Source: an uncultured Lachnospiraceae bacterium (GTDB taxonomy: Bacteria > Bacillota > Clostridia > Lachnospirales > Lachnospiraceae). Taken from it: a stretch of DNA of 53,124 nt. The position numbers and the translations under genes are program-made. Of this stretch, positions 1-53,124 are shown in pieces. The number at the start of each line of letters is the position of its first letter. Positions within the stretch are counted from its first letter, which is position 1. The DNA lies in contig CAMLYL010000014.1 of NCBI GenBank assembly GCA_946491665.1, forward strand, positions 1 through 53,124, in the 5' to 3' direction. The notes below the pieces were generated by a model. The model had not been told where the DNA came from. It worked only from the letters and a program-made list of their open reading frames with translations, and did no database searches.

Positions 1-2
1 AT

Positions 3-1031
3 CTGACCAGACAGGATACAGAAGGGATTACCTGGATTGTTTACGGTCAGGTGGTGGCAAAGTGGGATGATGTGCGGGAAATACTTCTCATCACCAAAAG
101 TACGCTGAGTGAGATTCAGAGAGTGCGGCAGCAGGTTTTTATGATGGTTCTTGTGGGGGGAATCAGTCTTCTGGTTTCGTTTCTGCTGAGCTGGTATCTG
201 GCGAAATCTTATTTAAAGCCAATCCGCAGAATTACAGAGTGCGCGGATCTTCTGGCAAAGGAAAAATATGATGTGGAGTTTCCGCGCAGCGAGTATACGG
301 AAATCGCCACCCTGTCCGATACATTAAAACTGGCGGCGGATTCCATGGTGAATTATGAAAAGAACCGGAGAGATATGATCGCCAATGTGTCCCATGATAT
401 GCGGACGCCGCTGACCATGATTAAGGCTTATGCAGAAATGATCAAGACGATTTCCGGAAATAATCCGGAAAAAAGAGAACAGCATCTGGACGTCATTATT
501 TCCCAGGCTGACAGTCTTTCTGATTTTGTGAACCAGACACTGGAACTGTCCAGACTGCAGTCTCACACGCTGACATTAAACAGAACCGTCTTCTCATTGT
601 CTGATCTGATTCAGTCTGTCTGTGCCAATATGCAGGCGGTAGATCGTGGGGAACATGAATTCCGCCTGTTTCTGGAACCGGATACCAGAATATATGCCGA
701 CGTAAACCGGGTGGAACAGATTATTCAGAATCTTGTGAATAATTCTCTGAAGTACGGAGGGAAGGTTATAGATTTGAAAGCCGGCCGGGTACAGGATATG
801 GTACGTCTGGAGATTATTGATTACGGAGAAGGGATTCCGAAAGAAAAGCTTCCCTATATCTGGACCAAATATTACAGGATAAAACCTTATGGGAAGGAAA
901 GCGGCAATGCGGGCGTCGGACTTTCGATTGTAAAGGAGATTGCCGAAATGCACGGGATTGCCTATGGAGTGAATTCCGATGTGAATCAGGGCGCCCGTTT
1001 CTGGTTTGATTTTCCCTGTGAAGCATTATAG
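3..1031 (+). CDS. Sensor histidine kinase, 5'-truncated by window edge
   Basis: Membrane-bound two-component sensor kinase that would autophosphorylate and pass phosphate to a response regulator, probably encoded upstream outside the window. The frame is open to the left edge, so the N-terminus (first membrane segment and most of the sensor domain) is missing and the GTG at 51 is not a real start. Counting from the codon at 51, residues about 28-53 form a transmembrane helix, followed by a HAMP linker (to about 105), a HisKA H-box NVSHDMRTPL with the phospho-accepting His near 115, and a C-terminal HATPase domain with the N-box QNLVNNSLKYGG, G1 DYGEGIPKE and G2 GNAGVGLSIVKEI. All catalytic boxes are intact. 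The next gene starts 223 bp downstream behind an inverted repeat, so co-transcription is uncertain. The ligand is unknown. Confidence 0.93.
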   Translation: MTRQDTEGITWIVYGQVVAKWDDVREILLITKSTLSEIQRVRQQVFMMVLVGGISLLVSFLLSWYLAKSYLKPIRRITECADLLAKEKYDVEFPRSEYTEIATLSDTLKLAADSMVNYEKNRRDMIANVSHDMRTPLTMIKAYAEMIKTISGNNPEKREQHLDVIISQADSLSDFVNQTLELSRLQSHTLTLNRTVFSLSDLIQSVCANMQAVDRGEHEFRLFLEPDTRIYADVNRVEQIIQNLVNNSLKYGGKVIDLKAGRVQDMVRLEIIDYGEGIPKEKLPYIWTKYYRIKPYGKESGNAGVGLSIVKEIAEMHGIAYGVNSDVNQGARFWFDFPCEAL

Positions 1032-1065
1032 CGTATGGCTTTTTATTAAATATGATTGATATACA

Positions 1066-1146
1066 TTACAGCTCCGCGAAAATAAATGCGCATGATTTTG
1101 CAGAGATTATTGTGAAATATGCTCATTATTTTTGGCGGAGCTGTAA
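1066..1146. repeat. Long inverted repeat in leader of ABC importer operon
   Basis: Perfect 12-bp arms TTACAGCTCCGC (1066-1077) and GCGGAGCTGTAA (1135-1146). Pairing extends imperfectly inward to about 26 bp per arm (1066-1091 with 1121-1146, four mismatches), leaving a loop of about 29 nt. There is no T-run after the right arm, so it is not a canonical intrinsic terminator. It could be an RNA hairpin or a pair of operator half-sites. Confidence 0.6.
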
Positions 1147-1233
1147 ATTATAGTGCAGATTTCACAGGGATTTCACAATTCTATCATTCTGGTCACACTC
1201 TGGCCGCTTATATTTCATATATCAAATTTCACA
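1111..1233. promoter_or_regulatory. Iterated ATTTCACA motifs (possible operator)
   Basis: The octamer ATTTCACA occurs at 1159-1166, 1170-1177 and 1226-1233, and inverted (TGTGAAAT) at 1111-1118. Two copies are 11 bp apart, about one helical turn; ATTGTGAAAT (1109-1118) and ATTTCACAAT (1170-1179) form a 10-bp inverted pair. This pattern just upstream of the first ATPase gene suggests a regulator binding site. The regulator is not identified. Confidence 0.35.
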
Positions 1234-1254
1234 GAAACGAAGGGAGGGTCAGTT

Positions 1255-2010
1255 TTGGGAATTCTTGTAACGGAGAAAATGAGCAAGAGTTTCGGCGGCG
1301 TAAAGGCGCTGTCAGATGTGGATCTGGATGTAAAGAGAGGGACGGTTCACGGTCTGATCGGTCCGAACGGTTCCGGAAAGACAACGACTTACAATGTGGT
1401 GACCGGTGTGTTCCCGCCCACCAGCGGAAAAATTATCTTTGACGGAAAAGACATTACGGGACTGCCTGCTTATGAGATTGCCAAACTGGGAATCAGCAGG
1501 ACATTTCAGACGCCGAAGGTAATGCCGCGGATGACAGTCCTGGAGAACGTTATGTCCGGTATGTACAGCAAAACGAAGGCGGATCTGATCGGAACCTTTT
1601 TTGGTTTCCCGAAATCAAAGCAGGAAAAGATGATTGCTGAAAAGTCCATGGAATATCTGAAATTTGTAGGGCTGGAAAAATCATATGACCGCTGGGCAGG
1701 TGAAATTGCCTGGGCAGATCAGCATCTTCTGCAGATTGCCCGCGCCATGGCTACAGAACCGAAGCTGGTGCTGCTGGATGAACCTACGGCCGGAATGGGA
1801 GCGGAAGAATCCGCCTTTATGGAAGAAATTATTCAGCATATTAAACAGCAGGGCACGACGGTAATGCTGATTGCTCATGATGTGAAACTGGTAACCCGGG
1901 CTTCCGACACAGTGACTGCAATTGAGTTTGGCGTAAAGATTGCGGAAGGTCTGCCGGAGGACGTACAGAAGGATCCGAAAGTAGTGGAGGCATATCTTGG
2001 AACAGACTAA
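1255..2010 (+). CDS. livG: Branched-chain amino acid-type ABC transporter ATPase (LivG-like)
   Basis: Cytoplasmic ATPase subunit of a HAAT-family importer; it hydrolyses ATP to drive uptake by the LivH/LivM-like permeases encoded next to it. I place the start at TTG 1255 because GGGAGGG lies 6-7 nt upstream and the resulting 251 aa matches LivG length; the open frame continues upstream without an RBS. Walker A GPNGSGKTT is at residues 36-44, Walker B is LVLLDEPTAG and the H-loop is IAHDV. The signature region reads GEIAWADQHLLQIARAMA where LivG normally has an LSYGQ-type motif, so the ABC signature is unusually degenerate. It opens a tight operon livG-F-H-M-binding protein. Family assignment is firm; the actual substrate is not shown. 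Confidence 0.88.
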   Translation: MGILVTEKMSKSFGGVKALSDVDLDVKRGTVHGLIGPNGSGKTTTYNVVTGVFPPTSGKIIFDGKDITGLPAYEIAKLGISRTFQTPKVMPRMTVLENVMSGMYSKTKADLIGTFFGFPKSKQEKMIAEKSMEYLKFVGLEKSYDRWAGEIAWADQHLLQIARAMATEPKLVLLDEPTAGMGAEESAFMEEIIQHIKQQGTTVMLIAHDVKLVTRASDTVTAIEFGVKIAEGLPEDVQKDPKVVEAYLGTD

Positions 2011-2713
2011 TATGATCAAAATCGAAAATTTAAGTGTATATTATGGTCCAATTTGTGCAATCAAAAAAGTGGACCTGGAGGTAAACAAAGGAGAGATTGT
2101 TGCCCTGATCGGTTCCAACGGAGCGGGGAAATCGACGCTGATCAACACGATTCTGGGACTGCAGAAAGCAAAAACAGGAACAATCACTTTTGAAGGAACC
2201 GATATTACCAGATATTCTACGGACAAAGTAATTAAAAGCGGAATTGCGGTAGTGCCGGAAGGGCGGGGGATGCTGTCAAATCTGACAGTGCTGGAGAATC
2301 TGCAGCTTGGTACTTATCATAATGCGCCGGCTTTTCAGAAAAATATCCAGAAAATATATGACAGATTCCCGATTCTTTATGAACGCAAAGACCAGTATGC
2401 GGGAACCCTGTCCGGCGGTGAGCAGCAGATGCTGGCGATCAGCCGGGCGATCATCGGGGATCCGAAACTTCTGCTTCTGGATGAACCGTCACTGGCGTTA
2501 TCGCCCGCTTATGTGGACAAGATTTTTAAGATTCTGAAGGAACTGAGGGAGGAGGGACTTACGATTCTGCTGTCGGAACAGAACGCAAGAAAATCCCTTC
2601 AATATTCTGACCGGGGTTATGTGCTGGATCTCGGAGAGACTGTGATGCATGGCACATCAGAGGATCTGGCAAACGACCCGGCCGTGATCAGCGCCTACCT
2701 GGGCGGTAATTAG
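1997..2713 (+). CDS. livF: Branched-chain amino acid-type ABC transporter ATPase (LivF-like)
   Basis: Second ATPase of the importer, expected to pair with the LivG-like subunit. The start is TTG 1997: GGAGG (1986-1990) lies 6 nt upstream, whereas the ATG at 2012 would be about 21 nt away. The gene overlaps the end of livG by 14 bp, implying translational coupling. Walker A GSNGAGKST is at residues 39-47, the signature LSGGEQQML is canonical and Walker B is LLLLDEPSLALSP, the usual LivF form. The 238 aa are normal for the family. Because this subunit carries a canonical signature and its partner does not, the two ATP sites are probably non-equivalent. Confidence 0.92.
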   Translation: MEQTNMIKIENLSVYYGPICAIKKVDLEVNKGEIVALIGSNGAGKSTLINTILGLQKAKTGTITFEGTDITRYSTDKVIKSGIAVVPEGRGMLSNLTVLENLQLGTYHNAPAFQKNIQKIYDRFPILYERKDQYAGTLSGGEQQMLAISRAIIGDPKLLLLDEPSLALSPAYVDKIFKILKELREEGLTILLSEQNARKSLQYSDRGYVLDLGETVMHGTSEDLANDPAVISAYLGGN

Positions 2714-2768
2714 GCGGAGAACGCGGCAATACAGCGATTTTTGACGGAAAAAGGGGTGATCATTTATT

Positions 2769-3644
2769 ATGGAAAGTTTTATTGCTCAGGTAATCAACGG
2801 ACTTGCCACCGGAAGTATTTATGCACTGCTTGTTCTTGGCATGAATGTACTGGTACTGGTTCGTGATGTTGTTCATCACGGATATTCTCATACCGTAATG
2901 ATTACGATGGCGGCAGGGTGGCTTGTATTAAATGCGACCGGAAACAATCTGGTGATAGCAATTCTTGTGATGTTTGTGGTAGGCGTAGGAGCAACAGTAG
3001 CGACGGAGCCGCTGTTTCGGCCTCTGTGCAGGCGGGGCGCCACACTGGAAACGATCGTACTGGCAATGGGTGTAGGTATTATCTGTACGGAGATTATGTC
3101 TCAGTTTATTAATAACGGCGGAAACTTTGCTTTCCCGGCAAATATCAGAGGAGGCGGGATTACCATCAATATCGGTCTGATTTCTTTCTCCCTTGCCAAT
3201 ATTCTTACACTTGCTATTGCGATCGTGGCTGCGGTAGTGCTGATGAGGTTTATGTATCATACACAGACGGGGCGTGCGATCAGAGCCATGTCACAGAATC
3301 AGAGAGTATCCAAAATGCTGGGCATTCCCTTCGGAAAAACCGGCGTGATCGGATTCGGTATAGCGGGAATTCTCTGTGTGGTAATTTCTCTGATGATTAT
3401 CATGACGATCGGTACGAACGGACCATCCGTCGGCGATACCTTTGCAGTAAAGGCCATCATTCTGATGTTGTTTGCCGGTATGGGCAATCTGAAAGGCGGT
3501 CTGCTGTCCGCGCTGTTCATGGGACTGGTGGAAGCTCTGGCGCTGGCGTATCTTCCGGGAAGCTGGACAGAAGTGATTTTCTACGGCGTGATTATGGGTG
3601 TTATTATCTGGAAACCGGACGGCCTGTTCGGCAGCAATAAATAG
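2769..3644 (+). CDS. livH: Branched-chain amino acid-type ABC permease (LivH-like)
   Basis: Integral membrane permease subunit of the importer, 291 aa. It opens with the family-typical stretch INGLATGSIYALLVLGMN and continues as hydrophobic segments separated by short loops; the cytoplasmic loop QTGRAIRAMSQN before GIPFGKTGVIGFG is the LivH/LivM coupling-helix region that contacts the ATPases. The start ATG has GGGGTGAT about 11 nt upstream. It sits 55 bp after livF and 16 bp before the second permease. Substrate specificity cannot be read from the permease. Confidence 0.92.
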   Translation: MESFIAQVINGLATGSIYALLVLGMNVLVLVRDVVHHGYSHTVMITMAAGWLVLNATGNNLVIAILVMFVVGVGATVATEPLFRPLCRRGATLETIVLAMGVGIICTEIMSQFINNGGNFAFPANIRGGGITINIGLISFSLANILTLAIAIVAAVVLMRFMYHTQTGRAIRAMSQNQRVSKMLGIPFGKTGVIGFGIAGILCVVISLMIIMTIGTNGPSVGDTFAVKAIILMLFAGMGNLKGGLLSALFMGLVEALALAYLPGSWTEVIFYGVIMGVIIWKPDGLFGSNK

Positions 3645-3660
3645 AAAGGAGAGTACGGAT

Positions 3661-4524
3661 ATGTCAACAGCAGCTTCATATTTTATCGTGTTTGTATGTG
3701 TGTATCTGATACTGACCTGGGCAGCGTATGTTCCTTTCAAGGCCGGGCTGTTGTATAACGGTACAGTGTATTGTATGGCGATCGGGGGATATTTTGCGGC
3801 TTTTATGTCAAAAACTTTTGGAACGCCCTTCTGGCTGTGTATGCTGGGCGCAGTTGTGGTTTCGGGTCTTCTGGGGTTCCTTCCGGCTCTGGGATTTTCC
3901 AGGACAAAAGGCGTGGTAACAGCGGTCTCGTCTATGGCGCTGATATTCATTATACAGGCGGTCATCCGGAATATTCCCGCTCTCGGCGCGGCCAGAGGCA
4001 TCAGCGGTATAAAAAAATGTGAGCATCTGGTTTTGTTTTCCATTATCTGCGCGGTAGCCATAGGATATTTCCTGTTTCGGTTTGAAAAATCCAGATTCGG
4101 GCGGGCATTTGAGTCTATTGAGACGGATCCGGATATGGCTGCCACACTTGGAGTCAATGTAAAGCGGATGACAATTCTGGGGCTTACCATGTCATCGGTG
4201 ATCGCAGGTGTTGCGGGAGTGATCTATGCCTTCCAGATGAGGGTGGTTTATCCGGAAACGTTCGGTTTTTCCATGCTGCTGAATATTATGACTATGATGT
4301 TTGTGGGCGGCAGATATACACAGTGGGGCATGCTCATTTCGGTTCCTGTTCTCTGGGGTCTGAACAAATGGATTCCCCCAGAACTGGCGATTTATGCTCA
4401 GATTATCTATGGAGTTATTCTGATTATTGTGCTCATGGCCTTCCCGGAGGGGATTGTGACCAGAGGTATGATAAAAAAACTGAAAGGTATTTTTATAAAA
4501 CAGAAAGTAATGGAGGCAAAATGA
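3661..4524 (+). CDS. livM: Branched-chain amino acid-type ABC permease (LivM-like)
   Basis: Second transmembrane subunit, 287 aa from ATG 3661, which has AAAGGAG upstream; an in-frame ATG inside livH lacks a good RBS. Several hydrophobic helices are evident, plus the LivM-type cytoplasmic loop SRFGRAFESIETDPDMAATLGVN followed by KRMTILGLTMSS. The C-terminus ends in a short basic tail. It would form a heterodimeric channel with the LivH-like subunit. It lacks the long N-terminal extension of some LivM proteins, which is common in Gram-positive members. Confidence 0.9.
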   Translation: MSTAASYFIVFVCVYLILTWAAYVPFKAGLLYNGTVYCMAIGGYFAAFMSKTFGTPFWLCMLGAVVVSGLLGFLPALGFSRTKGVVTAVSSMALIFIIQAVIRNIPALGAARGISGIKKCEHLVLFSIICAVAIGYFLFRFEKSRFGRAFESIETDPDMAATLGVNVKRMTILGLTMSSVIAGVAGVIYAFQMRVVYPETFGFSMLLNIMTMMFVGGRYTQWGMLISVPVLWGLNKWIPPELAIYAQIIYGVILIIVLMAFPEGIVTRGMIKKLKGIFIKQKVMEAK

Positions 4525-4583
4525 TGGAATGCCTGCCCCTGCGGGGTTGACATAAATACCAAAAAAGGAGGATACGATATACT

Positions 4584-5819
4584 ATGAAAAGAAGATTAGT
4601 GCGTGTATTGGCGGTAACCTGTGCAGCGGCGCTCCTGGGGGGAGCAGTTGCCGGCTGTGGAAACAGTGCGGATTCCAATGCGGACAGCAATGCGTCCAGC
4701 GCGGACGGAGAAGCAGCAGTAGGCGGAGAGGTTGCTGTGGATGAATGGAACATTCCTGTGTTGAGTGCAGTAACGGGAGCGATTGCCTATGTGGGAGCCC
4801 CGGCTTCCTGGGCTGCTCAGTATGCGGTTGACCAGATCAATGCACAGGGCGGAATTAACGGAGTTCCTGTAAGTATTGAAATTTATGACACAAAGTTTGA
4901 TACGGCAGAGGTGGCAAGCTGTCTGTCTCAGGTAGTGGATGATTCCATTATTGTTGTCGGCCCCATGGATGCTCCCGGCGGAGAGGTAGCCGGTCAGATG
5001 ATTTATGATGCGGCAGTTCCGAATATCGGTACTTATTCTTATGAAGACAGTCGCGCGGCATATTCCCCTTACGCCATTGCCTATATGACCGACTCGGAAG
5101 AGGGAGATGTACTGGCGGCGCAGAAGTGGATTGAACTGAACCCGGATATTAAGTCCGTTGTCCTGTTTACCTGTCCTTCCGATGCTTCTCAGGTGGCGAC
5201 TGTAGAAATGCTGCAGGATGAGCTTCCGGAACTGGGTGTTGAAGTGGCAGGAGTCGTTGAGGTTGAGACCGATACGCTTGACTGCGGACCGGCAGCTGTT
5301 CAGGCCCTGAATTATGGCGCGGACGGATATATTTCCGTGCTTCGCGCAGATGAAAATGCAAAAGTTGTTTCTGAACTCAGAACCAGGGGCGTTGACGAGG
5401 GACGCAGAATTACCTGCGGATTCTCTTCTTTCTCCGATAATTATATTTCTGTTGCCGGAGCGGAAGCGCTGGAGGGAACTTATATCTGGAATAAGCTGGA
5501 TCCCAACTATGACGGAGAAGAGTGGAATGCTCTTGTAGAAGCATATAAAGAAGATTTTGACGGGGCGGCGCCTACATCCAATCCGGTTCCGGATTATTAC
5601 AATGCATTTATCGCGATAAAACAGTGTTTTGAGGAGCTGCAGATTACAGGCGATCCTGCCAATGCGGAAGCTGAGAAGGAAGCAATTGCCGAGTGGCTGT
5701 ACAATTCTCCTACGATTCACGGCATCCAGGGTGATTTCCACTGGGAGAACGGAAAGAAGATTGCAGATATCTATTACTTCCAGTTTGACGCTGATGGAAA
5801 TCCGGTAGCTGTGGAATAG
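4584..5819 (+). CDS. Substrate-binding lipoprotein of Liv-type ABC importer
   Basis: Extracytoplasmic solute receptor anchored as a lipoprotein: a basic N-terminus, a hydrophobic stretch and lipobox GAVAGC with Cys25, then a Ser/Asn/Asp-rich linker. The mature part resembles the Leu/Ile/Val-binding (periplasmic-binding type 1) fold, with IPVLSAVTGAIAYVGAP followed by YAVDQINAQGGINGVP, the family's N-terminal signature. The start is ATG 4584 with AGGAGG 10 nt upstream. It is the last gene of the importer operon, about 60 bp after livM. With 411 aa it is of usual size. The ligand may be a branched-chain amino acid or another amide/amino acid; the sequence does not decide. Confidence 0.88.
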   Translation: MKRRLVRVLAVTCAAALLGGAVAGCGNSADSNADSNASSADGEAAVGGEVAVDEWNIPVLSAVTGAIAYVGAPASWAAQYAVDQINAQGGINGVPVSIEIYDTKFDTAEVASCLSQVVDDSIIVVGPMDAPGGEVAGQMIYDAAVPNIGTYSYEDSRAAYSPYAIAYMTDSEEGDVLAAQKWIELNPDIKSVVLFTCPSDASQVATVEMLQDELPELGVEVAGVVEVETDTLDCGPAAVQALNYGADGYISVLRADENAKVVSELRTRGVDEGRRITCGFSSFSDNYISVAGAEALEGTYIWNKLDPNYDGEEWNALVEAYKEDFDGAAPTSNPVPDYYNAFIAIKQCFEELQITGDPANAEAEKEAIAEWLYNSPTIHGIQGDFHWENGKKIADIYYFQFDADGNPVAVE

Positions 5820-5834
5820 ACAAAAGACGTAGAC

Positions 5835-5855
5835 GGCCGGGGCGTTCCCCAGGCC
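5835..5855 (+). terminator. GC-rich hairpin after binding-protein gene
   Basis: GGCCGGGG (5835-5842... arm) with CGTT loop and CCCC(A)GGCC: an eight-pair stem with one bulged A, 15 bp after the stop of the importer operon. No T-run follows, so it is a weak terminator candidate or an mRNA 3'-end stabilising hairpin. Confidence 0.35.
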
Positions 5856-6053
5856 GGACTGGAGACAGAAGCAGGAATATCCTTATCTGAAACCTTATGA
5901 TAATTATATCAGTACATTCCTTCTGGAAAGACCGGATTTTGACTGGCTGCAGAACTTTAATGTTTACAGGTAACCCGGATTATAAAACCGTTGTGCGCAC
6001 TGCACAGCGGTTTTCTGAATATAATATAGAGTATTTTAGACCAGAGGATATTT

Positions 6054-6926
6054 ATGGAACGGATTTTAGAAAGTATTCATGCTTCCTATGCCTATGAGCG
6101 GGGATTTTATGGGAGGGGAATCGGAGTGGCGGTTCTGGATACGGGGATTTTCCCGCATCAGGATCTGCAGAATAAAACGATTTATTTTAAAGATTATATT
6201 AAAGGGCGCAGGATGCCCTATGACGACAACGGGCATGGGACTCATATCAGCGGAATTATCGGAGCAAAAAATGATACCGGACGCCACGGAGTGGCTCCGG
6301 AGTGCAGTCTGTTGGGATTCAAGGTGCTGGATCGGGGCGGCAATGGCCTGATCGAGGATACCTGCCGGGCTGTGGAACATGTGATCCGGATGAACAGGGA
6401 GACGCCCGGCGCCGTGCGGATTATCAATGTTTCGGTGGGAATGACAGGCGCTGCCAGACCGGGGCAGCAGAGCCGGTTGCTGGAGGTGGTGGAAAAAGCC
6501 TGGGACAGCGGTATTGTTGTGGTAGCGGCGGCCGGAAATAACGGTCCTGGTGAAAACACCATTACCAGTCCCGGAATTTCCAGGAAGATAATTACAGTGG
6601 GAAGTATTGATGACGGCTGGAATGCGGGACAGGATAAAGGATATTCCGGAAGAGGGCCGACCGCGGAATGCGTGGTCAAGCCTGAAATTCTGATGCCCGG
6701 GACAAATATTGTAAGCTGTCTGAACAGAAGAACCGGATACACCAGAAAGAGCGGCACTTCCATGGCGGTTCCGGTACTTTCCGGAATGATTGCGCTTCTT
6801 TTAAATGCATATCCCTATCTGTCCCCCAACGAAGTAAAAATGCGGCTTTTTTACGGAGCAAGACAGACCGGCCTTACAGATAACCGGAAATGCTGGGGGA
6901 CAGTGTCGCTGGATAATCTGATTTGA
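6054..6926 (+). CDS. S8 family (subtilisin-like) serine protease, apparently cytoplasmic
   Basis: Serine endopeptidase of the subtilase family with a complete catalytic triad: Asp29 in VAVLDTGI, His61 in NGHGTHISG and Ser236 in SGTSMAVP, plus oxyanion Asn162 in AAAGNNGPG. At 290 aa it is little more than the catalytic domain. There is no signal peptide, membrane segment or propeptide, so an intracellular role like that of intracellular subtilisins is inferred. The start ATG 6054 has AGAGGA 5 nt upstream, and the frame closes with TAG at 6027-6029, so no longer N-terminus is possible. The upstream 234 bp contain no convincing gene. It converges on a D,D-carboxypeptidase gene 18 bp away. The substrate is unknown. 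Confidence 0.9.
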   Translation: MERILESIHASYAYERGFYGRGIGVAVLDTGIFPHQDLQNKTIYFKDYIKGRRMPYDDNGHGTHISGIIGAKNDTGRHGVAPECSLLGFKVLDRGGNGLIEDTCRAVEHVIRMNRETPGAVRIINVSVGMTGAARPGQQSRLLEVVEKAWDSGIVVVAAAGNNGPGENTITSPGISRKIITVGSIDDGWNAGQDKGYSGRGPTAECVVKPEILMPGTNIVSCLNRRTGYTRKSGTSMAVPVLSGMIALLLNAYPYLSPNEVKMRLFYGARQTGLTDNRKCWGTVSLDNLI

Positions 6927-6929
6927 GAT

Positions 6930-6949
6930 CCTGAAAATTCTGTTTCAGG
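6930..6949. terminator. Hairpin between convergent genes
   Basis: CCTGAAA (6930-6936) and TTTCAGG (6943-6949) form a perfect 7-bp stem with a 6-nt loop in the 18-bp gap between convergent genes, overlapping the carboxypeptidase stop. There is no proper T-run on either strand, so it is only a weak bidirectional terminator candidate. Confidence 0.3.
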
Positions 6950-8216
6950 CTAAAAGCTCTTTGGTGTTTCCGAGAAATAATACTTTGGAAAGAAGATGGA
7001 ACGTGTCTTTGAACGTCAGTGTTTTGATGGTTTCCGCAGCCAGAATATCAACTTCGCCCACCTGGGTATCTCCCAGAAAATAAACGGCCCGGCCTACTGT
7101 ATCCCCTTCGGCAACCGGAGCAGCCAGAGTATCGGGGAGATCCAGTGTTTTGCTCAGGGTTTCCCCGGAACCGGTGGTGTCCAGATAGCGGAAAGAATCG
7201 CTGTAGCAGACGGAAAGACTGGTTTTTCTTCCGCCGGTAATGGGAATATCCGGCAGGGTATCTGTATTGTCATCGGAAAAAACTCTGCAGTTGGCAAATC
7301 CCCAGTTGAACATACTTATGGCATCGGCGATTCTGGTTTTGCTGTCATCGGCGGCCATAATAGATGCGATCAGATTGACGTCATCTTTTGCGGCGGTGGC
7401 GGCCAGACAGAATTTTGCCTTGCTGGTTGAACCGGTTTTCAGGCCGGTGGCGTACTCATATTGTTTCATCAGCCGGTTGGTGCTGCTTAAGGTAAAGGTA
7501 CTGTCGCCTTTGCTGGTATGGTGGGTGATATCCTCCATCCAGATAGAAGTATAGTCAAAGATCTGCGGATGCTTTACCGTCAGTTCTCTTGACATAAGGG
7601 CGATATCCAGGGCGCTGGAATAGTGTCCGTCGGCATCCAGGCCGCAGCAGTTGACAAAGTTAGTGTGTTCCATTCCCAGTTCGGCTGCCCGGGCATTCAT
7701 CTGAGCCACGAAAGCTTCCTCAGATCCGGAAACGAATTCGGCCATGGCCACACTGGCGTCATTTGCGCTGGCAACAGTGATACATTTGATCATAGTGTCT
7801 ACAGTCTGGGTTTCATTCGGTTCCAGAAATACCTGAGATCCGCCCATACTGGCAGCATGTTCTGATACAGTTACTGTGTCCTCCAGGGAAATCTTCCCCT
7901 GCTCCAGAGCTTCGAAAATGAGGAGCAGAGTCATTACCTTGGTAATGCTGGCAAGGGGACGCTCCGTATTTTCATCTTTGGCATAAAGGACAGTTCCGGT
8001 ATCGGCGTCCATTAAGAGCGCAGAGGGAGCGGAGACTTCCGGTCCGGAAACGGAAGTGTTTTCCTGACTCTCTGTTTCCCGGTTCTGGTCTGCGGACTGT
8101 GCGGCAGACACCGGCTGCAGGGAGGGGAAACAGAGGAGCAGGCACAGAAAGAGACAGAAAACGCATTTCAGAAAATGCAGGGGCTGTATGCGGCCGGGGT
8201 CAAATGACTTTTTCAT
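6945..8216 (-). CDS. dacF: D-alanyl-D-alanine carboxypeptidase (S11, PBP5-like)
   Basis: Low-molecular-weight penicillin-binding protein that trims the terminal D-Ala from peptidoglycan stem peptides outside the membrane. A signal peptide (about residues 1-39, ending PVSAAQ) is followed by an acidic/Ser linker. The active-site motifs are in order: SITK (Ser90, Lys93), SAN (150-152) and KTG (260-262). A C-terminal beta-sandwich PBP5-type domain follows (about 330-423), with a hydrophobic C-terminal stretch suited to membrane association. The 423 aa are normal. SAN is a mild variant of the usual SGN. A second S11 gene lies at 14067. The symbol is by family resemblance; dacA/dacB/dacF cannot be separated here. 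Confidence 0.9.
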   Translation of the reverse strand: MKKSFDPGRIQPLHFLKCVFCLFLCLLLCFPSLQPVSAAQSADQNRETESQENTSVSGPEVSAPSALLMDADTGTVLYAKDENTERPLASITKVMTLLLIFEALEQGKISLEDTVTVSEHAASMGGSQVFLEPNETQTVDTMIKCITVASANDASVAMAEFVSGSEEAFVAQMNARAAELGMEHTNFVNCCGLDADGHYSSALDIALMSRELTVKHPQIFDYTSIWMEDITHHTSKGDSTFTLSSTNRLMKQYEYATGLKTGSTSKAKFCLAATAAKDDVNLIASIMAADDSKTRIADAISMFNWGFANCRVFSDDNTDTLPDIPITGGRKTSLSVCYSDSFRYLDTTGSGETLSKTLDLPDTLAAPVAEGDTVGRAVYFLGDTQVGEVDILAAETIKTLTFKDTFHLLSKVLFLGNTKELLA

Positions 8217-8317
8217 AAAGAATACCTGAGATTATCGGTTTCTAAAATCTTATTAGAAAATGATGCTTTCTATGCATGAAAACTGGCTGCGGGGAAACCT
8301 CATCCTTAAGAAAAAAC

Positions 8318-8345
8318 TTGCTTTTTTTATCAGATTCAGTACAAT
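8318..8345 (+). promoter_or_regulatory. Predicted sigma-A promoter for scpAB
   Basis: TTGCTT (8318-8323), a 16-bp spacer and TACAAT (8340-8345), about 25 bp before the scpA start. It would leave a very short leader that still contains GGAG at 8359-8362. Confidence 0.4.
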
Positions 8346-8370
8346 AAAGAAATGGATTGGAGAGCGAGCT

Positions 8371-9153
8371 ATGGATTTGAGTGTGAAGCTGGAGGTTTTT
8401 GAGGGTCCGCTGGACCTTCTTCTTCATTTGCTGGAAAAAAATAAAGTGAGTATTTATGATATTCCCATTGTGGAAATCACAGATCAGTATCTGGCCTATA
8501 TCCGCCAGATGCAGCGGCAGGACCTGAATGTTATGAGCGAATTTATGGTAATGGCTGCAACACTTCTCGATATTAAAGCGCGGTGGCTCCTGCCGAAGCA
8601 GGAAGAGGAAGATGGGGAGGAAGAGGATCCCCGGGCGGAGTTGGTGGAGCAGCTTCTGCAGTATAAGATGTACAAGTATATGGCCATGGAGCTGAAGGAC
8701 CGTCAGCTTGACGCAGAACGTCAGATGTACAAGGTTCCCACGATTCCCGATGAGATCCGGGAATATGAGCCCCCGGTGGATCTGGAGCAGCTGACGGAGG
8801 GACTGAATCTGAAAATTCTGCATGGGATTTTTGAGTCGGTTATGAAACGTCAGGAGGACAAGGTAGATCCCATCCGTTCCAGATTCGGAAGAATTGAGAA
8901 GGAGGAGATTTCGCTGGAAGAAAAAATGGCATCCATGGATGGGTTTCTGCGGAACCACAGATCCTTTTCCTTTCGTGAACTTCTGGAACGCCAGAGCAGC
9001 AAGGTAGAGATTGTAGTGACATTTCTGGCTGTGCTGGAGCTGATGAAGACCGGGCGCATCTGTGCCAGACAGGATGAAACCTTTGGGGATATACAGATAC
9101 TGGTAAAAAACGTGGATGAAACAGGAGAGATATATGAAGATCGAAGAGTATGA
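8371..9153 (+). CDS. scpA: Segregation and condensation protein A
   Basis: Kleisin subunit that bridges the SMC ATPase heads, with ScpB, in chromosome condensation and segregation. The N-terminal motif VFEGPLDLLLHLLEKNKVSIYDIPI is diagnostic (quoted here as the conserved region at residues 7-31 of the 260 aa), followed by an acidic linker and a winged-helix C-terminus ending in EIVVTFLAVLELMK. I start at ATG 8371 with GGAG 8 nt upstream; an in-frame ATG at 8260 lies upstream of the predicted promoter and is rejected. It overlaps scpB by 20 bp, the usual Firmicutes arrangement. Confidence 0.96.
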   Translation: MDLSVKLEVFEGPLDLLLHLLEKNKVSIYDIPIVEITDQYLAYIRQMQRQDLNVMSEFMVMAATLLDIKARWLLPKQEEEDGEEEDPRAELVEQLLQYKMYKYMAMELKDRQLDAERQMYKVPTIPDEIREYEPPVDLEQLTEGLNLKILHGIFESVMKRQEDKVDPIRSRFGRIEKEEISLEEKMASMDGFLRNHRSFSFRELLERQSSKVEIVVTFLAVLELMKTGRICARQDETFGDIQILVKNVDETGEIYEDRRV

Positions 9154-9703
9154 AGCGGCGGTTGAGGCCATTCTTTTTACTATGGGTGAGTCTGTAGAAT
9201 TATCGAAGATTGCCTCGGCCCTGGAAATTTCAGAAAGGGAAACAGAACTGATTATACAGAATCTGGCGGACCGGTACAGAAGTGAAAACTGCGGGCTGCA
9301 GATTATTGAGCTGGACGGAGCTTATCAGATGTGTACGAAGGTCAGCCAGTATGAATATCTGATCCGTATTGCGAAACAGCCCAAGAAGCATGTGCTGACG
9401 GATGTACTTCTGGAAACTCTGTCTATTGTGGCTTACAAACAGCCGGTGACCCGGGTGGAGATTGAGAAGATTCGGGGTGTTTCCTGCGAGCACGCAGTAA
9501 ACCGCCTGGTAGAATATAATCTGATCCGGGAAGTGGGGCGACTGGATGCTCCCGGACGTCCGATTCTGTTCGGAACGACAGAGGAGTTTCTGCGCTGTTT
9601 CGGTGCGCAGTCAGTGGATGATCTCCCGGTTCTGGATCCGGAGCAGGTGGAGGAGTTTAAAAGCGAGGCGGAAGAAGAGGTACAGTTAAAGCTGGATATC
9701 TAG
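9134..9703 (+). CDS. scpB: Segregation and condensation protein B
   Basis: Winged-helix dimer that binds ScpA in the SMC-ScpAB condensin. The protein begins MKIEEYEAAVEAILF and carries the family core TDVLLETLSIVAYKQPVTRVEIE with GVSCEHAVNRLVE, DAPGRPILFGTTEEFL and a short acidic tail; 189 aa is typical. The start is ATG 9134 with GGAGAG 4-9 nt upstream; an in-frame ATG at 9116 has no RBS. Translation is probably coupled to scpA through the 20-bp overlap. No strong terminator follows; a weak TGCA hairpin with T6 lies near 9791-9810. Confidence 0.96.
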   Translation: MKIEEYEAAVEAILFTMGESVELSKIASALEISERETELIIQNLADRYRSENCGLQIIELDGAYQMCTKVSQYEYLIRIAKQPKKHVLTDVLLETLSIVAYKQPVTRVEIEKIRGVSCEHAVNRLVEYNLIREVGRLDAPGRPILFGTTEEFLRCFGAQSVDDLPVLDPEQVEEFKSEAEEEVQLKLDI

Positions 9704-9718
9704 TGGATAATGCGGTCT

Positions 9719-9857
9719 GGCAGTTCAGAAAAAAGGAAATTTTGCAGGCGGGAAACGGTATGGCTCAGAGGGGACATGCTGTTTTTTTATTGCATCATTG
9801 TGCATTTTTTGTCAAAGCGGCAGTTCAGAACAAAACATTTTGTTGATCTTTGACAAA
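9719..9857. promoter_or_regulatory. Clustered dyads and a direct repeat upstream of hydrogenase operon 1
   Basis: Three elements precede the hydrogenase promoter. (1) Direct repeats GGCAGTTCAGAA at 9719-9730 and 9819-9830, exactly 100 bp apart. (2) A perfect 10-bp inverted pair TTTGTCAAAG (9808-9817) and CTTTGACAAA (9848-9857). (3) Nested inside it, AACAAAA (9829-9835) and TTTTGTT (9838-9844). The right arms overlap the -35 element. A Rex-like arrangement TTGTTGA-N3-TTGACAA spans 9840-9856 but is one base shorter than the usual 18-bp Rex box. Operator function is inferred. Confidence 0.4.
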
Positions 9858-9871
9858 TGTTGTGGTATAGT
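9843..9871 (+). promoter_or_regulatory. Predicted sigma-A promoter for hydrogenase operon 1
   Basis: TTGATC (9843-9848), a 17-bp spacer and TATAGT (9866-9871) with an extended -10 TG at 9863-9864. Transcription from about 9878 would give a leader of roughly 110 nt before the ATG at 9989. Confidence 0.6.
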
Positions 9872-9925
9872 AACTCTCATCGTTTGATTTTATGAAGGGT
9901 TAAAGGGTATAGATGTATATCAATT

Positions 9926-9984
9926 AAGGAGGAGCCCCTGGTAGGATACCTCCATGGGCAGATAGCAGCCCAGGAAAGGAGAAA
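9926..9984 (+). promoter_or_regulatory. Structured mRNA leader of hydrogenase operon 1
   Basis: The leader can fold as GGAGG (9928-9932) with CCTCC (9949-9953), plus TGGGC (9055-type hairpin at 9955-9959) with GCCCA (9968-9972). An alternative pairing CCTGG (9937-9941) with CCAGG (9970-9974) excludes both. The real RBS AAAGGAG (9975-9981) lies just beyond. A GGAGG with no start codon nearby and mutually exclusive stems suggest attenuation or translational control, but this is speculative. Confidence 0.3.
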
Positions 9985-9988
9985 AAGA

Positions 9989-11821
9989 ATGAGCAGATTA
10001 TCAGTGGTTGAAACCGGTAAGATGAGAACTACCGGTGAGGAACTGCGCAAACAGTTTGCCCAGAGGATTGCAGCTAATCCCCCCGGGGTCTGTGCCGTGG
10101 AACAGCAGCTTGCCATGCTCAAGGTCTGTCATGCGCAGACCTGCGGGAAATGCGTTCCGTGCCGGATCGGCCTGGGACAGCTGGAAGAGCTTCTGGAGGA
10201 CGTTCTGGATGACAGAGCCAGCGAGGAGACGCTGAAGCTGATCCATGATACGGCGGAGAACATAAAAAATTCTGCGGACTGTGCGATTGGATTTGAGGCG
10301 GCAAATATGGTTCTCCGGGGTCTGGAAGGGTTTGAAGAGGATTATCTCTCTCATGTGCAGAACCATACATGCCACGGTTCTTTTGAACAGCCGATTCCAT
10401 GTGTTACTCTTTGTCCGGCGCATGTGGACGTGCCCGGTTACATCGCTCTGGCAGGAGCGGGCAGATATGATGACGCGGTGAAGCTGATCCGCAAGGATAA
10501 CCCGTTCCCCACAGCATGCGCGCTGATCTGCGAGCATCCCTGTGAGAAGCGGTGCCGCAGGAAAATGATTGATGATTCCGTAAATATCCGTGCGCTGAAG
10601 CGATATGTGGTAGATAACGCCAGCGCGGACTCTGTGCCTACGCCGGAGTGCGGTCCTTCCACAGGGAAGAGGGTTGCCGTAATCGGAAGCGGTCCATCCG
10701 GACTGACTGCAGCATATTTCCTGCAGCTGATGGGACATCAGTGTACGGTGTTTGAAGAAAAGGATAAGCTGGGCGGCATGCTCCGCTATGGTATTCCCAA
10801 CTACCGTTTCCCCAGGGAGCGGCTGCAGGAGGATATTGACGCGATCCTGTCCACCGGCATCGAGGTGCGGACGAATACTGTGATCGGAACGGAGGAGATG
10901 AAAAAACTCCGGGAAGAATATGATGCTGTGTATGTGGCCATCGGCGCACATACAGATAAAAAGCTTCGTCTGGAAGGTGAAGACAGTGAGAATGTAATAT
11001 CAGCGGTTGCCATGCTGCGGGAGATCGGCGACGATCATTACCCGGACTATACCGGCAGGAACGTGGTTGTCGTAGGCGGCGGAAACGTTGCCATGGACTG
11101 TGCCAGAACGGCAGTCCGCTGTCATGCGGAGTCCGTGAAAGTGGTATACCGGAGACGCCAGGAGGACATGACAGCCCTCCCGGAGGAAGTGGAGAGCGCC
11201 ATGGCGGAAGGCGTGGAAATGATAACTCTGAATGCGCCTGTCCGGATTGAGGCAGACAGTCAGGGAAGGGCCGCAGCGCTGTGGGTGCAGCCCCAGGTGA
11301 TCGGAAAAGTGAAAAACGGCCGTCCGGCGCCCCGCAATGCCAACAGGCCGGAGGAGCGCATTGCCTGCGATGTGATCCTGGTTGCGGTAGGCCAGGATAT
11401 TGTTTCGGAACCCTTTGCCGAGTGCGGCATTCCCGTAAACAGAGGACGGATCGTGGCCGAGAGCACCGGATCCGTGGATATGGACGGCGTGTTTGCCGGC
11501 GGCGAGTGCGTGCTTGGCCCGGCGACTGTGATCCGCGCCATAGAGGGCGGAAAGGTGGCCGCTGCGAATATTGATGAATATCTGGGATATCATCATCCGG
11601 TGACCTGTGATGTGGAGATTCCGGAGCCGATTTTAAATGATAAAGTAGCCAGCGGACGTGTGAATCTCCGTGAATCGGAGGCATGTGCCCGCAAGACGAA
11701 TTTTGACGGCGTGGAACTGCCTATGAGCCGCGAGGAGGCTCTCCGTGAGGCAAGCCGCTGCTTAAGATGTGACCGCCACGGATGCGGAGTCCTGAGAGGA
11801 GGCCGGCAGGAATTATGGTAA
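9989..11821 (+). CDS. NuoF-C-terminal/GltD-like NAD(P)H:FAD oxidoreductase partner of HydA
   Basis: Probable electron-input subunit for the hydrogenase encoded directly downstream (7-bp overlap). It is a fusion. Residues about 45-100 match the 4Fe-4S domain at the end of NuoF/HydB (CGKCVPC at 52-58 and Cys98). Residues about 130-200 match the GltD-type 4Fe-4S helical domain (Cys138, 142, 177, 181, 185, 189). From about 227 follow the FAD-binding GSGPSG (233-238) and the NAD(P)-binding GGGNVA (363-368) of the GltD/NfnB-like fold. The C-terminus holds CLRCDRHGC. The FMN/NADH domain of NuoF is absent. By analogy with NfnB and GltD it should oxidise or reduce NAD(P)H and pass electrons to HydA, possibly with flavin-based bifurcation. 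The nucleotide (NADH or NADPH) is not determined. 610 aa; RBS AAAGGAG. Confidence 0.87.
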   Translation: MSRLSVVETGKMRTTGEELRKQFAQRIAANPPGVCAVEQQLAMLKVCHAQTCGKCVPCRIGLGQLEELLEDVLDDRASEETLKLIHDTAENIKNSADCAIGFEAANMVLRGLEGFEEDYLSHVQNHTCHGSFEQPIPCVTLCPAHVDVPGYIALAGAGRYDDAVKLIRKDNPFPTACALICEHPCEKRCRRKMIDDSVNIRALKRYVVDNASADSVPTPECGPSTGKRVAVIGSGPSGLTAAYFLQLMGHQCTVFEEKDKLGGMLRYGIPNYRFPRERLQEDIDAILSTGIEVRTNTVIGTEEMKKLREEYDAVYVAIGAHTDKKLRLEGEDSENVISAVAMLREIGDDHYPDYTGRNVVVVGGGNVAMDCARTAVRCHAESVKVVYRRRQEDMTALPEEVESAMAEGVEMITLNAPVRIEADSQGRAAALWVQPQVIGKVKNGRPAPRNANRPEERIACDVILVAVGQDIVSEPFAECGIPVNRGRIVAESTGSVDMDGVFAGGECVLGPATVIRAIEGGKVAAANIDEYLGYHHPVTCDVEIPEPILNDKVASGRVNLRESEACARKTNFDGVELPMSREEALREASRCLRCDRHGCGVLRGGRQELW

Positions 11822-13548
11822 ATCTTATTATAAATCATAAAAAAGTTCAGGTTAAGGAGGGAACCTCCATTCTGGAGGCTGCGGCTGCGGCAGGGATTAA
11901 GATACCGACCCTGTGCTACCTGAAGGAGATCAATGAGATCGGGGCCTGCCGTGTCTGCGCGGTAGAGATCAAAGGGAAAGAGACTCTTGTGGCTGCCTGC
12001 AATACAAAGGTGGAAGAGGGGATGGAGGTCTTTACCAACAGCGCCAAGGCAATCCATGCAAGGCGGATGAATGTGGAGTTTATTTTATCCCGGCACAATA
12101 CCAACTGTACATCCTGTGTCAGAAGCGGCAACTGCTCTCTTCAGACCCTGGCAAATGATCTGAATATCGGACGGCTGCCCTTTAAGCGCCATTATGAGAA
12201 GAAGCCCTGGAACCGCCAGTTCCCGCTGATCCGGAATGAGGGAAAATGCATCAAATGTATGCGCTGTGTGCAGATCTGCGAGAAGGTTCAGTCTCTCAGC
12301 ATCTGGGATATTGTAAATACAGGCCGCCGTACCAGCGTGAATGTGGCGGAGAACAGAAAGATTGAAGACAGTGACTGCGCAATCTGCGGGCAGTGTGTGA
12401 CCCACTGTCCAGTGGGGGCTCTCCATGAGAGAGACGATGTGGAGCAGCTGATGGATGCGGTATACGATCCGGACAAAATCGTGGTTGTACAGATCGCTCC
12501 GGCTGTCCGGGCAGCCTGGGGAGAGGGTCTCGGACTTCCCCGGAATCTGGCGACAGAGAAGAGGATGGCGGCGGCAGTGCGCGCCCTCGGAGTGGACTAT
12601 GTATTCGATACAAACTTTTCCGCTGATCTGACAATCATGGAGGAAGGATCTGAGCTGATTGAACGCCTCAGCCACAGAGAGGACTATCAGTGGCCCATGT
12701 ATACCTCCTGCTGTCCCGGATGGGTACGGTTTCTGAAATCCCAGTATCCGGAGCAGATCCCCAACCTGTCTACAGCGAAATCTCCCCAGCAGATGTTCGG
12801 CGCGGTTGCAAAAAGCTACTATGCAAAACTTCTGGATGTGGATCCGGAGCTCATTTACTGTGTTTCTATCATGCCCTGCCTGGCAAAGAAGCATGAGTGT
12901 GCGATTCCTGTGATGAATGACGCGGGAGCCGGACCGGATGTGGATCTTTCCCTGACCACCAGGGAGCTGGACCGGGTATTAAAATCGCAGTCCATTGTTC
13001 CCGAGCTTCTTTCGGAAGAGGAGTTTGACTCGCCTCTGGGCGTCGGTTCCGGAGCGGGCGTGATTTTCGGAGCAACAGGAGGAGTGATGGAGGCTGCTCT
13101 GCGTACAGCCTATTTTGTCCTGGAAGGACATAATCCTGACCCTGACGCATTCTCTATGGTGAGAGGCATGGACGGCATCAAAGAGACGGAGCTGGAGATC
13201 GCCGGCATGACAGTGAGAGCGGCGGTTGCTCATGGCCTTGGCAATGCCCGCAGGCTGATTGAAAAGATCAATGCAGGAGAAGCGGAGTATGATTTTGTGG
13301 AGATCATGGCCTGCCCCGGCGGCTGTGCGGGAGGCGGCGGACAGCCGATTCTGGACGGCGTGGAGCTGGCAGATGTGCGTGGAAAGAATCTTTATGAGCT
13401 GGACCAGAAGAACACGCTCCGGTTCTCTCATGAAAATCCGTCTGTGCAGGCTGCTTATGAGCAGTATTTTGAGAAACCTCTTTCTCATACGGCACATAAA
13501 TTACTGCATACGGATCACAATGCCTGGAAAATGCCGGGAGAGAAATAG
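11815..13548 (+). CDS. hydA: [FeFe]-hydrogenase catalytic subunit, GltD-associated type
   Basis: Catalyses reversible 2H+ + 2e- to H2 at an H-cluster, in the cytoplasm. 577 aa from ATG 11815. N-terminal [2Fe-2S] domain (Cys34, 45, 48, 62), His-Cys3 [4Fe-4S] motif (His94, Cys98, 101, 107), two [4Fe-4S] clusters (CIKCMRCVQIC and CAICGQCVTHC, about 145-198), then the H-cluster domain with TSCCPGW (297-303), MPCLAKKHE (353-361) and EIMACPGGCAGGGGQ (496-510). All expected ligands and the conserved Lys358 are present. A C-terminal small-subunit-like region follows (SHENP to LLHTDHN). It overlaps the flavoprotein gene by 7 bp, so the two are translationally coupled and likely form a complex. No maturase (HydE/F/G) gene is in the window. 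Confidence 0.95.
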   Translation: MVNLIINHKKVQVKEGTSILEAAAAAGIKIPTLCYLKEINEIGACRVCAVEIKGKETLVAACNTKVEEGMEVFTNSAKAIHARRMNVEFILSRHNTNCTSCVRSGNCSLQTLANDLNIGRLPFKRHYEKKPWNRQFPLIRNEGKCIKCMRCVQICEKVQSLSIWDIVNTGRRTSVNVAENRKIEDSDCAICGQCVTHCPVGALHERDDVEQLMDAVYDPDKIVVVQIAPAVRAAWGEGLGLPRNLATEKRMAAAVRALGVDYVFDTNFSADLTIMEEGSELIERLSHREDYQWPMYTSCCPGWVRFLKSQYPEQIPNLSTAKSPQQMFGAVAKSYYAKLLDVDPELIYCVSIMPCLAKKHECAIPVMNDAGAGPDVDLSLTTRELDRVLKSQSIVPELLSEEEFDSPLGVGSGAGVIFGATGGVMEAALRTAYFVLEGHNPDPDAFSMVRGMDGIKETELEIAGMTVRAAVAHGLGNARRLIEKINAGEAEYDFVEIMACPGGCAGGGGQPILDGVELADVRGKNLYELDQKNTLRFSHENPSVQAAYEQYFEKPLSHTAHKLLHTDHNAWKMPGEK

Positions 13549-13738
13549 GGATTAAAAATAAAATTTTTGTAAAATTTACGAAATTTTATTGTCAGGTCAT
13601 AATTTGTTCACATTTAGAGGGTAGTATTCCACTATGAAGAAATCTTTTGGCAGAGTATTCCATTTCTGTGAAAGAAATCTTCCGGAACATACCTGTGTGA
13701 CGATTGGAACACAGAATAAGGAAAGGGGGAACCTGCAT

Positions 13739-13840
13739 ATGAGGAAATTAGCAAAAATTGCAGTCAGTTTTGCGTTTCTGTTTGCCAGTGTTGTTTTGTT
13801 TTACATGTTCCTTTCTTCCAGGAAGCGTGTAAATGGCTGA
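13739..13840 (+). CDS. Putative 33-residue single-helix membrane peptide
   Basis: Short frame starting at ATG 13739 with GGGGGA about 8 nt upstream. It encodes a basic N-terminus (MRKLAK), a hydrophobic helix of about 20 residues and a basic tail (SSRKRVNG), a plausible single-pass membrane peptide. It lies 190 bp after hydA and just before a strong terminator, so it could be the last gene of that operon. I recognise no family. The frame also opens upstream at 13634 without an RBS. It could be a chance ORF; the RBS and clean membrane-peptide design are the only support. Confidence 0.4.
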   Translation: MRKLAKIAVSFAFLFASVVLFYMFLSSRKRVNG

Positions 13841-13894
13841 TCTGACAAAGGTTCTTTTGCAGTTTGTTCTGCATAAAGTGTGAAAGCACAGATG

Positions 13895-13935
13895 CCGGCG
13901 GTGTTTTTTGATACAGAAGACACCGCCGGTTTTTT
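13895..13935 (+). terminator. Strong intrinsic terminator
   Basis: CCGGCGGTGT (13895-13904) and ACACCGCCGG (13920-13929) form a perfect 10-bp stem followed by T6. It would end transcription from hydrogenase operon 1 and the small peptide gene. Confidence 0.9.
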
Positions 13936-13999
13936 ACTGTATTGAAATTCTTTCCGGTGCGTGGAAATACTCCGCCGGACAAAATGCTGTCGGAAATTC

Positions 14000-14040
14000 A
14001 TTCTATTTTCTGTCTGCAGACATACAGATAGAAATAGAAT
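14000..14040 (+). repeat. Leader hairpin before second D,D-carboxypeptidase gene
   Basis: ATTCTATTT (14000-14008) and AAATAGAAT (14032-14040) are a perfect 9-bp inverted pair. Inside it TCTGT (14009-14013) pairs with ACAGA (14024-14028), leaving a 3-nt bulge. It ends 10 nt before the RBS region. Function unknown (mRNA hairpin or operator). Confidence 0.45.
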
Positions 14041-14066
14041 ACTTCTAGTAGGTGGGTGGCCCCGGA

Positions 14067-15332
14067 TTGAATAAGAATTTTTTCGCAAAGCCGGCTGTTT
14101 TTCTGCGGCGGCTTGTATCTTTTGTGTTCTGCAGTCTTTTGATTTTTCTGCTGTTTTCGGTAATGTTGCTGCCAGTTTCGGCAGCTGACTATTCTGATAC
14201 ATATTCACCGGAATCATTTTCTGATTTTCATGGAGAAGATCTGACTCTGTATGCAAAATCAGCAGTTCTGATTGATGCGGATACCGGGCGTATTCTGTAT
14301 GGAAAATCCGCCAATACGCCGATGGCAAATGCGAGTACGACGAAAATCCTCACCTGTATTCTGGCGCTGGAAAACGGAAATCCGGAAGATGTAGTTACTG
14401 TGTCGGATTATGCGTGTACCATGCCTGAAGTAAAGATGGGATTTTCTTCCGGGGATCAGTTTTATCTGAAGGATCTGCTGTATGCGCTGATGCTGGAATC
14501 CTATAATGATGCGGCGGCGGCAATTGCAGAACAGATTGCCGGGAGTGTGGAAGGTTTTGCAGATATGATGAATCAGAAGGCGCGGGAACTGGGATGTGAA
14601 AACAGCCATTTTATCACGCCCAACGGACTGGATGCGGAGGACGGGGAAGGAGCACATGAGACAACGGCATATGATCTGGCGAGAATTATGGCGTATTGCA
14701 TTTTGAATGAAGAATTTCTGGAAATTACCCGAACGGATTCTAAACAGGTTTCCACGGTGGACGGGACAAAATCATTTTCACTGAGCAATCATAATGCGCT
14801 TCTTACCATGGTGGATGGAGCGTTAAGCGGAAAAACAGGGTTTACCTCAAAAGCGGGATACTGTTATGTGGGAGCTTTCCGGTCCGGAGATCATACCTGT
14901 ACCTTTGCGCTTCTTGCCTGTGGATGGCCCAATAACAGAAATTATAAATGGTCTGACTCCAGACAATTAATTTCCTATGCGGACAGTTATTATTCCGACC
15001 GTGTAATTCTGCAGGATGAGAAAGCGCTTACTCTGCCCTTGAACGGGGCGGTAAGCGGGACGGATAATATACAGTTTCCGGATTCCATAACGGCGAAAAC
15101 TACGGATGAAGCGATATCCGGATTTCTTTCCGAGTCGGATCAGATTGAAATTGTTTATGATCTTCCGGAAGAGATTGATGCACCGGCACGGAAAGGAACG
15201 GTGATCGGTACGGAAAAGATCTATCTGAATCAGATGCTGTATGCTTCCCGGGAAGTAACGCTGGCAGAATCCGCGGAATTATTTGACTATTCCTGGTGTC
15301 TGAGATGGGTTCTGAGAAGAGCGGCGATATAA
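14067..15332 (+). CDS. D-alanyl-D-alanine carboxypeptidase (S11), second paralogue
   Basis: Exported low-molecular-weight PBP that trims peptidoglycan stem peptides. A hydrophobic signal segment ends near LLPVSAADY. Active-site motifs are STTK, SYND (SxN) and SGKTGFTSKAG (KTG), in order and spacing typical of S11. The C-terminal portion resembles a shortened PBP5-type beta domain and ends in a hydrophobic/basic stretch. I prefer TTG 14067 (GGTGGGTGG lies 7 nt upstream, giving MNKNFFAK and 421 aa) over GTG 14052, which has no RBS. It sits alone between a strong terminator and the rpiR promoter and is distinct in sequence from the S11 gene at 6945. Confidence 0.88.
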   Translation: MNKNFFAKPAVFLRRLVSFVFCSLLIFLLFSVMLLPVSAADYSDTYSPESFSDFHGEDLTLYAKSAVLIDADTGRILYGKSANTPMANASTTKILTCILALENGNPEDVVTVSDYACTMPEVKMGFSSGDQFYLKDLLYALMLESYNDAAAAIAEQIAGSVEGFADMMNQKARELGCENSHFITPNGLDAEDGEGAHETTAYDLARIMAYCILNEEFLEITRTDSKQVSTVDGTKSFSLSNHNALLTMVDGALSGKTGFTSKAGYCYVGAFRSGDHTCTFALLACGWPNNRNYKWSDSRQLISYADSYYSDRVILQDEKALTLPLNGAVSGTDNIQFPDSITAKTTDEAISGFLSESDQIEIVYDLPEEIDAPARKGTVIGTEKIYLNQMLYASREVTLAESAELFDYSWCLRWVLRRAAI

Positions 15333-15361
15333 AAGAAAAGGCAGAATTTTTGACACAGCAG

Positions 15362-15390
15362 TTCCTTTTTTACCATTTTTGTGTTACACT
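15362..15390 (+). promoter_or_regulatory. Possible promoter of rpiR-type regulator cluster
   Basis: An extended -10 element TGTTACACT (15382-15390) has a weak -35 TTCCTT at 15362-15367 (17-bp spacer). A consensus TTGACA at 15350-15355 has no well-spaced -10. Only the extended -10 is persuasive. Confidence 0.3.
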
Positions 15391-15444
15391 TTTGGATGGA
15401 TTTTGGGCGAATCCTGAAAGATGTAACGGACAGAGGATAAAAGA

Positions 15445-16374
15445 ATGAGTCAGTCAAATGAACTATTGAACAGAATTAATGAGAGGTACAGCCATATGAG
15501 TAAGGGACAGAAGATGCTGTCCACTTACATTACGGATAATTATGACAAGGCCGTCTTTTTGACAGCAGATAAGCTGGGAAAGGTTGTGGGTGTCAGTGAG
15601 TCCACAGTGGTTCGTTACGCGACCTTTCTGGGATACAAAGGTTATCCGGAGTTTCAGAAGGCGCTGGAGGAGCTGGTCAGAAATAAGCTGAATTCTATTC
15701 AGAGAATGGAAGTGACTTATGGACGGATCAGTCAGTCCCGGATTCTGGAGTCTGTGCTTCAGTCTGACGCGGAGAAGATTAAGCGGACGCTGGAAGAGAT
15801 TAATCAGGAGGCTTTTGAGCTGGCACTGAATATTATATTAAATGCGGAGCATGTTTATGTTGTGGGGATCCGCAGCTGTGCGCCCCTTGCCAGTTTTCTG
15901 GCATTTTATCTGAACCTGATTATGGATCATGTGCATCTGCTTCAGACGAACAGCTCCACGGAACTGTTTGAGCAGATGGTTCGAATCAGCGAGAAGGATG
16001 TAATTATCGGCATCAGTTTTCCACGTTATTCCATGCGTACTCTGAAAGCCATGGAATTTGCCAATAACCGGAACGCAAAGGTAATTACATTGACAGACAG
16101 TGTTCATTCTCCCATGAATCTTTATTCTTCCTGCAATCTGATCGCGAAAAGCGATATGGCATCCATTGTGGATTCGCTGGTAGCTCCGCTGAGCGTGATC
16201 AACGCCCTGATTGTGGCTCTTTGCATGCGGAAGCAGAATGAGGTTGCAGATACGCTGGAGACTCTGGAAAAGATCTGGGATGAATATCAGGTCTATGAGA
16301 GCGATGAGATTAATTATATCGATGATCATCTGAAAATGCGGTATGGGAAAGTGGGAGATATGGGAGATGAGTAG
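15445..16374 (+). CDS. MurR/RpiR family transcriptional regulator
   Basis: DNA-binding regulator with an N-terminal HTH_6 domain (residues about 1-80, including LGKVVGVSESTVVRYATFLGYKGYPEFQK) and a C-terminal SIS sugar-phosphate-binding domain (about 125-260, with VGIRSCAPLASFLAFYLN and ISFPRYSMRT). Family members sense phosphosugars and often control sugar or amino-sugar genes, but no such genes adjoin it. It overlaps the next flavoprotein gene by 8 bp, so it heads or belongs to the cluster running to rpsA. 309 aa; RBS AGAGGAT. Target and ligand are unknown. Confidence 0.9.
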   Translation: MSQSNELLNRINERYSHMSKGQKMLSTYITDNYDKAVFLTADKLGKVVGVSESTVVRYATFLGYKGYPEFQKALEELVRNKLNSIQRMEVTYGRISQSRILESVLQSDAEKIKRTLEEINQEAFELALNIILNAEHVYVVGIRSCAPLASFLAFYLNLIMDHVHLLQTNSSTELFEQMVRISEKDVIIGISFPRYSMRTLKAMEFANNRNAKVITLTDSVHSPMNLYSSCNLIAKSDMASIVDSLVAPLSVINALIVALCMRKQNEVADTLETLEKIWDEYQVYESDEINYIDDHLKMRYGKVGDMGDE

Positions 16375-17677
16375 AACGGCGGTTGTAGGCGGCGGCGCGG
16401 CGGGCATGATGGCTGCCTGCGCGGCGGCGGAAGCAGGACACCAGGTGACTCTGTTTGAACACAATGGGAAGCTGGGAAAGAAGATTTATATTACCGGAAA
16501 GGGGCGGTGCAATCTGACCAATGCCTGCCAGACGGAAGAGCTTTTCCAGGCTTTTACCCGGAACGGAAAATTTCTTTACAGCGCAGTATATCAGTTTGAC
16601 AATCAGGCGGTCATGAATTTTTTTGAGAGCCGTGGTCTGGAGCTGAAGACCGAGCGGGGAAACCGGGTGTTTCCGAAGTCAGATCATGCCTCGGATGTGA
16701 TCCGGGTCCTTGCCCGGACAATGGAACAGGCCGGCGTCAGGGTGATTCTGAATGCGGATGTGAAAGAGATTCTTGTGGAAGATGAGACAGAGGAAATATC
16801 TGCGAATGAGCAGAAACGGGGGCGGTCAGCGGCCGGGAAACATGTCAGCGGCCTGGTATATGATACCGGAGCAGAAAAGGGCCGGAGGTTTTTGTGTGAG
16901 ACGGTGATTATGGCTACTGGAGGAATCTCTTATCCTGCAACCGGATCCGACGGCAGCGGTTTTGGAATGCTTGCAGAGCTGGGGCACAGGATAACTGAGC
17001 TTCGTCCGTCTCTGATCGGAATGAGAACAAAGGAAGCATATATCCCGGAACTGCAGGGCATGGCTCTGAAAAATATTTCCTTTTGTGTGAAGGCTGGAAA
17101 GAAATGCTTATACCAGGAATTCGGCGAGCTGCTTTTTACCCATCAGGGCATCAGCGGCCCGGTGGTGCTGACTGCCAGCAGCGTGATTCCGGATAAGTAT
17201 CTGAAGGACGAGCTGTCTTTTGAGATTGATCTGAAGGCGTCCCTGCCGGAGGAAAAGCTGGACAGGCGTATTCAGAGGGATTTTACTGAAAATCAGAACC
17301 GGCAGTATAAGAATGCTCTCGGGAAGCTGCTTCCCTCAAGACTGATTCCTGTGGTAATACAGCTGTCCGGCATTGATCCGGAAAAGAAGGTGAATTCAGT
17401 AACAAAAGAGGAACGGCAGCGGCTTCTGCATGTGCTGAAGCATTTCCCGGGAACGATTACGGGGCTGGGGGATATCCGGGAGGCTGTGGTTACCCGGGGC
17501 GGTGTTTCCGTGAAGGAGGTGGATCCCTCAACAATGGAATCACGGCTGGTATCCGGACTGTATATCTGCGGAGAAATGCTGGACCTGGATGCGGTTACCG
17601 GCGGATTTAATCTGCAGATTGCCTGGTCAACGGGACATTTGGCAGGGGAGAGTATAGGACAGGATGAAATTTCCTGA
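16367..17677 (+). CDS. HI0933/YhiN-family NAD(P)/FAD-dependent oxidoreductase
   Basis: Cytoplasmic flavoprotein, 436 aa from ATG 16367, overlapping the regulator's stop. The N-terminal dinucleotide-binding motif VVGGGAAGMMAA and the family signature GKKIYITGKGRCNLTN are clear; the C-terminal FAD-binding stretch is GEMLDLDAVTGGFNLQIAWSTG. The family is widespread and mostly uncharacterised; the bile-acid enzyme BaiN of Clostridium scindens belongs to it, but nothing here points to bile acids. Adjacent to cmk-ispH-rpsA, a recurrent clostridial neighbourhood, which suggests housekeeping rather than catabolism. Confidence 0.9.
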   Translation: MSRTAVVGGGAAGMMAACAAAEAGHQVTLFEHNGKLGKKIYITGKGRCNLTNACQTEELFQAFTRNGKFLYSAVYQFDNQAVMNFFESRGLELKTERGNRVFPKSDHASDVIRVLARTMEQAGVRVILNADVKEILVEDETEEISANEQKRGRSAAGKHVSGLVYDTGAEKGRRFLCETVIMATGGISYPATGSDGSGFGMLAELGHRITELRPSLIGMRTKEAYIPELQGMALKNISFCVKAGKKCLYQEFGELLFTHQGISGPVVLTASSVIPDKYLKDELSFEIDLKASLPEEKLDRRIQRDFTENQNRQYKNALGKLLPSRLIPVVIQLSGIDPEKKVNSVTKEERQRLLHVLKHFPGTITGLGDIREAVVTRGGVSVKEVDPSTMESRLVSGLYICGEMLDLDAVTGGFNLQIAWSTGHLAGESIGQDEIS

Positions 17678-17705
17678 CAAAAAATGTGGAAGGACAAATG
17701 TGGAA

Positions 17706-18389
17706 ATGAGTTTTAACATTGCGATTGACGGTCCTGCCGGCGCAGGAAAAAGCACCATTGCCAGAAGACTGGCGGAGAAGATATCTTTTATTTATGTGGA
17801 TACGGGAGCTATGTACCGTGCGATGGCTTACTATTTTCTGACTCATCAGATCAGCGCGGAGGACGAGGACGCCCTGCGGAAGGCCTGTGATGATATTCAG
17901 ATTGAACTGTCTTACAGGGACGGCGTTCAGAATGTGATTCTGAACGGAGAAGATATTTCCGGAAAGATTCGGAAAGAGGAAGTGGGAAATATGGCTTCCG
18001 CTACCAGCGGTTATTCTTTTGTCCGGGAAAAGCTTCTGAGTCTTCAGCAGGATCTGGCCGCCAGAAATAATGTGATTATGGACGGACGGGACATCGGTAC
18101 CTGCGTGCTGCCGGACGCCCAGTTAAAGGTGTATCTGACCGCTGGAGTTTATACCAGAGCCATGCGGCGGTATAAGGAACTGACGGAAAAGGGAGTGGCA
18201 TGCGATCTGGATGAAATTGCCAAAGATATCAAGGAGAGGGATTATCGGGACATGCACCGGGAAATCGCTCCGTTAAAAGCAGCGAAAGATGCAGAGGTTC
18301 TGGATTCTTCCGATATGGATATTGATCAGGTCGTGGATGCGATTTACGGGATGGCGGTCAGAGCCGGACTCAGCAGTGAATTGATGTAA
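17706..18389 (+). CDS. cmk: Cytidylate kinase
   Basis: Phosphorylates CMP/dCMP with ATP for nucleotide synthesis. P-loop AIDGPAGAGKSTIARR near the N-terminus, substrate-binding VDTGAMYRAMAYY, and the conserved MDGRDIGTCVLPDA and RDYRDMHREIAPLKAA (Arg-rich lid) are all present; about 227 aa is usual. The start could instead be GTG 17700, which has GGAAGGA (17688-17694) 5 nt upstream and adds two residues. It follows the flavoprotein gene by 28 bp and precedes ispH by 20 bp. Confidence 0.95.
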   Translation: MSFNIAIDGPAGAGKSTIARRLAEKISFIYVDTGAMYRAMAYYFLTHQISAEDEDALRKACDDIQIELSYRDGVQNVILNGEDISGKIRKEEVGNMASATSGYSFVREKLLSLQQDLAARNNVIMDGRDIGTCVLPDAQLKVYLTAGVYTRAMRRYKELTEKGVACDLDEIAKDIKERDYRDMHREIAPLKAAKDAEVLDSSDMDIDQVVDAIYGMAVRAGLSSELM

Positions 18390-18409
18390 AGCAGAGAAGA
18401 GGTTTTTAT

Positions 18410-19291
18410 ATGAGAGTGGAACTTGCCGCAAAGGCAGGATTTTGTTTTGGAGTGAACCGCGCGGTGGATACCGTATATAAAGAAGCGGCAGAAGGCGAAC
18501 AGCCGGTTTATACCTTCGGTCCCATCATTCATAATGAGGAGGTTACTGCTGATCTGGAACGAAAAGGAGTCAGAGTGATTCATTCCGTGCAGGAGGCGGC
18601 CGGCGGAACCGGAACCGTAATTATCCGTTCCCACGGCGTACCCAGGAAGCTGCAGAAAGAACTGGAAAACACAGGACTTTCTGTAGTAGATGCCACCTGT
18701 CCCTTTGTGAAAAAAATTCATCGCCTGGTGCAGGATTATTCCGGACAAGGCTATTATGTCATTATTATCGGCAGCGCGGAACATCCGGAAGTTCAGGGAA
18801 TTGTGGGCTGGTCGGATCCGGACCGGACAAAAGTGATTGACTCTGAGGAAGAGGCCCGGAAACTGGATCTGAACGGTGAGGACAAAGTGTGCATTGTAGC
18901 GCAAACTACATTTCATTACAAGAAATTTCAAGATTTAGTTGAAATTATTCGGAAAAAAGGGTATTATAGTAAAGGTATGGTGAAAAAGGACATAGATTAT
19001 GTTGTTCACAATACGATTTGCAGTGCCACCAGAGAGCGGCAGGAAGCGGCGAGAATGCTTTCACGTCAGGTGGATGCAATGATCGTGATTGGAGGGGCGA
19101 GCAGCTCCAATACGAGAAAATTGTACGAAATCTGCTCCGGGCATTGTCAGAATACTTACTTTATACAAACGAAAGAAGATCTGGAACATACTGATTTTTC
19201 GCGTTTCGACTACGTAGGTATTACAGCGGGGGCGTCCACCCCAAATAATATAATCGAGGAGGTTCAAAAGTATGTCAGAGATGAACTTTGA
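18410..19291 (+). CDS. ispH: 4-hydroxy-3-methylbut-2-enyl diphosphate reductase
   Basis: Last step of the MEP isoprenoid pathway: an Fe-S enzyme reducing HMBPP to IPP/DMAPP. The three cluster-ligating cysteines are visible: Cys12 (GFCFGVNRAV), Cys97 (DATCPFVKK) and Cys204 (NTICSATRERQ); the HGVPR and TxxPxNxIE-type (GASTPNNIIEEV) motifs are also there. 293 aa, full length. In many clostridia IspH is fused to ribosomal protein S1; here they are separate but overlap by 20 bp, consistent with that fusion history. Confidence 0.96.
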   Translation: MRVELAAKAGFCFGVNRAVDTVYKEAAEGEQPVYTFGPIIHNEEVTADLERKGVRVIHSVQEAAGGTGTVIIRSHGVPRKLQKELENTGLSVVDATCPFVKKIHRLVQDYSGQGYYVIIIGSAEHPEVQGIVGWSDPDRTKVIDSEEEARKLDLNGEDKVCIVAQTTFHYKKFQDLVEIIRKKGYYSKGMVKKDIDYVVHNTICSATRERQEAARMLSRQVDAMIVIGGASSSNTRKLYEICSGHCQNTYFIQTKEDLEHTDFSRFDYVGITAGASTPNNIIEEVQKYVRDEL

Positions 19292-20390
19292 ACAAATGTT
19301 GGATGAATTTTCAAAAACAATCAGAAATGGAGAGGTAGTCGAAGGCACAGTTATAGATGTGAAACCGGATGAAATTATCCTGAATATTGGCTATAAAGCA
19401 GACGGCATCATTACACGCAGCGAATACACCAATGACAACAGTCTTGATCTGACTACTGTGGTTTCTGTTGGCGACACTATGGAAGCAAAGGTGCTGAAGG
19501 TGAATGACGGCGAGGGTCAGGTTCTGCTTACATACAAGCGCCTTGCAGCCGAGAAGGGCAGCAAGCGTCTGGAGGAGGCTTTCCAGAATCAGGAAGTGCT
19601 GAAGGGAACTGTGACCCAGGTGCTGGACGGCGGTATCAGCGTTATGATTGACGAGACCCGCATTTTTATTCCTGCGAGCCTTGTTTCTGATGTATATGAG
19701 AAGGATTTTAATAAATATAAAGGTCAGGAAGTTGAGTTTGTTCTGACCGAGTTTAATCCGAAGAGAAGAAGGGTGATCGGTGACCGCAAGCAGCTTCTGG
19801 TTGCTGAGAAGCTTCGCAGGCAGCAGGAGCTGATCGACAGCATTCAGATCGGCGATGTGATCGACGGTACTGTTAAGAATATAACAGACTTCGGTGCATT
19901 TATTGATCTGGGAGGCGCAGACGGTCTGCTTCATATTTCAGAGATGTCCTGGGGGCATGTGGATAATCCCAAGAAGCTTTATAAGGTCGGACAGCCTGTA
20001 ACCGTATTCATCAAAGATATCCGCGATACCAAGATTGCTCTGAGCGTGAAGTTCCCGGATGAGAATCCCTGGATTAATGCATCTGAAAAATATGCTCCGG
20101 GTACTGTTGTGACCGGAAAAGTTGCCCGCATGACAGACTTTGGTGCATTTGTAGAGCTGACTCCTGGTGTAGACGCTCTGCTTCATGTATCCCAGATTTC
20201 CAGAGATCATGTGGAGAAGCCTTCTGATGTTCTGAGTATCGGTCAGGAGATCACCGCAAAGATTGTTGATTTCAATGAGGATGCAAGAAAGATCAGTCTC
20301 AGCATGAAGGCAATCGCTCCGGAGAATGAAGAGGCAGCAGGTGCTGAGGAGGTTCCTGCAGAGGAAGAGACAGCAGCTGCAGAAGAGTAA
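19272..20390 (+). CDS. rpsA: S1 RNA-binding-domain protein (ribosomal protein S1-like)
   Basis: RNA-binding protein with four S1 repeats: GEVVEGTVIDVKPDEIILN (about 17-85), LKGTVTQVLDGGISVMID (about 102-170), GDVIDGTVKNITDFGAFIDLGG (about 190-258) and GTVVTGKVARMTDFGAFVELT (about 275-345), ending in an acidic Glu/Ala tail. The third and fourth repeats are the canonical RNA-binding type. 372 aa is short compared with six-repeat S1 but normal for Firmicutes. The start has GAGGAGG 8-10 nt upstream inside ispH. Likely aids translation initiation. Two tandem hairpins follow. Confidence 0.93.
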   Translation: MSEMNFEQMLDEFSKTIRNGEVVEGTVIDVKPDEIILNIGYKADGIITRSEYTNDNSLDLTTVVSVGDTMEAKVLKVNDGEGQVLLTYKRLAAEKGSKRLEEAFQNQEVLKGTVTQVLDGGISVMIDETRIFIPASLVSDVYEKDFNKYKGQEVEFVLTEFNPKRRRVIGDRKQLLVAEKLRRQQELIDSIQIGDVIDGTVKNITDFGAFIDLGGADGLLHISEMSWGHVDNPKKLYKVGQPVTVFIKDIRDTKIALSVKFPDENPWINASEKYAPGTVVTGKVARMTDFGAFVELTPGVDALLHVSQISRDHVEKPSDVLSIGQEITAKIVDFNEDARKISLSMKAIAPENEEAAGAEEVPAEEETAAAEE

Positions 20391-20400
20391 ATACTATATT

Positions 20401-20490
20401 CGGAGAAGTTTTTCTCCGTGTGGTGAAGTTTATAAAGCGGAGACCGGAAGCATGTGTGCTGCATATGTTTCCGGTCTCCGTTTGACTTTC
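20401..20490 (+). terminator. Tandem hairpins ending the cmk-ispH-rpsA cluster
   Basis: CGGAGAA (20401-20407) pairs with TTCTCCG (20412-20418). A stronger perfect 12-bp stem follows: CGGAGACCGGAA (20438-20449) with TTCCGGTCTCCG (20469-20480), then a T-rich TTTGACTTTCC. It lies between convergent genes and may also stop the minus-strand exonuclease transcript. Confidence 0.7.
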
Positions 20491-21570
20491 CTATTTTATA
20501 TACTGTGAAAAATATTTCTGGAGGAAATCCCGGCAGGAATCATATCCGGACGGGATTTCCAGATATGTATTTTTTTCGTTGTATTCCTTTTTCAGGCAGC
20601 TTTCCGGCGTTCGAACCGGGATTTCAACATAATCGCATTCCTTTTTGACATAGCAATTCTTTTTAGTGGCCTTTTTCCGGTGAGAAGGATCCACAAATTC
20701 TCCGATGCTTTTATGAACTGCAGTATCTTCATCAGGAAGATAGTAATAATTTTCAGGATCGGAGAAGAAACGCTTCAGTATGCCGTGTTTCAGAGGAAAA
20801 CGGATCAGCGCGGCTTCCTGTCCAAGAGCAAGAGACGAATCCACTGAGCGCTTATGTATGCTCCGGGGAAAGGCAAATTCGGGAACAATTTTTATATTCA
20901 GATAATCCCGGTGATCTTCTGTTTCACGGAGTGTGTCTGTTACCCGGAATCTGCCGTCTCCCAGCTGACGGTAGGACAGGATTCCGGTCAGTGAGAACAT
21001 TCCTTTTACATCTTCGAAATTGTGAAGCAGAAGGAGATGGAGCAGATCAGGATCCTGTTCTTTCACATATTTCCGGTAAACGTCAATCAGTTCGTCTCCG
21101 GTGTACCTGTCATCCCGGCAGCATCCCAGAAACTGTTCCACGGATTTCTGGCGGCAGGAGGGAAGTTCCAGCAAATTTTTGAGACGCCCGGTTTCCCGGT
21201 ACAGATCAACAGAAGATATGTCTCCGATTTCTGAAGAATTCAGCCATACAGAGGAAAGCAGCCCGGCGCGTTTTCTGATAAAGGGCAGATCAAAGGTTGT
21301 CCCGTTGAAAGTGATTATGGTATCAAAGCCGGAAAGCAGTCGGAAAAAAGATTCCAGTACAGCCGTTTCCTCTTCGGGATTTTCGGCGAAAAGCAGTTCG
21401 ATCCGGATCTGACTGCCTTTTCTGAATCCACATCCGATGCAGTAGATCTGATTCCGCGATGCAGACAGACCGGTAGTTTCAATATCGGCAAATATCATAT
21501 TTTCTTTTATAAAGTTCTGTTGAAAATCTGTCAGACTGCCAACAGAAAATGAGTCGCTGTATGTCTTCAT
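20491..21570 (-). CDS. YprB-like RNase H-fold (DEDD) 3'-5' exonuclease
   Basis: Predicted metal-dependent nuclease of the ribonuclease H-like YprB family, 359 aa. DEDD-type motifs: IFADIETTGL (Exo I, near residue 27), ITFNGTTFDLPFI (Exo II) and LLLHNFEDVKGM (Exo III, with HNxxD-like spacing). The second half after about 220 has no recognisable motif and ends in YNEKNTYLEIPSGYDSCRDFLQ. It is transcribed alone from a good promoter (21603-21631). DNA versus RNA substrate is unknown; B. subtilis YprB is itself poorly characterised. Confidence 0.82.
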   Translation of the reverse strand: MKTYSDSFSVGSLTDFQQNFIKENMIFADIETTGLSASRNQIYCIGCGFRKGSQIRIELLFAENPEEETAVLESFFRLLSGFDTIITFNGTTFDLPFIRKRAGLLSSVWLNSSEIGDISSVDLYRETGRLKNLLELPSCRQKSVEQFLGCCRDDRYTGDELIDVYRKYVKEQDPDLLHLLLLHNFEDVKGMFSLTGILSYRQLGDGRFRVTDTLRETEDHRDYLNIKIVPEFAFPRSIHKRSVDSSLALGQEAALIRFPLKHGILKRFFSDPENYYYLPDEDTAVHKSIGEFVDPSHRKKATKKNCYVKKECDYVEIPVRTPESCLKKEYNEKNTYLEIPSGYDSCRDFLQKYFSQYIK

Positions 21571-21602
21571 TTCTGCTTTATTCCCTTTTTGTTTTGTGTG
21601 CT

Positions 21603-21631
21603 ATTGTACCGCGAAAATGTTCATCTGGCAA
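21603..21631 (-). promoter_or_regulatory. Predicted sigma-A promoter of the yprB-like gene
   Basis: Read on the minus strand: TTGCCA (21631-21626), a 17-bp spacer and TACAAT (21608-21603), 33 bp before the start codon. Confidence 0.6.
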
Positions 21632-21695
21632 AGAGGATATTATGTGAACAATTTTGTTTTTTTTGCAGTACAATCATGTATTATTATTTTATTTA

Positions 21696-21704
21696 TGTTA
21701 AAAT
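21696..21704 (+). promoter_or_regulatory. Possible extended -10 promoter of the rnf operon
   Basis: TGTTAAAAT (21696-21704) is a good extended -10, but no convincing -35 lies 17 bp upstream. It would give a leader of about 85 nt of AT-rich sequence before rnfC. Confidence 0.3.
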
Positions 21705-21795
21705 GAAATGAATTTTGAGAGTTGGTTTATGAAGAATGCATAAAATTTCTTTAAATTACTCTGAAAAAATAAAATGAAGAAAGAGGGCAAGGGTT

Positions 21796-23124
21796 ATGGG
21801 TTTATGTACTTTTAAAGGCGGCGTACATCCTTATGACGGCAAAGAACTGTCAAAAGATCAGCCGATCACAGAATACTTACCCAAAGGCGATCTGGTCTAT
21901 CCGTTATCACAGCATATCGGAGCCCCCGCAAAACCTGTTGTAGCAGTTGGAGATACTGTTCTAAGAGGGCAGATGATCGCAGAAGCCGGCGGATTTGTGT
22001 CTGCGCCGATCTATGCTTCCGTTTCCGGCAAGGTAAAGAAGATTGAGCCGAGACGTGTTGCTGTGGGAGACATGGTAAACTCCATTATTATTGAAAATGA
22101 CGGCGAGTACAATTCTGTTGAGTTTAAGGCAGTGGAAGACATTTCCACATTATCCAAGGAAGAGATCCTGGACAAAATTAAAAATGCCGGAATCGTCGGT
22201 ATGGGCGGTGCCGGTTTCCCGACTCATGTAAAGTTATCTCCGAAGGAGCCGGAAAAAATTGATTATGTCATTGCAAACTGTGCAGAGTGTGAGCCGTACC
22301 TGACGGCAGACTACCGCAGAATGCTGGAAGAGCCGGAGAAGCTGGTGGAAGGCATGCGGATTATTCTTTCCCTGTTTGACAATGCGAAGGGTATTTTTGG
22401 CATAGAGGATAATAAACCGGACTGCATTAAACTGTTGTCTGATCTGGTAAAGGACGAGCCCCGCATGGAAGTGAAGGCTCTGAAAACAAAATATCCTCAG
22501 GGTTCCGAGCGGCAGCTGATTTACGCGACTACAAAGCGTGCCATCAACGCGGCAATGCTCCCGGCAGACGCAGGCTGTATTGTAGATAATGTTGACACAA
22601 TGGTTGCCATTTATAATGCTGTGAAGCTTGGTATGCCGCTGATGAACCGGACGTTTACCGTTACCGGAGACGCAGTGACAGAGCCGAAGAATTTTTCAGT
22701 TTATATCGGAACCAGTTATCAGGAACTGGCGGATGCCGCAGGCGGCTTTAAGACGCAGCCTCAGAAAATGATTTCCGGCGGCCCGATGATGGGATTTGCC
22801 ATGTTTACTCTGGATGTCCCTACAACCAAGACTACATCTGCGCTGCTGTGCCTGACCGAGGATGAGGTTCAGAAGGCGGAGGCGCAGGCAACTCACTGTA
22901 TTAACTGCGGACGCTGTGTGGAAGCATGTCCGTCCAGAATCATTCCGTCCAGGCTGGCAGATTATGCTGAAAATCAGCAGGAAGAGCAGTTTGAGAAGTG
23001 GAATGGTCTGGAGTGCGTGGAGTGCGGAAGCTGCAGCTTTATCTGTCCGGCCAAGAGAAATCTGGTTCAGGCCATCCGCGTAATGAAGAAGACAGTTCTG
23101 GCAAATAAACGTAAGAAATCATAG
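21796..23124 (+). CDS. rnfC: Rnf complex subunit C (NADH-binding, Fe-S)
   Basis: Peripheral subunit of the ion-translocating ferredoxin:NAD+ oxidoreductase; it carries FMN and binds NAD(H). Visible: the N-terminal barrel-sandwich region, the nucleotide-binding GMGGAGFPTHVKL (about residues 135-147), the SLBB domain, and two [4Fe-4S] motifs CINCGRCVEACPSR and CVECGSCSFICPAKR near the C-terminus. 442 aa. First gene of rnfCDGEAB, the usual clostridial order. RBS is the GAGGGCAAGGG just upstream. Confidence 0.96.
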   Translation: MGLCTFKGGVHPYDGKELSKDQPITEYLPKGDLVYPLSQHIGAPAKPVVAVGDTVLRGQMIAEAGGFVSAPIYASVSGKVKKIEPRRVAVGDMVNSIIIENDGEYNSVEFKAVEDISTLSKEEILDKIKNAGIVGMGGAGFPTHVKLSPKEPEKIDYVIANCAECEPYLTADYRRMLEEPEKLVEGMRIILSLFDNAKGIFGIEDNKPDCIKLLSDLVKDEPRMEVKALKTKYPQGSERQLIYATTKRAINAAMLPADAGCIVDNVDTMVAIYNAVKLGMPLMNRTFTVTGDAVTEPKNFSVYIGTSYQELADAAGGFKTQPQKMISGGPMMGFAMFTLDVPTTKTTSALLCLTEDEVQKAEAQATHCINCGRCVEACPSRIIPSRLADYAENQQEEQFEKWNGLECVECGSCSFICPAKRNLVQAIRVMKKTVLANKRKKS

Positions 23125-23140
23125 AAAGAGGTGGATTATT

Positions 23141-24091
23141 GTGAGTGATTTATATAATGTTACATCATCACCACACGTGAGATCCAAAATGAGTACAGAC
23201 AAGATTATGCTCTGCGTTATTATTGCATTACTGCCTGCTACTGTATTTGGTATCTATAATTTCGGTCCGAGAGCTCTTGCTGTTATTGTTGTCACAATTG
23301 CAAGCTGCTTTGTTTCCGAATTCCTTTATAACAAGATTGCGCATAAGAAACAGACGGTAGGAGATCTGAGCTGTATTGTTACCGGTCTGCTGCTTGCGCT
23401 GAATCTGTCCAGCACGATTCCCTTCTGGATCGCAATTGTCGGCGGAGCGTTTGCTATTGTTGTAGTTAAGATGCTTTTCGGCGGACTGGGACAGAACTTT
23501 ATGAATCCCGCGCTTGGCGCAAGATGTTTCCTGCTTCTGGCTTTCACAGGTCCGATGACGAGCTTTGCAACGATTCCCCTGGATGGAACGACCAGCGCCA
23601 CGCCGCTGTCTTATCTGGCAAACGGCGGACTGTATGACAATACTATGGCTATGTTTACCGGACGGATTGCAGGTACGATCGGAGAGACATCCGTAATTGC
23701 CATTCTGATCGGAGCAATTTTCCTGATTGCCATGGGAATTATTGATCTTCGGATCCCCGGTACATATATTGTGACATTTGCAATTTTTGTAATTCTTTTT
23801 GGAGGGCATCTCACCTCAGGCGATCTTGTACAGTTTGTTGTTCAGGAACTCTGCGGCGGCGGTCTTATGCTGGGAGCCTTCTTTATGGCGACAGACTATG
23901 TCACATCGCCGATTACGCCCCGGGGCAAGATTATATATGGTATCATCTGCGGATGCCTGCTCGGTATTTTCCGTCTGTTCGGCGCTTCCGCGGAAGGATG
24001 TTCCTATTCCATTATCTTTGCAAATGTTCTGGTACCGCTGATTGAGCGGTTTACCGTACCGAAACCTTTTGGTAAAGGAGGCGAGAAGTAA
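23141..24091 (+). CDS. rnfD: Rnf complex subunit D (flavinylated membrane subunit)
   Basis: Integral membrane subunit with covalently bound FMN, part of the ion-pumping core. GTG start with AGAGGTGG upstream. About nine hydrophobic helices; the flavinylation-type motif DGTTSATPL is at 148-156, with Thr154 the likely FMN acceptor (family knowledge). 316 aa. Its stop overlaps the rnfG start by one base. The ApbE-like protein at 26948 could attach the flavin. Confidence 0.95.
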   Translation: MSDLYNVTSSPHVRSKMSTDKIMLCVIIALLPATVFGIYNFGPRALAVIVVTIASCFVSEFLYNKIAHKKQTVGDLSCIVTGLLLALNLSSTIPFWIAIVGGAFAIVVVKMLFGGLGQNFMNPALGARCFLLLAFTGPMTSFATIPLDGTTSATPLSYLANGGLYDNTMAMFTGRIAGTIGETSVIAILIGAIFLIAMGIIDLRIPGTYIVTFAIFVILFGGHLTSGDLVQFVVQELCGGGLMLGAFFMATDYVTSPITPRGKIIYGIICGCLLGIFRLFGASAEGCSYSIIFANVLVPLIERFTVPKPFGKGGEK

Positions 24092-24720
24092 TGAAAAAAT
24101 CAATCATTAAAGATGCTCTGATCCTTTGCCTCATCACACTGGTTGCCGGTTTCCTGCTGGGTGTTGTTCACGAAATTACTCTGGAGCCGATTGCCGCAGC
24201 TAATGAGGCTGCGCAGCAGGATGCTTACCGTGCGGTATTTGAGGATGCCGAAGAGTTTGCAGAGCTTCCGGATTTTGATGCCGAGGAGGCTACTCAGGCT
24301 GCGGTTGAGGCCGGTTATACGGACGATACCATAGATGGTTGTGTGCAGGCTCTGGATGCAGATGGAAATCTGCTTGGCTATGTAATCAATGCCACAGATC
24401 CAAGCAGTTATGGCGGAGATGTAACCTTATCTCTTGGCGTTCGGTTGGACGGGACTGTCAACGGATATTCTATTACCACAATTAATGATACCGCGGGTCT
24501 TGGTATGAAGGCGGCTGAGGAAGATTTTTCCTCACAGTATGAAAATAAACAGGTTGAAGCGTTTGTCGTAACAAAGACAGGGGCAACTTCTGATGAAGAA
24601 ATTGACGCTATCAGCGGTGCGACGATTACTTCTGATGCGGTAACCCGTGCAGTGAATGCGGGACTCGCATATTACAGATCCTTAATGGATCAGACGGGAG
24701 GGGAATTACTCAATGAATAA
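24091..24720 (+). CDS. rnfG: Rnf complex subunit G (covalent FMN)
   Basis: Membrane-anchored electron-transfer subunit with an N-terminal helix (about 8-28) and an extracytoplasmic FMN-binding domain. The flavinylation motif SGAT is at 175-178 within DAISGATITS; Thr178 is the expected FMN attachment site. 209 aa. Overlaps rnfD by 1 bp and rnfE by 8 bp. Confidence 0.95.
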   Translation: MKKSIIKDALILCLITLVAGFLLGVVHEITLEPIAAANEAAQQDAYRAVFEDAEEFAELPDFDAEEATQAAVEAGYTDDTIDGCVQALDADGNLLGYVINATDPSSYGGDVTLSLGVRLDGTVNGYSITTINDTAGLGMKAAEEDFSSQYENKQVEAFVVTKTGATSDEEIDAISGATITSDAVTRAVNAGLAYYRSLMDQTGGELLNE

Positions 24721-25459
24721 GTGTGTAGAACGTATACATAATGGTATTGTAAAAGAGAACCCGACCTTCGTAATGCTGATCGGCATGTGTCCGACGCTGG
24801 CTGTAACAACATCTGCAATTAATGGTATCGGCATGGGACTTTCCACAACGCTGGTTCTCGTATTTTCGAATCTGCTGATTTCACTGCTGCGAAAAGTTAT
24901 TCCTGACAGCTGCCGGGTGCCGGGATTTATTGTAGTTGTTGCTTCTCTGGTTACGATTGTGCAGTTTCTTCTGGAAGGATATGTGCCGGATTTATATGCA
25001 TCACTGGGACTTTATATTCCACTGATCGTTGTAAACTGTATTATTCTTGGCCGTGCGGAGAGTTACGCGTCTAAGAATGGCCCGATTCTTTCTGTCTTTG
25101 ACGGTATTGGAATGGGATTTGGATTTACAATAGCTCTGACCTGTATCGGCCTTGTTCGTGAAATCCTTGGTTCAGGACAGGCTTTTGGTGTACAGATTCT
25201 TCCTCTTGCAGATGCGGCTGCCGGTACACCCGGCTTTACTCCGGTCACAATTTTTGTGCTTGCGCCCGGTGCGTTCTTTGTACTTGCAATGCTGATTGCA
25301 ATTCAGAATGCATATAAAGAGGCAAGGCGTAAGAAGGGGCTTAAGGTGAAAGAGGCGTCGGGCTGTTTCGGAGACTGCGCTTCCTGCGGTGAAGGCGTGT
25401 GTGCTGTTTCCGATGAGAAAAAGATTTTTACTGCCGGAACAGATGATAAAGAAGCATAG
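24713..25459 (+). CDS. rnfE: Rnf complex subunit E
   Basis: Integral membrane subunit homologous to NqrD, 248 aa, about six helices. It shows the family-type stretches NPTFVMLIGMCPTLAVTTSA and LYIPLIVVNCIILGRAESYA, whose membrane cysteines (CPT, NC) are thought to hold a [2Fe-2S] cluster with RnfA. The C-terminus has an unusual cytoplasmic Cys-rich tail (CFGDCASCGEGVCAV, about 220-235) not present in short RnfE proteins, which could bind an extra metal or cluster. Overlaps rnfG by 8 bp. Confidence 0.94.
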   Translation: MNKCVERIHNGIVKENPTFVMLIGMCPTLAVTTSAINGIGMGLSTTLVLVFSNLLISLLRKVIPDSCRVPGFIVVVASLVTIVQFLLEGYVPDLYASLGLYIPLIVVNCIILGRAESYASKNGPILSVFDGIGMGFGFTIALTCIGLVREILGSGQAFGVQILPLADAAAGTPGFTPVTIFVLAPGAFFVLAMLIAIQNAYKEARRKKGLKVKEASGCFGDCASCGEGVCAVSDEKKIFTAGTDDKEA

Positions 25460-25473
25460 GAGGTTGGTTTCAG

Positions 25474-26049
25474 ATGAAAGAAGTTATTTTGATTGCAATA
25501 GGTTCTGCAATTGTTAACAACGTAGTACTGAGCCAGTTCCTTGGCCTGTGTCCTTTCTTTGGAGTATCAAAGAAGGTTGAGACCGCAGCCGGTATGGGTG
25601 TGGCGGTTATCTTCGTTATTACGATTGCGTCCTTCATTACAGGTGTGCTTGATAAATTTGTGCTGCAGCAGTTTGATATCACATACCTGGAAACAATTGT
25701 GTTTATTCTGGTTATTGCAGCTCTGGTACAGTTTGTGGAGATGTTTCTGCGGAAATCCGTGCCGTCTCTTTATAACGCGCTTGGTATTTATCTTCCGCTG
25801 ATCACCACAAACTGTGCAGTGTTGGGTGTGGCGCTGAATAATGTGCAGTATGGCTACGGTATTGGCGTCGGCACAATCAACGGTTTTGCAACAGCAGTCG
25901 GATTTACCATCGCGATTGTAATTATGGCCGGTATTCGTGAGAAAATTGAGTACAATGCAATTCCCAAGCCGTTTCAGGGATCTGCTATTGTGCTGGTTAC
26001 AGCGGGACTTATGGCCATTGCGTTTATGGGATTTTCCGGTGTCATTTAA
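25474..26049 (+). CDS. rnfA: Rnf complex subunit A
   Basis: Integral membrane subunit homologous to NqrE, 191 aa, six predicted helices. Conserved half-motifs NNVVLSQFLGLCPFFGVSKK and LGIYLPLITTNCAVLGVALN mirror those of RnfE in inverted topology; the two membrane cysteines likely co-ligate the shared [2Fe-2S] cluster (family knowledge). RBS AGGAGG upstream; 12 bp before rnfB. Confidence 0.96.
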   Translation: MKEVILIAIGSAIVNNVVLSQFLGLCPFFGVSKKVETAAGMGVAVIFVITIASFITGVLDKFVLQQFDITYLETIVFILVIAALVQFVEMFLRKSVPSLYNALGIYLPLITTNCAVLGVALNNVQYGYGIGVGTINGFATAVGFTIAIVIMAGIREKIEYNAIPKPFQGSAIVLVTAGLMAIAFMGFSGVI

Positions 26050-26061
26050 GGAGGTATACAG

Positions 26062-26859
26062 ATGAATGTTCAGGCAATTGTAATTGCTACCGTGGTTGTA
26101 GCTGTTGTTGGTATTGTCATCGGTATTATCCTTGGCGTTGCCGGTGAAAAGTTTAAAGTAGAAGTGGATCCCCGTGAAGAGGCTGTTCTGGATGCTCTGC
26201 CCGGAAATAACTGCGGCGGATGCGGTTACGCCGGATGTTCCGGTCTGGCTGCAGCCATCGCCAAAGGTGAGGCAGAGGTCGGCGCCTGCCCGGTGGGAGG
26301 CGCTCCTGTAGCTGCCAAGATTGGAAGCATTATGGGAAAAGACGCAGGTGAAGCTGTCCATATGGTTGCATATGTAAAATGTGCCGGCACCTGCGACCAG
26401 GCAGGGGTTGATTACAACTATATTGGTGAGCAGTCCTGTCATATGGTAAAACAGATTTCCAACGGCGGACCGAAATCCTGTAATCATGGCTGTCTGGGCT
26501 TTGGCGAGTGCGTGGAAGCCTGCCCCTTTGATTCCATCCGCATTGTAAATGGTGTGGCAGTGGTAAATAAAGAGACATGTAAAGCCTGCAGCAAGTGTAT
26601 CAAGGTATGTCCTCAGAATTTAATTGAGCTGATTCCTTATGATGCAAAGGTTGCTGTACAGTGCAGTTCCAGAGATATGGGCAAGATCGTTATGAAGGCC
26701 TGCAAGGTGGGCTGTATCGGATGTAAGATGTGTGAGAAGGTCTGTGAGGCAGGCGCTGTCACTGTATCTGATAATATTGCGCATATTGATCAGGAGAAAT
26801 GTACCGGATGCGGCAAGTGCGCGGAGAAGTGTCCGAAGAAGATTATCCGTCCGGTATAA
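26062..26859 (+). CDS. rnfB: Rnf complex subunit B (ferredoxin-interacting Fe-S subunit)
   Basis: Electron entry subunit that accepts electrons from reduced ferredoxin. An N-terminal membrane helix (about 5-27) is followed by the 4Fe-4S domain NNCGGCGYAGCSGLA (Cys51, 54, 59 and the Cys in GACPVGG), then ferredoxin-type CxxCxxCxxxCP clusters through the C-terminus (CVEACP, CKACSKCIKVCP, CIGCKMCEKVC, CTGCGKCAEKCP). 265 aa, within the clostridial range. Last gene before a strong terminator. Confidence 0.96.
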   Translation: MNVQAIVIATVVVAVVGIVIGIILGVAGEKFKVEVDPREEAVLDALPGNNCGGCGYAGCSGLAAAIAKGEAEVGACPVGGAPVAAKIGSIMGKDAGEAVHMVAYVKCAGTCDQAGVDYNYIGEQSCHMVKQISNGGPKSCNHGCLGFGECVEACPFDSIRIVNGVAVVNKETCKACSKCIKVCPQNLIELIPYDAKVAVQCSSRDMGKIVMKACKVGCIGCKMCEKVCEAGAVTVSDNIAHIDQEKCTGCGKCAEKCPKKIIRPV

Positions 26860-26880
26860 ACAGAAACCGGACATGAAAAC

Positions 26881-26914
26881 GACGCAGACGAAAATTCGTC
26901 TGCGTCATTTTTTT
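26881..26914 (+). terminator. Strong intrinsic terminator of rnf operon
   Basis: GACGCAGACGAA (26881-26892) and TTCGTCTGCGTC (26895-26906): a perfect 12-bp stem followed by A and T7. It lies between convergent rnfB and apbE. Confidence 0.92.
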
Positions 26915-26947
26915 CAGCTGCCGGGAAAGAGATTCGGCTGCTGCCGG

Positions 26948-27976
26948 TCAGGAACCGGTTTCCTGAAAGGTGATATCGTCTCCGATTCCGGAGCTTGTAT
27001 GTATCTCGTAGTCACTGGTAATAAAAATCGCTTCTGTATTATCCAGGCTTTCGATCAGTTCCATTCCCTTTTCCAGTCCAAGGGAGAAACAGGTGGTGCT
27101 TAAGGCGTCTCCGTCTACGGACTCTTCAGAGAAAATAGTGACATCGAAAAGATTATTGTCTACCGGATAGCCTGTGGAGGTATCCATAATATGATGATAG
27201 ATTTTCCCGTCCAGTTCAAAATACCGTTCGTAGTTTCCGGAAGAAACGACAGACAGATCGGAGACACTGGCGGCGCCGATGGTACTGTTGGTTTCATCAA
27301 AGGGCTTCTGGATTCCGATGTTGAACGGAGTGCCGTCCGGCTTGTCTCCTATAACAAGTACATTTCCGCCCAGATTTATCATACCGGAAGTGACGCCCTG
27401 TTCTACAAGATATTCCTTCATCCGGTCAGCGATATATCCTTTGGCGATAGCTCCAAGATCCAGCTTTGTCCCTGCATGTGTGATCGCCACTTCATTTCCG
27501 CGGACAGAAACATACTCATATCTGATGGTATCGAGAGCAGCCCGGATATCTGCATCATCAGGAATGACTCCCGGATTATTGGTAATATCCCAGAGATCGG
27601 AGAGTGCGCCGACGGTGATGTCGAAAACGCCGTCAGTTAATTGACAGTAATATAAGCTCTTTTCCAGCAGGTCAATGGTTTCGTCGTCTACTGTGACGTA
27701 GGCGCCGTCCGCATTGTTGATCCGGGAGATATCGCTGTCATTTATGGTGCGGCTGAAAAGCTGTTCGTAATGCTCTGCCATATCGAAGCAGTCCTGAATC
27801 AGATCTTCATTATCTTTGCCGTATACCGTGATCGTGATGACCGTATCAAAGTAGGTTCCGGTGTCGCTGTATGAGGCGGAGGAGGCCGGTGAACTGCAGC
27901 CGGTCAGTGCAGCGCCCAGAAGAGAGATACACAGACCGGAAATGATAAGTGATTTTTTCAGGTGTCTTTTTTGCAT
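26948..27976 (-). CDS. apbE: FAD:protein FMN transferase lipoprotein
   Basis: Transfers FMN from FAD to threonines of target proteins outside the membrane. Signal with lipobox AALTGC (Cys27). Family landmarks: FDTVITITVYG, a YCQLTDGVFDITVGALSDLW region, LDLGAIAKGYIADRM (flavin binding), GMINLGGNVLVIG and SVVSSGNYERYF with HHIMDTSTGYPVDN (metal/active site). 342 aa from ATG 27976, which has AAAGGAT 6 nt upstream; an in-frame ATG at 28003 lacks an RBS. Convergent with rnf, whose RnfG and RnfD carry ApbE-type acceptor motifs, so Rnf maturation is the likely role. Confidence 0.95.
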   Translation of the reverse strand: MQKRHLKKSLIISGLCISLLGAALTGCSSPASSASYSDTGTYFDTVITITVYGKDNEDLIQDCFDMAEHYEQLFSRTINDSDISRINNADGAYVTVDDETIDLLEKSLYYCQLTDGVFDITVGALSDLWDITNNPGVIPDDADIRAALDTIRYEYVSVRGNEVAITHAGTKLDLGAIAKGYIADRMKEYLVEQGVTSGMINLGGNVLVIGDKPDGTPFNIGIQKPFDETNSTIGAASVSDLSVVSSGNYERYFELDGKIYHHIMDTSTGYPVDNNLFDVTIFSEESVDGDALSTTCFSLGLEKGMELIESLDNTEAIFITSDYEIHTSSGIGDDITFQETGS

Positions 27977-28020
27977 AATTGAATCCTTTTCCTGTATTCG
28001 CATAATTCTGCAATACTAAC

Positions 28021-28049
28021 AGTATAACGAATTGATTTGTAGAATACAA
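28021..28049 (-). promoter_or_regulatory. Predicted sigma-A promoter of apbE
   Basis: Minus strand: TTGTAT (28049-28044), a 17-bp spacer and TATACT (28026-28021), about 45 bp before the start codon. Confidence 0.6.
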
Positions 28050-28061
28050 CAGAAAAATAAA

Positions 28062-28090
28062 TTGACGGACAGGAAAACAACAGCTATAAT
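28062..28090 (+). promoter_or_regulatory. Predicted strong sigma-A promoter of proB
   Basis: TTGACG (28062-28067), a 17-bp spacer and a consensus TATAAT (28085-28090); back to back with the apbE promoter, -35 elements 12 bp apart. Confidence 0.75.
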
Positions 28091-28141
28091 AGCAAAGGAT
28101 TCAACATAAGAATTATAAAAGATGGAGCAGAAACGATTTCT

Positions 28142-28984
28142 ATGCATGCGAATGACTATTTTAAATATAAAAAGAGAGTGGTTGTAAAGATTGGCTCTTC
28201 TTCCCTGCAGCACGTCCAGACAGGAGATATGGATTATTACAAAATAGAGAAGCTGGTGAGGGAACTCTGTGATCTGAGGAACAGAGGGATTGATGTATGC
28301 CTGGTCAGCTCAGGCGCTATTGCGGCAGGGCGTCAGGCGCTGGGTCTTGTGGAGCGTCCGACGGAGAACTCTATGAAACAGGCCTGCGCGGCGGTCGGAC
28401 AGGCCCGTCTGATGATGACTTATCAGAAAATATTTGCGGAATACAACCATACGGCCGGACAGGTGCTGATTACAAAAAATACAATGTTTTTGCCGGTTTC
28501 CAGAGAAAATGCACACAATACTTTTGAGAAGTTATTCCGGCTGGGGGCAATTCCTGTAGTAAATGAGAATGATACGGTTTCCACCTATGAAATGCAGTTT
28601 GGCGATAATGATACCCTTTCTGCACTGGTGGCTTCTTTGATTGACGCGGATCTGCTGATTCTTCTGTCGGATATTGACGGTCTGTATACTGACGATCCCC
28701 GGGAGAATCCGGATGCAACACTGGTGGAGATTGTGGAGCAGATGGATGAGCGTTTTGACGCCATGGCAAAAGAATCTACCGGCAGTGATGTGGGAACGGG
28801 AGGCATGGCAACAAAGCTGACGGCTGCTCGGATCGCTACCGCATCCGGGGCAGATATGATTATTGCAAACGCGCAGGATGTGGGAATTCTTCATGATATT
28901 ATTGAAGGAGATTTCCGGGGAACCTTTTTTAAGGGGCAGAAAAACAGTGAGTTCAATATTGAAGAATATCTCAAAGAGCATTGA
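28142..28984 (+). CDS. proB: Glutamate 5-kinase (short form without PUA domain)
   Basis: Phosphorylates glutamate to start proline synthesis. Amino-acid-kinase fold with VVVKIGSSSL (phosphate loop), VSSGAIAAGRQALGL, NENDTVS and the glutamate/feedback loop FGDNDTLSALVASLIDADLLILLSDIDGLYT, then GTGGMATKLTAA. 280 aa: the C-terminal PUA domain of many ProB proteins is absent, as in several clostridial forms. GGAG lies about 14 nt upstream of ATG 28142, longer than usual. No proA or proC follows; the next gene is a DUF896 protein. Confidence 0.93.
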   Translation: MHANDYFKYKKRVVVKIGSSSLQHVQTGDMDYYKIEKLVRELCDLRNRGIDVCLVSSGAIAAGRQALGLVERPTENSMKQACAAVGQARLMMTYQKIFAEYNHTAGQVLITKNTMFLPVSRENAHNTFEKLFRLGAIPVVNENDTVSTYEMQFGDNDTLSALVASLIDADLLILLSDIDGLYTDDPRENPDATLVEIVEQMDERFDAMAKESTGSDVGTGGMATKLTAARIATASGADMIIANAQDVGILHDIIEGDFRGTFFKGQKNSEFNIEEYLKEH

Positions 28985-29023
28985 ACGGCCCGGACAGTAT
29001 TGGAAGAAAGGTATGGTATCAGA

Positions 29024-29248
29024 ATGACAGATGAGAAAATAGCGCGTATTAATGAATTATATCATAAATCAAAGGCGGAAGGATTGACGGAAGCAGAAAA
29101 AAAGGAGCAGGCAGTGCTCCGGGCTGAATATATTGCTTCTGTTCGCCGGAATCTGAAAATGCAGCTTGATAATATTGATGTACAGAATCCGGATGGAACA
29201 GTAGAAAATCTGGGTGAAAAATACGGGAAAAAGGAAATAACTTCCTGA
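29024..29248 (+). CDS. DUF896 / UPF0291 family protein (YnzC-like)
   Basis: Small cytoplasmic helical protein, 74 aa from ATG 29024: DEKIARINELYHKSKAEG and LTEAEKKEQAVLRAEYI are the family core. B. subtilis YnzC and relatives are small SOS- or stress-linked proteins without established function. The frame extends to TTG 29000 but the family start fits ATG 29024. It follows proB by 39 bp and ends at an intrinsic terminator, so it probably shares the proB promoter. Confidence 0.85.
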   Translation: MTDEKIARINELYHKSKAEGLTEAEKKEQAVLRAEYIASVRRNLKMQLDNIDVQNPDGTVENLGEKYGKKEITS

Positions 29249-29257
29249 TTCCCGCAG

Positions 29258-29286
29258 GCTTCCGGTTTATTCCGGAAGCTTTTCTT
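29258..29286 (+). terminator. Intrinsic terminator after proB-DUF896
   Basis: GCTTCCGG (29258-29265) pairs with CCGGAAGC (29272-29279), 6-nt loop, followed by TTTTCTTCT. It overlaps the 3' end of the convergent membrane-protein gene. Confidence 0.6.
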
Positions 29287-29704
29287 CTATGATTTCCTTA
29301 TCCTTCTTTTTCTTTTTTGACAGCTTCTTGTTCTTTTCGGCTGGCCTCAGATATTTTTTGATCACAAAAACAATAGCAATGCCGATGATAGTCAGGAGAT
29401 TTTCCATGGCGCTGGTGTCGATGACTACCATATGACGCACGATTACGAAAATCACAACATCGAGAACTGTGTCCATATCAGGATTACACAGCATCTTGAA
29501 GAACTCGATTCCGATCAGAATATTCAGCACATATTCCAGAAAATGCAGAAAAGCGTGGACGGAATCACGGTTGTTGATAAACTCCAGCAGCGGATCCCAA
29601 AGGGAAATGATTGCGATAATTACGGCAATGATTAATATCACATTAATAACGATTTCGAGAACCTCGCTGGTTTTGTCAATGAAATTTCTGATTTTTTCTC
29701 TCAT
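29267..29704 (-). CDS. Small integral membrane protein, PsiE-like
   Basis: 145 aa with about four hydrophobic segments (near 17-35, 54-70, 78-98 and 103-118) and a strongly basic Lys-rich tail (KKYLRPAEKNKKLSKKKKKD). Length, topology and the VIVRHMVV segment resemble the PsiE family (phosphate-starvation-inducible E), but I rate this as resemblance only. RBS GAGGA 6 nt before the start. It lies 66 bp beyond the PHP gene and may be the last member of the minus-strand hydrogenase-associated operon or independent of it. Confidence 0.6.
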   Translation of the reverse strand: MREKIRNFIDKTSEVLEIVINVILIIAVIIAIISLWDPLLEFINNRDSVHAFLHFLEYVLNILIGIEFFKMLCNPDMDTVLDVVIFVIVRHMVVIDTSAMENLLTIIGIAIVFVIKKYLRPAEKNKKLSKKKKKDKEIIEEKLPE

Positions 29705-29770
29705 AATTTTTCCTCAGCACAATATTTCTGAACACAGTATACAGGATATTTGTCCCTTTGTAAAACAAAA

Positions 29771-30490
29771 TTATTTCACTGTCTCCAGATATTTTAAAAT
29801 GGCCGCGGGAGATGGATCCTCCGGACAGATAAAATAAAGGGGCTCATGCAGAGTATTAAAGTCATGAGCGTCAGAACTGTTCAGCATATTGCAGCTTCGC
29901 AGATATGGATACTGTTCCTGCAGAGACGGCCAGTCCGCAGGATCTTTTACTTCCACACAGGAAAACCGGCTGTCGGGAGGAATCAGTCCCAGGTTACCCA
30001 GCAGACTGGTGGAAGGTTTGTTGATATGGGCCGGAACCATAATGCCGTGATACTGGCTGACCAGTCCATACACCTGATCAAAGGAGATCGCGGTAGCGGA
30101 AATCAGAAGCTTCTCCTCTCTGCCGCAGATCCGGTCATGCCTGTCGTAAATAATCTGGTTGCCGAAAACGGAAGGCGTGTTTGGGATGGCCGGAAGCTGT
30201 TCGTATACGTAAGCATCGAATGCCATGGCGTCCTCCAGAGAAGAAAAGTAGCACAGGACATGAACCTCTTCCGCAGTGGTCAGTTCCATGCCGAACAGGA
30301 TATTCATTCCGTATGCGTCTGCCGCTGCGGCAAAGGCAGGACAGTTTTTGCAGCTGCTGTGATCTGTAAGGGCAATCAGATCCAGACCGATTACCTTTGC
30401 CATTCCCACAATGTTCGCCGGTGTCATATCGTCATCTCCGCAGGGGGAGAGACAGGAATGGATGTGCAGGTCATATGCTAATTCAGGCAT
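29771..30490 (-). CDS. PHP-domain metal-dependent hydrolase of hydrogenase locus
   Basis: Predicted phosphoesterase of the PHP superfamily, 239 aa. Metal-binding motifs: DLHIHSCLSPCGDDDMTP at the N-terminus, ALTDHSSCKNCPAF, HVLCYF, and the late VPAHINKP and NSSDAHD motifs. The start codon overlaps the stop of the upstream DRTGG gene by 8 bp, so translation is coupled. PHP proteins occur in polymerases and as nucleoside-phosphate or small-molecule phosphoesterases; substrate here is unknown. Its recurrent place with hydrogenase-linked signalling genes suggests turnover of a phosphorylated messenger or protein. Confidence 0.82.
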   Translation of the reverse strand: MPELAYDLHIHSCLSPCGDDDMTPANIVGMAKVIGLDLIALTDHSSCKNCPAFAAAADAYGMNILFGMELTTAEEVHVLCYFSSLEDAMAFDAYVYEQLPAIPNTPSVFGNQIIYDRHDRICGREEKLLISATAISFDQVYGLVSQYHGIMVPAHINKPSTSLLGNLGLIPPDSRFSCVEVKDPADWPSLQEQYPYLRSCNMLNSSDAHDFNTLHEPLYFICPEDPSPAAILKYLETVK

Positions 30491-30815
30491 GGATCTGTTT
30501 GTAAACCTCCAGAGCTGTATCGAAAATAGCTTTGTCTGTGCGGAGCAGAGTGATATCCTGGGAAACTGCTTTCATTTTCATGTTGTCGTCAACATTGGCG
30601 TTTCCGCAGAGGATAACACAGGCGGCATCCGCCAGGGATGCGACCGCAAGTGTGTTCATATTGGACATCACTGTACACCACGCGCATCCGGACGGTGCAT
30701 TGCCCATGGCTACGCTTAACAGATCACAGCAGTAGGGCTCGCTGATTTCAGCATTTCCGCTGCCCATATGGATCACTTCAAGATTCATGTTTTTTACAAT
30801 TTCATTTACTGTCAT
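30483..30815 (-). CDS. Stand-alone DRTGG-like domain protein (1)
   Basis: 110 aa protein resembling the DRTGG domain found in HPr kinase N-termini and phosphotransacetylases, without a kinase domain. It begins MTVNEIVKNMNLEVIHMG and contains a Cys-rich stretch YCCDLLSVAM...CAWCTVMSN (positions about 28-51) plus CVILCGN, similar in pattern to a sensor rather than an enzyme. RBS GAGG. Coupled to the PHP gene. A paralogue lies at 32664-32999. Likely a ligand-binding regulatory domain; function unproven. Confidence 0.7.
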   Translation of the reverse strand: MTVNEIVKNMNLEVIHMGSGNAEISEPYCCDLLSVAMGNAPSGCAWCTVMSNMNTLAVASLADAACVILCGNANVDDNMKMKAVSQDITLLRTDKAIFDTALEVYKQIHA

Positions 30816-30860
30816 AAATATTACCTCGCAGTTTTTCGTAATAAAAATAGCAGCATACCG

Positions 30861-32195
30861 TCAGGTATGTTGTGATTCGTTCTTATCAGATTCAGATTCC
30901 TTATCAGACTGTTCTTCCTCTGCCAGAAGATCTGCCGCTTTGACTCTGTCCAGAAAAATGCAGTCTCCGATTCTGGCCTTCCCGATGGATTTTACAATAT
31001 CGGAAGCGAGAGATTTGCAGGTGGGAGAGCCGCAGCATCCGCAGTCCAGACCAGGCAGATATTCCAGGATCCGGTCCATTTTCTTCATGTTTTCCATACT
31101 TTCAAAAATGTCTTCTCCCAGGCTGTAAACCGGTTCAAACTTAATAGACTCGGACCAGACAAAATCTTCCAGTGTGTGATCTGTGAGAAGAGAGCTGTCC
31201 GTTTTTAAAAACGGTTCCGTATGGTTCATACGGGTAGTCTTTGTTTTGGCAAGGTATGCGTTTTCTACCGTGAGAACGCCGCCCACGCAGCCGGCGCTGC
31301 AGGAATTCAGTTCCACAAACTGCAGACCGGGCTCGAATTTTTCGTCCTCAATATCCTCCAGAACCTGTATGACGTTTTCAATACCGTCTGCCGCCAGATA
31401 TTCGTTGGACTTGATGCCGAAAGCCTCTCCGCCGCTGACTGCCCAGCCTTTTCCCAGACGACCGGAGTGGGAAAGCTGCTGCACATTTTTTTCCGCATCC
31501 TTCATATGAGAGAGCAGCAGGGGATAGTAATCCTTGATGGCAATAACACGGTCCACATTGCTTTTGGCAAGTCCGAGAGGCGCGAACGTGAAGGCTACTT
31601 TAGAAGGACAGGGGGAGATAAATACAACCCCGATTTCCTCGCTTTTTAAGCCGGTCTTTTCGATGGCCCGCTCTCTGGCCAGCTGCGCCGCTACTTCCAT
31701 AGGCGGAAGAATCGGGAGCAGATGGGGAATCAGATTTGGGAAACGCACCCGGATCAGACGCTCAATGGTTGGGCAGGCAGTGCTGATCAGCGGCCACTGC
31801 TCCGGATGAGCCAGTATGTATTTGTGTGTCGCTTCGGACACCAGTTCAGCTGCGGCGCTGACCTCAAAAACATCGTCAAAGCCGGAGCGCAGAATTGCGG
31901 TCAGCACGATGTTGACATCGTCAAGATGATTAAACTGGCTGTACAGTGTAGGAGCGGGCAGAGCAATCAGGTATGGAAATTCTGCCCGTACTTTTTCAAA
32001 TTCATCCCGCCGGCACCGCTTGGCGTGGTGGGGACAGTGTTTATAGCATTCTCCGCAGTCGATGCAGTACTGGGAAATGATGAAAGCTTTTCCGTCCCTG
32101 ATCCGGATCGCCTGCGTAGGACACCGTTTCAGGCAGGTAAAACACCCGCTGCATCTGTCTGCAAACAGAAAAACAGAATGGTAAAATTTGTTCAT
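30861..32195 (-). CDS. Divergent H-cluster-domain Fe-S protein (sensory-type hydrogenase homologue)
   Basis: 444 aa protein with two N-terminal ferredoxin clusters (CSGCFTCLKRCP and CIDCGECYKHCP, about 15-54), a central [FeFe]-hydrogenase large-subunit-like domain and a C-terminal Fe-S domain (CGCCGSPTCKSLA with a late GDC, as in RnfB). The H-cluster motifs are altered: STACPTIERL in place of TSCCPxW (Cys141 only), ISPCPSK in place of MPCxxKK (Cys196, Lys199 kept) and ELNSCSAGCVGG in place of ExMxCxGGC (Cys299, Cys303). Four potential ligands of a [4Fe-4S]H site remain, so it may bind a cluster or H-cluster while being a poor catalyst. It shares layout with HydS (38392) but lacks the PAS domain. 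Probable sensor or electron carrier; third gene of the minus operon. Confidence 0.82.
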   Translation of the reverse strand: MNKFYHSVFLFADRCSGCFTCLKRCPTQAIRIRDGKAFIISQYCIDCGECYKHCPHHAKRCRRDEFEKVRAEFPYLIALPAPTLYSQFNHLDDVNIVLTAILRSGFDDVFEVSAAAELVSEATHKYILAHPEQWPLISTACPTIERLIRVRFPNLIPHLLPILPPMEVAAQLARERAIEKTGLKSEEIGVVFISPCPSKVAFTFAPLGLAKSNVDRVIAIKDYYPLLLSHMKDAEKNVQQLSHSGRLGKGWAVSGGEAFGIKSNEYLAADGIENVIQVLEDIEDEKFEPGLQFVELNSCSAGCVGGVLTVENAYLAKTKTTRMNHTEPFLKTDSSLLTDHTLEDFVWSESIKFEPVYSLGEDIFESMENMKKMDRILEYLPGLDCGCCGSPTCKSLASDIVKSIGKARIGDCIFLDRVKAADLLAEEEQSDKESESDKNESQHT

Positions 32196-32241
32196 AATAT
32201 AAAACCCTCGTAAAATATCCCTGTATTAAAACCTTATATCC

Positions 32242-32661
32242 TTAGAAATTGATGGCCATGGTGACGGTAGTTCCTACATTTAATTCTGTATCAATGTGGA
32301 TTTCATCGGAGGAACGCTTCATATTGGGAAGCCCCATTCCGGCTCCGAAGCCAAGCATATTGACTTCTTCATTGGCGGTGGAAAAGCCCTCCTGCATGGC
32401 CTGTTCGATGTCGGGGATGCCGGGACCCACATCCTTTAAAACCATCAGAATCCGGTCCGGAAAAATGTCGACATCGATGACGCCGCCGTTGGCATGAATC
32501 ACCATATTAATTTCACCCTCGTAAATCGCAATGGAACAGCGGCGGATAATATCCGGCGGAAGATTCATTTCTTTTAGTTTCTGTTTTAATTTACTGCTTG
32601 CTTCTCCGGCCCTGGAAAAATCATTGCCGTCTACTTCAAACTGATAATGTATGCTGTTCAT
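32242..32661 (-). CDS. RsbW/SpoIIAB-like GHKL serine kinase (anti-sigma type)
   Basis: 139 aa ATP-binding protein of the HATPase_c_2 type. N-box AIYEGEINMVIHA, G1 DVGPGIPD and G2 GFGAGMGLPNM are complete. No DNA-binding or sensor domain. Such proteins phosphorylate STAS-domain antagonists or sequester sigma factors; their phosphoproteins are reversed by SpoIIE/PP2C phosphatases, and one is encoded in the facing operon (40104). No STAS partner or sigma factor is visible in the window. It starts 2 bp after the DRTGG gene. Confidence 0.85.
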   Translation of the reverse strand: MNSIHYQFEVDGNDFSRAGEASSKLKQKLKEMNLPPDIIRRCSIAIYEGEINMVIHANGGVIDVDIFPDRILMVLKDVGPGIPDIEQAMQEGFSTANEEVNMLGFGAGMGLPNMKRSSDEIHIDTELNVGTTVTMAINF

Positions 32662-32663
32662 TT

Positions 32664-32999
32664 TCAGAATCCCCTTTCCTGGTAAAGTCTTCCGCAGGAC
32701 TCATACATGGGAAGCTCCGATCTTATGATAAAGATGCCGCATTCCTCTGCCATACGAAGCATTTCTTCTGTGGGAGTTTTCCCGCGGATAAATGCGATGC
32801 AGATGATATCAAGCATTTCCGCTGTACGGATCACCTGGGGATTGCAGAGCCCGGTAAGGAGAAGCGCATTCTTCTTGATAAAAGCAAGAACGTCACTCAT
32901 CATATCCGCGCCGCAGATGGTTTCAATTTCTTTGTTCAGATCCGCATTTTTGGATAACACCTCAGCTTCCAGTAGCTCAACTGCTTTTCCGATTGTCAT
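32664..32999 (-). CDS. Stand-alone DRTGG-like domain protein (2)
   Basis: 111 aa, first gene of the minus-strand operon. Start ATG at 32999 (GGAGG about 11 nt upstream) gives MTIGKAVELLEAEVLS; the frame extends further upstream into the promoter region, which I reject. It contains a DVLAFIKKNALLLTGL segment, IICIAFIRGKTPTEEMLRMAEE and a C-terminal IFIIRSELPMYESCGRLY, the DRTGG-like alpha/beta pattern also seen in the paralogue at 30483. No kinase motif. Likely small-molecule or phospho-ligand sensing; unproven. Confidence 0.72.
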   Translation of the reverse strand: MTIGKAVELLEAEVLSKNADLNKEIETICGADMMSDVLAFIKKNALLLTGLCNPQVIRTAEMLDIICIAFIRGKTPTEEMLRMAEECGIFIIRSELPMYESCGRLYQERGF

Positions 33000-33061
33000 A
33001 GTGTACAAAACCTCCAAGAATTCGCATGATTGTATTTTTTTAAATGCACAAACTAACAATA

Positions 33062-33090
33062 AGTATATCATATGTAATGTACATATTCAA
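33062..33090 (-). promoter_or_regulatory. Predicted sigma-A promoter of minus-strand hydrogenase-associated operon
   Basis: Minus strand: TTGAAT (33090-33085), a 17-bp spacer and TATACT (33067-33062), about 60 bp before the start at 32999. Confidence 0.6.
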
Positions 33091-33159
33091 CAAAAAATAA
33101 AGGAAAAATTATGTAAAAAATTATGATGTTTGCGAAATTAAACAAACCTAACGGAGTGT

Positions 33160-33177
33160 TTGGTAGATTTTTAACAA
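33160..33177. promoter_or_regulatory. Rex-like operator between divergent hydrogenase promoters
   Basis: TTGGTAG-ATTT-TTAACAA is an 18-bp imperfect dyad matching the clostridial Rex pattern TTGTTAA-N4-TTAACAA at 12 of 14 arm positions. It lies 20 bp upstream of the plus-strand -35 and 70 bp upstream of the minus-strand -35. Rex senses NADH/NAD+, which suits a NADH-linked hydrogenase. The match is by eye only. Confidence 0.45.
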
Positions 33178-33196
33178 AGAAGGGAGAAATTTTTTG

Positions 33197-33225
33197 TTGA
33201 AAATTATGAAAGATGATGATATCAT
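33197..33225 (+). promoter_or_regulatory. Predicted sigma-A promoter of the hydCBA operon
   Basis: TTGAAA (33197-33202), a 17-bp spacer and TATCAT (33220-33225). The -10 overlaps a perfect palindrome ATGATATCAT (33216-33225). Transcription from about 33232 would exclude the upstream TTG at 33194 and support the hydC start at 33275. Confidence 0.6.
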
Positions 33226-33274
33226 ATCATTTGTAGTGAGTAGGGAATACATACTCGGTATAGGAGGGATAATT

Positions 33275-33766
33275 TTGGATAACGCAAATCGTGTTCCGTT
33301 TCATGGAACAAAAGAACAGAAAGCGCAGCTTCTTGCAGTGATTGAAGAGCTTCGGGATACCCAGGGATGCCTGATGCCGATCATGCAGAAGGCGCAGGAC
33401 ATTTATGGATATCTTCCATATGAAGTCCAGAAGATGATTTCCGACGAGCTGGAGGTACCGTTGGAAAAGATCTATGGAGTGGCAACCTTTTACTCTATGT
33501 TTAATCTGTACCCCAAGGGAAAGTACAAAATTTCTGTATGTCTTGGAACAGCATGTTATGTTAAGGGTTCCGGCGATATTTACAGCAAGCTTATGGAGAA
33601 ACTGGGAATCCAGGGCGGACAGTGTACTATGGACGGCAAGTTTTCTCTGGATGCCTGCCGCTGTATCGGCGCCTGCGGGCTTGCTCCGGTTATGATGGTG
33701 AATGATGATGTATACGGACGTCTGACACCGGATGAGATTGACGGAATTCTGGCGAAATATGAATAA
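33275..33766 (+). CDS. hydC: NADH-dependent [FeFe]-hydrogenase subunit C (NuoE-like)
   Basis: Small [2Fe-2S] thioredoxin-fold subunit of the trimeric hydrogenase, 163 aa. TTG 33275 is chosen because GGAGGG lies 6 nt upstream and the predicted promoter lies inside the longer frame beginning at 33194. Cluster ligands: Cys89 and Cys94 (CLGTAC), Cys130 and Cys134 (CIGAC). The IYGVATFYSMFNL segment is the NuoE signature. It relays electrons among HydB clusters. Overlaps the next ATP-binding protein gene by one base. Confidence 0.93.
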   Translation: MDNANRVPFHGTKEQKAQLLAVIEELRDTQGCLMPIMQKAQDIYGYLPYEVQKMISDELEVPLEKIYGVATFYSMFNLYPKGKYKISVCLGTACYVKGSGDIYSKLMEKLGIQGGQCTMDGKFSLDACRCIGACGLAPVMMVNDDVYGRLTPDEIDGILAKYE

Positions 33767-34314
33767 TGCTGCCGGAGATTTCACTTAATATTCTGGATAT
33801 TGCTCAAAATTCAATTTCCGCGAAAGCCTCATTGATTCAGATAAAGGTGGAGACAGATTCTGACCGGAATCTGCTGAATGTTACGATTGCCGATAACGGA
33901 AAAGGAATGACGGAAGAAATGCTCACTGCTGTAACAGATCCGTTTTTCACGACCAGAACCACACGCAGTGTCGGTCTGGGCGTTCCTTTTTTCAAACAGG
34001 CTGCCGAATGCACAGGGGGAAATTTTTCTGTGTCTTCATTCCCGGGCAGCGGGACAACGGTGACTGCGCAGTTTCATACGGATCATATTGACTGCATGCC
34101 GCTGGGAGATGTGAATGCGACTGTTCATGCACTGGTGACGATGAATCCGTCAGTTGATTTTATATACGAGCGCCGGGCAGATGACAGATCTTTTTGCCTG
34201 GATACACGGCAGATGAGAGAGATTCTCGGTGATGTTCCTTTTGATCAGCCTGAGGTTGCGGCATTTATCAGGAGCTATCTGGAAGAAAATGAAACAGAAA
34301 TAATGAAACTATAG
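33766..34314 (+). CDS. GHKL ATP-binding protein of hydrogenase operon
   Basis: 182 aa protein with a histidine-kinase-type ATPase domain but no HisKA dimerisation domain, sensor or membrane segment: N-box NILDIAQNSISA, G1 DNGKGMTEE and G2 RSVGLGVPFFKQAAE. The C-terminal 70 residues carry no motif I know. It is inserted between hydC and the ferredoxin gene with a 1-bp overlap, an arrangement common beside clostridial trimeric hydrogenases. It may phosphorylate a partner or be a regulatory ATPase; a second GHKL protein (32242) faces it. Confidence 0.85.
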   Translation: MLPEISLNILDIAQNSISAKASLIQIKVETDSDRNLLNVTIADNGKGMTEEMLTAVTDPFFTTRTTRSVGLGVPFFKQAAECTGGNFSVSSFPGSGTTVTAQFHTDHIDCMPLGDVNATVHALVTMNPSVDFIYERRADDRSFCLDTRQMREILGDVPFDQPEVAAFIRSYLEENETEIMKL

Positions 34315-34344
34315 AAAAGTGATTGCTGAATTGGAGGAGCCGAA

Positions 34345-34716
34345 ATGAAATCACTGGAAGAATTAAAAGCGATTAGAGATAAGATGAAGGGGCAGATCGG
34401 CATGCGTTCCGAGGATGATGATAACATCCGTGTGGTTGTAGGAATGGCTACCTGCGGGATTGCCAGCGGTGCGCGTCCGGTTCTGAATCTTCTGGTAAAC
34501 GAGGTTCAGGCCAGAAATCTGGAAAACATTACTGTAACACAGACAGGATGCATCGGTTTGTGTCAGTATGAGCCCATTGTTGAGGTTTTTGAGCCGGGCA
34601 GAGAAAAGATTACATATGTAAAAGTAAATGAAGAGAAAGCTCTGGAGATTCTGGAACAGCATCTGATCAAGGGCAACGTGGTTGACAAATACCTGCTTCA
34701 TATGGAAGAGAAATAA
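34345..34716 (+). CDS. (2Fe-2S) ferredoxin-domain protein (thioredoxin-like)
   Basis: 123 aa, thioredoxin-like [2Fe-2S] ferredoxin fold like the HydB N-terminus. Visible Cys: Cys37 (MATCGIASGARP), Cys68 and Cys72 (GCIGLC). The fourth ligand expected from the CxxxxC pattern seen in HydB (Cys9 and Cys14 there) is missing. The cluster may therefore be three-Cys ligated, use another residue or be absent. Sits between the ATPase and hydB, RBS GGAGG; probably an accessory electron carrier of the complex. Confidence 0.85.
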   Translation: MKSLEELKAIRDKMKGQIGMRSEDDDNIRVVVGMATCGIASGARPVLNLLVNEVQARNLENITVTQTGCIGLCQYEPIVEVFEPGREKITYVKVNEEKALEILEQHLIKGNVVDKYLLHMEEK

Positions 34717-34732
34717 GGAGGGAGTGACTGAT

Positions 34733-36526
34733 ATGTATCGAGCACATGTATTAGTCTGCGGTGGTACTGGCTGCACATCCTCTGGAAGCGCCCAGATCAT
34801 TCAGACACTGGAAGATGAGATCAAAAAGAATGGTCTTCAGAATGAGATTTCTGTAGTAAAAACGGGATGCCACGGACTTTGCGCCGAGGGTCCGGTGATG
34901 ATAGTATATCCGGAAGCTGTATTTTATTCTCAGGTAAAGCCGGAGGATGTTCCGGAGATTGTTTCCGAGCACCTCTTAAAAGGGCGTGTTGTGGAGCGTC
35001 TTGTATATCATGAGGCAAAAAAAGATGATGGAACAGTTTCATCATTGAACGAGACTACATTTTATAAAAAGCAGCACAGAATTGCACTCAGAAACTGTGG
35101 CGTTATCAATCCGGAAAGTATTGATGAGTATATCGGTACCGGCGGATATGAGGCTCTCGGCAAGGTACTTACTGAGATGTCTCCGGATGAGGTTATTCAG
35201 ACTATTCTGGACAGCGGACTGCGGGGGCGCGGAGGCGCTGGATTCCCTACCGGACTTAAATGGAGATTTGCTTCCGGAAACCGCGGAAATGTTCAGAAAT
35301 ATGTATGCTGTAATGCGGATGAGGGTGATCCGGGAGCATTCATGGATCGTTCCGTTCTTGAGGGAGACCCTCATGTAGTCCTTGAGGCTATGGCTATTGC
35401 AGGTTACGCCATCGGCGCAAATCAGGGATATATTTATGTCCGTGCGGAGTATCCGATTGCTGTGGAACGTCTCCATATTGCCATTGATCAGGCGAGAGAG
35501 TACGGACTGCTTGGAAAAGATATTTTCGGATCCGGATTTGATTTTGATATCGATCTCCGCCTTGGAGCGGGCGCATTCGTCTGCGGCGAGGAGACTGCCC
35601 TGATGACATCCATCGAGGGCAACAGAGGCGAGCCCCGTCCGAGACCGCCGTTCCCGGCAGTAAAAGGTCTGTTTGCATGTCCGACCATTCTGAACAATGT
35701 TGAGACCTGGGCAAACATTCCTCAGATTATTCTGAACGGTCCGGAATGGTTTGCATCCATGGGTACGGAAAAGTCAAAGGGAACCAAGGTGTTCGCGCTC
35801 GGAGGAAAGATCAACAACACCGGTCTTGTGGAGATTCCCATGGGAACCACGCTCCGTACTGTTATTGAAGATATCGGCGGCGGCATCCCGAACGGCAAGA
35901 AGTTTAAGGCAGCTCAGACCGGAGGTCCTTCCGGCGGATGTATTCCGGCGGAGCACATAGATATTCCGATTGATTATGATAATCTGATCAGCATCGGTTC
36001 CATGATGGGTTCCGGCGGTCTGATTGTTATGGATGAGGACACCTGTATGGTGGATATCGCCAAGTTCTTCCTGCAGTTTACCGTGGATGAGTCCTGCGGA
36101 AAATGTACCCCCTGCCGTGTTGGTACGAAGCGTCTTCTGGAGATTCTGGAGAAGATTACAGAGGGCAGAGGAACACTGGAAGATCTTGATAAGCTGGAAG
36201 AGCTGTGCTACTACATTAAGGAAAATGCTCAGTGCGGTCTGGGACAGACAGCGCCCAACCCGGTATTATCTACTCTGCGTTATTTCCGTGATGAATATGA
36301 GGAGCATGTTGTAAACAAGAGATGTCCGGCCGGCGTATGTAAGAAGCTGATTACCTTCAAGATCGATCCGATCAAATGTAAGGGATGTACTCTTTGTGCA
36401 CGGAACTGTCCTGCGGATGCCATTGAGGGCGCCATCAAGACAGCTCATTATATTGACAATGACAAGTGCGTGAAGTGCGGAACCTGTATCGAGAAGTGCC
36501 GGTTTGGCGCGATCTACAAAGAGTAA
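34733..36526 (+). CDS. hydB: NADH-dependent [FeFe]-hydrogenase subunit B (NuoF-like)
   Basis: Flavin subunit that exchanges electrons with NADH and, in this enzyme class, is the proposed bifurcation site. 597 aa from ATG 34733 (AAGGAGGGAG upstream). An N-terminal [2Fe-2S] domain (Cys9, 14, 46, 50), then the NuoF core with GLRGRGGAGFPTGLKW (FMN/NADH), CNADEGDPGAFMDR, the NADH_4Fe-4S motif CGKCTPCRVG with a later Cys in QCGLGQTAPN, and two C-terminal [4Fe-4S] clusters CKGCTLCARNCP and CVKCGTCIEKC. Follows the ferredoxin gene by 16 bp and precedes hydA by 14 bp. Confidence 0.96.
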   Translation: MYRAHVLVCGGTGCTSSGSAQIIQTLEDEIKKNGLQNEISVVKTGCHGLCAEGPVMIVYPEAVFYSQVKPEDVPEIVSEHLLKGRVVERLVYHEAKKDDGTVSSLNETTFYKKQHRIALRNCGVINPESIDEYIGTGGYEALGKVLTEMSPDEVIQTILDSGLRGRGGAGFPTGLKWRFASGNRGNVQKYVCCNADEGDPGAFMDRSVLEGDPHVVLEAMAIAGYAIGANQGYIYVRAEYPIAVERLHIAIDQAREYGLLGKDIFGSGFDFDIDLRLGAGAFVCGEETALMTSIEGNRGEPRPRPPFPAVKGLFACPTILNNVETWANIPQIILNGPEWFASMGTEKSKGTKVFALGGKINNTGLVEIPMGTTLRTVIEDIGGGIPNGKKFKAAQTGGPSGGCIPAEHIDIPIDYDNLISIGSMMGSGGLIVMDEDTCMVDIAKFFLQFTVDESCGKCTPCRVGTKRLLEILEKITEGRGTLEDLDKLEELCYYIKENAQCGLGQTAPNPVLSTLRYFRDEYEEHVVNKRCPAGVCKKLITFKIDPIKCKGCTLCARNCPADAIEGAIKTAHYIDNDKCVKCGTCIEKCRFGAIYKE

Positions 36527-36540
36527 CGGAGGTATCAATC

Positions 36541-38292
36541 ATGGAATATGTAAATATTAAAATTAATGGTGTCGAGATCTCTGCTCCCGCAGGATCCACC
36601 ATTCTGGAAGCGGCACGTCTGGCGAATATTGAGATACCGACCTTATGCTACCTGAAAGAGATCAATGAGATCGGCGCCTGCAGAATGTGCGTAGTAGAAG
36701 TAAAGGGAGCAAAATCCCTTGTGACAGCCTGTGTATACCCGATTAATGAGGGAATGGAAGTATATACCAATACACCGAAGGTTGTTTCTTCCAGAAAGAA
36801 GACATTGCAGCTTCTTCTTTCAAATCATGACAGAAAATGTCTCTCCTGCGTGAGAAGCGGCAACTGTGAGCTTCAGAAACTCTGCCGTGACTATAAGGTG
36901 GACGACGAGGGATTATATGATGGTGAGCGGATTCAGTATGAACTGGATACATCTGCTGCCCATATGGTCCGCGATAATAACAAGTGTATTCTCTGCAGAC
37001 GCTGCAGCGCTGTCTGTGAGAAGGTTCAGGGAATCGGCGTAATCGGACCGAATGAGCGTGGATTCAGGACATTTATCGGATCTGCATTTGAGATGGGGCT
37101 GGGCGAGACCAGCTGTGTTTCCTGTGGACAGTGTATTGCTGCATGTCCGACCGGCGCTATTTATGAGAAGGATAATACACAGGAAGTATTCGCGGCGATT
37201 GCGGATCCGGATAAGTATGTGGTTGTCCAGACTGCCCCGGCAGTCCGCGCCGGACTCGGCGAGTTTTTCGGCTATCCCATCGGAACCGATGTGGAGGGCA
37301 AGCTGGCGGCTGCGCTCCGGAGACTTGGCTTTGATAAGGTATTTGATACCAATTTTAGTGCAGACCTTACCATCATGGAAGAGGCGAATGAATTCCTTGA
37401 CAGAGTTCAGAATGGCGGAGTACTGCCGATGATTACATCCTGTTCTCCCGGATGGATCAAGTACTGTGAGCATTACTTCCCGGATATGACAGAGAATCTG
37501 TCCAGCTGCAAGTCCCCGCAGCAGATGTTCGGTGCAATTGCGAAGTCCTACTATGCGGAGAAAATGGGAATTGATAAGGAAAAGATGGTTGTTGTCAGCG
37601 TAATGCCCTGTACCGCAAAGAAGTTTGAGATCGGCAGAGATGATGAAGACGGCGCAGGTGTGCCTGATGTGGATTTTGCCATCACTACAAGAGAGCTTGG
37701 AAGAATGATCGAGCGTGCCGGAATCAAGTTTGAGACTCTTCCGGATGAGGAGTTTGATCTGCCGTTAGGCCTTGGAACCGGCGCAGCCGTAATTTTCGGC
37801 GCTACCGGAGGCGTAATGGAGGCAGCCCTTCGTACCGCAGTGGAGAAGCTGACCGGAGAGGAGCTGGCAAGTCTTGATTTCACAGATGTGAGAGGAACGA
37901 AAGGCATCAAGGAAGCCACCTACAATGTGGCAGGCATGGACGTGAAGGTGGCGGTTGCTTCCGGACTGGGAAATGCGAGAGAGCTTCTGAAGAAAGTTCA
38001 GTCCGGCGAGGCAGACTACCACTTTATCGAGATCATGGGATGCCCGGGCGGATGCGTCAACGGAGGCGGACAGCCTCAGCAGCCGGGATATGTACGCAAT
38101 ACTGTGGATATCCGGGCGAAGCGCGCGGAGGTTCTTTACAATATTGACAAGAACAATCCGATCCGTAAGTCTCATGAGAATCCGGCGATCATTGAGCTTT
38201 ATGATACCTATCTGGGTGAACCGGGAAGCCACAGAGCTCATGAACTGCTTCATACAACATATGTAAAACGAGTTGTAAATAAGGATCTGTAA
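36541..38292 (+). CDS. hydA: NADH-dependent [FeFe]-hydrogenase catalytic subunit A
   Basis: Catalytic subunit of the trimeric, probably electron-bifurcating hydrogenase (H2 with NAD+ and ferredoxin). 583 aa from ATG 36541. N-terminal [2Fe-2S] (Cys36, 47, 50, 64), His-Cys3 cluster (His96, Cys100, 103, 109), two [4Fe-4S] clusters (CILCRRCSAVC, CVSCGQCIAAC), H-cluster motifs TSCSPGW (299-305), MPCTAKKFE and EIMGCPGGCVNGGGQP. The second Cys of TSCC is Ser here, unlike the paralogue at 11815. Terminates at a strong hairpin after 38292. Confidence 0.96.
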   Translation: MEYVNIKINGVEISAPAGSTILEAARLANIEIPTLCYLKEINEIGACRMCVVEVKGAKSLVTACVYPINEGMEVYTNTPKVVSSRKKTLQLLLSNHDRKCLSCVRSGNCELQKLCRDYKVDDEGLYDGERIQYELDTSAAHMVRDNNKCILCRRCSAVCEKVQGIGVIGPNERGFRTFIGSAFEMGLGETSCVSCGQCIAACPTGAIYEKDNTQEVFAAIADPDKYVVVQTAPAVRAGLGEFFGYPIGTDVEGKLAAALRRLGFDKVFDTNFSADLTIMEEANEFLDRVQNGGVLPMITSCSPGWIKYCEHYFPDMTENLSSCKSPQQMFGAIAKSYYAEKMGIDKEKMVVVSVMPCTAKKFEIGRDDEDGAGVPDVDFAITTRELGRMIERAGIKFETLPDEEFDLPLGLGTGAAVIFGATGGVMEAALRTAVEKLTGEELASLDFTDVRGTKGIKEATYNVAGMDVKVAVASGLGNARELLKKVQSGEADYHFIEIMGCPGGCVNGGGQPQQPGYVRNTVDIRAKRAEVLYNIDKNNPIRKSHENPAIIELYDTYLGEPGSHRAHELLHTTYVKRVVNKDL

Positions 38293-38301
38293 AATAATTT
38301 G

Positions 38302-38329
38302 AAAAAGACCGCATACAGCGGTCTTTTTC
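38302..38329 (+). terminator. Intrinsic terminator after hydCBA
   Basis: AAAAAGACCGC (38302-38312) pairs with GCGGTCTTTTT (38318-38328), loop of 5 nt; the T-run is within the right arm. It separates hydA from hydS. Confidence 0.85.
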
Positions 38330-38331
38330 TG

Positions 38332-38360
38332 TTGAATAACCGGGCAAAAGATTTTAAAAT
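38332..38360 (+). promoter_or_regulatory. Predicted sigma-A promoter of hydS-spoIIE-like genes
   Basis: TTGAAT (38332-38337), a 17-bp spacer and TAAAAT (38355-38360), immediately after the hydA terminator and 31 bp before the hydS start. Confidence 0.6.
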
Positions 38361-38391
38361 AGATGTATAAATGTTTGGGAGGATACAGTCT

Positions 38392-40104
38392 ATGAATGTA
38401 ATTAATTTTAGAGATGCCAACTGTGCGCACTGCTATAAATGTCTGCGGAACTGTGATGTGAAAGCAATCCGGATCAAAAACGGACAGGCGCAGATTGTGC
38501 AGGATATGTGTATTTACTGCGGACACTGTATGGAGATCTGTCCCCAGAAGGCCAAGACCTTTGACAGTGATCTGGAATATGTAAAGCATATGCTGAAACA
38601 CAGGGAAAAACTGGTGGTTTCTCTGGATCCGTCCTACAGCGGTCTTCTGAATCTGAATCAGCCGAAAAAAATCGTGGATGCATTGTATAAACTGGGGTTC
38701 GCGGATGTCCGGGAAACGGCGGAAGGCGCGGCGTTGATTACGGAAGAGTATGCCCGTCTGATCGAAGAGGGAAAGATGGAGAATATTATTACTACCAGCT
38801 GCCCGGCAATTATTTATCTGGTGGAAAAGCATTATCCCATGTTGATTCCCTATCTGGCTCCGGTGATTTCACCTATGATTGCTCATGGGCGGATGATTAA
38901 GGCAAAGATGGGGAAACATACGAAAGTTGTTTTTATCGGTCCCTGCGTGGCGAAAAAAATGGAAGCGGAAGCGGATCGCAGCACTCTGGGGGCAGTAGAT
39001 GCAGTAATTGAGTTTAATGAGCTGGAGCAGTGGCTGGCAGAGGAAGACATTGATGTCAATCGCTGTGAGGAGCGCGAATTCAGCAATCCGGATCCCCAGG
39101 TAAATCAGCTTTATCCGGTTCCAACCGGCATTATGAGAGCAGTCAGCGCTTACTGCAATACCGGGAAATACAAGATGATGACAGTGAGTTCTGTCAAAAG
39201 TTCACGAGAACTGCTTCACAGTATGAAGCGCGGTTATCTGAAAAATTGTTTTGTAGAACTGAACCTCTGCTCCGGAGGCTGCGTAAACGGTCCCGGTGTC
39301 AATAAGCGAAGAGGGTTCCGGTTCAAGGCTGCCATGAATATTGAGGATAATGTCTGCATGGGAGCCGTGCATATGGATAATCCTTTATCACCAAAGCAGA
39401 TGAGCCGCAGCTACACGCCGCAGCAGGTGCTTGATAAAATGCCGAGCGAGGCGGAGATTAAGGAAATTTTAAAAACAATCGGCAAGAGCAACAGCGATAC
39501 GGAGTTCAACTGCGGCGCCTGCGGTTATATGAGCTGCAGGGAGAAGGCGATTGCTATTTATCAGGGAAAGGCTGAGGCTGCTATGTGTCTGATCCGTTCC
39601 TATGAGAATGCCCGGTCTCAGGCTAATGTGGTAATGGAAAATATTCCGAGTATTGTCATGATTGTAGACAAGGATTTTCGGATTCGGGAGTTTAATAAGA
39701 AGGCTGAACAGGTTTTCGGAACAACCAGGAGTGAGGCATTAAAAAGCTATCTGTTTGATTATATAGATACAACAGAGTTTGAGGAGGTTTATCTGACCCA
39801 TGAGCCGAAGATTCATATGAAGAAGAAATGGGACTATTATCAGATGACTGTTCTGGAGACCATTGTCTATGTGGAGAATGCGGACCGGGTTCTGGCTGTG
39901 ATTGAGGATGTAACCTCGGAGGAAAGCCGTGCGGAGAAGCTGATGTTAAAGAAACTGAATTCCATTAAAATGGCTCAGGATGTGATCGATAAGCAGATGA
40001 AGACAGCGCAGGAGATTGCGGGGCTTCTCGGCGAGACAACGGCTGAAACAAAGGCTACGCTGAATGAGCTTCGGGATTATATGCTGCAGGAAGAGGACGC
40101 ATAA
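38392..40104 (+). CDS. hydS: PAS-containing sensory [FeFe]-hydrogenase (HydS-like)
   Basis: Probable H2/redox sensor, cytoplasmic, 570 aa from ATG 38392 (GGGAGG 8 nt upstream). Two ferredoxin clusters (CAHCYKCLRNC 11-21, CIYCGHCMEIC 40-50), an H-cluster domain with TTSCPAI (Cys137), GPCVAKK (Cys185) and ELNLCSGGCVNGPG (Cys293, Cys297), an RnfB-like Fe-S motif CGACGYMSC (374-382), a PAS domain (about 410-520: IPSIVMIVDKDFRIREFN onward) and a C-terminal helix. Relative to HydA, one of the two L1 cysteines, the L2 Met and the L3 Met are replaced, as expected for a sensor rather than a turnover enzyme. The downstream phosphatase gene overlaps by one base. Ruminococcus albus HydS is the known analogue. 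Confidence 0.88.
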   Translation: MNVINFRDANCAHCYKCLRNCDVKAIRIKNGQAQIVQDMCIYCGHCMEICPQKAKTFDSDLEYVKHMLKHREKLVVSLDPSYSGLLNLNQPKKIVDALYKLGFADVRETAEGAALITEEYARLIEEGKMENIITTSCPAIIYLVEKHYPMLIPYLAPVISPMIAHGRMIKAKMGKHTKVVFIGPCVAKKMEAEADRSTLGAVDAVIEFNELEQWLAEEDIDVNRCEEREFSNPDPQVNQLYPVPTGIMRAVSAYCNTGKYKMMTVSSVKSSRELLHSMKRGYLKNCFVELNLCSGGCVNGPGVNKRRGFRFKAAMNIEDNVCMGAVHMDNPLSPKQMSRSYTPQQVLDKMPSEAEIKEILKTIGKSNSDTEFNCGACGYMSCREKAIAIYQGKAEAAMCLIRSYENARSQANVVMENIPSIVMIVDKDFRIREFNKKAEQVFGTTRSEALKSYLFDYIDTTEFEEVYLTHEPKIHMKKKWDYYQMTVLETIVYVENADRVLAVIEDVTSEESRAEKLMLKKLNSIKMAQDVIDKQMKTAQEIAGLLGETTAETKATLNELRDYMLQEEDA

Positions 40105-41279
40105 TGAAAAATATTACAATCGACATGGCATATAAAAGCCTGAACCACATCGGCGAGGAGCTGTGCGGCGACAAGGTGGAAATTGTAAATAACGACGACA
40201 GCAGGATTCTGATTCTGGCGGACGGCATGGGAAGCGGGATCCGTGCCAATATTCTGGCAACTCTTACCTCAAAGATTATCGCAACCCTGCTGAAGCATAA
40301 CACTTCGATTGACGAGGTTGTTTCAACGATAGCGAAAACACTTCCCGTCTCCTCCGTGAATGGCGCTGCTTATGCCACATTCAGCGTGATCCAGGCTTTT
40401 TATGACGGAAGGATTTATGTGGTAGAATATGATAATCCGGAATGTATTCTGATCCGGGACGGGAAAGTGCAGAAGCTGCCTTTCCGGATCCGCGAGATTG
40501 AGGGAAAGAAGATCAGGGAGTGTGAGTTTATTTCACAGCTTGGAGATTCTCTGGCAATTGTGAGTGACGGCTGTCTGTACTGCGGTACCGGGGAAATTAT
40601 GAACTACAGCTGGGACTGGAAAGCGTTGTCCAACTGTGCTCAGATTGCCGCTCAGAAAAGTCAGAATGCCCAGCAGATGGCGGATCACATCAATGCCAAC
40701 TGCGCGGAGCTTTATGGGAATATCCCCACGGATGACACCACAGTGGCGGTAGCCCGCGTGATGGAGGAAAAGATAATCAGTATTCTTACCGGACCGCCGG
40801 CGGATAAGGCAGACGATTATAAGATGGTGGAAGCTTTTATGGAGCATGACGGTATTAAGATTGTCTGCGGTGGAAGCACCAGTCACATGGTAGCCCGCGT
40901 GCTGAATGAACGTCTGGTTCCTGTGGACGACCGGCTGGATCCGGAGATTCCTCCTACTTCAAAGATCAAGGGGATTGATCTGGTGACGGAAGGAGTACTG
41001 ACTCTCCACAAAGCAGTGGAGTTATTGGAACGATATGCGGATAATGATGTTTCCGAAGATTTCTTTATGGAACTGAGCCGGGATAACGGAGCCACAAGAA
41101 TTGTAATCTATTTTATGGAAGATTGTTCCACAGTGCATCTGTATATCGGAAAAGCCGTGAATATGGATTATACAGATAAGACGCTTCCTTTTGAGATTTC
41201 CGCCCGGCAGAGCCTGACTCAGAGACTGATTGCCGTATTGGAAAAAATGAATAAAAAAGTGTTTGTCCACTATTACTAA
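40104..41279 (+). CDS. SpoIIE/PP2C-type serine phosphatase
   Basis: 391 aa. An N-terminal PP2C/SpoIIE domain (residues about 1-215) with metal-binding motifs LILADGMGSG and PTDDTTVAVARV, plus SDGCLYCG. A further region of about 170 aa (beginning ISILTGPPADKADDYK, with CGGSTSHMVARVLN) follows; I do not recognise a named domain but it looks like a ligand- or partner-binding module. Overlaps hydS by 1 bp, so sensor and phosphatase are probably made in equal amounts. The likely substrate is a phosphoprotein made by the RsbW-like kinase (32242) or the other GHKL protein (33766). Confidence 0.88.
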   Translation: MKNITIDMAYKSLNHIGEELCGDKVEIVNNDDSRILILADGMGSGIRANILATLTSKIIATLLKHNTSIDEVVSTIAKTLPVSSVNGAAYATFSVIQAFYDGRIYVVEYDNPECILIRDGKVQKLPFRIREIEGKKIRECEFISQLGDSLAIVSDGCLYCGTGEIMNYSWDWKALSNCAQIAAQKSQNAQQMADHINANCAELYGNIPTDDTTVAVARVMEEKIISILTGPPADKADDYKMVEAFMEHDGIKIVCGGSTSHMVARVLNERLVPVDDRLDPEIPPTSKIKGIDLVTEGVLTLHKAVELLERYADNDVSEDFFMELSRDNGATRIVIYFMEDCSTVHLYIGKAVNMDYTDKTLPFEISARQSLTQRLIAVLEKMNKKVFVHYY

Positions 41280-41349
41280 AGCAAGCTTTTTTGTTCATAT
41301 TTAACATATTACGATTTTCTTAAATATAAGTCTGAGACCGGCGGAGCGA

Positions 41350-41378
41350 TTGACATTTTAATCCGAAGTGATTACAAT
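41350..41378 (+). promoter_or_regulatory. Predicted strong sigma-A promoter of L,D-transpeptidase gene
   Basis: TTGACA (41350-41355), a 17-bp spacer and TACAAT (41373-41378): near-consensus. The leader to ATG 41521 is about 135 nt, without a convincing riboswitch or ORF. Confidence 0.75.
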
Positions 41379-41520
41379 AGGGCATATTGGTTCAGATGCG
41401 GGGATTTGCATCAGTGCGTTCTGCGGAAGAACCAGCAGGAATCAAAAGAAACATCCGGGAGAATTCCGTCTGCGGGATTATCGGGGCGGCTTTCCCGAAA
41501 TAAAGGTAAGAAGGGTTAAA

Positions 41521-42975
41521 ATGGCATCAGAGACACAGACAGAAAAAAGGGATGGAGCACAGACGCAGATGAGGAGCAGAAGACAACAGCATAAGCGCCA
41601 GAAACGCCAGCAGAAGCTTGTTATTGCAGCGGTGGTTCTTGTCCTGCTTGGGATTATTTATCTGGCGGGAGCGCTGTATTTCAGGAATCATTTTCTCCCT
41701 CATACTGTAATTAACGGAGTTGCCTGCGGCGGGAGAAGTGTGGAGCAGAGTACAGCACAGTTTGAGAAAACGGCTGCCGATTATACTCTGGCATTGAAAG
41801 AAAGAGATGATAAGGAAGAAGTGATTTCCGGTTCTGATATTGATCTGGAAGTTCATCTGGGAGACAGTCTGGAGCAGCTTCTGGACAGTCAGAATGGATT
41901 TACCTGGATTGCCCACATTTTCGGGCGTGCGGAGGATACCGTAGAAACAGCGGTTACTTATGATTCTTCAAAGCTTCAGCAGGTGCTGGCAGAAATGGAC
42001 TGTATGGACAGTGAACAGATTTATGATTCACAGAATGCCTCTCTATCCGAATACCAGGAGGGAGCCGGATATGAGCTGACAGATGAAGTTTACGGTACAA
42101 GGATCAATGAAGAGGTCTTTTATGACCGGCTGGATCAGGCAATTACAGAGTTTGCCAGTGAGCTTGATCTGTCGGAGAGCGGATGTTATGTGGATCCCGT
42201 GTATACAGCAGATTCCGAAGAAGCGCAGAATATGCTGGAGACGGCAAACCGTTATGTCAATACTACAATCACCTGGCAGTTCGGGGAGAACGAGGAAGTG
42301 CTGGACGGTTCTGTAATCAGCCAGTGGATCCAGGTTGGTGATGACTGCTCCGTGACACTGGACAGCGAAAAGGAGGCAGAATACATATCTGATCTGGCCA
42401 GTAAATATGATACCAAGTGGAAGTCACGTACCCTGGTGACTCATTCGGGGGAGACAGTGACAGTCCCGGCGGGAGGAAATTATGGCTGGAGAATGAACCA
42501 GGATGAAACAATTGCAGCGCTGAACGGCTACCTGGAGAATGGCGAGAACTATACCGGAGAGGTGGTTTATTATCAGAGAGCGGCACAATACGACGATCCC
42601 GACTATGGAGATACGTATGTGGAAGTCAGTATTTCGGATCAGCATTTCTGGTATTACCAGAACGGCACAGTCGTGCTGGAATCTGATTTCGTTTCCGGAG
42701 ATCCCACCAAAGGACATGATACGCCAAAGGGGGCTTACCAGCTTGCCTACAAAGCCAGGGATCAGGTGCTGGAAGGCGAGGGATACAGTTCCCCGGTAGA
42801 TTACTGGATGCCGTTCGTAGACGGCGTAGGCTTTCATGACGCTTCCTGGAGAGACCGGTTCGGTGGGAATATTTACCAGGGGGATGGTTCCCATGGATGT
42901 CTGAATCTTCCCAGCAGCGTGGCGAAGCAGCTGTATGATATGATTGAGGCCGGGACGGCGATTCTGGTTTACTAA
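41521..42975 (+). CDS. L,D-transpeptidase (YkuD) with peptidoglycan-binding-like domain
   Basis: Membrane-anchored cell-wall enzyme that makes 3-3 peptidoglycan crosslinks or attaches proteins. Lys/Arg-rich cytoplasmic N-terminus, one transmembrane helix (about 33-53), an extracellular region of two repeats of the type called PG_binding_4 (about 65-350) and a C-terminal YkuD domain (about 355-484) with the catalytic GSHGCLNLPSS and upstream VGFHDASWRDRFGG. 484 aa from ATG 41521; an upstream in-frame GTG at 41368 overlaps the promoter -10 and is rejected. Such enzymes confer beta-lactam-tolerant crosslinking; not tested here. Confidence 0.92.
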   Translation: MASETQTEKRDGAQTQMRSRRQQHKRQKRQQKLVIAAVVLVLLGIIYLAGALYFRNHFLPHTVINGVACGGRSVEQSTAQFEKTAADYTLALKERDDKEEVISGSDIDLEVHLGDSLEQLLDSQNGFTWIAHIFGRAEDTVETAVTYDSSKLQQVLAEMDCMDSEQIYDSQNASLSEYQEGAGYELTDEVYGTRINEEVFYDRLDQAITEFASELDLSESGCYVDPVYTADSEEAQNMLETANRYVNTTITWQFGENEEVLDGSVISQWIQVGDDCSVTLDSEKEAEYISDLASKYDTKWKSRTLVTHSGETVTVPAGGNYGWRMNQDETIAALNGYLENGENYTGEVVYYQRAAQYDDPDYGDTYVEVSISDQHFWYYQNGTVVLESDFVSGDPTKGHDTPKGAYQLAYKARDQVLEGEGYSSPVDYWMPFVDGVGFHDASWRDRFGGNIYQGDGSHGCLNLPSSVAKQLYDMIEAGTAILVY

Positions 42976-43003
42976 TAATGTAACTTAATATTTTGAAAAG
43001 TCA

Positions 43004-43040
43004 AAGAGGACTATCGCATTTATAATGCGCTGGTCCTTTT
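43004..43040 (+). terminator. Intrinsic terminator after L,D-transpeptidase gene
   Basis: AGGAC (43007-43011) pairs with GTCCT (43033-43037), an inner GCAT/ATGC helix stacks between, and TTTT follows. Moderate support. Confidence 0.5.
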
Positions 43041-43063
43041 GTGTTATGAAAAGGAGGATTACT

Positions 43064-45640
43064 GTGGCAGCATTTGACAGGATTTTATCCGGTATTCCGG
43101 AGATGGATAAAACATTTGATCATATACGTCTGGGGGACAATGTGGTATGGCAGGTATCACAGCTGAGTGATTTTACATATTTCGTGGATCCCTTTGTGAA
43201 GCAGGCGATCGCAGATAACCGGAATCTGATCTACATCCGCTTTGCTTCCCACGAGCCTCTGGTGGAGCCCCAGGAAGGCGTGAAGATTTATCATGTGGAA
43301 CTGACCCACCGCTTTGAAACCTTTTCTGTGACGATTCACAATATCATTGAGTCTGAGGGAAGGGATGCTTTTTATGTGTTTGACTGTTTGTCCGAGCTGC
43401 AGAGCGCCTGGGCAACAGACCTGATGATGGGAAATTTTTTCAAGGTGACCTGCCCGTTTCTGTTTCAGCTGGATACCGTGGCGTATTTCCCTGTCATAAG
43501 AGGCAGACATTCGAACCAGGCCATTGCGAAAATCCGCGAGACAACCCAGCTTCTGATCGATGTATATGGCGATGATGATATTCTGTATGTGCATCCGCTG
43601 AAAGTCTGGAACCGTTATACGCCCATGATGTTTCTGCCTTATATATATCAGCCCCAGAAAGGAGATTTTCATGTTCTGACGGATGGAATGGAGATCAGCC
43701 GTTACTACAGTATGTTGAACCGGATGCAGGATGTGGAAGATGAGATGGAAGCTGACAGCTGGGACAGATTTTTCCGACAGGCGAAGATCCAGAACAGGGA
43801 AAGCGCTCTGTCGGAAGAATCAAAGCAGTTTATGTGCAAGGTAATGATGACCCGGGACCAGAAACTGAGGGAACTGGTCAGCCGCTATTTCCGTCCGGAG
43901 GATTATTTTGCTGTCCGTGACCGGATGGTAGGAACGGGAATGATTGGAGGAAAATCCTGCGGGATGCTTCTGGCGCGGAAAATTGTGGAGCACGAAATGC
44001 CGGAATACAGACAATATATGGAACCCCATGATTCCTTTTTTATCGGATCGGATGTTTTTTATACTTTTCTGGTGGAAAACGACTGCTGGGATCTGCGGAT
44101 CCGGCAGAGGACGCCGGAGGGGTATTTCTCTGTGGCAGAAGAGTTCCAGCAGGCGATTCTTAAAGGTCATTTTCCGGAGGATATCCGGGAGAAATTCCGG
44201 AAGTTACTGGATTACTTTGGCCGCAGCCCGATTATTGTGCGCTCCAGCAGTATTCTGGAAGACGGTTTCGGTAATGCCTTTGCCGGGAAGTATGAGTCTG
44301 TGTTCTGCGTCAACGCGGGCGCCCAGGAGGAACGGCTGGAAAGGTTTGAAGAGGCAGTGAAACAGGTCTATGTCAGCACGCTGGATAAATCAGCCCTGGA
44401 ATACCGTTACCAGAGAAACCTCCATAACCGGGACGAACAGATGGCTCTTCTGGTGCAGCGTGTTTCCGGATCTTATTTCGGTCCTTATTATATGCCCTGT
44501 GCGGCAGGCGTTGGTTTCTCCTACAGTATGTACCGTTTTATGAGAGACATGGATCCTGCGGCGGGAATGCTGCGCCTGGTGGCCGGGCTGGGAACGAAGG
44601 CAGTTGACCGTACCCAGGGAGATTATCCCCGGCTGATCGCGCTGGACCGGCCGATGGCGTATGCCCGTCCCAGTGTGGCGGAGCGGCACCGGTATTCCCA
44701 GAGAAAGATGGATATGCTGGATACGGAGAAAAACGAACTGGTGGAACATGCCATGGAGGATGTGCTGGATCTGCTTCCGATGAAATGCAGGAAAAATCTG
44801 CTGGAGCATGACACAGAGGCGGAGCTGATGCTCCGGCAGCGGGGAGATTACAGGAATGTATATTTTATTTCCTGCCAGGGGCTGGCCCGCAATGCAGTTT
44901 TCACAGGGATGATGCAGAAGATGCTGAAAACACTGCAGCGTGTTTATGGCTCTCCGGTGGATATTGAATATACCATAAATCTGGGAGAGGAAGGCGATTT
45001 TGTTGTAAATCTGCTTCAGTGCCGTCCTCTTCAGACCTGTGAGGATGAAGAGAAGGTTGATATCCCGCAGATCCCGGAAGAAAATGCGGTAATCCATATC
45101 CGGGACTGCTGTATGGGACGGTCCAGGTCAGTGAAAATTTCCGCTGTTGTGAAAGTGGATGCCTTTGAATATTACAGCTATCCTTATGTGGAAAAGCCCA
45201 GCGTGGCGAGGGCTGTCGGGAAGCTGAATGCTTATTTTAAACAGAAAAAGATGTCAGTGGTTCTGATTGTTCCCGGAAGAATCGGGACGTCGTCGCCGGA
45301 ACTTGGCGTTCCTGCAGCGTTCGCGGATATCAGCGGGGTGGAAGCAATTTTTGAGGTTGCTTACAGCGAGGTCGGCTATATGCCGGAGCTGTCCTTTGGA
45401 AGCCACATGTTCCAGGATCTGGTGGAGGCGGATATTCTGTACGGCGCTGTTCTGGAGGACAAAAAGCGGCTGGCTTACCAGCCGGAACTGCTGGACGCGT
45501 CCCCGAATCAGTTTTTAAATATCTGCCCGGAATATGAAGAACTGGAAAAAATGATTCATGTAACTGTTTTTGATGAAATTTCCGCAGAATTGTATTATGA
45601 TATGGAAAAGGAAGAAGCATTGTTTGCTTTGGGAAAATAA
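43064..45640 (+). CDS. PEP/pyruvate-binding-domain protein (PEP synthase-like N-terminal domain)
   Basis: Large cytoplasmic protein, 858 aa from GTG 43064 (GGAGG 6 nt upstream; the frame opens earlier in the terminator). A N-terminal part (1-250) of unknown type begins with a KTFDHIRLGDNVVWQ motif; it resembles a RecA/KaiC-like fold, tentatively. The centre holds a PPDK/PEP-synthase N-terminal ATP-grasp domain with GGKSCGMLLARK (about 290), IIVRSSSILEDGFG, FAGKYES and VDIEYTIN/QCRPLQT. The phosphohistidine swivelling domain and PEP-utilising barrel of real PEP synthases are absent; the last about 200 residues are unassigned. So it may bind PEP or ATP and phosphorylate something else. No operon partner is obvious. 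Confidence 0.8.
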   Translation: MAAFDRILSGIPEMDKTFDHIRLGDNVVWQVSQLSDFTYFVDPFVKQAIADNRNLIYIRFASHEPLVEPQEGVKIYHVELTHRFETFSVTIHNIIESEGRDAFYVFDCLSELQSAWATDLMMGNFFKVTCPFLFQLDTVAYFPVIRGRHSNQAIAKIRETTQLLIDVYGDDDILYVHPLKVWNRYTPMMFLPYIYQPQKGDFHVLTDGMEISRYYSMLNRMQDVEDEMEADSWDRFFRQAKIQNRESALSEESKQFMCKVMMTRDQKLRELVSRYFRPEDYFAVRDRMVGTGMIGGKSCGMLLARKIVEHEMPEYRQYMEPHDSFFIGSDVFYTFLVENDCWDLRIRQRTPEGYFSVAEEFQQAILKGHFPEDIREKFRKLLDYFGRSPIIVRSSSILEDGFGNAFAGKYESVFCVNAGAQEERLERFEEAVKQVYVSTLDKSALEYRYQRNLHNRDEQMALLVQRVSGSYFGPYYMPCAAGVGFSYSMYRFMRDMDPAAGMLRLVAGLGTKAVDRTQGDYPRLIALDRPMAYARPSVAERHRYSQRKMDMLDTEKNELVEHAMEDVLDLLPMKCRKNLLEHDTEAELMLRQRGDYRNVYFISCQGLARNAVFTGMMQKMLKTLQRVYGSPVDIEYTINLGEEGDFVVNLLQCRPLQTCEDEEKVDIPQIPEENAVIHIRDCCMGRSRSVKISAVVKVDAFEYYSYPYVEKPSVARAVGKLNAYFKQKKMSVVLIVPGRIGTSSPELGVPAAFADISGVEAIFEVAYSEVGYMPELSFGSHMFQDLVEADILYGAVLEDKKRLAYQPELLDASPNQFLNICPEYEELEKMIHVTVFDEISAELYYDMEKEEALFALGK

Positions 45641-45735
45641 AATATCTGCGGAAATCCGGAAGAATAGACAGCAGAAAGACTGTGTGTCAATAAGGCAGGA
45701 AAATATTTCGGCAGACTGAAAAAGCAGGAGAGAGA

Positions 45736-47919
45736 ATGAGTAAAGTATTAGTAATCGCGGAAAAGCCCTCTGTGGGAAGGGACATTGCAAGGGTGCTCCA
45801 GTGCCCGAAGAAACTGGACGGAGCCCTGGAGGGCGGAAAATATATTGTTACCTGGGGACTGGGACATCTGGTTACCCTGTGTGATCCGGAGCATTATGAC
45901 AAAAAGTATAAGGAATGGAAGATGGAGGATCTCCCTATGCTTCCGGAGCATATGGATATCGATGTGATCCGGCAGACTTCAAAGCAGTACCAGGCGGTAA
46001 AAAAGCAGATTCACCGGCAGGATGTGACTCAGATTGTCATTGCCACAGATGCAGGCAGAGAGGGAGAACTGGTGGCCCGCTGGATTCTGAAAAAGGCGGG
46101 GAGCCGGAAGCCATGTAAAAGATTGTGGATTTCCTCTGTAACAGATAAGGCGATCCGGGAAGGGTTTGCACATCTGAAGGATGCAAAAAATTATGAGCCC
46201 CTTTATCATGCGGCGGTCTGCCGGGCGGAGGCGGACTGGCTGGTGGGACTGAACGCCACCAGAGCCCTGACCTGTAAATATAATGCCCAGCTTTCCTGCG
46301 GCCGTGTGCAGACGCCCACGCTGGCCATGATTGCAGCCCGGGAACAGGAAATCCGGAAGTTTGTGCCGAAGCCTTACTATGGTCTGGCGGTGACTGCCGG
46401 GGGAATCACATTTACCTGGCGGGATGAGAAAAGTGGAAGTTACCGGACCTTCAGCAAAGAGCGCATCCAGGAGATCCAGAAAATAATTTCCGGAAAGAAG
46501 CTCGCAATTACAAAGGCGGATGCGAAACGGAAGAAAAAGCAGGCGCCTCTGCTGTATGATCTGACTGAGCTTCAGAGAGAGGTCAATCAGAAATTCGGAT
46601 TTTCCGCAAAGGAGACCTTAAATATCATGCAGCGCCTTTATGAGAATCATAAAGTGCTGACTTATCCCCGGACAGACTCCCGTTATCTGACGACTGATGT
46701 GGTGGGAACGATCCGGGAGAGGCTGCAGGCGGTCAATTCCGGCGCTTACCGGGATTTTGTGGTGCCTTTGCTTCGTCAGAAAATCCAGGGAAAACCGTCC
46801 TTTGTCAATGACAGTAAGGTCAACGACCATCACGCAATCATTCCCACGGAGCAGGCTCCCTCTTATATTCATATGAGCAATGAGGAGCGGAAGATCTATG
46901 ATCTTGTTGTGCGCCGTTTTCTTGCCGTGCTCTATCCGGCTTATGAATATGAGGAGACAACGCTGACAGGGGAGATTTCCGGAGAGAAGTTTTTTGCCCG
47001 GGGAAACCGTGATCTGACTCCCGGCTGGAAAGCAGTTTATGAAAACCGGACAGAGGACGAGGAAGAAGAGGAGTTAAAGAAACAGAATCTTCCGGAAGTA
47101 AAGCAGGGACAGGAGTTCCCGGTTTCCAATGTCCGTATGACAGAGGGAAAAACAAAGCCTCCTGCGCGGTTCACGGAAGGAACTCTTCTGTCCGCCATGG
47201 AAAACCCTGTAAAATACATGGAGAGCCATGACAGGCAGATGGCAAAGACGCTGGGAGAAACCGGTGGTCTGGGAACTGTGGCCACCAGGGCGGATATTAT
47301 CGACAAGCTGTTTTCCTCCTTCCTGCTGGAGAAGAAGGGGGAAGAGATTTACACTACAGCCAAGGCCCGTCAGCTTCTGGAACTGGTGCCGCAGGATCTG
47401 AAGAAACCGGAGCTTACCGCTGTGTGGGAGATGAAGCTTTCCCAGATCGCGAAGGGACAGCTCTCAGACCGGAAATTCATGGGAGATATCCGGGAATACG
47501 CCACGGAACTGGTGGATGAAATCAAAAAAGGAGAGGGAACTTTCCGGCATGATAACCTGACAAACAAAATCTGTCCCCAGTGCGGAAAGCGGCTGCTGGC
47601 GGTAAATGGCAAAAACAGCCGGATGCTGGTCTGCCAGGACCGGAACTGCGGTTACCGGCAGACTGTTGCGAAGATGACAAACGCCCGCTGCCCGGTCTGC
47701 CATAAGCGGATGGAACTGATCGGAAAAGGGGAGGATGCCTCCTTTGTATGTTCCTGCGGACATAAGGAGCGTCTCAGCAAGTTCCAGGAGCGCCGGAAGA
47801 AAGAAGGCGCCGGAGTGTCAAAACGCGATGTGCAGAACTATATGAAAAAGCAGCAGAAGGAAGCGGAGGTTCCGATCAATAATGCTTTCGCGGATGCACT
47901 GAAAAATATTAAGCTGTAG
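45736..47919 (+). CDS. topB: DNA topoisomerase III
   Basis: Type IA topoisomerase that relaxes or decatenates DNA by single-strand passage. TOPRIM at the N-terminus (VIAEKPSVGRDIARVL, TDAGREGELVARW), the active-site tyrosine in VLTYPRTDSRYL (about 308), and SCGRVQTPTLAMI. The C-terminal region has zinc-ribbon-like CPQCGKRLL/CQDRNCGY and CPVCHKRM/CSCGH, then a basic tail. 727 aa, full length. AGGAGAG precedes ATG 45736. Its last 11 bp overlap the convergent gene at 47909. Confidence 0.95.
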   Translation: MSKVLVIAEKPSVGRDIARVLQCPKKLDGALEGGKYIVTWGLGHLVTLCDPEHYDKKYKEWKMEDLPMLPEHMDIDVIRQTSKQYQAVKKQIHRQDVTQIVIATDAGREGELVARWILKKAGSRKPCKRLWISSVTDKAIREGFAHLKDAKNYEPLYHAAVCRAEADWLVGLNATRALTCKYNAQLSCGRVQTPTLAMIAAREQEIRKFVPKPYYGLAVTAGGITFTWRDEKSGSYRTFSKERIQEIQKIISGKKLAITKADAKRKKKQAPLLYDLTELQREVNQKFGFSAKETLNIMQRLYENHKVLTYPRTDSRYLTTDVVGTIRERLQAVNSGAYRDFVVPLLRQKIQGKPSFVNDSKVNDHHAIIPTEQAPSYIHMSNEERKIYDLVVRRFLAVLYPAYEYEETTLTGEISGEKFFARGNRDLTPGWKAVYENRTEDEEEEELKKQNLPEVKQGQEFPVSNVRMTEGKTKPPARFTEGTLLSAMENPVKYMESHDRQMAKTLGETGGLGTVATRADIIDKLFSSFLLEKKGEEIYTTAKARQLLELVPQDLKKPELTAVWEMKLSQIAKGQLSDRKFMGDIREYATELVDEIKKGEGTFRHDNLTNKICPQCGKRLLAVNGKNSRMLVCQDRNCGYRQTVAKMTNARCPVCHKRMELIGKGEDASFVCSCGHKERLSKFQERRKKEGAGVSKRDVQNYMKKQQKEAEVPINNAFADALKNIKL

Positions 47920-48745
47920 GAATACTGGAAAAATCCATGGTAATCAGATCTTCCGGATGGTCTTCGATCAGATGGTTTTCCCGGTACAGATCCGGAAGCA
48001 TGGCAGCCAGACGGTAATATTCCTGTGGAGAGTGTCTGGACAGGCCTTTTACCCGGTTGAAGTCCACATCGAAATCTGTACGGACAGCTTTTTTATTAAC
48101 GATCATCCATCCCAGCCAGAAACGGGTGCGCAGTTCAATGCCGCCTTCTACCTCTCTGGCAAAGTGAATAAAGGTTGTCCGGGGAATGTCCCAGTCGGGC
48201 GGACCACTGTGGGCACAGATGGCAGTGACTGGCTGGCTGTGAAAACGTTCCATATCAAAACCGAAGCTTTCCGGGGAACGGAAAGAAATGCGAAGCGGTG
48301 AAGTACCTTCACCTACATTTTCCAGAACAAAATCTGAAGTATTCCAGTTCCTTTCCCGCCAGCTCAGTGAGGAATCCAGCCGGCGTTTCTGATGAGCCGG
48401 GGAAACACGGGCCAGATAATGGTCATTGGGATCCCAGATTTTATAGCGGAGACTTTCAAGACCATGCCATGCAAACCACCATTCTATCATCTCCAGTGTA
48501 ACGCCGGGCATTCGTGTCAGAGAAGCGATATATCCGCTTCCATCCGGCATCTGGCAGTATCCCACCTCCCGGGGCAGATAACCCGGATTCAGCAGATCAT
48601 TTCTGTCATTGATGTGGAGAGCAAGAGCCGGATCCATAGGTTCTTTCATCTGTTCCAGAATGTCAGAGGGAACTTCAGGATATGGCATATCAAAGTATTT
48701 TGCATAAGATTTTTTCTTTTCCTGTTCAGTTAATATTCTTTTCAT
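47909..48745 (-). CDS. PhlG-like (DAPG hydrolase family) protein
   Basis: 278 aa from ATG 48745 (GGGAGG 7 nt upstream); the frame extends to 48787 but without an RBS. The hallmark WWFAWHGLESLRYKIWDPNDHY (a 22-residue region near 105-127, key residues WHGLE and DP..H) matches the 2,4-diacetylphloroglucinol hydrolase family, zinc-dependent C-C bond hydrolases; ICAHSGPPDWDIPRTTFIH and ELRTRFWLGW lie later. Clostridial members are not known to act on phloroglucinols, so substrate is uncertain. Convergent with topB. Confidence 0.75.
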   Translation of the reverse strand: MKRILTEQEKKKSYAKYFDMPYPEVPSDILEQMKEPMDPALALHINDRNDLLNPGYLPREVGYCQMPDGSGYIASLTRMPGVTLEMIEWWFAWHGLESLRYKIWDPNDHYLARVSPAHQKRRLDSSLSWRERNWNTSDFVLENVGEGTSPLRISFRSPESFGFDMERFHSQPVTAICAHSGPPDWDIPRTTFIHFAREVEGGIELRTRFWLGWMIVNKKAVRTDFDVDFNRVKGLSRHSPQEYYRLAAMLPDLYRENHLIEDHPEDLITMDFSSIPTA

Positions 48746-48812
48746 CAGATTGCCTCCCGGTTTATGTATTATAAATAGTATAATCATTTGGAAGAAAAAG
48801 TGGAAGAGATTT

Positions 48813-48890
48813 TTATCAGATGTGGGAAGACTCCCATCTGATAAACGCTCCGCTTAGGATGCGCAGGGATTCGGTAAGGAAGATGTCAGC
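48813..48890. repeat. Dispersed hairpin repeat, short copy
   Basis: Starts with a hairpin: TTATCAGAT (48813-48821), GGGA/TCCC inner pairs and ATCTGATAA (48836-48844). It continues with ACGCTCCGC and, from 48862, CGCAGGGATTCGG then TAAGGAAGA and TGTCAGC. The 19-nt block at 48835-48853 and the 22-nt block at 48862-48883 recur identically at 52971-52989 and 53048-53069. Noncoding; looks like an internally deleted copy of the longer element at 52893. Confidence 0.8.
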
Positions 48891-48982
48891 AATAAAAGCA
48901 TAATTAACAGGTAATACACATCTATATGAAAAGTCTTACGCATTCCTCAGATAAACTTAAATGCAGGTAAGGAGTGCAGAAG

Positions 48983-49873
48983 ATGAAAAAAGGATTGCCA
49001 ATCGTTTTTGTATGCCTGATCCTGTCTGGTTCAGTCGCATGCGGCACAAGAGAGACAGGCGTATTAGATACGGAGGCACAGACAGAATTGCCGCCGGAAA
49101 AAAGCCGGACGGCGGACGCAGCGGAAGATATCGATTATGTGGACCGTATAAAACCCGTTCATATAGAGATGCCGGTACAGCGATCACCAGAGGAAGTCCT
49201 TATGAAATTGCAGGAACTGGGACGAACGGATTCTGTGATTGCTGAAATATTTGAAAAGAATTATCTGTATCCGGAAAATATGCTGGAGGCGCTGGCAAAT
49301 AATCCGGAGATGGCCGGTTTTGTGGCAGGGTATCCGGAGGAAGAAGGGAAGTATGAGGCTGTTCTGACCGATTCTGAGAAAGAACAGGAATACCCTTTGT
49401 TTCTTCAGTGGGATCCCCGGTGGGGATATCAGCAGTATGGAGAAAACAGCTGTATCGGACTGGTGGGATGCGGCCCCACCTGTCTTTCCATGGCGGCATA
49501 TTATCTGACTGGGGACGAGAGCCTTACACCGGACTGTATTGCGGAATTCAGCATGGAAAATGATTATTATGTGGAAGGTGTCGGCACCTCCTGGAATCTC
49601 ATGTATGATTTTCCGGGAATGGTTGAACTGAGTGTTGAAGAGATCGTCACTGACGAATATGAGATGAAAGCGGCTCTGGATTCCGGAAATATTCTGATCT
49701 GTGCCATGCGGCCGGGGGATTTTACGGCAGGAGGACATTTCATCGTGATCTATGGGTATGAAGATGACGGATTTAAAGTAAATGATCCCAACTGTGTTGC
49801 CAGAAGCAGAAGGATATGGTCTTTTGCTGAACTGGAGAGTCAGATTAAAATGATCTGGTCTCTGGGAAAATAA
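48983..49873 (+). CDS. C39-like cysteine peptidase lipoprotein
   Basis: Exported papain-like peptidase of the C39_2 type, 296 aa from ATG 48983 (AAGGAG 8 nt upstream; GTG 48974 overlaps that RBS). N-terminal signal with a lipobox-like SVAC (Cys20), weakly conforming. An acidic linker and helical region (50-125) precede the catalytic domain: GCGPTCLSMAAYYLTGD (Cys163 likely nucleophile), AGGHFIVIYGY (His) and VNDPN (Asp/Asn). Related proteins process peptides or peptidoglycan-associated proteins at the cell surface; the target is unknown. It is separated from the hairpin repeat by about 90 bp of AT-rich sequence. Confidence 0.83.
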   Translation: MKKGLPIVFVCLILSGSVACGTRETGVLDTEAQTELPPEKSRTADAAEDIDYVDRIKPVHIEMPVQRSPEEVLMKLQELGRTDSVIAEIFEKNYLYPENMLEALANNPEMAGFVAGYPEEEGKYEAVLTDSEKEQEYPLFLQWDPRWGYQQYGENSCIGLVGCGPTCLSMAAYYLTGDESLTPDCIAEFSMENDYYVEGVGTSWNLMYDFPGMVELSVEEIVTDEYEMKAALDSGNILICAMRPGDFTAGGHFIVIYGYEDDGFKVNDPNCVARSRRIWSFAELESQIKMIWSLGK

Positions 49874-49952
49874 GAAATCCGTATCCAGATGAAAAAGGGT
49901 TTACGATCCGCGGAAAAAAGGGTATGATTTCTGTAAAGGAGGCGCTGATCAG

Positions 49953-50504
49953 ATGAATCACAGTTACCTTATTGTTGTAGATATGCAGAATGATTTTATT
50001 ACAGGAACTCTGGGAACCCCGGAAGCACAGAAAATCCTGGGGGAAGTTGTGAGAAAGGTGGAAAATTTCCCCGGACAGGTGATTTTCACCCAGGATACTC
50101 ATGGGGCGGATTATCTGTCTACCCAGGAAGGGAAAATGCTCCCCGCAGAGCATTGTATTCTGGGAACGGACGGATGGGAGCTGGCAGCTCCGCTGGAAAA
50201 GATCCGGCAGGAGCGGGAGCTTTCTGTTTACCGGAAAGGTACGTTCGCGTCTCTGGATCTGGGCCGGGATTTGTACGAAGAGAACCGGAAAAATCCCATA
50301 GACAGCATAGAGCTGATCGGGCTGTGTACAGATATCTGCGTGGTGTCAAACGCGTTGGTTTTGAAGGGGTTTCTGCCGGAGGTGCCGGTTTTTGTGGATG
50401 CCGGATGCTGTGCCGGAGTTACTCCGGAGAGCCATGAGGCTGCCCTTCAGACAATGAAGAACTGTCAGATCATCGTCCGCTCCGGGGATGGAGACAGGGG
50501 ATAA
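49953..50504 (+). CDS. Isochorismatase-family cysteine hydrolase (nicotinamidase-like)
   Basis: 183 aa cytoplasmic hydrolase with the Asp-Lys-Cys triad: Asp10 (VVDMQNDF), Lys95 (YRKGTFAS) and Cys129 (LCTDICVVSNAL). A PncA-like TQDTHGADY segment and CxxG region are present; the metal site of true nicotinamidases (D-x-H) may be represented by DTHGADY. Nicotinamide to nicotinate is a reasonable guess, but the family also includes other amidases. RBS AAGGAGG; ends at a strong terminator. Confidence 0.85.
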   Translation: MNHSYLIVVDMQNDFITGTLGTPEAQKILGEVVRKVENFPGQVIFTQDTHGADYLSTQEGKMLPAEHCILGTDGWELAAPLEKIRQERELSVYRKGTFASLDLGRDLYEENRKNPIDSIELIGLCTDICVVSNALVLKGFLPEVPVFVDAGCCAGVTPESHEAALQTMKNCQIIVRSGDGDRG

Positions 50505-50560
50505 ATGAAAAAGGACAGGATTTTACTATTAACTTCAGGGTAAATACTTCACAACTAATC

Positions 50561-50590
50561 GGGACTTCTGCGGAAGTCCTGTTTTTTTTA
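50561..50590 (+). terminator. Strong intrinsic terminator
   Basis: GGACTTC (50562-50568), loop TGCG, GAAGTCC (50573-50579), then TG and T8 (50582-50589). Ends the cysteine-hydrolase transcript. Confidence 0.88.
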
Positions 50591-50639
50591 TAATAGAAAC
50601 AGAAAAATTTACTGTTTACACGGAAAGGAAATGTCAGTT

Positions 50640-52007
50640 ATGAAAAAAATAGTTTCTTTATGTCTGAGTCTGATGATGATCCTGGGCCTGGCAGCCTGCG
50701 GCAATCCGCAGGCGTCAGATAGAACATCATCAGACCCTGTTTCTGATAACGAGGATTCTGTGATAGAACAGCGCAGCAGCAATATTTTGATCGCCTATGA
50801 CCTGGAACAGGAGGCAGTTGCACAGGCAGCCGGAATTCTGGCAGAGGCTCTGGACGGAGATCTGATTGGGATCGGAAATGACGACGCCCTGGAAGCAGAT
50901 GTTTATGAATATGTGTTCCTGGGATTTTCTGCCCAGGACAGTGTTCTGCCGGAATCCGTAGAAGGGTTTCTGGAAAATCATGATTTTGGCGCCCGCACAA
51001 TCTATCCTTTTGTACTGGGAGAAAATAATGATCCGGATGCGATTTTTGCTTCTGTTTCGGAAGCTCAGCCGGGGGCATTGATGGGAGGCAGCGCTTTGTT
51101 GTTTTCAGAGGATACCGGAGAGGAGGAGATTACTGCATGGGCGGAAGGCCTGGAGATTTCCGGACAGGAGGAAAGCCTTCCGGAAAACAGCAGTGGGGAT
51201 ACGGTGGCTTCCGCTGTGGTAACTCCCTATGAACAGCAGGCGCTGTACCTCTGGGAAGAGGGAAATGCTCCGGCAGAAACAGAATACACGGTAAATAATG
51301 GAAGATACACGGACGATCCGGACTTCCGCCCCTATATTACCAGTTTTCCGGTGCCGGAAGGGACCCAGATCAAAGGGGCGGTGCTGATCTGCCCCGGCGG
51401 CGCTTTCCAGTTCCGCAGTGATCAGCCGGAGGGAATTGATGTGGCGGAAGCGCTGAGCAGGCTGGGATATCAGAGCTTCGTTGTAGATTATCGTCTCCGG
51501 CCCTATACACAGCAGGAGGGGGCACTGGACCTGGCGCGTGCTGTACGATTTGTCCGCGCCCATGCCGGGGATTACGGAATAGATGAACAGGATATTGGGG
51601 TTATGGGATTTTCTGCCGGAGGAATTCTAAGTGGGGAAATGCTTCTGAACTTTGACAGACAGGTAAACGGAACTGCTCTTGACGCGGAATATCAGCCGGA
51701 CGTCCTGGATGAGATATCCGCGGATGCCGCAGCCTGCGGAATGATTTATTCTTTTTATGGCAGACTGAGCCATGGAACTACAGACGTGGATCTGCTGCGC
51801 TCCGGAAACCTGCCGCCCACCTTTTATTGTTATGGAACCCGTGATCCGTTTTACGAGCAGTTTCTGGCGAATGCCGATGCTGCGGAAGAAGCGGGGGTGA
51901 GCGTAGAGCGGCTGCAGCTGGATGATATGCCCCATGGATTCGGAGCCGGCGGAGGCTGGATTCCGGCTTACGATACCTGGCTGTCGGGTATTTTTGAAAG
52001 TAACTGA
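50640..52007 (+). CDS. Lipoprotein with flavodoxin-like region and alpha/beta-hydrolase domain
   Basis: Exported lipoprotein, 455 aa from ATG 50640 (AAAGGAA about 9 nt upstream; ATG 50631 lies on that RBS). Lipobox GLAAC (Cys20), a Ser/Asp-rich linker, then residues about 47-175 that read like a degenerate flavodoxin-like fold (SNILIAYDLEQEAVAQAA, EYVFLGFSAQDSVLP, GGSALLFSED). From about 235 follows an esterase-type alpha/beta hydrolase: LICPGGAFQFRS, GYQSFVVDYRLRP, nucleophile MGFSAGG, Asp in YGTRDPFYE and His in MPHGFGAGGG. Probable surface acyl-esterase (BD-FAE/Axe-like). The FMN phosphate loop is not evident, so the first domain may not bind flavin. Confidence 0.8.
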   Translation: MKKIVSLCLSLMMILGLAACGNPQASDRTSSDPVSDNEDSVIEQRSSNILIAYDLEQEAVAQAAGILAEALDGDLIGIGNDDALEADVYEYVFLGFSAQDSVLPESVEGFLENHDFGARTIYPFVLGENNDPDAIFASVSEAQPGALMGGSALLFSEDTGEEEITAWAEGLEISGQEESLPENSSGDTVASAVVTPYEQQALYLWEEGNAPAETEYTVNNGRYTDDPDFRPYITSFPVPEGTQIKGAVLICPGGAFQFRSDQPEGIDVAEALSRLGYQSFVVDYRLRPYTQQEGALDLARAVRFVRAHAGDYGIDEQDIGVMGFSAGGILSGEMLLNFDRQVNGTALDAEYQPDVLDEISADAAACGMIYSFYGRLSHGTTDVDLLRSGNLPPTFYCYGTRDPFYEQFLANADAAEEAGVSVERLQLDDMPHGFGAGGGWIPAYDTWLSGIFESN

Positions 52008-52071
52008 GTGATTTGGACGCGGTAAGTGCAGAATGCCATACCGGATGGCTGATTGTCAGGAGGTGTCAGAG

Positions 52072-52932
52072 ATGGCAAAGACATGGTTGATTACAGGGTG
52101 TTCCAGTGGTCTGGGGCACGGTATTGCGGAGGCGGTACTCAGACGCGGGGACCGGGCGGCGGTAACCTCCCGGAATCCAGACGATCTGAGGGATTTTCTG
52201 GAGAAATATCCGGAACAGGTAATTCTTCTGCGGCTGGATCTGAATGACCGCAGCAGTATGGGGCAGGCGGTAAAGGAAACACTGGACAGATTTGGAAAAA
52301 TTGATGTGCTGGTAAATAATGCGGGCCATGGATACCGGGCTGCCATTGAGGAAAGTGATCCCGTCCAGGTTGCAGAATTGTTCGAAACTGATTTTTTTGC
52401 CCCTATGGAGCTGATCCGGCTTGTGCTTCCGCAGATGCGTGAAAGGAAGTCCGGACAGATCATCAATATTTCTTCCATTGGTGCGGTCCGCGGCGCCATG
52501 GGAAACGGATATTATTCAGCAGCAAAGGGAGCGCTGGAGCTGGCTTCGGAGGCACTGGCAAAAGAGGTGGAGCATCTGGGAATCCGTGTCATGCTGATAG
52601 AACCGGGGGCTTTCCGGACCGGATTTTACGATCATCGTCTGCAGGAGAGCAGACAAAAGCTGGCAGATTATGATATACTGGCAGAAAAGTACCGGAAGGA
52701 ATATATAAGAAACAGTCACAATCAGCAGGGAAATCCGGAGAAAGGCGGGGAACTGATTGTGGAAACTGCCATGAGTGAAGCGCCGCCGTTCCGGCTGCTT
52801 CTGGGAAGCGATGCCGTCAAGGCAGCACAGGGAGAGCTGGAAGAGCGGCTGCGGGAAATTCATATATGGAAAAATGTAAGCTGTCAGTCGGATTATCAGA
52901 TATGGGAAGACTCCCGCCTCTACAGACGGTGA
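52072..52932 (+). CDS. Short-chain dehydrogenase/reductase (SDR)
   Basis: NAD(P)-dependent oxidoreductase, classical SDR, 286 aa from ATG 52072 (AGGAGGTG 8 nt upstream). Cofactor motif TGCSSGLG (8-15), NNAGHG, catalytic Ser in NISSIGAV and Tyr/Lys in YYSAAKGAL, and a PGAFRTGF segment after it. SDR proteins of this subtype act on small carbonyl/alcohol substrates; substrate unknown. The last about 12 residues (DYQIWEDSRLYRR) and the stop lie in the dispersed repeat that begins at 52893, so the C-terminus is probably derived from repeat insertion. Confidence 0.9.
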   Translation: MAKTWLITGCSSGLGHGIAEAVLRRGDRAAVTSRNPDDLRDFLEKYPEQVILLRLDLNDRSSMGQAVKETLDRFGKIDVLVNNAGHGYRAAIEESDPVQVAELFETDFFAPMELIRLVLPQMRERKSGQIINISSIGAVRGAMGNGYYSAAKGALELASEALAKEVEHLGIRVMLIEPGAFRTGFYDHRLQESRQKLADYDILAEKYRKEYIRNSHNQQGNPEKGGELIVETAMSEAPPFRLLLGSDAVKAAQGELEERLREIHIWKNVSCQSDYQIWEDSRLYRR

Positions 52933-53124
52933 GTATAACAAATTAGTATCAGTGGCGGGAGTCAATCCCCCATCTGATAAACGCTCCGCGGGGGCGCTGA
53001 ACGTCCAGTGGACGTTCGCTTAGCGCCGACCGGAGTGGAACGGAGACCGCAGGGATTCGGTAAGGAAGAATGTCAGCTAAAGCTGACCCGAATCCCGCGC
53101 CAAGACCCGTGAGCGGGTCTTGAA
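52893..53124. repeat. Dispersed hairpin repeat, long copy, truncated by window edge
   Basis: An ordered series of inverted repeats. Outer hairpin 52893-52980 (TTATCAGAT with ATCTGATAA), inner GACTCCCGCC (52909-52918) with GGCGGGAGTC (52954-52963). Then GGCGCT (52993-52998) with AGCGCC (53022-53027) enclosing AACGTCCA/TGGACGTT (53000-53016). Then GGGATTCGG (53052-53060) with CCGAATCCC enclosing GTCAGCT/AGCTGAC. Finally CAAGACCCG with CGGGTCTTG (53101-53122). Noncoding except the overlapping SDR tail. Shares two blocks with the copy at 48813. Confidence 0.8.

Follow-up and report, generated by a model that had tools for sequence, protein, structure and literature searches.

The 53,124-nucleotide window analysed here (contig CAMLYL010000014.1 of an uncultured Lachnospiraceae bacterium, assembly GCA_946491665.1) carries a trimeric hydrogenase bordered by hydrogenase-like sensors, an RsbW-like kinase and a SpoIIE/PP2C phosphatase, and the question it raises is whether these proteins form the single partner-switching system that an initial annotation proposed or belong to separate ones. 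All of the genes named in that annotation are found between positions 29771 and 41279 in the orientations it gave, as judged from open reading frames and, for the ten proteins scanned, from Pfam matches; a 2Fe-2S protein gene (34345-34716) is an addition to its list. The features are the following, W and S denoting the two gene sets distinguished below.

29771-30490, minus strand: PHP-domain phosphoesterase, module W (PF02811, E 1e-11)
30483-30815, minus strand: DRTGG2, module W (weak Pfam DRTGG match below cut-off, E 0.0016)
30861-32195, minus strand: HydX, PAS-less [FeFe]-hydrogenase-like sensor (M2e/C1-like), module W (PF02906, PF04060 and 4Fe-4S matches)
32242-32661, minus strand: RsbW/SpoIIAB-like GHKL kinase, module W (Pfam HATPase_c; best PDB match SpoIIAB)
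32664-33071 (open reading frame), minus strand: DRTGG1, module W (DRTGG above Pfam cut-off; likely start at 32999, giving 111 aa, as in homologues)
33160-33177, plus strand: weak Rex-operator-like site between the divergent arms (2 mismatches to TTGTTAANNNNTTAACAA)
33194-33766, plus strand: hydC, 2Fe-2S thioredoxin-like subunit (PF01257, E 4e-52; true start possibly up to about 80 bases downstream)
33766-34314, plus strand: HydE-like GHKL ATPase, module W (HATPase_c, E 9e-15)
34345-34716, plus strand: HydD-like 2Fe-2S thioredoxin-like protein, module W (weak PF01257; NCBIfam 2Fe-2S ferredoxin E 2e-10, below cut-off)
about 34733-36526, plus strand: hydB, NADH/FMN subunit (open frame; orthologue in genome G285 84% identical)
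about 36541-38292, plus strand: hydA, catalytic [FeFe] subunit (A. woodii HydA1, 7q4v, 713 bits over residues 3-576)
about 38392-40104, plus strand: HydS, PAS-bearing sensory [FeFe]-hydrogenase (M2f/C3-like), module S (PF02906 E 5e-55, FeS, PAS)
40104-41279, plus strand: SpoIIE/PP2C phosphatase with an extra C-terminal domain, HfsC-like, module S (Pfam SpoIIE)

The minus arm thus reads DRTGG1, kinase, HydX, DRTGG2 and PHP, and the plus arm hydC, GHKL ATPase, 2Fe-2S protein, hydB, hydA, HydS and PP2C. Packing is tight, with 1-base overlaps between hydC and the ATPase and between HydS and PP2C, and a 2-base gap between DRTGG1 and the kinase. The hydC, hydB and hydA set is complete, as indicated by open reading frames, Pfam, the PDB match and the orthologue, and is predicted to encode a trimeric hydrogenase of the bifurcating type. 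Pfam searches returned no match for the C-terminal 74 aa of the HydE-like ATPase or the C-terminal 167 aa of PP2C; the VIA list for PP2C is concentrated on residues 2-222.

Two signalling modules around one hydrogenase

Whether the accessory genes travel together as one set was a test set beforehand, and its outcome was two sets. Across 299 genomes of the phylum, HydX and the kinase occur together in 119, HydX alone in 1, the kinase alone in 8 and neither in 171 (phi 0.94), which bears out the proposed pairing of sensor and RsbW/SpoIIAB-like kinase, whereas PP2C and the kinase are only weakly associated (both 69, PP2C alone 25, kinase alone 58, neither 147; phi 0.42). Both values are raw and may still contain effects of shared ancestry and of HydABC presence; because the hydB profile at E 1e-100 matches 260 of the 299 genomes, probably including other NADH-binding subunits, phi was left unconditioned on the trimeric hydrogenase.

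Gene neighbourhoods point the same way. The kinase, present in 127 of the 299 genomes and mostly in the same gene order, adjoins HydX in 117 of 126 loci and a DRTGG gene in 110. The order DRTGG-RsbW-HydX-DRTGG-PHP is seen in 92 of the 127 RsbW loci sampled across the phylum (126 with a kinase open reading frame; some misses are contig ends) and in 73 of the closest 80 HydX loci listed from named genomes, which are not a fair sample; its recurrence exceeds chance. Together with the HydE-like ATPase and HydD, this conserved cluster is attached to HydABC or to Rex/Rnf, Rex being found in 29 and RnfC in 25 of the 126 kinase loci. PP2C was found in none of these 126 (112 of them spanning at least 9 kb); among 61 distinct loci, 58 have it immediately after HydS. 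The locus is therefore composed of two separate signalling modules, W and S, flanking one trimeric hydrogenase.

These data weigh against the loop originally envisaged, in which HydS would make PP2C counteract the RsbW-like kinase and the two enzymes would share a phospho-protein, either HydX or one of the DRTGG proteins. Kinase, phosphatase and sensor do lie within 9 kb here, the same cluster occurs in several other members of the genus (e.g. L038, L041, L042 and L047), 8 of the closest 80 named loci listed (two of them from genus members) have PP2C no more than 10 kb from HydX, and PP2C and the kinase retain a statistical association. Yet of the 69 genomes encoding both, 55 have them on different contigs and 14 on the same one, at a distance of 7 kb here, about 43-50 kb in three and at least 370 kb in ten; either gene also occurs without the other, two genomes of the same genus (G005 and G010) keep PP2C in the absence of the kinase, and no fusion of PP2C to a module W protein was seen in the annotated loci. 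On co-occurrence, neighbourhood and contig distance we rejected the single-system reading and regard such a loop as improbable; the residual association and the eight close loci may reflect crosstalk between PP2C and the kinase.

We instead favour, at roughly even odds (about 0.5), two independent modules, W acting as a multi-protein redox switch and S as a second, HydS-PP2C-based H2 sensor; both gene sets probably sense hydrogen or electron pressure. Module S matches a pair that is already known, the putative "phosphatase-linked" sensor HfsB-HfsC. As in HfsB-HfsC of Thermoanaerobacterium, HydS of R. albus and T. maritima and group C3 at large, a Ser/Thr phosphatase directly follows a HydS protein with H-domain, FeS and PAS regions; unlike in those systems, the pair lies next to a hydrogenase to which module W is attached as well. 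The group C3 traits of H-domain plus PAS, retained H-cluster cysteines and an adjoining PP2C are all present, the four H-cluster cysteines being found in 85 of 85 HydS rows, some of which are partial copies of one gene. The proton-relay cysteine C299 is reported, in excerpts on TmHydS, to be lost from that protein; the equivalent residue is a serine in the HydS of the window and a cysteine in 26 of the same 85 rows, partial copies included. Module S would act by dephosphorylating a putative target.

Sensor, kinase and candidate partners in module W

Conservation is given below for distinct sequences, duplicates between collections having been removed (PP2C, for instance, went from 92 rows to 66 sequences), unless rows are specified. 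HydX retains 16 cluster cysteines, including the four of the H-cluster, in 191 of 191 distinct sequences, and in 194 of 194 rows both the H-cluster ligand cysteines and the C-terminal C385, C388, C393 and C412 are kept. The C299-equivalent position is occupied by Ala in 145, Ser in 41, Thr in 5 and other residues in 3 of these rows (Ala/Ser in 186/194), and Pfam found no PAS domain in the HydX of the window. An H-domain with H-cluster cysteines, loss of C299, absence of PAS and a C-terminal four-cysteine motif are sequence traits of the group C1/M2e sensors. The invariance of the 16 cysteines fits a sensor and renders unlikely the suggestion that HydX is itself the phospho-switch.

HydX is not the sole input, since 8 of the 127 kinase genomes lack a HydX match (two of these being contig-end fragments). 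HydX is absent from 4 of 6 loci with a CBS-fused kinase as opposed to 4 of 119 others (p 1e-4; one incomplete locus left out), and CBS-fused kinases without HydX thus represent a swap of input. Other natural fusions join DRTGG1 to the kinase (9), the kinase to HydX (1), HydX to DRTGG2 (2), PHP to HydE (6) and HydE to HydD (1), next to the six CBS-kinase fusions from five genomes. They tie the parts of module W together and suggest which proteins touch. A 268-aa kinase frame (L103) and stop-to-stop frames of 567 or 629 aa (G273, G028) were not taken as fusions. A domain fused to the kinase may be an input or a scaffold rather than a substrate.

The best PDB match of the kinase is SpoIIAB (E 8e-9, the alignment spanning almost the entire protein), and the NCBIfam spIIAB model matches below its cut-off (E 1e-12). 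E48, N52, D77, G79 and G81 are invariant in 205 of 205 sequences; E48 and N52 align to the catalytic Glu and Asn of the SpoIIAB N-box. A reading of this minus-strand ATPase as a histidine kinase was rejected, its closest solved relatives being SpoIIAB proteins.

The reported lack of a STAS antagonist at the locus was confirmed, as no STAS match was found on the contig. The source genome has two STAS matches, one of which is the SpoIIAA of the spoIIA operon, and its SpoIIAA-SpoIIAB-SigF set is separate from module W. Among 20 near-complete kinase-bearing genomes (1-3 contigs), the sole STAS match is SpoIIAA in the spoIIA operon in ten, in which, as on the contig, no STAS antagonist belonging to the kinase was identified; the other ten have 2-6 STAS matches each and may hold a STAS partner. 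That SpoIIAB is the closest solved relative could also mean that the kinase-like protein simply serves as an anti-sigma factor, holding an unlinked sigma factor that is freed when HydX or DRTGG1 binds. The separate sporulation set argues against this, as does the fact that no sigma gene stood out beside the kinase in the loci looked through for conspicuous neighbours, and we consider it very improbable.

The initial annotation had also named the DRTGG proteins as possible phospho-switches, and of its two suggestions this is the one that has gained, through the nine kinase fusions and an invariant Asp-x-x-Ser motif. In DRTGG1, S59 of this motif is conserved in 185 of 185 sequences; in DRTGG2, D31 and S34 are found in 190 of 192 (the other two being gaps) and T48 in 191 of 192. 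The AlphaFold model of DRTGG1 has a DRTGG fold, with no STAS protein among the 50 fold-search matches listed, and places S59 at the start of a helix that follows a strand. The phospho-serine of STAS antagonists has the same setting, at the N-terminal end of a helix preceded by a strand. The DRTGG1 serine could instead bind a ligand. AF1212, the sole other DRTGG protein comparable at the motif position, is without Asp-x-x-Ser. Compared with the CBS/DRTGG region of clostridial pyrophosphatase (3l2b/3l31) and the N-domain of HPr kinase, DRTGG1 differs in standing alone and in having this invariant motif of its own. In PHP, residues of metal-ligand type are kept across 184 aligned sequences, Cys17 at 100% by weight.

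Proposed mechanism and regulatory setting

Sensing by HydX, phosphotransfer, a DRTGG switch and the output are steps that we infer and that may proceed as follows. HydX, kin to low-activity sensory [FeFe]-hydrogenases, would bind H2 or accept electrons through its H-cluster and Fe-S chain; its state would be passed on to the SpoIIAB-type kinase, acting in complex with DRTGG1 and DRTGG2 in place of a STAS antagonist. Phosphorylation by the kinase, or its ATP/ADP state, would then set the output of the complex on HydABC, or elsewhere on Rnf or Nfn, in a Rex-linked locus, with PHP as a candidate for the reverse step.

Module W could, on the other hand, target the enzyme directly rather than gene expression: its two ATPases, together with the DRTGG proteins and PHP, might phosphorylate HydABC/Rnf, sense adenylates or assist assembly, with HydX as gauge or as a scaffold on which clusters or subunits are put together. 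The HydE-like ATPase and HydD lie inside the structural operon, excerpts on A. woodii HydE put its role as "assembly or signalling", the CBS-kinase fusions hint at nucleotide sensing, Rnf is another neighbour of the module, and no DNA-binding neighbour other than Rex stood out in 14 loci inspected. Against this, HydABC sets do occur in genomes lacking the kinase, 11 of the 13 such loci fetched having HydS-PP2C alone, so that assembly can in general do without module W; the proximity of Rex and of Rex-like sites further suggests a gene-regulation setting. We view action on the enzyme as doubtful but the most credible of the alternatives to two independent sensing modules.

Sites were scored against TTGTTAANNNNTTAACAA, which we take to be the Rex-operator consensus. 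With up to 3 mismatches the window has 3 matches against 2.2 expected, a number reached in 36 of 100 shuffles. The survey covered 205 regions from 227 loci, those without a kinase open reading frame or too near a contig end being left out; at the same threshold, 40 of the 174 promoters of module W operons carry a Rex-like site, compared with an average of 13.0 and a maximum of 20 over 20 shuffled runs. Two observations weaken the Rex link: promoters of the phylum-only subset show a modest surplus (20 of 102, where shuffling gave 5.9 on average and at most 14), and Rex itself is encoded in no more than 29 of the 126 kinase loci.

Known systems and significance

The claim that the mechanism is undescribed was too strong. 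Kinase-linked (C1) and phosphatase-linked (C3) [FeFe] sensor classes are listed in HydDB, a 2012 survey mentions a kinase situated between the sensor and the trimeric hydrogenase, and HydE has been named in A. woodii. Module W as a whole was not found described in the open-licence PMC literature, and it looks like an unstudied switch. The comparison draws on excerpts of PMC11837493, PMC11376134, PMC10102598, PMC8163306, PMC6776011, PMC8924675, PMC10055695, PMC9431212, PMC3315566, PMC10472528, PMC4236516, PMC5707799 (citing Zheng 2014), PMC6163223, PMC5037454 and PMC3561251, with PMC11406978 (Hydrogenedentota) and PMC8542988 (Cloacimonadota) as further literature-search matches.

The group C1 or group D M2e sensors (TamHydS; Cthe_0335, Cphy_3798, Csac_1857) share with HydX the absence of PAS, the C-terminal four-cysteine motif and the vicinity of a kinase-like ATPase and a trimeric hydrogenase. 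On our reading of published locus numbers, the distance between M2e and the trimeric hydrogenase genes is exactly five genes in each of six species, as expected from the order of module W. In module W, by contrast, the linked kinase is SpoIIAB/RsbW-like instead of a complete histidine kinase, and the unit also comprises DRTGG, PHP and HydE genes. With RsbW/RsbV/RsbU and SpoIIAB/SpoIIAA/SpoIIE, module W has in common a GHKL kinase with SpoIIAB catalytic residues and a small partner gene just upstream, but that neighbour is a DRTGG and not a STAS protein, PP2C lies outside the unit and no sigma factor was noticed. Acetobacterium woodii has, in the published excerpts, the same gene order hydC-E-D-B-A and a HydE resembling histidine-kinase ATPase domains; the link to the DRTGG-RsbW-HydX-DRTGG-PHP genes is drawn here and does not appear in those passages on HydE.

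A 2024 review states that the way in which sensory [FeFe]-hydrogenases relay their signal is unknown, and sensor-tied regulation is described as affecting ethanol yield in thermophiles and proposed to govern rumen H2 metabolism. The presence of the kinase in 127 of 299 genomes, together with candidate switch proteins and natural fusions, reduces the sensor output to a short list of pairwise tests. Tentatively, and with somewhat less conviction than we grant action on the enzyme, module W might represent a new signalling class in which a sensory [FeFe]-hydrogenase is wired to a SpoIIAB-type kinase, DRTGG proteins with an invariant Asp-x-x-Ser replace the STAS antagonist, PHP resets the switch and nucleotide-binding CBS domains can replace the sensor; such a machine would balance bifurcating hydrogenase, Rnf and NADH against one another throughout the clostridia. 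If true, this would be, to our knowledge, the first case of an RsbW-type kinase whose partner is not a STAS protein.

Gene content and surroundings of the locus

The locus is divergent: reading of the open frames in the window places DRTGG1, an RsbW-like ATPase (the kinase), HydX (a PAS-free, divergent [FeFe]-hydrogenase-like protein), DRTGG2 and a PHP protein on the minus strand, and hydC, a HydE-like GHKL ATPase, a small 2Fe-2S protein (HydD-like), hydB, hydA, the PAS-bearing sensory hydrogenase HydS and a SpoIIE-type phosphatase (PP2C) on the plus strand. The protein names proposed in the initial annotation are consistent with Pfam and PDB matches. Among the best 25 NCBIfam rows for each of nine accessory proteins, the generic sensory-box (PAS) domain of HydS alone passed the cut-off, so that curated annotation is at best generic for these proteins. 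The genome of origin spans 3.35 Mb in 171 contigs and is 84% complete. Features referred to below are:

9116-13548, second hydC-hydB-hydA set (195, 610 and 588 aa)
21796-28003, putative RnfC gene in a six-frame run resembling an Rnf operon, with an ApbE-like gene, 2-11 kb from the kinase module (sequence reading)
29771-30490, minus strand, PHP protein
33160-33177, Rex-operator-like sequence between the divergent arms
36541-38292, plus strand, HydA
40776-41276, plus strand, C-terminal domain of the PP2C

HydA reads TSCSPGW where CpI has TSCCPGW, and the same Ser is found in A. woodii HydA1 (7q4v). Relatives such as L043, L047 and L086 carry a divergent trimeric hydrogenase directly beside the locus, and RnfC is likewise present in the kinase-module loci taken from G004 and G012, two members of the genus.

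Two probable sensory modules at one hydrogenase

The locus had been read as one H2/redox partner-switching system, with sensor, kinase and phosphatase arranged around the trimeric hydrogenase. The observation was right and the interpretation half right: one hydrogenase has two probable sensory modules beside it. Joint travel of the accessory genes, the test which that reading itself put forward, separates them into two sets. Among 299 genomes of the phylum, the kinase (E <= 1e-15, the matches listed being < 1e-37 except two) is present in 127, HydX (E <= 1e-60) in 120 and the PP2C (E <= 1e-20) in 94. Kinase and HydX coincide almost completely (both in 119, HydX only in 1, kinase only in 8, neither in 171; phi 0.94), whereas kinase and PP2C do so far less (69, PP2C only 25, kinase only 58, neither 147; phi 0.42). 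The other 126 kinase-bearing genomes yielded 127 kinase loci, one of them a mere contig-end fragment; the remaining 126 contain HydX in 117, at least one DRTGG gene in 122 (two in 103), PHP and the HydE-like ATPase in 108 each, HydB in 91, Rex in 29 and RnfC in 25. The PP2C occurs in none of these 126, 112 of which extend over at least 9 kb.

Kinase and PP2C share a genome in 69 cases, in 55 of them on separate contigs and in 14 on a common one. Where the contig is common, the spacing is 7 kb in the window, roughly 43-50 kb in three genomes (G121, G266, G314) and 370 kb or more in the other ten. Among genus members, the PP2C without the kinase is seen in G005 and G010 (91-92% complete), the kinase without a PP2C in G002 (91%) and G004 (79%); genome incompleteness may account for part of these absences. 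Against a full split of the modules speaks the presence of a PP2C within 10 kb of HydX, in varied arrangements, in 8 of the 80 closest HydX loci listed from named genomes, two of them from genus members.

The kinase module itself is compact. The complete order DRTGG1-kinase-HydX-DRTGG2-PHP recurs in 73 of these 80 HydX loci and 92 of 127 phylum-sample loci, and hydC-HydE-HydD is contiguous in 59 and 67 of these, respectively. The HydE-like ATPase directly follows PHP in several loci with no hydrogenase genes in view (e.g. L228, L284) and is therefore part of the module. In some loci (L198, L200, L207, L299, L310, L312, L314) the module accompanies not HydABC but Rnf, Rex or Nfn. L231 and L236 show a kinase-HydX pair with no DRTGG or PHP gene in view, their neighbours being, by sequence reading, regulators of two-component type and a large frame resembling a sensor. 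Fused proteins usually interact; by this logic, the fusions DRTGG1-kinase (nine loci), kinase-HydX (one), HydX-DRTGG2 (two), PHP-HydE (six) and HydE-HydD (one) would outline one chain, DRTGG1-kinase-HydX-DRTGG2, and a second, PHP-HydE-HydD. A pair of CBS domains, which are nucleotide-binding modules, is fused to the kinase in six loci from five genomes. HydX is missing from four of these six loci vs 4 of 119 others (one partial locus dropped; Fisher p 1e-4), as if CBS took the place of HydX as kinase input. HydB is about 1010-1020 aa long (usually 597) in L252, L275, L276, L278, L285, L288, L294 and L296, perhaps as in Vallitalea, for which an enlarged, GltD-bearing beta-subunit has been reported.

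HydS and the PP2C form the other module. Among 61 distinct loci, 58 have the PP2C directly after HydS (62/65 including duplicates), the exceptions being a broken gene (L019), overlapping frames (L328) and a locus with no HydS seen (L325). Thirteen loci taken from the 25 PP2C-only genomes include 11 (L324, L326-L335) in which HydS and PP2C accompany the hydB of a different trimeric set. This is the HfsB-HfsC/HydS pair, proposed earlier as an H2 sensor with phosphatase; phosphatase-linked [FeFe] sensors are HydDB class C3. In four order-level relatives (L048, L049, L051, L053) the pair adjoins a HydS-like protein of 475-486 aa, inferred to be probably a group-B hydrogenase like HfsD. The acidic metal-site residues D23, D40, D155, D210 and D211 are kept in all 66 distinct PP2C sequences; the C-terminal domain is conserved, matches no Pfam family and has a structure prediction of fair to good confidence. 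HydS keeps four H-cluster cysteines in 85/85 rows. Its proton-relay site is Ser in the window and Cys in 26 of the 85; loss of C299 is thus not general in the HydS family.

Active sites and the question of partner switching

All sixteen HydX cysteines (eight N-terminal, four H-cluster, four C-terminal) occur in 191/191 distinct sequences, a conservation partly expected of profile-picked sequences, though one lost ligand would not exclude a sequence. In place of C299, the proton-relay Cys in CpI numbering, the 194 rows show Ala, Ser, Thr or others, and 190 of them carry Ser or Thr at the M353 position; these replacements match those reported for TamHydS and, in part, TmHydS. In the kinase, 205/205 distinct sequences retain the first glycine box together with Glu and Asn of the N-box. 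Cys17 of the PHP protein, near the HxH motif, is invariant (100% by weight, 184 aligned sequences); an acidic ligand is common at this place in PHP enzymes.

Classical partner switching requires a STAS antagonist. Ten of 20 kinase-bearing genomes of 1-3 contigs have a single STAS match, in each case SpoIIAA of a spoIIAA-spoIIAB-sigF operon (G061, G092, G096, G125, G135, G160, G190, G273, G313, G337), so that the kinase there either borrows SpoIIAA or acts on a non-STAS target; the other ten have 2-6 matches each. Of the two in the window's genome, one belongs to a separate spoIIA operon, the other to a 728-aa frame. The best candidate for a non-STAS partner is DRTGG1, whose gene takes RsbV's place immediately before the kinase. 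Its motif Asp56-x-x-Ser59-Asp60 is kept in 183, 185 and 183 of 185 distinct sequences, and the Asp31-x-x-Ser34 of DRTGG2 in 190/192, the rest being gaps; AF1212, the closest DRTGG protein of solved structure, lacks such a motif at the aligned place. The DRTGG1 model (mean pLDDT 92.9) has the motif Ser as residue 35, located in the first turn of a helix (34-40) that follows strand 27-30. The phosphorylated Ser of STAS antagonists likewise starts a helix following a strand, a resemblance offered as analogy only. DRTGG1 may equally be a ligand-binding regulator.

Probable redox control, precedent and distribution

The Rex-operator-like sequence has two mismatches to the consensus and, alone, is not significant in a 53-kb window. 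Among 174 non-redundant promoters of the kinase module, such sites occur in 40 at up to three mismatches (dinucleotide-shuffle mean 13.0, highest of 20 runs 20) and in 11 at up to two (mean 1.2); the phylum-sample subset of 102 promoters gives 20 (5.9 in shuffles, highest 14) and 3 (0.65). Given this excess, Rex (NADH/NAD+) is likely, though not proved, to control the locus.

Parts of the module have precedents in the literature: kinase-linked [FeFe] sensors are HydDB class C1, a C1 sensor with kinase beside Rnf was noted in Vallitalea, and HydE in A. woodii. A 2012 survey placed M2e sensors near A1 and M2f sensors near A8 trimeric hydrogenases in several species, often with a histidine/serine kinase in between. 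The open-licence literature yielded no account of the whole module or its DRTGG and PHP members, nor any mention that the kinase is of SpoIIAB type, that module genes are fused or that the module is separate from HydS-PP2C. The module is genuine, tightly built and widely distributed across the phylum. For six species (Athe, Csac, TTE, Cphy, Cthe, Teth39), the survey's table puts the M2e gene exactly five loci away from where the trimeric set begins, the spacing expected from HydX-DRTGG2-PHP-HydC-HydE-HydD or its divergent form; on our own reading of these locus numbers, the module is therefore probably present in these six workable organisms.
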